The translations under genes were made by a program, and so were the position numbers. 32,631 bases of DNA from Streptomyces sp. RP5T (GTDB taxonomy: Bacteria > Actinomycetota > Actinomycetes > Streptomycetales > Streptomycetaceae): the NCBI RefSeq assembly GCF_003933965.1, contig NZ_RSAJ01000028.1, positions 1 to 32,631 on the forward strand, in the 5' to 3' direction. This document shows, one piece after another, positions 1-32,631 of this stretch; the first letter of the stretch is position 1, and every line of letters begins with the position of its first letter. The notes below the pieces were generated by a model. It saw only the letters and a list, made by a program, of their open reading frames with translations. It searched no databases and was not told where the DNA came from.

Positions 1-76
1 CATCCTCACCCGGCCACGCCCCCTCACCCCCATCACCGAACTCCGATGACCACCCCGGGCCGCACGGCCCGCCGGC

Positions 77-187
77 CTACACCTCGATGTAGGCGACGAC
101 GACCACGGTGCGCAGGGCGGTAACGAAGTACAGGACGCGGACGTGCTCGATGTCGTCGGTGTACTGGCGCAGCTGCGGGGCCGGTCG
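77..187 (-). pseudogene. C-terminal remnant of an unrecognised protein
   Basis: The last roughly 36 codons of a minus-strand frame ending at the stop at 77-79 have almost uniform G or C at third positions, then this bias collapses upstream of about 187. The encoded tail is hydrophobic and ends with VVVVAYIEV after a VRVLYFV stretch. A beta-strand-rich C-terminus of this sort could come from a RelE/ParE-like toxin, but I cannot confirm the family. No start codon or upstream body is preserved, so I treat it as a gene remnant. The rest of positions 1-474 shows no convincing gene. Confidence 0.3.
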
Positions 188-474
188 AGGTGCCGGAATG
201 CCGGGTGCCGGCGTCGGGGTGGGGGCCGACGAAGAGGAAGACCAAGGCATGGGGAGCAGGCGCCATCCGTGGGACGCGTAGTCATTCGAGTGGGACCAAC
301 TCAGGTCCCCTCCGACATTGCCGTAATCCGCCTCTCCTCCCGTCTGCTGTCGGCGCCACCGTCGCCGACCTGCGGTCGGCGGATCTGCCGCCAGGCCGTA
401 CACACCCTCCCAGCGCATGAACAGATCAGCGTGTCACGCATCAATAAGGCCGACCCTCTGCTACAACCGCAAAC

Positions 475-1245
475 ATGTCTCAAGAGGACCCAAGAAATTT
501 CAACCCATCTAGCCTGATTTCCAGCCTTCCTAAGATTGCATTCAGCCTTCCCACATTTGCCACTATCACGGCCGCCACGGGCTTCGTTTTGTTCGCAGTA
601 CTCAATCGCTTCGGCGAGCAGTTTTACAATCCGCTCAACATCGACCCTATCGAGGTCGGCATCGGATACCAGGAAACACTGTTTAGGTCTTACGGCTTTC
701 TTGCGGTGATTCTTCTGGGTTCAGCCCTACTACTGGCAGCCCTTTCCCTCTACGTCATGGCGTTTCTGGTGATTACGCTGATCGTTTGGCTGAGCACTAG
801 AGGGAAACGGTCACCAAAAAATAATAGAAACGCCACAAGGAATTCAAGAAGGAGAGAGTGGTGGCGGAATGCCGCCAAATGGAGCTTGGCTGCATACGGA
901 GTTGGGTTTGTAATTTTCTCCTTCACGCATGTCTACTTCAGGGCAAGTGACTACGTCGCAGCCAGTAGAGAGTCAGTACGACACGGCCGTGAAGTCGCGC
1001 CGCTAACCATGTGCAAATTCACAGCACTTGATCTTTCCGCGCCAAGGGCGACGGTCCGCGATCGCCAATCAGGGGCCACGCTGCACCAAAATCTACGTTT
1101 GCTCTACATGGGAACCAGTAACGGAATCTCCCTCTTCTACAATTCCACCAATAAGAAGGCGATTCGAATTCCTTCCTCGAGCATCACTGTCGAAACATCT
1201 GGAAATGGCGGCACTCCTTCATGTAGCTTCCCTTGGGTGTGGTGA
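475..1245 (+). CDS. Membrane protein of unknown function, low GC
   Basis: A 256-residue protein that I do not recognise. The N-terminal half has hydrophobic segments at about residues 25-43, 70-107 (long enough for two passes) and 134-153. A very basic loop with many Arg, Lys and Asn lies near 108-133. A soluble C-terminal domain from about 155 to 256 ends in CSFPWVW. Codon use is clearly unlike the neighbours: AT-rich third positions (gtgattacgctgatcg, aaaaataataga) stand out from the flanking DNA, which suggests recent acquisition. It stands alone, with a remnant on the left and a truncated helicase facing it on the right. Start ATG at 475; no strong ribosome binding site is visible. Confidence 0.6.
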   Translation: MSQEDPRNFNPSSLISSLPKIAFSLPTFATITAATGFVLFAVLNRFGEQFYNPLNIDPIEVGIGYQETLFRSYGFLAVILLGSALLLAALSLYVMAFLVITLIVWLSTRGKRSPKNNRNATRNSRRREWWRNAAKWSLAAYGVGFVIFSFTHVYFRASDYVAASRESVRHGREVAPLTMCKFTALDLSAPRATVRDRQSGATLHQNLRLLYMGTSNGISLFYNSTNKKAIRIPSSSITVETSGNGGTPSCSFPWVW

Positions 1246-1400
1246 TACTGGGGCAGTAGCCGCCGAATGAATCGCAGAAGCGCGTTAAAGCCAGACCCCT
1301 GCATGCGATGCGAGAGGAATCGACAAGAGCACTCCCCAGTCGAATGCGCGCCCCCATCTCCTACAGCGCGCCCTAAAACACCTCAAACAAGCTGTTCCAC

Positions 1401-1688
1401 TCAAGTGAGATTGATACAGCCACGCAAAGTGCGGTTGTACGTCAACACCAGGACCCTGACCGTGCCGTCGATGAAGCCGTCACGGTGTCGGCGCTGCCAG
1501 AAACCGACCGTGAACCGCAGCCGGAACGGAGCCGTCGTCGTCTTCCCGCTTCCCGCGGCGCCCCTCACGACGAACACGCCCGGCTTGTAGTTGTTGATCA
1601 CTGTCAGTTGCTCACTCGTCGGCTTCGACGGCCGCAGCATCTTCATCCCGAGCGTCCCCTCCCCAAGGATCCTCGCAAGTGACGCCAT
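1401..1688 (-). pseudogene. UvrD/Rep-type helicase, N-terminal fragment
   Basis: A 95-residue reading frame starts at ATG 1688 and stops at 1401-1403. It contains a Q-motif-like PTSEQLTVI followed by the Walker A motif GAAGSGKTTTA near residues 43-53, then the VRVLVLTYNRTL stretch that begins motif Ia in superfamily 1A helicases. Full UvrD/PcrA-like proteins are 600 or more residues long, so everything after motif Ia is missing. The stop falls in a stretch with no further helicase coding downstream, so this is a truncation and not a frameshift. A function as an ATP-driven DNA helicase is therefore not retained. Confidence 0.7.
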
Positions 1689-2499
1689 GTTAAAAGCCGT
1701 CGTGATCAGCCGTATTGGCAAGTGATGCCGGCAGGGACCTGCGCGCCGAGCTCTCCGCGTACATCCCCCGGTAGGCGGGCCGAAGAGCGGAGGTATCGGG
1801 CTGATACGAGCAGCATGAGCACCCCCCCCCGCCGTACGCCGGGGCCTGGCCCGGGCGGCGCCGAGCTCACCGGCGTTGACCAGAGCCATCCTCAACTCGA
1901 TTACGACATCGGTAAGTTCAACCCGGGGCTGAGCCGTCGCGGTGTCCAGCAGCGTACGGGCATGCCGTCGTACAGCCGCATCCCGCCACGTCCCCGCAGG
2001 CCTGCTCGCGGCACAGGAGCAGCAGTTCATCCTTGGCACCGCGACGGGCGGCGGCGCGCTCGGCGACCAGTCGCCATCCATCAAGGGCGGGGAATACGCG
2101 GCGTTCGCCCGCATCAGCTCCAGCCACACCGTATCCTCGACGGCCGCGTCACTCAGGGCGCCCGCGACGGGCGGCAGGCGGCTCGCGCGCGGCCCGCCAC
2201 AGCACCACCACCGCCCCCGCCATCTCGGCGGCAGCCGAGCGACGCCGTCGACCGCGCGGGGCATGGCCGCCGATCGCCTCCAGCAGCCGGGAGAGACCGC
2301 GGCAGGGCGCACAACGTCGGCCCTGCGCACCCTCATCGCCAGCCCCTGCCGATGGGTGCCGCGGGCCAGCCTGTGCAGGCTGGGCTTGCAAGGTCCCCGG
2401 GCGGCATCGATCTCGCCGGGCGGCGGCCGATGTCCGGCGTGGCTGTTCGGTGCTGACGAGCGGTGATGCGAGTGGACGCCGGGCGACGCCGGGGGGGGA
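1689..2499 (-). other. Decayed region with broken minus-strand coding traces
   Basis: No intact gene is seen here. On the minus strand, coding-like pieces with good third-position GC alternate between frames. One includes EDTVWLELMRANAA near 2100-2145, another RRVFPALDGWRLVAERAAA near 2035-2095, and a third RTLLDTATAQPRVELTDVV near 1900-1960. The pattern suggests a former gene broken by several frameshifts. The product is not recognised. Confidence 0.3.
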
Positions 2500-3447
2500 C
2501 TACGGCTCGTCGACGTAGTGCAGGACGACAGTGCGCCGGACACCGGCCTCCAGCATGGCCTGGGCCCGGTGCTGGCCGTTGATGTAACCGGTCTGGCTGG
2601 CCGGCTGGATCGCGTTGGAGACGCTAAACAGCGAGGCCAGCGCCTCGGTATGCCACTGGGAGGCTACGGCCGCGTCCGCGTGGGCGATGGCGAACTCCTC
2701 CATGCCGTCGGGTTCCACGGACTGCGCGCGGGCCCGCTCGAGGAGCTCCAGCGCCATCGCGTTGACCGCGTGCCAGTCGCCGCCGTGGTACCAGCAGCAG
2801 GTACGGGCGGCCCCGCGGTCCGGCCGCACCTGCCGTGTCCAGCGGCGCCACCAGGGCACCCCGGCCGGCATGCACGCCGGCTCGCGGAACGGCTTCGGGC
2901 GGGCGAGACGGGCCACTGCGAACTGGGCGAACACCAGCCGCGGTTCCGGCTCGACGGCGCGCGGCACGTAACCGGTGCCGCGGTCCGTGGCGACCGTCGC
3001 ACCAACCAGGTCCTGCAACTGCTCGTGGGTGATCACCGACCAGCGCGGGCCGTGCGGGCGGTAGCGGTCGACGCCGGCGAACACCACGTGCCGAATGCGG
3101 CTCTCCCGCGGTACCCCTTGTGCCTGTGCCTCCAACTGCTGTTCCACCCACACTGGCGGCAGGTCCTGGTCGGGGCAGTGCCGCTCCCACACCGCGCCCG
3201 CGAACCTCTCCACCCCATTCATCAGGCTCATGCCCTCCTCGCCGGCGATCTGGGTCGCCACCGCGACCGGGCGCGCCCCGGGAGCGGTGAACAACTGCAG
3301 CCGCAACGTCCCCGGCAGGGTGGGGGCGGTGAACATGTGGTCGTCCACGCTCAGCCGACGCGCAGCTGCCAGGGCGCGAAGGTCGTCCTGGTCGCCAGGG
3401 CGCGATGCCGGCTCGGGGGCTGGGCTGGCGGGAAGGTCATCGGTCAT
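2500..3447 (-). CDS. Actinomycete protein of unknown function
   Basis: A 315-residue soluble protein from ATG 3447 (MTDDLPASP). The same frame stays open further upstream, but coding bias begins around this ATG. The N-terminal part is acidic and proline-rich (1-30). The C-terminal end carries GYINGQHRAQAMLEAGVRRT about 20 residues before the stop, a motif resembling the GQHR-type signature of ParB/Srx-like nucleotide-binding folds; this resemblance is weak and I do not assign a function. There is a tryptophan- and cysteine-containing stretch (WYHGGDWHAVNAM) in the middle. No signal peptide or membrane segment is seen. An overlapping plus-strand frame at 2518-3540 is judged a shadow. Confidence 0.6.
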   Translation of the reverse strand: MTDDLPASPAPEPASRPGDQDDLRALAAARRLSVDDHMFTAPTLPGTLRLQLFTAPGARPVAVATQIAGEEGMSLMNGVERFAGAVWERHCPDQDLPPVWVEQQLEAQAQGVPRESRIRHVVFAGVDRYRPHGPRWSVITHEQLQDLVGATVATDRGTGYVPRAVEPEPRLVFAQFAVARLARPKPFREPACMPAGVPWWRRWTRQVRPDRGAARTCCWYHGGDWHAVNAMALELLERARAQSVEPDGMEEFAIAHADAAVASQWHTEALASLFSVSNAIQPASQTGYINGQHRAQAMLEAGVRRTVVLHYVDEP

Positions 3448-3637
3448 CCCCCGATCATTCCCGACCTGGCGGACCTGAACATCCGGTACATCCGCACCGA
3501 CGTCGTGCACGTCGACGGCACCGCGCGCGATCAGCGGTGAGTACGCCGCCCTCGTCGTCGGCAAGTCGACGCCCGTCCCGCTCCGTGGAGCCGGTTTCAC
3601 CGCGACCACGTCGGCGCCCCTCAGGCCAGCTTCCGCC

Positions 3638-3916
3638 TTGCCCGTCTCTACGGCGCAGCTGGCCGGCATCACGACGTCCTCCACGCCTTCCAGGAGTATC
3701 GAGATCACCGCCGCCCTCGACCAATCTCACCCCGAACGCGGCATCAAGAACACCGTCGTACGCACCACCGTCGAAAACCTCGTCGCCAAGGGCCAGGCCC
3801 AGCGCACCAAGCAAGGACGCTCCGTCTACTACACCGCCCCCGATGCACCCCAGACCACGCCATCCGTCCCGGCCGAGTCACACCAACAGGAGGCTCAACC
3901 CGAGAAAGCCCCGTAG
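3638..3916 (+). CDS. Small winged-helix-like protein, possibly truncated
   Basis: The 92-residue frame from TTG 3638 contains a segment (about residues 20-65) with the look of a winged helix: SIEITAALDQSHPERGIKN, then a recognition-helix-like TVVRTTVENLVAKG and a beta wing GRSVYYTAP. This resembles the small DNA-binding domains in which a helix is followed by a basic wing. The tail after residue 68 is proline- and glutamine-rich. The same frame stays open upstream to about 3482 with good third-position GC, and a different frame with good GC bias ends at 3540 (NIRYIRTDVVHVDGTARDQR), so an original longer gene may have been frameshifted near 3540. The start is uncertain. Confidence 0.45.
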   Translation: MPVSTAQLAGITTSSTPSRSIEITAALDQSHPERGIKNTVVRTTVENLVAKGQAQRTKQGRSVYYTAPDAPQTTPSVPAESHQQEAQPEKAP

Positions 3917-4156
3917 CCGTCCCAGCCCGCAGCCAGCACTGGCGGTTTTGCGTTCTGGCGTCGCATGCGCCTGATATTTAGGGTGCATACGGGGGCTTGC
4001 GTGTTTTGTGGGGATGTTTTGTATGTGATTGCCCAGCAGGCCACACTGGCGGGCCGGACCGACGGACGACCCTGCGTCGCAAGTCAGGCCGCTGCTGGCG
4101 CTAACGATGCAGATCAGGCAGTAGGTGTCCGGCGCGTTTCGCCATGATCTTCGATG

Positions 4157-4647
4157 TCAGGGAACGATCCATCCTCGCAGCCCTCGAAGACGGCGAGTCC
4201 ACCCGCTCAGCTCGCACGGATCTTCCCCTCCAGGGCCGCTGGACATGAATCGGCGGAGTTGGGTGAACGCCTGGCCGTGACCTTGCTCGGCGGCTTGCTC
4301 TGCCTGACCCCATACCTTGCTGACTGGCCATTGGTCCACCTGGGTCCGCATCCCCTTCCGCCAGATGTCCCACGTGGCGTCGCTGATCCATCCGGAGGCG
4401 CGCAGATCGAGCTCGTCCTCGCAGAGTGACAGATAAGCCAGCAGTGCCTTGTGGTCCTCCTCCTCGAGTTCTTCGCCGTCATCGTGCCCTGTGGTAGCGC
4501 GGAGAGAGAGGCGGTCCAGAAGCATCCAATAGCGGCTGACACAGAAGTCCTCGAACGCGCGATCCGTTGGCGCTGGCCCTGCCGCAGCCCTCCGACCGCC
4601 AGCAGCACACCCACCGCCGTCGCGATCCCGGCGATGTCGCTGATCAT
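4157..4647 (-). pseudogene. Frameshifted membrane-anchored hypothetical protein
   Basis: Two frames join into one sensible protein of about 160 residues. The first starts at ATG 4647 (MISDIAGIATAVGVLLAVGG, one membrane segment, then GLRQGQRQR). The second carries AFEDFCVSRYWMLLDRLSL and continues with an acidic helical region to the stop at 4157-4159. The switch lies near 4555-4565, where the first frame turns into low-quality sequence and the second begins. Either a true inactivating frameshift or a sequencing error is possible. The family is a short N-terminally anchored actinomycete protein of unknown function. Confidence 0.6.
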
Positions 4648-4689
4648 CTGTTCTCCCCCGTCGTCACCTGAGTTGGTAGCTGCAGGCCG

Positions 4690-5100
4690 TCAGGAGCGGG
4701 AGCCGGAGTAGCCGAGCAGCAGGTGCCGCCGGTTGGGCTGGCGGTCCCGGATGACGAGGTAGAGGACCTTCAGGGCTGCTTCCTCATTCGGGAAAAGTCC
4801 CCGGCGCCTCGTCGCCTGGCGGAAGCGGGAGTTGAGGGACTCAATCATGTTGGTCGTGTAGACGATCTTGCGGATCTCGGGCGGGAACCGCAGGAACATC
4901 ACGAAGTGTTCCCAGCTGCGGCGCCAGACCCCGATCAGGGCCGGGTAGCGGGCGCCCCAGATCTCCTCGAACTCGGCGAACCGCTGCTCGGCGGCGTCGA
5001 CGGTGGCAGCCGTATAGACCTGGCGGAGTTCCTTGGCGATCTGTGACCAGTGTTTGGTCGAGGCGCACTTGAGACTGTTGCGGACCATGTGGACTGCCCA
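4690..5100 (-). pseudogene. IS256-family transposase, 3' fragment
   Basis: About 135 residues of the C-terminal part of a mutator/IS256-type DDE transposase. Diagnostic pieces are VHMVRNSLK at the upstream edge, RYPALIGVWRRSWEHFVMF in the middle and the signature YTTNMIESLNSRFRQATRRRG, which contains the third catalytic acidic residue (Glu of NMIESLN). Full transposases of this family are around 400 residues; the first two catalytic aspartates are missing. An in-frame TGA lies just upstream of the VHMVRN segment, at about 5106-5108, and the coding similarity stops there. No inverted repeats of the element could be identified. Confidence 0.85.
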
Positions 5101-5170
5101 TCAGTGATCCTTCCCGGCAGAGACCGCATCTCATGCCAGACGGGTCATACCGGGGCATACGCAAACTTCA

Positions 5171-5398
5171 GGACAGTCCCGACCACGCAGCCCAGAAGCG
5201 TTGTCCGGACAACTCATGAGACACGGTCTGCCCACCATCGCCGCCCGCAACACGGCCCTGTTCGGCATGGCCGGGGAACTACCGCCGATCGTCATCAGCG
5301 ATCTTTTCGGTGTCCACAGGAACACCGCGAACCAGTGGGCGGCGCTCGCCCAGGACAGCTGGGCCAACTACCTCGCGGCCCTCCGGAAAATCAAATAG
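5171..5398 (+). pseudogene. Integrase/recombinase-like protein, C-terminal fragment
   Basis: The frame ending at the stop at 5396-5398 encodes MRHGLPTIAARNTALFGMAG, LPPIVISDLFGVHRNTANQW and ALAQDSWANYLAAL. This looks like the C-terminal tail found on many Streptomyces tyrosine-recombinase-like proteins: ARNTAL, LP.pv..dl.gvh..TA..W and W..Yla. The catalytic domain that would precede it is absent, because upstream of about 5171 the sequence abuts the transposase remnant. A TTG at 5201 could serve as a start but the product would be a 65-residue tail only. It is most likely debris from a mobile element. Confidence 0.55.
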
Positions 5399-5651
5399 AC
5401 ACTTCAGGCCAACAACCTCCGTTTCCTGTGACAGCACGGGCCACTCGGCGCAATCTAATGCGTTGCACATTGGATGACGGTGCGTCAATCGAAAAGGCTG
5501 TCGAACGTGTGCCTTGGGTGCATGCTGGCACGATTGATGCAAGAGGGAGTGAAAATTCTGGTCGGCCCTCGGAGCGCCTCGAAGAGACGCATAATGCTGT
5601 AGAGCAGGAATCGTTAGGTCTGCGGTCTGGGCGTTTTGCATCGGGGGTGCT
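5399..5651. other. Upstream region of the CHAT gene
   Basis: No gene is recognised. The DNA is less GC-rich than its surroundings. It contains the imperfect inverted repeat listed at 5453-5475 and should hold the promoter of the CHAT gene. Confidence 0.4.
5453..5475. promoter_or_regulatory. Imperfect inverted repeat upstream of the CHAT gene
   Basis: Arms ATCTAATG (5453-5460) and CATTGGAT (5468-5475) are complementary except for one G-T position, separated by seven bases. It lies about 180 bases before the CHAT start. It could be an operator, but no regulator gene is adjacent and the match may be chance. Confidence 0.25.
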
Positions 5652-8498
5652 GTGTTGAGCCGCAGGAGATACACGCAAGACCAGCCCTACGACCTGTATG
5701 TGCTTCACCGGGACGTTGGGCTGGCTGTCCAGCAGGGGGCGAGCAGTCCAGAGGACTTGGTGCGTATCGCTTCGGTGATTCTGGATGGCCTGGGGTGTGC
5801 CACTGCGGACGAGGCATGGAACAGACTGTGCGCGGATTTCAGGGCAGGCGCGAGAGGTACACCCTCGTCCGGCTGGCAGGCCGCGATCATTCTGAAGATG
5901 ATGCACTACCTGGGGTTCGTGGGGAGGCTGTCCGATGAATACGCGCGCATCGAACTCTGCGAAGAGGTTCTCCGCCATGGTCAGGCGGCATGGCAGGCAA
6001 CCGCTGTGCTCTTCTCGGCGTCACGTGGCATGCGCTTAGGGATGGGCAACCCGGCCGCCCTTCAGGTGGAGCTTGATATCGTTGAGCGGGCACGTGGAAC
6101 TGCGTCTGGCGACACGCCGGAACTCGACCTGGTGCGGGCATTCTTGCGTTTCCACCTGGGTCTGTTCGGCGGCGCTGATGACTTCGACGCCGCGATTGAG
6201 GAGTTGAACGCACTCCGAGGAACCCGTGCGGCCCGCGCCGAGAAAGATCATCTGTTGGATGCGGTGATTGCCTTCCTTCGGATGCAGCAGGCATCGAGGA
6301 GGGAAGACGAAGGTGCCCTTGTGGCCAGGATGGTCGAACTGGACACCGTGCTGGACGCGTCGCCTCTCAATGGGCCAGTGCGGCTGCGGATGGAAGCCTG
6401 GCGCGAGTTGGCCTGGGAGACGTTACAGGGGCTTCGTGCCGCACGGGGCGAGGGACGTGACACCGAGGGCGAGCGTTGCGTGCATTCCGCCGACGCGGTG
6501 AGGGACCAGGCACGGGCGCTCCCCGCGTATATGCGTCTGTCCGTGTTGTGCGAGACGGGTGTAGCCCGTCTGCTTCGCGCGGTGGCGACTGACGATCCAG
6601 CAGGGGCACGGGAGGCCCTCTCCTTGCTCGGCGAAGGTATCGAACTCCTCGAGCTGGACGATTGGCGCTGGACCCCCTACGTCTACCAGTTTGGGTGGGG
6701 TCACTTCTGGATTGCTGAGCGAGATGGTATTGGCGAAGGCCATCAGCCGGGTTCGTTCGACCTTGGGATCGACTGGCTCACTCGTGCTGTGCGGGCGTCC
6801 GAGCAGTGCGAGCATCCGATGTGGGCCGACATGTCCTTCACCCTGGCCCTGGCCCTGTGGGCCAGGGGCGAGGTGTTCCCGCACGAACCCTCCGGCCGCG
6901 CGGACCTCGACGCCGCCCGACGTACTGGCCTGGATGCTGTGACCGGCGCCGTGCGGAGCGTCCTGCTCCAGTCGGGTACACCCCATGCGGCGGAGAACGC
7001 CCAGGGGGTCGGGCAGCGGGCCCTCACCGTTGCTGGCTGGTGCCTGGGTGCCGATGCGCTTACTGACGCCGTCCGCGCGCTGGAGGCGGGTCGAGGACTC
7101 ACCCTGCACGCCGCCACTGTGTGGGCGTCCGTGGAGAAGATGCTGGACGCACTCGGCGAAGGCGAAGAGGAACAGAAACTTGCCGACGAGTGGCGTACTG
7201 CGGGTGATGTTCTGCCCGGAAAACCATGGAGCGCCGCCCATGCCGCAGCGAGCGCAGGCCAGCCAGTTCAGTCGAGCCGTCTACGCAGACGAGTGCTAAA
7301 GGCGCTGGAGAACTCCCCGCACGGGGAACGGATGCAGGATGTGCCGGAACCCGACCGGATCGGCGTTGCGCTGCGCACCATGGGCCGGACAGCGCTCGTC
7401 TACCTGCTGCCAAAGACGGAAAGGCAACCCGGGGCCGCGCTGGTGATCACATCAGCCGGCGGCGTGCGGGCCGTGCGGCTGCCCTCCCTGAACCTGGCCG
7501 CTCCCGAACTTGTAGCCTATCGCCGCACCGGGAGCCCAGGGCGGGACGCGGGCGGGCCGCCCACGGAGGACTCAGTCCCGCCGCCCTACGATCCTGGGGC
7601 GTTGGGACTGCTGTGCGACTGGGCAGGGCGGGCTGTGATGGAGCCGCTGCTCAGGGAAGTTCCGGGGCCTGAGGGGAAGGAGCCATCGCTGGTCCTGGTG
7701 CCGATGGCGGAGCTGAGTGCCGTGCCCTGGCACGCGGCGCGGCTGCCGGGCTCCGGGCGGTATGCGTGCCAGGAGGCGAACATCTCGTACATCCCCTCGG
7801 CCAGGCTCCTGTGCGAAGTGGCCGAACGCCCGGCAACGCGGATGCACCAGACGCTCGTGGTCGGCGATCCGGAGCGAAACCTTCCGCATGCGGGTGAGGA
7901 GGCAAACGCCATCCTCAAGACGTTCTATCCGGGCGGTGATCTGCTCGGGCCTGGAATCGCTACACCGGCGGCCGTGAAGGACTGGCTCGGACGCCAGCGG
8001 GGCGGAGTGCTGCATCTGGCCTGTCACGGGATGGTGGAGCAGGGCGAGCAGGTGGAGCAGGGCCAACGGCACAGCTCGTATCTCAGGCTCGCCGACGGGC
8101 GCAGGTTGCCGGCCGAGGAACTCACGGAAGGGTCAGCCCGGTACCCGGGGCTGGAGTTGGTGGTGCTGGCCGCATGCCGGTCTAACGTGTCCGGGCGCGG
8201 GTGGGATGAGGCCTACAGCATGGCAACCGCGTTCCTAGTTGCCGGCGCCCGGTCGGTCGTCGGGTCACTCTGGCCGGTCCCCGACGATACGACGTCATTG
8301 CTCATGTACATGACTCACCACTACCTGAACCAGGAGGGACAGACACCAGGGACGGCCCTGCGCAGCGCACAGACGTGGATGCTGGATCCCATGCGCGTGG
8401 CGCCCCCCGAGATGCCGACCCCCATGAAGGAGCGAGTGCCCCAGCTCAGGGAATCGGATCTCGTGGGATGGGCCGGTTTCACGCATCTCGGGTGGTGA
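5652..8498 (+). CDS. CHAT-domain caspase-like protease with helical repeat N-terminus
   Basis: A 948-residue protein. Residues 1 to about 520 are alpha-helical with repeated Leu/Ala-rich segments typical of degenerate TPR arrays. The C-terminal 300 residues or so form a CHAT (caspase HetF associated with TPRs) peptidase domain: LVPMAELSAVPWHAARLP opens it, GVLHLACHG supplies the catalytic His (about residue 792), and LELVVLAACRSN supplies the catalytic Cys (about 842). The usual ATAFLVAGARSVVGSLWPV follows. Both dyad residues are present, so it should be an active cysteine endopeptidase. The family is used in programmed cell death and anti-phage systems, where the repeat region senses a partner and CHAT cleaves an effector. 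The start may be GTG 5652 or TTG 5655; a GGGGG stretch lies just upstream. It is convergent with the caspase-family gene, with four bases between the stop codons. No signal peptide. Confidence 0.88.
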   Translation: MLSRRRYTQDQPYDLYVLHRDVGLAVQQGASSPEDLVRIASVILDGLGCATADEAWNRLCADFRAGARGTPSSGWQAAIILKMMHYLGFVGRLSDEYARIELCEEVLRHGQAAWQATAVLFSASRGMRLGMGNPAALQVELDIVERARGTASGDTPELDLVRAFLRFHLGLFGGADDFDAAIEELNALRGTRAARAEKDHLLDAVIAFLRMQQASRREDEGALVARMVELDTVLDASPLNGPVRLRMEAWRELAWETLQGLRAARGEGRDTEGERCVHSADAVRDQARALPAYMRLSVLCETGVARLLRAVATDDPAGAREALSLLGEGIELLELDDWRWTPYVYQFGWGHFWIAERDGIGEGHQPGSFDLGIDWLTRAVRASEQCEHPMWADMSFTLALALWARGEVFPHEPSGRADLDAARRTGLDAVTGAVRSVLLQSGTPHAAENAQGVGQRALTVAGWCLGADALTDAVRALEAGRGLTLHAATVWASVEKMLDALGEGEEEQKLADEWRTAGDVLPGKPWSAAHAAASAGQPVQSSRLRRRVLKALENSPHGERMQDVPEPDRIGVALRTMGRTALVYLLPKTERQPGAALVITSAGGVRAVRLPSLNLAAPELVAYRRTGSPGRDAGGPPTEDSVPPPYDPGALGLLCDWAGRAVMEPLLREVPGPEGKEPSLVLVPMAELSAVPWHAARLPGSGRYACQEANISYIPSARLLCEVAERPATRMHQTLVVGDPERNLPHAGEEANAILKTFYPGGDLLGPGIATPAAVKDWLGRQRGGVLHLACHGMVEQGEQVEQGQRHSSYLRLADGRRLPAEELTEGSARYPGLELVVLAACRSNVSGRGWDEAYSMATAFLVAGARSVVGSLWPVPDDTTSLLMYMTHHYLNQEGQTPGTALRSAQTWMLDPMRVAPPEMPTPMKERVPQLRESDLVGWAGFTHLGW

Positions 8499-8502
8499 AC
8501 CG

Positions 8503-10401
8503 TCATGGCACTTCGGTGCGGATCTCCACCGAGGCTGTACCCCACAGCGCGATCCTGCTGCCGGATGGCCCGCCCATGTCCCGCTTGTCACGCTGTCCCC
8601 TCATCACACGCAGCACACGGTCGAGGTCCTCCCCAGAGCCCGGAGACGCAGGGCCCCGTCCTGGCTGGTCGGGCGGCCACGCGGGCAGCTGGAAAGGTTC
8701 CGTGTTCAGAGGGTTCTCCGCGACGATCACCCTGAGCACGTCTTGAGCCGCGGCGCCGCTCACGATTTCCCGCCCCGGGGGCAGGCGCAGCCACACCGGT
8801 TCACCGCGCCGGGCGGTGCCAGCGCACCCGGGGCCGACGAAGTCGCCGTCGAAGAGGTTGACAGAAGACGCGTAGCTGTCGGTCAGGTTCAGCAGCACGC
8901 ACCACAGCCTGGTTCCCGACTGATTATGGATCCGCACTCGCACCTGCGGCTCGCCGCCGTCCAGTGTGTACGAGCAGACGATGTCGCCCGTCTTGCTGGG
9001 CTTAAACCCGCCGACGAGCGGCTCGATACTCACGCGCACCATCGAGGACAGCGAGCTGTCCGGATTGGTGAGGTCGCGCAACTGGTGCCAGCGGGCGATG
9101 TGGGCGCAGCAGTCCGCAATGTGGCGGGCGTCGGCCGCTGTCAGTAGTCGCAACCCGGTGATGGAGTGGCCCGCGCCTCCGGAGACCTCCGCCCAGCCGC
9201 CGCCCGCCTTCACGAACAGGACCAGACCCCGACCGGTGGGCGGCGGTTCCTGCCCGCTGGTGGTCAGCAGGGACGAAGCCGCGACAGCTTCCTCGACGAG
9301 GCGGACCTCGTCCGCCGACCCCGTGACGGTCACTCGTGCAGCCGGGAAGGCAAGCGCCGACGGAGTGACCGTGTACGCGGTGTTCGTGTCCATGTCTGTC
9401 GGCTGCCACGCCACGGGGGCGACGATCGAGGTCTCCGCCCGCACCTCGCGCACGGTCACCACTCGCGGCTGCAGAACGTCCGGTTCGAGAAGGATGAACT
9501 CGGCGCCCGCCGCGCGCAGACCGTGGGCTGCACCGCAGTCCACCTCCCAGCCCGCAGTCGTGTACCGGAGCAGGAAAGGAGAGCTGTCCGTCTTTTCACC
9601 GAGCAGGAAGCGTTCCGTGGCCGGGCCCCGGAACACGGGATGCTGGCCGCGTTGGCGGGCTCGGACGCGTTCCTCGACAAGGGCATAGGCCGCGCCATAT
9701 GTCGCGGCGGGGCCGAGGCGATCGAGCGTGTCCAGCAAGGAGTGAGAGAAGCAGCCGCGGCTCTCGTCTTCGATGAACTCCTCGTACGCCTTCTCGTGCG
9801 GGCGGCAGGCAGCGACCAGTACGTGCTCGGGCGTCAGGCCCGGGGCAGTTGCTCGGACGCCGGCACCGCGGCTGTTCTGGTGGCTGCCGCTGGTCTCCTG
9901 CTGCCACCACGACTTCCATTCGACCGCACGCACGGTCGCGTCGCGGGACTCGCTTCTGTCTTCGCCGCGGGTCGCGCCTCCTGCATGGCAGCAGTCGAGC
10001 ACGGCGAGGACATGGACGCCCTTGCGGGCGATCCTGTCGAGCATGACGCCGAGTTCACTGTCGAGCAGCGGTTGACCGCCGTTGGTGAGGCTGTCGTGGC
10101 ACACCAAGGCCTGGCTGGTGCCGGTCGGCGCGAAGGGGTTGTCGGTGGGGCGTTCACTGCCGTGCCCGCTGAACCAGAACAGGGCCGTGTCGTCCGGTTC
10201 GCTGCTGCCAAGATGCTCCTCGATGCCCTTCCTGAGAGCGGATCGGGTGGCATCCGCGTCGCGCAGACACTCGACCTCGGGCCACACATCAGGCTGTCTG
10301 CGCAGCCACTGCTCGGCGGCCACCACGTCGTTCACGCAGCCAGCCAGGGGAGACACGGGATAGGCGTCGATGCCGACAAAGAGGGCGTACACAGTCCGCA
10401 T
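8503..10401 (-). CDS. Caspase-family (C14) protease with C-terminal accessory domain
   Basis: A 632-residue protein from ATG 10401 (MRTVYALFVGID), preceded by an AGGA eight bases upstream. Residues 1-260 form a caspase/metacaspase domain: the YALFVGIDAY opening strand, ALFWFSGHGSE with the catalytic His at residue 80, and VLAVLDCCHAGG with the catalytic Cys at 138. An EHVLVAACRPHEKAYE strand is followed by the GCFSHSLLDTL substrate-pocket region. The rest (about 290-600) is beta-rich. Its last part, VRVRIHNQSGTRLWCVLLNL followed by LPPGREIVSGAAAQDVLRVI, resembles the DUF4384-like domain often joined to bacterial caspases. No membrane segments are seen. It is transcribed towards the CHAT gene. 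The frame remains open upstream to 10914 but without coding character. Its substrate is unknown; neighbouring genes include no obvious effector. Confidence 0.88.
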   Translation of the reverse strand: MRTVYALFVGIDAYPVSPLAGCVNDVVAAEQWLRRQPDVWPEVECLRDADATRSALRKGIEEHLGSSEPDDTALFWFSGHGSERPTDNPFAPTGTSQALVCHDSLTNGGQPLLDSELGVMLDRIARKGVHVLAVLDCCHAGGATRGEDRSESRDATVRAVEWKSWWQQETSGSHQNSRGAGVRATAPGLTPEHVLVAACRPHEKAYEEFIEDESRGCFSHSLLDTLDRLGPAATYGAAYALVEERVRARQRGQHPVFRGPATERFLLGEKTDSSPFLLRYTTAGWEVDCGAAHGLRAAGAEFILLEPDVLQPRVVTVREVRAETSIVAPVAWQPTDMDTNTAYTVTPSALAFPAARVTVTGSADEVRLVEEAVAASSLLTTSGQEPPPTGRGLVLFVKAGGGWAEVSGGAGHSITGLRLLTAADARHIADCCAHIARWHQLRDLTNPDSSLSSMVRVSIEPLVGGFKPSKTGDIVCSYTLDGGEPQVRVRIHNQSGTRLWCVLLNLTDSYASSVNLFDGDFVGPGCAGTARRGEPVWLRLPPGREIVSGAAAQDVLRVIVAENPLNTEPFQLPAWPPDQPGRGPASPGSGEDLDRVLRVMRGQRDKRDMGGPSGSRIALWGTASVEIRTEVP

Positions 10402-10834
10402 GTGGCGATCCTGCCAGTCGGCGGGGTGACGTGCGGGTGCATTCCGGTAGTTCATGGGACAGATCGCGTGCGTCATAGCGGAGTGCCGACGCAGCCGTTG
10501 TCCCCCCACCACAGACAGCGCACGGGTGTGTTGGGCTTCCCCCGCCAGCCGAATAGCGCAGCCCTGGAACATTGCCCCTTCACCAGTAGTTCTGCCCCGC
10601 CGCTGCATGCCGGGGAACAGCGCATACTCAACCCCTGGGCAAAGCCCGGCACTGTGCCCGCCGTTGACACACCACGGCGGATCCGCAATGGAGCTCGGTC
10701 GGGCCGCGCTGTTGCACCTGCTCCTCCCCCACCGTGTCGTGGGTAAGCAGGGAGCTCGGCGGAGCACTCGATGCGCCGTGCCGACGGTGCCGGCCTCGAT
10801 GCCGACGCCGGGCCGCCTGAAAGACAGGACAAGG
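10402..10834. other. Gene-free stretch upstream of the caspase gene
   Basis: This 433-base region separates the caspase gene start from the 3' end of the lipoprotein gene. Frames here lack coding bias and I see no RNA gene or strong hairpin. It should contain the promoter of the minus-strand caspase gene. Confidence 0.4.
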
Positions 10835-11793
10835 TCAGCCGTTCTGCGCGTCCAGCAGGGCACCCAGGTCCGTGGTGTCCCCGGCGGACGGGGTGGTGAC
10901 GGTGACCGGCTCATTGATCCGGAGGAAGGCGACGGTCATGTCGACGGGATCACCGACGTCGGCTCTTCGCCGGCGTTGACGGGCAACTTGGAGGTGGCGC
11001 CCCGCATGCGGAACTGCCTGGTGCGCCCGTCGTCGTCGATCCACAGATCCATGGTGAGGTTCTTGTCGAGCTCCAGCGCGATGAACTGGTCAAGGCTGTG
11101 GGTCTGGCGTTCCCGGCTGGCCTTGTCGGTGGCAGCATCCTGGGCGTCCCGCAGTCCGTCGAAGGTGACGGTTCCGCGGTAGTGCGTGGTCCGGGCGCCG
11201 AGAATCGTCTCGGCCCCGATCTTCCTCGTGTCCTTGGCGCCAGTCAGCAGCGTGGACTGGACGATCGGGCTGCCCTCGACCTGATGGGGCAGGATGCCGT
11301 AGGACTGGTTGTTCACGGAGATGAGACCCCAGGCCGCCGGCTCGACGCGGAGCCAGCTCTTGCCGTTCAACTTGTCGGGGTCCAGGTTCGCGGATCTCCC
11401 CAACTTGCGGATGTCGAGCGCGCCACCGCCGACGTACATCGCCTTACCAGCGAACCGGATGCTCAGCGGGCGCTTCGCGCGCTGGTCCGGCATCGTCAGT
11501 TCCATGGTCATGGACAGCGGCGCCGTGCTCATGGCTGCGTCGACGGTCAACCGGCCCCGATCCGGCACGGATCCGGTGATCCGGTAACGGAGGGACGTGA
11601 TGTCGGCGGAGTCCTCCGCGGCCTTCGCCACGGCCTCGGCGGGCGTCAGGGCCGGCGCCGGCGGCTGCGCGGACTTGCCGGAACTGCTCTCGCCACCCGT
11701 CCCGCAGGCCCCGGTTCCTCCGCTGAGCAGCACGCACCCGAGGGCTGCACTCGCCACTCTCCGCGACACGGACCGGCGTACGGATATCCCCAT
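10835..11793 (-). pseudogene. Lipoprotein with a frameshift near its C-terminus
   Basis: The protein begins at ATG 11793 (MGISVRRSVSRRV), after a GGGGGAAATC ribosome binding region. It has a basic N-region, a hydrophobic core and a lipobox-like GTGAC with the lipidated Cys at residue 30, so it should be exported and anchored to the outer face of the membrane. The mature part (SLRYRITGSVPDRG, then TMELTMPDQ and DLWIDDDGRTRQFRMRG) has the fold-level look of the LppX/LprAFG-like actinobacterial lipoproteins. The first frame runs into a stop at 10936-10938, just after GEEPTSV. The neighbouring frame carries the expected ending MTVAFLRINEPVTVTTP to the stop at 10835-10837. The shift lies near 10955-10985. 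It may be a sequencing error or a true mutation. Confidence 0.7.
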
Positions 11794-11939
11794 GATTTCC
11801 CCCGGAAGAAGGTCGGAACAGGAAGCCTGGAACGAGAAATTGATCAGGCAAGGGTGCGAGGGTATCCCGGGAGGGAGGAGCTGATCCGCCGGATTCCCGC
11901 ACGTTCGGCCGCTCATAGCCACGAACAGCTGAGGAGCTT

Positions 11940-12020
11940 CCCGTCATGCACGTCCTGGGCCTTCCGCTCCCGCGACGGCTGCAGCAGACCGTGGGTATCC
12001 GAAGTAATTCCCACCCTCAT
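11940..12020 (-). pseudogene. N-terminal remnant of a YfcE-like metallophosphoesterase
   Basis: From ATG 12020 the minus strand reads MRVGITSDTHGLLQPS, which matches the first metal-binding motif (SDTHG) of the MJ0936/YfcE phosphodiesterase family. After this the sequence no longer resembles the family. Full members are around 160-250 residues, so only the first strand and motif survive. The identification rests on a short match. Confidence 0.4.
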
Positions 12021-12426
12021 GACGGAGACGGCCCTCGAGAGGACTCCGACGGGTGGCAGAATCGGCGCGTGATCACTCGGCTCGGTCGAGTGGCACACAC
12101 GGGTCAGGCTCGTACGGCGGGATCGTCCAGCGCAGTACCGCTTCGCCTGCGCGACGGTCAGAGCCCCGGGGCAGGGGCTGCGGTGCGGCCAGATACTGAA
12201 CGACCCAGACTCCGCCGGGGCCACGCAAACCTGCGCCGTTCGTGCGCCGGCGGATCGTCGTGGGCCTCGCCGCTCAAGCCAACGACGCCGCGCCGGGCAG
12301 TTTCCCCGGTGACGGGGCTCAAGCGCTAGATCCCCGCCCAGCCGGGCGGGGATCCACGCTGCCAGGCCGACTTCCCAGGACAGGTGTGTAATGGGAAGTG
12401 AGGGGCTCCAGGCAGAGAGCAGAGCC
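12021..12426. other. Intergenic region with no gene recognised
   Basis: No frame has convincing coding bias on either strand. It holds the perfect hairpin listed at 12329-12354. Confidence 0.35.
12329..12354. terminator. Perfect GC-rich hairpin
   Basis: Arms GATCCCCGCCC (12329-12339) and GGGCGGGGATC (12344-12354) are perfectly complementary over 11 bases with a four-base loop AGCC. There is no T-run, as is common for actinomycete terminators. It lies between gene remnants, so its original gene is unclear. Confidence 0.5.
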
Positions 12427-12639
12427 ATGAGCGACCGCACACCCAAGCACCAGCTGCCGCCGGCGCACACCACGACGGACTGGAGGGCACCCCAGTGGGG
12501 TGCCGACGTTCCGGCCCGGGAGGTGTTCCCCGGCTACGGCGGGCCCATCGATCCCGGGCAGCGGGAAGCGGAGCTGACGCGGTTTGTCGGCGCGATGGCG
12601 GCGCGCGGGTGGACCGAGGGAAGTGACCGACAAGTCGGT
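12427..12639 (+). pseudogene. Truncated gene of unknown function
   Basis: A coding-like frame starts at ATG 12427 (MSDRTPKHQLPPAHTTTDWR) and keeps strong third-position GC for about 65 codons, to RFVGAMAARGWTEG. It then loses coding character and runs into the 3' end of the aldehyde dehydrogenase gene on the opposite strand. The N-terminal part is polar with W, P and G-rich segments; I do not recognise the family. The truncation coincides with the left edge of the catabolic island, consistent with an insertion or deletion at this point. Confidence 0.4.
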
Positions 12640-14100
12640 TCAGAAGGGGTAGTGCGCTTGCTGGGTGGCGATGGTCACCCAGCGGGTGTTGGAGAACGCC
12701 TCGATTCCCCAACGGCCGCCGAAGCGCCCGAACCCGGAGGCTTTCGCCCCACCGAACGGGGCTTGCGGCTCGTCGGCCACGGACTGGTCGTTGATGTGCA
12801 CGATGCCCGTACGGATCCGGCGCGCCACCGTCAGTCCGTGGGTGGCGTTCTCCGTGATGATGCCGCAGGTCAGGCCGTTGTCCGTGTCGTTGGCGAGGGT
12901 CACCGCGGTGTCGTCGTCGGTGAAGGTCTCAATGACGCAGACCGGGCCGAACGCCTCCGCGTGGTACAGGTCCGCGTCCCTCGGGACCTCGGTGAGGACG
13001 GTCGCCGGGTGGACCGCGCCGTCCGGTTCACCACCGCCGACCAGGACCTTCGCACCCTTCGCCACGGCGTCCGCGACCAGGTCGGCCACCCGCCGTGCGG
13101 CCTGTGCGCTCACCAGCGGGCCCACGACCGTGTACGGCTCCCCGGGGTCGCCGGCCGCCAGCGAGTCCGCCTTCGCGGTGAACTTCCGGGTGAACTCCTC
13201 CGCCAGGGACTCGTGGACGAGGATCCGGTCGCCGGACATGCAGATCTGCCCGGCGTTCATGAACACGCTGAACGACACCGCGTCCACGGCGTAGTCCACG
13301 TCCGCGTCGTCGAGGACGAGCACCGCGTTCTTGCCACCCAACTCCAGCAGGGACGGCTTGAGGTGACGGGCTGCCAGCTCTCCGACGGTCCTCCCGACAA
13401 CCGTGGAACCGGTGAAGTTCACCGCCCGCACCCGCTCGTCTGCGATCAGCGTCTCGGCGATCTCGGCCGCGTCCTCACGGGCGTTGGTGATGACGTTGAG
13501 CACTCCGTCCGGCAGCCCGGCCTCCCGCAGCACGTCGGCGACCAGCAGCCCGCAGGCGATCGGTGCGTCCTCGCTCGCCTTGACGACGACCGTGTTGCCC
13601 GCGGCCAAGGGCGCCGCCACGGCGCGCACGCCCAGGATGACGGGTGCGTTCCAGGGAGCGAACGCGGCGACCACGCCCAGCGGTTCGCGCACCGCCAGGC
13701 CCAGCGCACCATGTTCCTGCGCGCTGAGCACCTCGCCGCGCGGGGCGGTGATCGCGGCCGCGGCCTCGCGCAGGATGTTCGCCGCCAACCCCACGTTGAA
13801 GAACGCCCACGGCCGGGTGCCGCCCACCTCCTGCGCCATGAGGTCGGCGACCTGTGTGCCGCGTCCGTCCAGCAGGTCGGCGGCCCTCAGGAAGATCGCC
13901 CGACGGGCGAAGGGGGCCAGTGCAGCCCACTCCTCGAACGCCGCGTCGGCTGCGTCCACGGCACGCACGACGTCCTCGGGACCGGCGGCGGCGACGGTGG
14001 CGTACACCTCCCCGGTGAAGGGGTTGATGTCGTCGGTGGTGCGGCCGGAGGCGGCGGGCACGTCTCTGCCGGCGATGTGCAGGTCTCGGGTGATGGCCAT
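12640..14100 (-). CDS. Benzaldehyde-type NAD(P)-dependent aldehyde dehydrogenase
   Basis: A 486-residue member of the aldehyde dehydrogenase superfamily, of the usual length. Visible motifs are APWNAPVILG, the nucleotide-binding NFTGSTVVGR, the general base Glu in LLELGGKN, the nucleophile Cys in NAGQICMSGDRI, and the C-terminal EAFGPVCVI and PFGGAKASGFGRFGG. It resembles the vanillin/salicylaldehyde/benzaldehyde branch. It is the third gene after the decarboxylase and the LDH-like dehydrogenase, so the likely reaction is oxidation of benzaldehyde (or a ring-substituted form) to benzoate. The start ATG 14100 has AAGGAG nine bases upstream. Cytoplasmic. The exact ring substitution cannot be read from sequence. 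Confidence 0.88.
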   Translation of the reverse strand: MAITRDLHIAGRDVPAASGRTTDDINPFTGEVYATVAAAGPEDVVRAVDAADAAFEEWAALAPFARRAIFLRAADLLDGRGTQVADLMAQEVGGTRPWAFFNVGLAANILREAAAAITAPRGEVLSAQEHGALGLAVREPLGVVAAFAPWNAPVILGVRAVAAPLAAGNTVVVKASEDAPIACGLLVADVLREAGLPDGVLNVITNAREDAAEIAETLIADERVRAVNFTGSTVVGRTVGELAARHLKPSLLELGGKNAVLVLDDADVDYAVDAVSFSVFMNAGQICMSGDRILVHESLAEEFTRKFTAKADSLAAGDPGEPYTVVGPLVSAQAARRVADLVADAVAKGAKVLVGGGEPDGAVHPATVLTEVPRDADLYHAEAFGPVCVIETFTDDDTAVTLANDTDNGLTCGIITENATHGLTVARRIRTGIVHINDQSVADEPQAPFGGAKASGFGRFGGRWGIEAFSNTRWVTIATQQAHYPF

Positions 14101-14158
14101 GGGGTCGTTCTCCTTGCTACGTAGCGTCGTTGATACGTGGTGGTGCGGGTGAGCGGTG

Positions 14159-15100
14159 TCAGGACTGCCGGGCCACGACCTGGTCGGTCAGTTCGGAGGC
14201 GCTTGCCTCGACACGGGCCGCGGCCCGGACCATGCCGTCCGCTTCCTCCTCCGGCAGGTCCCAGGCCGCTATGCGGCGTACGCCTTCGGGCCCGAGTTCG
14301 ACGGGCACGGTGAGGCTGGTGCCGTGCACGCCGTACTCGCCGTCCAGCACGACAGAGGCGGGGACAAGGGTTCCGGAACCGGTGGCGATCGCCTCGATGA
14401 GGCGGGCGGTGCCCAGGCCGGTGGTCCAGGTGGAGGTGCGGCCGGAGTCCAGGGCGACGTGCTTGGAGTACCAGGTGTCCACGTACTCCTCGGCGGCCGA
14501 CCGCTGTTCGTCGCTGAGCACGACGGGCTCCCCGCCGACCGTGACCCGGCTGTACAGCGGGACCTGGCCCTCGCCGTGCTCGCCGAGCATCCAGGCGTCG
14601 ACGTCCCTCGGCGGCACGCCGAGTGCGAACGCGATCCCGGTGCGCAGCCGGAGGCTGTCGTTGAGGGTGTAGCCGATCAGCCGCTCGCGGGGCAGCCAGC
14701 CCTGCCGCTGCACCCAGGTCAGCAGCGGGTCGACGGGGTTGGTGAGCAGGAGCACCAGTCCGACGAAGTCCGCTCCCGCCTCCCGCAGGGGACGAAGGCA
14801 CTCGTTCACGATCCGCGCGTTGTCGGCGAGGAAGACCGAACGGGAGGAGTTCAGCCGCAGGGGGACGGCGGCGCTCAGCACGACCACGTCCGCGTCGAGC
14901 GCGTCCTCCGGGGTGCCGCCCCGGACGGTGTCGGCGGTGGCGCCGAGGCCGAGGGCGTTCTCCAGGTCCATGGTGTGGCTGGTGATCATGTTCGGGCGGG
15001 TGTCGACGAGCACGATCTCGTACGTCCCCTGCGCGGAGAGCAGATTGAACGCGGCGGAGGAGCCGATGCCGCCGGCGCCTCCGATGATGACGACCTTCAC
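14159..15100 (-). CDS. LDH/MDH-fold 2-hydroxyacid dehydrogenase, possibly for mandelate
   Basis: A 313-residue member of the lactate/malate dehydrogenase superfamily from GTG 15100, with GGAAGG eight bases upstream. It has the Rossmann motif GGAGGIG (7-13), Asp33 that favours NAD, LLTNPVD (119-124), Asp148 and Arg151 in the LNDSLRLR segment, and the catalytic His175 in LGEHGEGQVP. In the substrate loop, aligning VPLRLNSSR with the Bacillus LDH loop NQKPGETR puts Leu81 where LDH has Gln102 and MDH has Arg, while Arg87 keeps the role of Arg109. A hydrophobic residue there suits a bulky nonpolar 2-hydroxyacid. It lies between the benzoylformate decarboxylase and the aldehyde dehydrogenase, so oxidation of mandelate to benzoylformate is the natural proposal. 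The known mandelate dehydrogenases are mostly of other folds. Function is inferred. Confidence 0.8.
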   Translation of the reverse strand: MKVVIIGGAGGIGSSAAFNLLSAQGTYEIVLVDTRPNMITSHTMDLENALGLGATADTVRGGTPEDALDADVVVLSAAVPLRLNSSRSVFLADNARIVNECLRPLREAGADFVGLVLLLTNPVDPLLTWVQRQGWLPRERLIGYTLNDSLRLRTGIAFALGVPPRDVDAWMLGEHGEGQVPLYSRVTVGGEPVVLSDEQRSAAEEYVDTWYSKHVALDSGRTSTWTTGLGTARLIEAIATGSGTLVPASVVLDGEYGVHGTSLTVPVELGPEGVRRIAAWDLPEEEADGMVRAAARVEASASELTDQVVARQS

Positions 15101-15139
15101 GTGTTGTGCCTTCCGTGCTCGGCGGGACAGTTCAACGGG

Positions 15140-16768
15140 TCAGGAGGAGTAGTGGGCGTCGGCCTCGACGGTGACCTCGAGCACGAGCGGCTCATGCCGG
15201 TCCGCCAGCGTAGGCAGGACCTTGTCCAGTACGGACAGCAACGCGACGTGGTCCTCGACCCGTTCGGCCGGGCAGCCCAGCCCCCGGGCGAGGGTCGACA
15301 CGCTCAGCTCGGTGAACGCGGGCCAGGCCGGGGCCGCCGAGCCCTCACGCTCGGAGAGGCGGTCCATGATCGCGTAGCGGCCGTTGGCGAGGACGACGAA
15401 CAGGACGCCGATGCCGTAGTGGGCGGCGCTCCACAGGGCCTGGATCGAGTAAAGGGAGGAGCCGTCGCCGAGCACGGCCACGACGGGCCGGTCCGGGGCG
15501 CCGTGGCGGACTCCGATCGCGGCCGGCATGGCGAAGCCCAGCCCGCCCATGGCCGCGCTGAGGAAGCCGAGCGGCGCGCGGGCGGGCAGCAGCCGGTGCA
15601 GGTCCGGGCGGCTGGAGGGGGTCTCCTCGACCACCACGGCCTTCGGATCGAGCCGCTCGGCGAGGGCGGCCAGTACGTGAGCGGCCCGCAGGGGCTCACC
15701 GGGCGCGGGGGACTGGGGCGTTGTTGGCCGATTCAGTACCGAGGAACGCGGCACGTCGGGCACCAGTGGCGCCAACCGGCGTACGGTGTCGGCCGGTTCG
15801 GCGAGCAGGATCAGCTCCGCCGGGCTGCGGTGAGCCTCCTCCCGATCGTCCGTGATGACGGCGACCCGGGTGCCCGCCACAGTGAAGTCGCCCGGAGCGT
15901 AGGTGTATTGACGGAACGCGGCGGCTCCGACGGCCAGGACCGTGTCGTACGGGGCGAGCGCCTCGCGCAGTGCGGGGCGGACCGCGGGGAGGTGGCCGGC
16001 AAAGAGACGGTGGTCCTGGGGGAATCCCGCACGGGCGCCGAACGGCTCCTGGTAGACCGGGCAGTCGAGGCGCTCGGCCAGCGTGACGAGCGCCTGCCAG
16101 CCGTCCGCCGAGTCGTTGCCGGCGCCCGCCACGAGACAGGGCGATTCGGCGGCCGTCAAGAGCGCGCCGAGGTCGGCCAGAGCGTCGTCGGAGGCCGTAC
16201 GACTGCCTCGTACCGCGAGCGGCTCGCGCGGCGCACCCGGAGCGACATCCTCCTCGGCCTCGGCGAACCAGTCGTCCATCGGGACCACGACGACCGCCGG
16301 GCCACGGCCTTCCTGGGCCTCGTGCCAGGCGCGGGCCACGGCGCCGGGGACATCCTGCGGACGGGCCGGCGTGTGCTGCCATACCGGGTACTCCCCCGCC
16401 AGGCCGTCCAACCTGCCGGCCAGGAAGGGCTCGTGGGCCAGATGCCGGCGGTCCTGCTGGCCCACGATCACCACCAGGGGCGCGCGGTTCGCGCGGGCGG
16501 TGGCCAGGGCGCTGACGGCGTTGCCGTATCCGGCGGTGGTGTGCAACAGGACGAGCGCGGGGCGACCGGTGGCCAGGGCGCTGCCGGAGGCCATCCCGAC
16601 GACCGAGCCCTCGTGCAGGCCGAGCACGAAGGAGATGTCGGCCGGCAGGTCGGCGAGGAAGCCGACCTCGGTGGAGCCCGGATTGCTGAAGAGGGTGGTG
16701 AGGTCGTACTCGCGCAGAACGTCGAAGGTCTGTTCCTTGACGGTCCTGGCGTGGGCGGCCGTGGTCAT
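15140..16768 (-). CDS. Benzoylformate decarboxylase-like ThDP enzyme
   Basis: A 542-residue thiamine diphosphate enzyme, close in length and motif order to Pseudomonas benzoylformate decarboxylase (MdlC). It has FSNPGSTE with Ser32 (the BFD Ser26 position), the cofactor-activating Glu53 in LHEGSVVGMA, and His76 in LLHTTAGYGN (the BFD His70 position). The ThDP/Mg motif runs from GDGSS to ANGRYA, and GGLGFAMPAAIGV lies before it. The BFD His281 site (FRYHQYDPG) reads FRQYTYAPG here, with Tyr288 in place of His. The expected reaction is 2-oxo-2-phenylacetate to benzaldehyde plus CO2. It is the first gene of a three-gene operon; ATG 16768 follows an AAAGGGG region. A different 2-oxoacid is possible given the His substitution. 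Confidence 0.85.
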   Translation of the reverse strand: MTTAAHARTVKEQTFDVLREYDLTTLFSNPGSTEVGFLADLPADISFVLGLHEGSVVGMASGSALATGRPALVLLHTTAGYGNAVSALATARANRAPLVVIVGQQDRRHLAHEPFLAGRLDGLAGEYPVWQHTPARPQDVPGAVARAWHEAQEGRGPAVVVVPMDDWFAEAEEDVAPGAPREPLAVRGSRTASDDALADLGALLTAAESPCLVAGAGNDSADGWQALVTLAERLDCPVYQEPFGARAGFPQDHRLFAGHLPAVRPALREALAPYDTVLAVGAAAFRQYTYAPGDFTVAGTRVAVITDDREEAHRSPAELILLAEPADTVRRLAPLVPDVPRSSVLNRPTTPQSPAPGEPLRAAHVLAALAERLDPKAVVVEETPSSRPDLHRLLPARAPLGFLSAAMGGLGFAMPAAIGVRHGAPDRPVVAVLGDGSSLYSIQALWSAAHYGIGVLFVVLANGRYAIMDRLSEREGSAAPAWPAFTELSVSTLARGLGCPAERVEDHVALLSVLDKVLPTLADRHEPLVLEVTVEADAHYSS

Positions 16769-16830
16769 CTCTGGTCCCCTTTCTGACAGGACGGGACGCT
16801 AGGCCGTGCATCCCCCGCGAACCACAGGCA

Positions 16831-16848
16831 CGTTCGCTATGCGAAACG
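16831..16848. promoter_or_regulatory. Candidate IclR operator upstream of the decarboxylase operon
   Basis: The inverted repeat TTCGC-TAT-GCGAA (16833-16845) lies about 65 bases before the decarboxylase ATG, between it and the end of the IclR gene. Read on the minus strand it is GTTTCGCATAGCGAACG, whose first eight bases match the site at 20046-20062. IclR regulators bind such short palindromes. The link to this IclR is inferred from the repeat and its position. Confidence 0.5.
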
Positions 16849-16873
16849 AGTCGTACCCGCGTAAGCGGACACG

Positions 16874-17608
16874 TCATTCGACCCCGGGCAGAACCGCTCC
16901 AGTGGACAGTTCGCCGCGCAACCGGCCGGTGATGCGGCGGGCTGTGTCGAGGACGGCCTCGATCTGTGGCGGGCCGGGGTGTTCGACGGTGAAGGCGATC
17001 GACACGGCGGCGACGGCGTGGCCGGGCGCCGACACGACCGGTGCCGAGATCGTCCCGAGGCCGCGCACGACCTCGTTGCGTGTGGTGGCGTATCCGCTGG
17101 CCCGCGCCCGGCTGATCTCCGGTCGCTCACCGAGCAGTTGGGGCTCGGCGGACAGCATGGCAATGCCCGGGGAGCCCAGGGTCAGCGGATGCCGGTCGCC
17201 GGGGCTGTAGACGGTGCGCGAGCGCGTGCTCTCGACCTCGACGGAGACCAGCGTCACCGCTTCTTCGCCGTCCCGGACGACGAAGAAGGAGGTCAGGCCC
17301 ACCCGCGCGGCCAGCCTGGCGATCTCCGGTTTGGCGATCCGCTGGAGCATGGGCAGGGTGCGCCGGCCCAGTGACTGGGCGCGGGTGCCGATGACGTACC
17401 CGTGGGTGGTGTGCGCGACCAGGTGGTGGTCCTGGAGGGTGCGCAGCAGGCGGTAGACGATCGAGCGGTGCAGCCCCATCTGCTGGCTCAGTTCGGCCAG
17501 TGTCAGCGGCACGTCCGACAACGCGATCACTTCCAGGAGCCTGAGCCCCCGGTCCAGGGTCTGAACGGAGGGCCGGCTCGGCGGGGGGTCTTCAGCGGGT
17601 CGGGTCAT
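16874..17608 (-). CDS. IclR-family transcriptional regulator
   Basis: A 244-residue protein with the two-domain IclR layout. The N-terminal winged helix (about 15-75) includes SVQTLDRGLRLLEVIAL and LAELSQQMGLHRSIVYRLLR. The C-terminal effector domain (about 85-240) includes FFVVRDGEEAVTLVSVE, RHPLTLGSPGIAML, GYATTRNEVVRGLGTISAPV and AVAAVSIAF. Its ATG overlaps the stop of the nitrilase gene in ATGA, so it belongs to the amidase-nitrilase operon. IclR proteins commonly control aromatic-acid and hydroxyacid catabolism and respond to a pathway metabolite. The inverted repeats at 16831, 20046 and 20173 are candidate binding sites. Repressor or activator mode cannot be told from sequence. Confidence 0.92.
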   Translation of the reverse strand: MTRPAEDPPPSRPSVQTLDRGLRLLEVIALSDVPLTLAELSQQMGLHRSIVYRLLRTLQDHHLVAHTTHGYVIGTRAQSLGRRTLPMLQRIAKPEIARLAARVGLTSFFVVRDGEEAVTLVSVEVESTRSRTVYSPGDRHPLTLGSPGIAMLSAEPQLLGERPEISRARASGYATTRNEVVRGLGTISAPVVSAPGHAVAAVSIAFTVEHPGPPQIEAVLDTARRITGRLRGELSTGAVLPGVE

Positions 17609-18615
17609 GGTCCGATGATCTCGTCGTCCAGCGCCGGGAACACGCTCTCGGCGGGAACCGCCTCACCGAGCACGGGGCGGCGGGCTTCGCGCCGGTGAAC
17701 GAGGTACGTGGCGTCGGCGCGTGCGTAGTGCCCGGCCGGGTCGTAGGCGTTCTTCGCGAGGTCGATCTCGTCGAGGTCGATGTCGGCGTACACCAGTGCC
17801 TCCTCGCCCTCGTCGACGTCCTTGGTGAGGGTACGTCCGTCGGGGCCGAAGATCCGTGAGCACCCGCCGCCGGCGGTGAGCAGGCGGCGCTGCTCGGGCG
17901 TGGACGCGAAGACGTCGATGCCGGCCGGGGAGATGACCTGGGTGGCCATCAGGACGAAGGCGCTGCCCTCGATGGCGTAGACCTGGGACGCGGCGATGTT
18001 GGCCTCGGCGCTGAGCTGGAAGGCGAGGTCGCGGTAGAGACCGAAACACGGCCAACTGGCCACGTGCACCTGCTCGTTCTGCGCGTACAGGGCGTACTTG
18101 CTGAGCGGCTGCAGGTGTTCGGCGCAGTTCAGGGCCCCGAGCCGGCCGAGCGCGCTGTCGACGACCTTCAGGTCGCTGCCGTCGCCCTCGCCGAACAAGG
18201 TGCGCTCGACGTGGGTCGGCTTGAGCTTGCGGCGGTGCAGCAGCACGCTGCCGTCGGCGGCGATCACGGTCTGGGTGATGTAGAGGCTGCCGTGGTCCTT
18301 CTCGCTGTATCCGAGCGCGACGGTGATGCCGTGCTGCCGGGCGGCGCGGCGGATGGTGGTCAGTCCGTCGCCGTCGGGGGCGAGCGAGGCGGCGTGGTAG
18401 CGGCCGACGAAGGGGACCTGGTCGGCGACCGCGCCCAGCCACAGGAAGTGCGGGTAGCCGGGAATCCACACTTCCGGGAAGGCGATGAGCGAGGCACCGC
18501 CCCGGGCCGCTTCCGCGATCAGGTCGACGGTCTTGGCGACCCCGGCCTCGGCGTCGAGCCAGGCGGGCTCGGCCTGGACGGCCGCGGCCTTGAACCGGCG
18601 GATGGTGTCTGTCAT
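17605..18615 (-). CDS. Nitrilase, arylacetonitrilase type
   Basis: A 336-residue carbon-nitrogen hydrolase, the usual nitrilase length. The catalytic triad is present: Glu48 in AFPEVWIPGYP, Lys130 in HRRKLKPTHVER and Cys164 in LGALNCAEHLQPL. Most nitrilases have CWE at the nucleophile. Here it is CAE, with Ala165 after the Cys. The same Ala is, to my recollection, reported at the same position in the Pseudomonas fluorescens EBC191 arylacetonitrilase, which turns mandelonitrile into mandelate plus some mandelamide. The likely reaction is hydrolysis of an alpha-hydroxy aryl nitrile to the acid and ammonia. The start ATG 18615 has AAGGAG well placed; an ATG at 18639 overlaps the amidase stop but lacks such a site. 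It overlaps the IclR gene by four bases. Confidence 0.9.
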   Translation of the reverse strand: MTDTIRRFKAAAVQAEPAWLDAEAGVAKTVDLIAEAARGGASLIAFPEVWIPGYPHFLWLGAVADQVPFVGRYHAASLAPDGDGLTTIRRAARQHGITVALGYSEKDHGSLYITQTVIAADGSVLLHRRKLKPTHVERTLFGEGDGSDLKVVDSALGRLGALNCAEHLQPLSKYALYAQNEQVHVASWPCFGLYRDLAFQLSAEANIAASQVYAIEGSAFVLMATQVISPAGIDVFASTPEQRRLLTAGGGCSRIFGPDGRTLTKDVDEGEEALVYADIDLDEIDLAKNAYDPAGHYARADATYLVHRREARRPVLGEAVPAESVFPALDDEIIGP

Positions 18616-18635
18616 GTCCGGTCGTCTCCTTCTCT

Positions 18636-20003
18636 TCATGCTCCCGCTTCCAGGAGCTTTTCGACCAGCAGGCCGAGGCCCAGGAGCCGTCGGTCGGTGT
18701 TCCAGGGCGCGTCGAGCGCCACCCCCACCGGAAGTCCCGGGCCCGCCGACCGGACGGGCACGGTGAGGCCGGGAACAGCGGCGACGCTGCCGGGTCCCGT
18801 GTTGCGGATGTAGGTGGGGAAGGACGGGCGCAGGACACCGTCGAGCCGTACACGTTCGGTGTCGGTGTCGATGCGTCCGGCGGGCAGGGGGGTGGTCGGG
18901 AAGAGCACGGCATGGGCTCCGGTTTCGCGGAAGATCCGCCGGTAGCCGTCCACGAGGACACGGTCGCGGACCTCGATGGCGACCTTGTACGCCGTCTCGG
19001 TGACCGCCTGCGGGAACACGACCCGCTCCATGGTCGTGCGTACGTCCGGGTGGGTGATGCGGGTCAGGAGTTCCGCCGGATCGATGCCACCCGTCGCCGT
19101 GCTCAGATACTCGGGCAGCTGCCTGGCCGCCTCGTAGAGGGTGATCGGGAATCCGGCCCGTTCCTCGGCCGTCTCGACCTCCGGCAGCCGTACCGGCACG
19201 AGCCTGACCCCGGCACTCCTCAGGACGTCCAGGGAGTGCTCCCACATCTCGGCGGTACGGGGATGCAGGGGCTCGGTGAAGTGGTGCTCGGGTACTGCGA
19301 GCACGACATCGCGCGGGTAGGGTTCCTCGGCCTGGGCGTGGTCGGCGGCGAGGACGGCATCCAGCAGGACCAGGTCCGCGACGGTCGGAGCCATGGGTCC
19401 GATGGTGTCGCGGGTCCACGACAGCGGGGTCACTCCCCCGGCCGGGTAACGGCCCGTGGTCGGGCGGAGACCGGCAATGCCGGTGAGCGCGGCCGGGACG
19501 CGGACCGAGCCGCCGGTGTCGGTGCCCAGCCCGGCCGGGGCCAGACCCGCGGCGACGGCCGTGGCCGTGCCGCCGCTGCTTCCGCCCGCGAAACGGCTGG
19601 GGTCGGCCGGATTGCGGGCGGGGCCGTACGGGCCGCCCGCGGTGGTGGCTCCCAGGGCGAGCTCGTGCATGTTGGTCTTGCCCAGCACGATCGCGCCTGC
19701 GGCGCGCAGCCGGGTGATCGCCTGCGCGTCGCGGTCCGGGACGAATCCGGCGAGCGCCTCGCAGCCCGCGGTGTTGGGGAGTCCGGCGACATGGATGTTG
19801 TCCTTGACCGCGATCGGCAGCCCATGCAGCGGGCCCCGCGCGGGGCCACGGTCCGCCGCTGCGGCCTCGGCGAGAGCGCGGTCGGCGTCGAGGGTGACGT
19901 AGGCCCCCAGGTTGCCGGCCCGCTCGGCACGTGTGAGGAGTTCCTCGGTGAGCGAGACGCTGGTGGACGTCCCGGCGGCGAGCCGGGAGAGGGCGGTGTG
20001 CAT
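18636..20003 (-). CDS. Amidase-signature hydrolase (possible mandelamide hydrolase)
   Basis: A 455-residue amidase-signature enzyme with the full Ser-cisSer-Lys triad: Lys67 in PIAVKDNIHVAG, cis-Ser142 in FAGGSSGGTA and the nucleophile Ser166 in GTDTGGSVRVPAAL. Family members of this size include indoleacetamide and mandelamide hydrolases. It is the first gene of the minus-strand operon and is followed 20 bases later by the nitrilase. A nitrilase with an Ala next to its Cys may release part of its product as amide, and this enzyme would recover it as acid plus ammonia. Cytoplasmic, with no signal peptide. The start ATG 20003 is preceded by only a weak ribosome binding site. The precise amide is inferred from context. 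Confidence 0.9.
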   Translation of the reverse strand: MHTALSRLAAGTSTSVSLTEELLTRAERAGNLGAYVTLDADRALAEAAAADRGPARGPLHGLPIAVKDNIHVAGLPNTAGCEALAGFVPDRDAQAITRLRAAGAIVLGKTNMHELALGATTAGGPYGPARNPADPSRFAGGSSGGTATAVAAGLAPAGLGTDTGGSVRVPAALTGIAGLRPTTGRYPAGGVTPLSWTRDTIGPMAPTVADLVLLDAVLAADHAQAEEPYPRDVVLAVPEHHFTEPLHPRTAEMWEHSLDVLRSAGVRLVPVRLPEVETAEERAGFPITLYEAARQLPEYLSTATGGIDPAELLTRITHPDVRTTMERVVFPQAVTETAYKVAIEVRDRVLVDGYRRIFRETGAHAVLFPTTPLPAGRIDTDTERVRLDGVLRPSFPTYIRNTGPGSVAAVPGLTVPVRSAGPGLPVGVALDAPWNTDRRLLGLGLLVEKLLEAGA

Positions 20004-20045
20004 GGGCGGACCATAAGGGCCTCGCCGCTGCCGGTGAACAGGGCT

Positions 20046-20062
20046 GTTTCGCAATGCGAGAC
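20046..20062. promoter_or_regulatory. Candidate IclR operator in the divergent promoter region
   Basis: GTTTCGCAATGCGAGAC is a 17-base palindrome with one mismatched pair out of eight. It lies 43 bases upstream of the amidase ATG, in the region shared with the divergent transporter operon. It matches the site upstream of the decarboxylase in GTTTCGCA and GCGA. Confidence 0.55.
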
Positions 20063-20172
20063 TCCAGACAGGTCTCCGGGAGCCCTCGCGACCCCGTGAT
20101 GGACGTGTCGTATCGCCTCCACGCCCCCTGCCTGCAACTGGACGTCTCATTGAGGTCACCGACGGCTCAGCT

Positions 20173-20189
20173 GTCTCGCATATCGAATC
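20173..20189. promoter_or_regulatory. Second candidate operator near the transporter operon
   Basis: GTCTCGCATATCGAATC is about 100 bases upstream of the binding-protein ATG. It agrees with the minus-strand reading of the 16831 site at 13 of 17 positions, but is a poorer palindrome. It may be the transporter-side copy of the operator. Confidence 0.35.
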
Positions 20190-20289
20190 CATGCCCTGTC
20201 CAGGCTCCGACGGCGGGCCTACGTTCGCGGCCACATCCTCCAGCCGCCGCAGTCCGCGACCCGCGGCTCAAGGCCTTCCGGAGCCCGCA

Positions 20290-21612
20290 ATGAAACACCC
20301 CGCGATCAAGCCCTCCCGCCGCAGCGTCCTCAGAGGCCTCGGAGCCACTGCCGTGGCGGCCTCCCCGATCCTCTCCGCCTGTTCCTCCGGCCTCAAGGGC
20401 TCGGGCACCTCGACCGGCGACACCATCAAGATCGGCTACGTCAGCCCGCGCACCGGCGCCTACGCGGCCTTCGCCGAGTCCGACGCATACATCCTCCAGC
20501 AGGTGCGTGCCTTCTTCGCCAAGGGGATCACCCACGACGGCAAGAACTACGACGTGAAGATCCTGGACCGCGACACCGGCTCGGACCCCCAGCAGGCGGC
20601 CACCATCGCGGACGAGCTGATCTCCCAGCAGCAGGTCGACCTGGTCCTCGTCACCGCGACGCCGGACACGATCCACCCGGTGGCGGCCAAGTGCGAGAGC
20701 GAGGGCGTGCCCTGCGTCTCGACCATCGAGCCCTGGCAGGCCTGGTTCTTCGGACGCGGCGGCACCCCGAAGAAGACCTTCACGTACACGTTCCACTTCT
20801 TCGACGGCATCGAGCACGTGGCCAGGGTCGAGAGCGACATGTGGCGGCAGCACGCCACCAACAAGAAGGTCGGCGTGCTGTGGCCCAACGACTCCGACGG
20901 CAACGCCTTCCGCGACAAGACCACCGGTTACCGCGCGCAGCCCCCGACCAAGGGCTTCACCTTCGTCGACCCCGGTTCCTACGAGCCCGGCACCAAGGAC
21001 TTCTCGTCGATCATCGCGGACTTCAAGAAGGAGGGTGTCGAGATCCTCGCCGGCGTGCCCTCGCCGCCCGACTTCGCGACGTTCTGGACCCAGGCCGCGC
21101 AGCAGAACTTCAAGCCCAAGGTCGCCACCATCTCCAAGGCCATCCTCTTCGAGTCGACGGTGGCCTCCCTGCCGAACAACCTCGGCAACGGCCTGTGCAC
21201 GGCGAGCTGGTGGGTGCCGCAGTTCCCGTTCACCTCCACGATCACCGGTCAGACGGCCACCGCGCTCGCCGACGACTACGAGAAGTCCCCGCTGTCCAAG
21301 GGCCGTTCGTGGAACCAGGGGCTCGGCCCCAACCACGCCCTGTTCGAGGTCGCCAACCACGTCCTGCGCAACACCAACCCCAAGGACCGCGAGGCCGTCG
21401 CCGCCCAGATCGCGAAGACCAGCCTCGACACCGTCCTCGGCCACCTCTCCTGGACCGGCGGCGGTGCGGCCAACCCGGTCAAGAACGTCGCCACCATCCC
21501 CATGGTCGGCACCCAGTGGGTCAAGGGCAGCGGTGAGGCGTACGAACTGAAGGTCATCAGCAACAGCTTGCTGCCCGAGGTCAAGCCCGACGCCGATGCG
21601 GCGGAACTGTGA
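20290..21612 (+). CDS. ABC transporter substrate-binding lipoprotein (Liv/amide type)
   Basis: A 440-residue type-1 periplasmic-binding-fold protein. The N-terminus has a twin-arginine pattern SRRSVLRG, a hydrophobic stretch and the lipobox LSAC with Cys31, so it should be exported folded by Tat and lipid-anchored. The mature part (IKIGYVSPRTGAYAAFAES; DRDTGSDPQQAATIADELIS; KKVGVLWPNDSDGNAF) matches the branched-chain amino acid/amide/urea receptor family. An aromatic-rich middle segment (EPWQAWFFGRG) could line a pocket for an aromatic ligand, which is speculative. It is the first gene of five, and its stop overlaps the start of the next gene. The ligand is probably the aromatic acid, amide or nitrile handled by the divergent operon. 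Confidence 0.88.
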   Translation: MKHPAIKPSRRSVLRGLGATAVAASPILSACSSGLKGSGTSTGDTIKIGYVSPRTGAYAAFAESDAYILQQVRAFFAKGITHDGKNYDVKILDRDTGSDPQQAATIADELISQQQVDLVLVTATPDTIHPVAAKCESEGVPCVSTIEPWQAWFFGRGGTPKKTFTYTFHFFDGIEHVARVESDMWRQHATNKKVGVLWPNDSDGNAFRDKTTGYRAQPPTKGFTFVDPGSYEPGTKDFSSIIADFKKEGVEILAGVPSPPDFATFWTQAAQQNFKPKVATISKAILFESTVASLPNNLGNGLCTASWWVPQFPFTSTITGQTATALADDYEKSPLSKGRSWNQGLGPNHALFEVANHVLRNTNPKDREAVAAQIAKTSLDTVLGHLSWTGGGAANPVKNVATIPMVGTQWVKGSGEAYELKVISNSLLPEVKPDADAAEL

Positions 21613-22337
21613 CCGGCCCCCTGCTCGAAGTGGACCATCTCGCCGTGCACTTCGGGGAGTTGCGGGTCCTGGAGGACGTCGGGCTGACCATACCCCGGGG
21701 GCAGGCCGTCGGCATCGTCGGCCCGAACGGCGCGGGCAAGTCGACCCTGCTCAGTGCGATCTCGGGCGTCGAGCGCGCGACTGCGGGTTCCGTGCGGCTG
21801 GCGGGCCGCGATGTCACCCGCACCTCCGCGGCGCAGCGATGCCGGCTCGGCGTCGGCCGCTCCTTCCAGATACCGCGCCCCTTCGGCGACCTGACCGTGT
21901 TCGAGAACGCCCTGGTCGGCGCCGAGCGGGGAGCCCGGCTGCGCGGCGCCTCCGCCCGCGAGCAGGCCCTGCGCGCGCTGGAGACCGCCGGGCTGCTCCA
22001 CCTCGCCAACAAGCCCGCCGGTTCCCTGCCCCTCCTCGGCCGCAAACGGCTGGAGCTGGCGCGGGCGCTCGCCACCAGCCCCGACCTGCTCCTCCTCGAC
22101 GAGATCGCGGGCGGCCTCACCGAGGCCGAGGCGGAGGAACTCGTCGCCACCGTGCTGTCCCTGAAGGAGTCCGGCGTGACGATCCTGTGGATCGAGCATG
22201 TCGTCAAGGCCCTGGTCCAGGTCGTCGACCGGCTCGTCTGCCTCGCCTACGGCCGGATCCGCGTCGACGGCGACCCGCACGAGGTACTGGCCAGCGACGA
22301 GGTCGCGGAGGTCTATCTGGGAGGTACGGCGGCATGA
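21609..22337 (+). CDS. ABC transporter ATP-binding protein, LivG type
   Basis: A 242-residue ATPase starting at GTG 21609, overlapping the previous stop by four bases. Walker A is GPNGAGKS (about 37-44), the Q-loop region is RSFQIPRPFGDLTVFEN, and Walker B is LLLLDEI followed by the AGGLTEAE D-loop. The ABC signature is the relaxed LPLLGRKRLELARAL, as usual for LivG. The switch His is in WIEHVV. It powers import together with the LivF-type partner. Confidence 0.93.
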   Translation: MTGPLLEVDHLAVHFGELRVLEDVGLTIPRGQAVGIVGPNGAGKSTLLSAISGVERATAGSVRLAGRDVTRTSAAQRCRLGVGRSFQIPRPFGDLTVFENALVGAERGARLRGASAREQALRALETAGLLHLANKPAGSLPLLGRKRLELARALATSPDLLLLDEIAGGLTEAEAEELVATVLSLKESGVTILWIEHVVKALVQVVDRLVCLAYGRIRVDGDPHEVLASDEVAEVYLGGTAA

Positions 22338-23062
22338 GCACGCTGCTGCGAGTCGACTCCGTCGATGCCGGATACGGCGACTTCCAGGCCCTGTTCGGCA
22401 TCGACCTCGACGTGGCCGAGGGTGAGCTGCTCGCCCTCGTCGGCGCCAACGGAGCAGGAAAATCAACCCTGTTGAAAACCATCGCGGGAGCCCTGAAGCC
22501 CTTCCGCGGCACCGTCGGCCTGGCCGGTGAGGACGTCACCGCCGAGCCGGACATCCGCCGGGCCCGCAAGGGTGTCTGTCTGGTCCCGGAGGGCCGCCGG
22601 CTCTTCCCGTCGCTCACCGTGGAGGAGAACCTCCAGGTGGGCGCAGCCACCGGGCGCAAGGGCCCCTGGAACCTGGCCAAGGTGTACGAGGCGATGCCGC
22701 TCGTCGCCGACCGCCGTACCCGCAAGGCGGCCCGACTCTCCGGCGGTGAGCAGCAGGCCGTCGCCATCGGCCGCGCCCTGATGGGCAATCCGCGTCTGCT
22801 GCTGCTCGACGAGGTCTCCCTGGGCCTGGCCCCGCTCGTCGTGGACCAGCTCTACACGGCGCTGCCCGGTATCCGCGCCGAGGGCGCGACCGTGATCCTG
22901 GTCGAGCAGGACCTGAACCGCACGTTCGCCGTGGCGGACCGCATCGCGTGTGTCCTGGAGGGCCGGATCGTGCTGACCGGCCAAGCGGCCGGACTGACCC
23001 GCGACGAGGTGACCGCCGCGTACTTCGGCACCGGTGCCTTCCCGGAGGTGAAGACCCCATGA
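22334..23062 (+). CDS. ABC transporter ATP-binding protein, LivF type
   Basis: A 242-residue ATPase from ATG 22334, overlapping the LivG stop in ATGA. Walker A is GANGAGKSTLLKT, the family marker CLVPEGRRLFPSLTVEENL is present, the signature is LSGGEQQAVAIGRAL, and Walker B is LLLLDEVSLGLAP. The canonical switch His is replaced: VILVEQDLNRTF, as is usual for LivF. It forms the ATPase heterodimer of the importer. Confidence 0.93.
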   Translation: MSTLLRVDSVDAGYGDFQALFGIDLDVAEGELLALVGANGAGKSTLLKTIAGALKPFRGTVGLAGEDVTAEPDIRRARKGVCLVPEGRRLFPSLTVEENLQVGAATGRKGPWNLAKVYEAMPLVADRRTRKAARLSGGEQQAVAIGRALMGNPRLLLLDEVSLGLAPLVVDQLYTALPGIRAEGATVILVEQDLNRTFAVADRIACVLEGRIVLTGQAAGLTRDEVTAAYFGTGAFPEVKTP

Positions 23063-23931
23063 ACTGGCTCAACGCAATCCTGCAGGGCGTCCTGCTCGGC
23101 GGCATCTTCGCCATGGCCGCCGCGGGACTGTCCCTCGTCTTCGGCGTGATGCGGATCGCCAACCTCGCCCACGGGGACCTGATGATCCTCGGCGGTTACG
23201 TGGCCTCGGTGACCGCTGCCCACTACGGCGTCCCGGTCCCCGTCACCGTCGTGGTGTCGATGATCGCGGTGGGCGGGCTCGGCTACCTGGTCCAACGCTC
23301 CCTGCTGGACCGGGCGATGGGCCTCGGCGAACTCGCCCCGATGCTGGTCACCTTCGGTATCTCGGTGATCATCCCGAACGTCCTGGTCCAGGTGTTCAGC
23401 AGCGACGCGCAGCCCCTGCCCATCGGCTCGCTCGGCACCGCGAGCATCGACCTCGGCGCCGGCCTGGCCATCGGCTGGTTCCCCCTGATCACGGTGGGCG
23501 CGGCGGTGGCGGTCCTCTCCTCCCTCCACCTCTTCCTCTTCCGCACGCAGCCCGGCCGCATAGTCCGGGCCACGTCCGACGACCGCGCGGTGGTCCGCCT
23601 CATGGGCGTCGACAACCGCCGCGTGTACGCCCTGACGTCGGTCATCGCCTTCGCGACGGTGGCCCTGGCCGGTGTCCTTTACACGATGCGGCAGGGCGGA
23701 GTCACCCCCTTCGAGGGTCAGCTCACCGTCCTGTTCGCCTTCGAGACGGTCATCATCGGCGGCCTCGGCTCCCTGTGGGGCACGCTCGCGGGTGGCGTGG
23801 TGCTCGGTGTGGCGCAGTCCGTCGGCGCCCAGATCTCCCCGGACCTTCCCCTGCTCGCGGGGCACGTGGTCTTCCTCCTGGTCCTGGTGTTCCGCCCGCA
23901 GGGCCTGTTCGGCAGGAGTGTCCTCGCATGA
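23059..23931 (+). CDS. ABC transporter permease, LivH type
   Basis: A 290-residue integral membrane protein from ATG 23059, again overlapping the upstream stop by four bases. It has about eight hydrophobic segments, the LivH opening QGVLLGGIFAMAAAGLSLVF, the marker ANLAHGDLMILGGYV near residues 38-52, and GGLGSLWGTLAGGVVLGV near the end. It forms one half of the membrane channel. Confidence 0.93.
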   Translation: MNWLNAILQGVLLGGIFAMAAAGLSLVFGVMRIANLAHGDLMILGGYVASVTAAHYGVPVPVTVVVSMIAVGGLGYLVQRSLLDRAMGLGELAPMLVTFGISVIIPNVLVQVFSSDAQPLPIGSLGTASIDLGAGLAIGWFPLITVGAAVAVLSSLHLFLFRTQPGRIVRATSDDRAVVRLMGVDNRRVYALTSVIAFATVALAGVLYTMRQGGVTPFEGQLTVLFAFETVIIGGLGSLWGTLAGGVVLGVAQSVGAQISPDLPLLAGHVVFLLVLVFRPQGLFGRSVLA

Positions 23932-24944
23932 CCGTCCAGACAGCCCCCGCCCCCGAGGCGACCGCACTGCCGGCCGTACACCGGGGTGGCCGCGCGACCG
24001 TCCTGGGCCTGGCAGGAACGGCCGTCGTCCTCCTGACGATGGTGGCCCTCCCCTACGTCGTCGAGTCGGGGGTGACGGCCCAACTGGTCAAGCTCTGCTA
24101 CCTGGTGGCCCTGGCCTCCATGTGGAACCTGCTCGCGGGGTACGCGGGCATGATGTCGATGGGCCAGCAGGCGTTCATCGGCATGGGCGCCTACCTGCTG
24201 TTCGTCGTCAACGACCACGGCGTGAACGTCTACGCCGGCACGCTCGTCGTCTCCGCCGCGGTGGCTCTGCTCGCCTGGCCGGTGTCCTACCTCGCCTTCC
24301 GCCTGCGCGGCGGCTACTTCGCCGTCGGCACCTGGGTGATCGCCGAGGTCGTCCGCCTGATCGTGGTCCGCTTCGACTCCCTGGGCGCTGCAAGTGGACG
24401 CACCCTCTCGGACGTCACCACCGATCCGGTGCTGCGGCGCGCCTTCACCTACTGGCTGGCGCTCGCCGTCATGGCCGCGGCCGTGCTCGGCACCTACGCC
24501 GTCCTGCGCAGCCGCCTCGGCCTGAGCCTGCAGGCCATCCGCGACGACGACACCGCCGCCGGTTCCCTCGGCGTGAACGTCACCCGGGGCAAGCGGACCA
24601 TCTACATCACCGCGGCCGCCGGCTGTGCCGCCGCCGGTGCGGTGATCTGCGTGAACAGCCTGGGGGTGGCGTCACCGACGCAGATCTTCGGGGTGCAGTA
24701 CTCGGCCCTGATGGTCTTCATGGTGATCATCGGCGGCATCGGCACGATCGAGGGCCCGGTCATCGGCGCAATCGCGTACTTCCTCCTCGACAAGTACTTC
24801 GCCCAGAGCGGCGTCTGGTACCTGATCGTGGTGGGCGCGGCCGCGATCGTGGTCTCCCTGTATCTGCCGCGGGGGTTGTGGGGGACGCTGGCCCACCGCA
24901 CGGGCTTCGCCGTCTTCCCGGTGCGCCATACGGTCCGGTCATAG
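23928..24944 (+). CDS. ABC transporter permease, LivM type
   Basis: A 338-residue integral membrane protein from ATG 23928, overlapping the LivH stop in ATGA. The LivM markers NLLAGYAGMMSMGQQAFIGM (about 68-87), LRGGYFAVGTWVIAEVVRL and VIIGGIGTIEGPVIGA are present with about nine hydrophobic segments. It completes the five-gene importer. Confidence 0.93.
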   Translation: MTVQTAPAPEATALPAVHRGGRATVLGLAGTAVVLLTMVALPYVVESGVTAQLVKLCYLVALASMWNLLAGYAGMMSMGQQAFIGMGAYLLFVVNDHGVNVYAGTLVVSAAVALLAWPVSYLAFRLRGGYFAVGTWVIAEVVRLIVVRFDSLGAASGRTLSDVTTDPVLRRAFTYWLALAVMAAAVLGTYAVLRSRLGLSLQAIRDDDTAAGSLGVNVTRGKRTIYITAAAGCAAAGAVICVNSLGVASPTQIFGVQYSALMVFMVIIGGIGTIEGPVIGAIAYFLLDKYFAQSGVWYLIVVGAAAIVVSLYLPRGLWGTLAHRTGFAVFPVRHTVRS

Positions 24945-25364
24945 GTCGGCCTAGGCGTAGGCCCTCGTGCTCGACGGAGAGCTCGTCGTACCGCCGCTTC
25001 GGTGAACTTTCGAAACCGCGCCGTCGCAGCGCCGTCCGGGCTGCGGCTGTCCGCCCGCCCAGTTGATCGATTTCGACGTGCTTGAGGCCGCGGGAATCGG
25101 GTGGGAGGACCTCTTCGCCCGCGCAGTGCTCGCCGCCCCGTTCCCCGTGTGCCCGTCCACGACCGACCGACCGGGCGACCGCGTGGGTCGGCCGGACCCG
25201 GTCCGGGGCACGGTCGGCATCGAGGGCGTCGTGGTCAGGGCAGCCCATGACAAGCGGCCGGCCAGGACCCGGGATGGGTGATCCGCGGGCAACGCGCGTC
25301 CGCACACGTTCCTGGAAGACCGGCGGACCAGGGCAGCCGGCTCTCGCCCTGCCCGGGTCCGCGG
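24945..25364. other. Intergenic region between convergent operons
   Basis: No gene is recognised; frames here do not show consistent coding bias. A short perfect hairpin (24948-24963, stem GGCCTA, loop GGCG) directly follows the LivM stop and may end the transporter transcript. A stronger hairpin lies at the other end (25324-25361). Confidence 0.4.
25324..25361 (-). terminator. Hairpin terminator downstream of ptsI
   Basis: Arms CGGACCAGGGCAG (25324-25336) and CTGCCCGGGTCCG (25349-25361) pair over 13 positions with one mismatch and a 12-base loop. It lies four bases beyond the ptsI stop. No T-run is present. It could serve both converging operons. Confidence 0.65.
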
Positions 25365-27050
25365 TCACGCCGGCATGAGGACCGCGCGGGCGAGTTCGCG
25401 CGCTTCCTGCGGATCGACGGCCCTCATGACGTTCTCGGCCGCCGCCCGGCACTGCTCGGCGGTCACGCTCTCCGCTTGGACGCCGACGGACGGTACGGCC
25501 GCGGGTGCCATGGACAGAGAGGTGACGCCCAGGCCGACGAGGACGCAGGCGAGGAGGGGGTCGGCGGCAGCTTCACCGCACACCCCCACAGGCTTGCCGA
25601 GCCGCCGGCCGGCTTCGGCCGTCATCGCCACCAAGCTCAGGACTGCCGGCTGCCAGGGGTCGGTGAGGTGCGCGAGGTCCGCGGCCAGGCGATCGGCGGC
25701 CATGGCGTACTGAGTGAGGTCGTTGGTGCCGATGGAGACGAAGTCGACGACGTCGAGGATCCGGTCGGCCAGAAGTGCCGCCGCGGGTGTCTCGACCATG
25801 ATGCCGGCGGTGAGTCCACGGGAGCGGACCTCGGCTGCGAAGCCGGCCGCCTCGTCGACGGTCGCGACCATGGGCGCCATCACCCAAGGGGAGGTCCCTG
25901 TCATCGCGGCGGCGAGAGCGACGGCGTCCAACTGCCGCTCCAGGAGGCCTGGGTTGCCGAACGAGAGGCGCAATCCCCTGACGCCGAGGGCGGGGTTGTC
26001 CTCGCCTGCCGACGTGGCGTAGGGGATGGGCTTGTCGGAACCCGCGTCGAGGGTGCGGATCACCACGGTGCGTCCCGTGTCGAACGCGGCGAGCACCTCG
26101 GCGTAGATCGCCGCCTGTATCTCGACGTCGGGCTCGGTTTCGCGGCTGAGGAAGCAGAGCTCGGTCCTGAACAGCCCGACACCCTCAACGGGCGTCGGGG
26201 CCGCGGCGCGGGCTGACCGGCCGTCGGCCACGTTGGCGAGCAGCTTTACCGGCGCCCCGTCGCCAGTTCTCGCGGGGCCGCACCAGGTCGCCAGCCGCTC
26301 ACGCCACGCGCGGCCCTGCGCGACCCGCCGGTTCGCGTGGGTCGCGTCGGGCTCGGACTCGATGGTTCCTGACGTGCCGTCGACCAAGAGCCGTGTGCCG
26401 TCCGGGACAGAGGTGACGCCGGACGCTGCGACGATGCAGGGAAGCCCCAGCTGCCGGGCGATGATGGCGGTGTGGCTGGTGGGGCCGCCCCTCTCGGTGA
26501 CCAGGGCGAGAATGCGCCCAGGGTCCAGACCGGCCGTGTCGGCCGGCGCCAGATCCTCGGCAACGAGGACGCTCGGTTCGGCCGGGAGCACGAGCCCCGG
26601 CTCCGCCACCCCCACGATCCGCGCGGTGATCCGCCGCTCGATGTCCTCCAGGTCGGTGACCCGTTCGGCCATGAGGCCGCCCATCTTGGTGAAGAGGACG
26701 GTGAACTCCTCCACGGCCCCGGAGACCGCGGTCAGCAGCGGCTCGCGCGCCTCGAGCCGCTTGTGTACAGCGTGACGCAGGCCCTTGTCCCGGACGAGTC
26801 CGGCGGTCGCAACGAGGACCTCGGCCGCGCTCCCGGAGGCGTTGGCGGAGCGGGCGTGCAGCGACTCGGCCACCCGCGCCACCGCACTGTCGTACGCGAG
26901 GAGGAGTTCTTCGGGGTCGCCCGGCGGGCGGCGGCGGTAGGCGTCAACGGCACTGAGGGCAATCTCGTTGGTGATCCGCGCCGCCGGGCCGTAGACGACA
27001 CCGGGCACCACAGGCGTGCCGCTGAGGATGTTCGACGTCATGGTCATCAT
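25365..27050 (-). CDS. ptsI: PTS enzyme I (phosphoenolpyruvate-protein phosphotransferase)
   Basis: Enzyme I takes phosphate from phosphoenolpyruvate and passes it to HPr. The frame from ATG 27050 gives 561 residues, the normal length. It contains the N-terminal HPr-binding helices (about 30-145), the phosphorylated His193 in TERGGPTSHTAIIAR, the PEP-binding VEGVGLFRTELCF and IRTLDAGSDKP, and the active-site Cys491 in VGVCGEAAADP. Starts at 27047 or 27041 fit the GAGGAG Shine-Dalgarno better than 27050. It lies six bases downstream of ptsH and faces away from the EII operon, so it probably serves that transporter. Confidence 0.95.
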   Translation of the reverse strand: MMTMTSNILSGTPVVPGVVYGPAARITNEIALSAVDAYRRRPPGDPEELLLAYDSAVARVAESLHARSANASGSAAEVLVATAGLVRDKGLRHAVHKRLEAREPLLTAVSGAVEEFTVLFTKMGGLMAERVTDLEDIERRITARIVGVAEPGLVLPAEPSVLVAEDLAPADTAGLDPGRILALVTERGGPTSHTAIIARQLGLPCIVAASGVTSVPDGTRLLVDGTSGTIESEPDATHANRRVAQGRAWRERLATWCGPARTGDGAPVKLLANVADGRSARAAAPTPVEGVGLFRTELCFLSRETEPDVEIQAAIYAEVLAAFDTGRTVVIRTLDAGSDKPIPYATSAGEDNPALGVRGLRLSFGNPGLLERQLDAVALAAAMTGTSPWVMAPMVATVDEAAGFAAEVRSRGLTAGIMVETPAAALLADRILDVVDFVSIGTNDLTQYAMAADRLAADLAHLTDPWQPAVLSLVAMTAEAGRRLGKPVGVCGEAAADPLLACVLVGLGVTSLSMAPAAVPSVGVQAESVTAEQCRAAAENVMRAVDPQEARELARAVLMPA

Positions 27051-27056
27051 CGCTCC

Positions 27057-27314
27057 TCAGGCATCCAGGTCGCGTGCGATCAGGTCGGCGATCACATCGA
27101 TCGCCGCCGGATCCTCACCGGCCACCTCTACGGTGTCCCCCCGCTGGGCGCCAAGGGTCATGATCAGCAGCGCCGAGGAGGCGTCAACCGCTTCCTCGCC
27201 CGGCTTGGCGAGTGTGATGCCGGCGTCGTACTCGCTCACCGCTGCCGCGATGAGTGCGGCAGGACGGGCGTGCAGTCCGACGGCGGAACCGACGGTCACA
27301 GTGCGGGAGGGCAT
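27057..27314 (-). CDS. ptsH: HPr phosphocarrier protein
   Basis: An 85-residue HPr from ATG 27314 (MPSRTVTVGSAVGLHARPA), the standard size. His15 in GLHARPA is the phosphorylated residue, and Ser46 occupies the regulatory site. It transfers phosphate from enzyme I to EIIA. It forms a two-gene operon with ptsI, divergent from the EIIBCA operon. Streptomyces normally encode their general HPr and EI elsewhere in the genome, so this pair is probably a dedicated second set; that cannot be checked in this window. Confidence 0.94.
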   Translation of the reverse strand: MPSRTVTVGSAVGLHARPAALIAAAVSEYDAGITLAKPGEEAVDASSALLIMTLGAQRGDTVEVAGEDPAAIDVIADLIARDLDA

Positions 27315-27926
27315 ATCGGACCCTTTCGAGACGTGTTGGCCTGCCGGTTCCGGCACTCGACGAGCATCCGGACGACGTGCAGATGAGGGGGGCGACCTCG
27401 CCCTCGGTGAGCGGCTCTCCCGGACGGAACTCCAGGACCTGCAGCCGGGAGCGGCTCGTCAGGCTGAGGTCGGACGGTGCGCGTGGCGGTGCTCTGCCGG
27501 TGCGATCGCCCTTGCGCTTGCGGCCGTTGGGAGATCGGACGAAGAAGTACCACAGGACAGTGATGAATTGCGCCGCGTCGACCTGTACCTGTGAGCGGTC
27601 CGTCCGCTAGACCGCTCACAAGGAGGTCGAAGCGCTACTGGAGAAACCCGCCCGTCCGACCGGCGATGACCCGCTGGGGCGGCAGCCAAGGTAAAGCGGG
27701 ACACCCGCCACACGCAACTGTGACGCAGACCACGTCACCCGGGGCCTCGCTGCGCGCGGAACGCCCACCTGCCGGCATGGCCAGCGTCTTGCCGGCGTCG
27801 GCCAGGTCCGGCGGTCACGGCCGTGGAAGGAACAACTCGCGTGCCCCGCGCGGGCCTTGACGCGCTGTTCGCCGGCACCCTCGACGACCTGACGCGAAAC
27901 GTGCCGCCTTGTTTCTTCCCGCTCTA
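27315..27926. other. Divergent intergenic region, no gene assigned
   Basis: About 600 bases between ptsH and the EII promoter. On the minus strand a frame open across roughly 27345-27600 has fair third-position GC (WYFFVRSPNGRKRKGDRTG, then SRLQVLEFRPGEPLTEG), but no ATG, GTG or TTG start is available and the frame runs into ptsH. It may be a remnant. The inverted repeat at 27590-27620 lies here. The ptsH promoter must also be here. Confidence 0.35.
27590..27620. repeat. Perfect inverted repeat, 11-base arms
   Basis: Arms TGTGAGCGGTC (27590-27600) and GACCGCTCACA (27610-27620) are perfectly complementary, separated by nine bases. It lies 275 bases upstream of ptsH. It could be a terminator hairpin of a lost gene or a regulator binding site. 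Confidence 0.5.
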
Positions 27927-27955
27927 TTGACACCTCTGTCACCTTCCTGCAACCT
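27927..27955 (+). promoter_or_regulatory. Probable promoter of the beta-glucoside operon
   Basis: A perfect -35 TTGACA (27927-27932) is followed after 17 bases by CAACCT (27950-27955), which keeps the A and T of the actinomycete -10 TANNNT. Transcription would start near 27962, right at the RAT element. A TGACA-CCTC-TGTCA inverted repeat (27928-27941) overlaps the -35 and could bind a regulator. Confidence 0.5.
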
Positions 27956-27962
27956 GTCGCCA

Positions 27963-27993
27963 GGACATGTGACTGGTCATGCAGGCAGGATCC
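27963..27993 (+). promoter_or_regulatory. Ribonucleic antiterminator (RAT) for a BglG/LicT protein
   Basis: The segment reads GGACATGTGACTG (27963-27975), a five-base loop, then GCAGGCAGGATCC (27981-27993). It matches the known BglG/LicT target pattern of GTTACTG, a loop, then GCAGGCAA. The GGA and TCC ends and the CTG and CAG inner arms can pair. Its 3' half overlaps the 5' arm of the terminator at 27987-28040, so the two structures exclude each other. The cognate antiterminator is encoded at the end of the same operon. Confidence 0.75.
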
Positions 27994-28040
27994 GAGCGGA
28001 AAACGCGTAACCGAACGCGTTTGCCGCCGGGTCCTTTTTT
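27987..28040 (+). terminator. Leader terminator of the EII operon
   Basis: Arms AGGATCCGAGCGG (27987-27999) and CCGCCGGGTCCT (28024-28035) pair with one bulged A and one G-U pair. They are followed by TTTTTTG. The loop holds an inner perfect hairpin, AAACGCGT (28001-28008 region) with ACGCGTTT. A T-run is rare for actinomycete terminators. It would stop transcription before the EII gene unless the RAT is bound. Confidence 0.75.
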
Positions 28041-28107
28041 GTTGCCCGAAAACACTCTGCCTCCCAGATCAGTCGCGTACCGGGCCACAGGCGCAAGGAG
28101 TATTGGT

Positions 28108-31453
<3,346 letters not shown>

Positions 31454-31541
31454 ACCCGACGGTCCCCACCCTGCCCGTGCCGACCGTTCCAGTGCGGGTA
31501 AGGCCGCCCCACCCGCTTTCACCCCGTTGAGGATGCAGACA

Positions 31542-32381
31542 GTGTCGTCTCGCCAGACCATCAAGAAGGTACTCAACTCCAGCGTCGTCCTCGTGGAGGA
31601 CGACACCGGGGTGGAGCGGGTACTGCTCGGCAAGGGCATCGGCTTCGGGCACAAACCGGGCGACACGGTACCGCCCAACGCCCCCGACCGCATCTTCGTC
31701 CCCCTACCGGACGACGACCGCCAGCACCTCACCGAGCTCCTGGCCGCGATACCGCCCGGCTACATCGAACTCACCCGGGAGATCGTCGCGCTGGCCGCAG
31801 ACGAAGGACTCGACCTCGACCCGCACATCTACCTGGCCCTCACAGACCACCTCCATTTCGCAGCCGAACGGACCAGACAGGGACTGCGGGTCGCCAACCG
31901 CTTCACATGGGAGATGCGCACGCTCTACCCCGCACAGTGGACGATCGGGGTACGCAGTGTCGAACTCCTGTGGGAACGATTGGGGGTTCAGCTGCCCGAG
32001 GACGAAGCGGCCAACGTCGCGTTCCACTTGGTCAACGCGGACACAGGAGCCGAGCAGGCCGACCCGATGCGCGTCGTTCAGCTGCTGAACTCGGTGCTGC
32101 AGATCGTCACCCACACCACCTCGGCCCGGTTCGACGAGGACGATCTGCACAAAGCCCGGTTCATCAGCCACCTGCAGTACTTCGCTGAGCGGCTGTTCAG
32201 CGGAAAACTCCTTACCAGCACCGACGACTTCCTCTACACCCAGCTCGCGGGCCGATACCCGCGTGCGGTGGACGCGGCCGGCCGCATCGCCACGTATGTG
32301 CGGCAGACCTACGGCGCGGAACCGCCCAACGAGGAGATCGCCTACCTGGCACTCCACATCGCCCGAGTGGCACCAGAGTAG
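31542..32381 (+). CDS. BglG/LicT-family transcription antiterminator
   Basis: An RNA-binding regulator of about 279 residues. The N-terminal CAT domain (about 1-55; TIKKVLNSSVVLVED, LLGKGIGFGHKPGD) binds the RAT hairpin. PRD1 (about 65-170) contains HIYLALTDHLHFAAER and NVAFHLVNA. PRD2 (about 175-279) contains RFISHLQYFAERLF and EIAYLALHIARV. The conserved PRD histidines that take phosphate from EIIB and HPr are present. GTG 31542 has GAGG nine bases upstream and starts in the family's usual place; TTG 31527 and ATG 31533 are alternatives. It is the last gene of the operon whose leader holds the RAT, so it should control its own expression. Confidence 0.92.
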   Translation: MSSRQTIKKVLNSSVVLVEDDTGVERVLLGKGIGFGHKPGDTVPPNAPDRIFVPLPDDDRQHLTELLAAIPPGYIELTREIVALAADEGLDLDPHIYLALTDHLHFAAERTRQGLRVANRFTWEMRTLYPAQWTIGVRSVELLWERLGVQLPEDEAANVAFHLVNADTGAEQADPMRVVQLLNSVLQIVTHTTSARFDEDDLHKARFISHLQYFAERLFSGKLLTSTDDFLYTQLAGRYPRAVDAAGRIATYVRQTYGAEPPNEEIAYLALHIARVAPE

Positions 32382-32437
32382 GAAAGCCCCCGCCCCACCC
32401 TTGAGGCGACTTGGCATGTGAACGGGTTTCCGGGCAC

Positions 32438-32631
32438 TCACCCGCCTACGTTTGGGACGCGCGGCATTGGCTGCAGACCCAGTTCTCCGCGGATGGCATT
32501 GAGAAAGCCCTGCTCCGCTTCCCAGAGGCTTCGGAACAAGTCCGACGGTAGATCGGCGGCACTGCACGTCGCACGCGCCGCGGCCAACTGGCGTGCGTCC
32601 GTGACCATCTGCACGGCCGTACTGACCGTGT
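32438..32631 (-). CDS. C-terminal part of an unrecognised protein
   Basis: A minus-strand frame with strong third-position GC runs from the window edge to the stop at 32438-32440. The visible 64 residues are helical (TAVQMVTDARQLAAARATC, then LFRSLWEAEQGFLNAIRGEL) and end in PRVPNVGG. The start lies beyond the window. I do not recognise the family. Confidence 0.55.
   Translation of the reverse strand, partial: TVSTAVQMVTDARQLAAARATCSAADLPSDLFRSLWEAEQGFLNAIRGELGLQPMPRVPNVGG

Follow-up and report, generated by a model that had tools for sequence, protein, structure and literature searches.

A putative mandelate-type dehydrogenase of the lactate/malate dehydrogenase fold in a conserved Streptomyces gene cluster

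Judged by its sequence and the genes around it, a gene of Streptomyces sp. RP5T probably specifies a dedicated L-2-hydroxyacid dehydrogenase, dependent on NAD, whose substrate would be (S)-mandelate or an (S)-mandelate hydroxylated on the ring, converted to an aroylformate. The gene lies in a 32,631-nucleotide stretch of DNA, analysed whole and here called the window, and the protein has the fold of L-lactate and malate dehydrogenases (LDH/MDH). The role is assigned because the step from a 2-hydroxyacid derived from a nitrile or amide to the substrate of a benzoylformate decarboxylase (BFD) homologue needs a 2-hydroxyacid dehydrogenase, and the LDH-fold enzyme is the sole one within the cluster. 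A first-pass annotation had called it the only such enzyme in the pathway. That is true of the cluster and not of the genome, which contains one more LDH/MDH gene, of MDH-like type, and encodes two FMN_dh-family proteins of full length. The wider proposal, whose chances we judge to be about even, is that a natural NAD-dependent (S)-mandelate or (S)-4-hydroxymandelate dehydrogenase arose in the LDH/MDH fold as an unnamed subfamily with Leu at position 102, replacing the flavin enzyme in a Streptomyces route from aromatic cyanogenic glucosides or nitriles to benzoates, with some strains carrying their own GH3 glycosidase. The cluster genes and the selectivity loop of the LDH-fold enzyme are located as follows.

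12640..14100, minus strand: aldehyde dehydrogenase (ALDH), 486 aa; nearest solved structures are salicylaldehyde, vanillin and 4-hydroxybenzaldehyde dehydrogenases
14159..15100, minus strand: LDH/MDH-fold 2-hydroxyacid dehydrogenase, putative NAD-dependent (S)-mandelate/(S)-hydroxymandelate dehydrogenase, 313 aa; begins with GTG at 15100, and its stop codon ends at 14159
14840..14869, minus strand: selectivity loop AVPLRLNSSR of the LDH-fold enzyme, codons 78-87; Leu81 at 102 and Arg87 at 109 in LDH numbering
15140..16768, minus strand: BFD-family ThDP enzyme, 542 aa, putative aroylformate decarboxylase; NF005485 478 bits (cut-off 493), BFD structure 4q9d 311 bits
16874..17608, minus strand: IclR-family regulator (Pfam)
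17605..18639, minus strand: nitrilase (CN_hydrolase, Pfam), start ATG at 18639 or 18615; Nit6803 model 218 bits (cut-off 503)
18636..20003, minus strand: amidase-signature hydrolase, putative mandelamide hydrolase; scores highest, at 499 bits, with the indoleacetamide hydrolase model (cut-off 532)
20191..21612, plus strand: Liv-type ABC transporter substrate-binding protein (PF13458), conserved, start uncertain
21609..22337, plus strand: ABC ATPase, LivG-type (Pfam, NCBIfam)
22334..23062, plus strand: ABC ATPase, LivF-type; start by comparison with locus L038
23059..23931, plus strand: ABC permease, LivH-type (Pfam); start by comparison with orthologues
23928..24944, plus strand: ABC permease, LivM-type (Pfam); start inferred

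The minus-strand genes follow the order amidase, nitrilase, IclR, BFD, LDH-fold enzyme and ALDH, and the Liv-type transporter genes diverge from them on the plus strand. Amidase and nitrilase, and nitrilase and IclR, overlap by 4 bases, and the gaps before BFD, LDH and ALDH are 105, 39 and 58 bases; these overlaps and short gaps suit a single operon. No racemase-family member was found by Pfam among the cluster genes scanned. Close to the transporter, at 25365-32381, are genes for PTS enzyme I and a GH1 glycosidase (Pfam) together with EIIBC-like and BglG-like genes. A link between these PTS/GH1/antiterminator genes and the cluster was rejected: at E 1e-10 none of them had a match in six orthologous regions fetched at greater length (of which the G226 region extends only ~4 kb past LivM), and the PTS/GH1 genes are therefore regarded as chance neighbours. 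On the other side of the window, a CHAT-domain protein gene (5652-8498, plus strand; Pfam) stands tail to tail with the gene of a large, caspase-like-looking protein (8503-10914, minus strand).

The LDH/MDH fold claimed at first reading was borne out. Both Ldh_1 domains, the sole Pfam domains found in the protein, score above their gathering cut-offs (Ldh_1_N 80.4 bits, cut-off 27; Ldh_1_C 56.9 bits, cut-off 22.6), and the top PDB match by phmmer is the malate dehydrogenase 4bgu (E 6.2e-44, residues 2-299). Haloarchaeal-type malate dehydrogenases come first among the nearest solved structures, followed by lactate dehydrogenases. The Pfam scan gave no match to PF01070 (FMN_dh), the domain by which an FMN-dependent (S)-mandelate dehydrogenase would be recognised. 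Since the protein scores below the cut-offs of all ten curated LDH/MDH models listed from NCBIfam (best, 171 bits), it belongs to no named LDH or MDH family. Its score with the L-lactate dehydrogenase model TIGR01771 is 171 of 303.55 bits, and residue 102 is Leu, not Gln; for malate dehydrogenase the scores are 171/550 (NF041314), 129/352 (TIGR01763) and 171/283 bits (NF004863), and residue 102 is not Arg.

The active site was compared in LDH numbering, where we take His195, Asp168, Arg171, Arg109 and Asn140 to be the catalytic set and position 102 to be the selectivity site; the numbers of Leu81, Arg82, Arg87, Asp148, Arg151 and His175 were checked by script. The set is kept as H175, D148, R151, R87 and N121, and the three of these residues cited in the first-pass annotation (His175, Asp148 and Arg151) had been numbered correctly. 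All five, as well as Leu81, are invariant in 12 aligned rows, made up of the window protein with its 11 orthologues (72-96% identity), and are also common to two paralogues (35-37%). From Ala77 to Arg87 the loop aligns with MDH with zero gaps (AAVPLRLNSSR / AGIPRQPGQTR) and is likewise gap-free against typical LDH rows. This alignment places Leu81 opposite Arg102, as had been proposed, and Arg82 at 103, so that Arg82 does not take the selectivity position, the placement that would have spoken against the first-pass reading. The extended specificity loop of the HicDH/FrsC type is absent, in an alignment that holds no named HicDH; a Nicoliella row annotated as L-LDH in the same alignment has a longer loop. 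Asp33, at the end of beta-2, suggests a preference for NAD. Ka/Ks values of 0.13-0.28 against five orthologues indicate purifying selection on the gene.

Structure prediction, put forward earlier as a check, served for the fold and failed for the loop. The AlphaFold model built from the 12 rows was weak (mean pLDDT 57.8, pTM 0.57), with loop 78-87 below 50, and a single-sequence model was poorer (pLDDT 46). Searching with the 57.8-pLDDT model, Foldseek returned full-length LDH/MDH matches, the best at E 1.8e-19. As a prediction, the model is good enough for fold assignment and too weak for docking; the placement of the Leu81 side chain consequently relies on the alignment. Viral contigs were scanned to deepen that alignment, and no relative was confirmed among them.

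In a 17-row tree the LDH-fold protein, its orthologues and the two paralogues form one clade with support of 100/98, a separateness that concerns the tree's own rows alone, because its LDH/MDH references are few and include no named HicDH. As the sister group of this clade stand three haloarchaeal plasmid-borne 'lactate dehydrogenases', in which residue 102 is Arg and the loop has an insertion. These proteins (L042 5950-6897, L078 250-1209, L083 3692-4645) have Glu at the place of Asp168, and their annotated neighbours are enolase-superfamily and DHDPS-like genes (L042) or CaiB and amidase genes (L083). The paralogues (L009 1501-2418 in G094, L010 1471-2394 in G187) retain Leu81 and the W-T-T and N-D-[ST]-L-R-L-R motifs, are without the beta-2 Asp (IGR) and adjoin a putative methyltransferase gene, not a BFD gene; they are perhaps NADP-linked. 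A plasmid search gave 94 records matching the LDH-fold protein, none with at least 60% identity, and in a phylum sample of 396 genomes its own genome was the sole match at E 1e-60.

The BFD homologue scores 311 bits with BFD against 101 for other ThDP families, and its NF005485 score is just under the cut-off. For the active-site Ser, Glu and His of a BFD the homologue has S32, E53 and H76, which do not vary among 10 aligned rows. Where the P. putida BFD has His281, the homologue has Tyr288; Tyr is also found there in 4q9d and in all ten rows. The ALDH scores 454 bits with salicylaldehyde, 452 with vanillin, 394 with NahF and 352 with 4-hydroxybenzaldehyde dehydrogenase, against 250 with phenylacetaldehyde dehydrogenase; it is thus nearest to benzaldehyde-type dehydrogenases, which favours a benzaldehyde-like substrate, and it lies below every NCBIfam cut-off shown (best model, 351 of 638 bits). 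For the nitrilase, the nearest solved match is NitA (6zby, 355 bits). Because BFD, nitrilase and ALDH all score under their cut-offs, no partner substrate is fixed by a curated model.

Orthologues of the LDH-fold gene were compared at 11 loci, ten from Streptomyces and one from Kibdelosporangium. BFD, IclR, amidase and ALDH genes adjoin it in 10 of the 11. The nitrilase gene lies between amidase and IclR in nine, and in L021 a nitrilase (61%) sits past the transporter. Transporter genes are present in eight loci, the fetched pieces of L017 and L019 stopping short of the transporter position. The Kibdelosporangium orthologue (72%) is solitary, with no BFD, ALDH, nitrilase or amidase match within 20.9 kb. 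In G226, L017 and L019 the cluster also includes GH3 glycosidase and MFS transporter genes (Pfam, on the G226 copies), and L018 contains a GH3 remnant of 47 residues. The in-cluster GH3 would suit aromatic beta-glucosides, such as cyanogenic glucosides, as putative substrates.

The LDH-fold and BFD proteins were searched for in a genus sample of 295 genomes. At E 1e-45 the LDH-fold protein matched in nine genomes, seven with orthologues at 80-100% and two with paralogues at 37-38%. At E 1e-100 the BFD homologue matched in 16, namely the seven LDH-orthologue genomes at 77-100% and nine others at 61-66%, and within this sample those nine lack the LDH-fold orthologue. Since the seven genomes are related, the co-occurrence does not amount to seven independent events and no probability is attached to it. 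Two of the clusters are reduced: G228 and G108 (orthologue 80%) have no ALDH near the LDH-fold gene, and in G228, where a 33% ALDH match is ~16 kb off, the amidase is missing and the nitrilase match covers only 114 residues, yet LDH and BFD are kept. At the nine distant BFD loci (L069-L077; pieces of 12.8-17 kb), matches above 60 bits included no LDH orthologue, nitrilase or amidase (0/9), and an ALDH match came directly after BFD in five and nearby in one. Pfam scans of ten neighbour proteins at six of these loci found MFS transporters in five, two of which also had IclR, and SDR and GntR in G122. Several of the nine resemble the bzf clusters of Pseudomonas. A Nonomuraea BFD (60% identical) has no LDH match within its 21.6 kb.

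From these data we infer all the pathway substrates and the direction of the LDH-fold reaction. A plant hydroxynitrile of the mandelonitrile type, or its amide, would be imported by the Liv-type transporter. The nitrilase would convert the nitrile to the 2-hydroxyacid, and the amidase may bring by-product or imported amide to the same acid. The LDH-fold enzyme would then oxidise the 2-hydroxyacid, presumably of S configuration given the fold, to the aroylformate, which the BFD homologue would decarboxylate to the aromatic aldehyde and the ALDH would oxidise to benzoate or hydroxybenzoate, with IclR as the likely regulator of the cluster. In the dehydrogenase itself, His175 and Asp148 are predicted to form the proton relay, Arg151 to bind the carboxylate, Arg87 on the closing loop to polarise the carbonyl, and Leu81 to provide a non-polar wall for the ring. 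The designation mandelate dehydrogenase is retained as a role read from context, feeding the BFD homologue and an aromatic ALDH, and the comparative data strengthen it. It is not retained for mandelate itself, as a ring-hydroxylated mandelate fits at least as well: homologues of 4-hydroxybenzoate 3-monooxygenase are present, and a search for the two benzoate-route enzymes BenA and BoxB gave no BenA above its cut-off and no BoxB match. Evidence against the mandelate-type reading comes from the solitary Kibdelosporangium orthologue, the reduced clusters of G228 and G108, the partners' scores under curated cut-offs, Tyr288 of the BFD homologue, the Nonomuraea BFD without an LDH match, the weak structure model and the inactivity of FrsC, an aromatic-specific member of the superfamily, on phenylglyoxylate.

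In its strict form, that the specific substrate is 4-hydroxymandelate or another ring-oxygenated mandelate, derived from dhurrin-type nitriles or lignin fragments and passed on to 4-hydroxybenzoate and protocatechuate, with mandelate as a side substrate, this alternative earns tentative credence. Three PobA-like proteins scanned in the organism's own genome all exceed the NF006091 cut-off (630, 592 and 448 vs 351 bits), where the BenA model reaches 97 bits against a cut-off of 781 and BoxB has no match. A BFD is reported to accept 4-hydroxybenzoylformate (PMC7760541). Relatives of the ALDH act on hydroxylated benzaldehydes, and Arg82, next to Leu81, could contact a phenol. Against this, the PobA-like proteins fall under the stricter TIGR02360 cut-off, the cluster is without a PobA-type gene, and genes of this type are common in Streptomyces.

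The same genome (G000) contains a gene above the 4HPPD-model cut-off beside FMN_dh and aminotransferase-like genes (C419; L029 99-1466, 2601-3650). We read it, from this context, as hydroxymandelate-synthase-like, and it could supply (S)-4-hydroxymandelate; the gene group perhaps serves hydroxyphenylglycine biosynthesis. A link to 4-hydroxyphenylglycine antibiotics was nevertheless dismissed as an explanation of the cluster: the 4HPPD gene has matches in 72 of the 295 genomes (E 1e-60), but of the seven genomes with the LDH orthologue G000 alone is among them.

It is unlikely that the enzyme serves instead as a phenyllactate or branched 2-hydroxyacid dehydrogenase in an FrsC/HicDH-like role, with the ThDP enzyme as a phenylpyruvate-type decarboxylase. 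A hydrophobic residue 102 would accommodate arylmethyl or alkyl groups as well, and FrsC is a member of the fold specialised to phenylpyruvate, but the loop insertion described for FrsC and HicDH (PMC9299796) is absent. The partners also disagree with it: the ALDH is nearest to benzaldehyde-type enzymes (452-454 bits, vs 250 for phenylacetaldehyde dehydrogenase), and the ThDP enzyme resembles BFD most. Still less probable is a mainly reductive enzyme that would serve overflow or detoxification by making the (S)-hydroxyacid from aroylformate or from a toxic 2-oxoacid. LDH/MDH equilibria do lie towards the 2-hydroxyacid, which favours reduction; however, BFD and ALDH downstream would draw the reaction to oxidation, nitrilase and amidase upstream would supply the hydroxyacid, and the import and IclR genes suggest catabolism. 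That an ordinary malate or lactate dehydrogenase stands in the operon by chance is very improbable despite the fold and the malate dehydrogenase at the top of the PDB matches, given the missed cut-offs of all listed curated LDH/MDH models, a residue 102 that is neither Arg nor Gln, another MDH-like gene in the genome and co-occurrence with a close BFD in the same 7/295 genomes.

If the proposed oxidation of (S)-mandelate or its ring-hydroxylated form is right, a well-studied fold gains a new physiological reaction, on a substrate whose ring sits directly on the carbinol carbon, and the mandelate pathway gains a clean non-orthologous replacement. The synthesis or resolution of mandelic acids could then draw on an (S)-mandelate dehydrogenase that is soluble and NAD-dependent, and the gene would mark those Streptomyces that may live on cyanogenic compounds of plants.

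The mandelate pathway is known from the mdl operon of P. putida, in which MdlB is an FMN-dependent (S)-mandelate dehydrogenase. D-mandelate dehydrogenases are NAD-dependent and of the D-2-hydroxyacid or ketopantoate-reductase type. The Streptomyces enzyme would share the proposed reaction with both, on a fold unrelated to either. A search of titles and abstract openings in the open-access literature found no LDH/MDH-fold mandelate dehydrogenase named, and a review of mandelic acid from 2025 (PMC12388565) nowhere uses the terms 'lactate dehydrogenase' and 'malate dehydrogenase' in its main text.

Two aromatic-specific members of the superfamily are described in a single report (PMC9299796). FrsC, the L-phenyllactate dehydrogenase of FR900359 biosynthesis, is a phenylpyruvate reductase. 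It falls in the cytosolic-like MDH clade, has Ser102 and a loop lengthened by five residues, and is described there as inactive on phenylglyoxylate. Like FrsC, the Streptomyces enzyme would be a superfamily member recruited to an aromatic 2-hydroxyacid with residue 102 altered; FrsC is biosynthetic and reductive, whereas the Streptomyces enzyme has no insertion, has Leu102 and stands in a catabolic context. TcAHADH, the aromatic L-alpha-hydroxyacid dehydrogenase of Trypanosoma cruzi, has in common with the Streptomyces enzyme an insertion-free loop and a small non-polar residue at 102 (Ala102), and also acts on an aromatic substrate, in its case an arylpyruvate. TcAHADH belongs to the cytosolic-like MDH clade in that report and, although outside the 17-row tree, presumably represents a lineage separate from the Streptomyces clade. 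To expect an aromatic side chain from a hydrophobic residue 102 is thus reasonable and not decisive, as FrsC combines Ser102 with an insertion and TcAHADH has Ala102 without one (PMC9299796). Because these two enzymes are known, an aromatic-specific LDH/MDH-fold enzyme is not in itself new, and the first-pass description as a new type has to be narrowed: the new part would be the proposed mandelate-type reaction, the subfamily and the catabolic-cluster setting.

At the level of the cluster, the closest likeness is to Pseudomonas fluorescens EBC191, in which a nitrilase active on mandelonitrile lies close to genes of the mandelate pathway and to one resembling indoleacetamide hydrolase (PMC8955678). 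Nitrilase, indoleacetamide-hydrolase-type amidase and mandelate-pathway functions thus stand together in both, in Streptomyces by gene family only. Compared with EBC191 and the P. putida mdl genes, the Streptomyces cluster differs in its LDH/MDH-fold dehydrogenase, IclR regulator and Liv-type ABC transporter, and in having no racemase among the scanned genes. The bzf cluster of Pseudomonas sp. LLC-1 also combines BFD, aldehyde dehydrogenase and a transporter; it has no mandelate dehydrogenase and is reported to support growth on benzoylformate, not on mandelate (PMC7760541). It is the five MFS-BFD loci of other Streptomyces that resemble bzf, whereas the cluster in the window resembles the EBC191 type instead.
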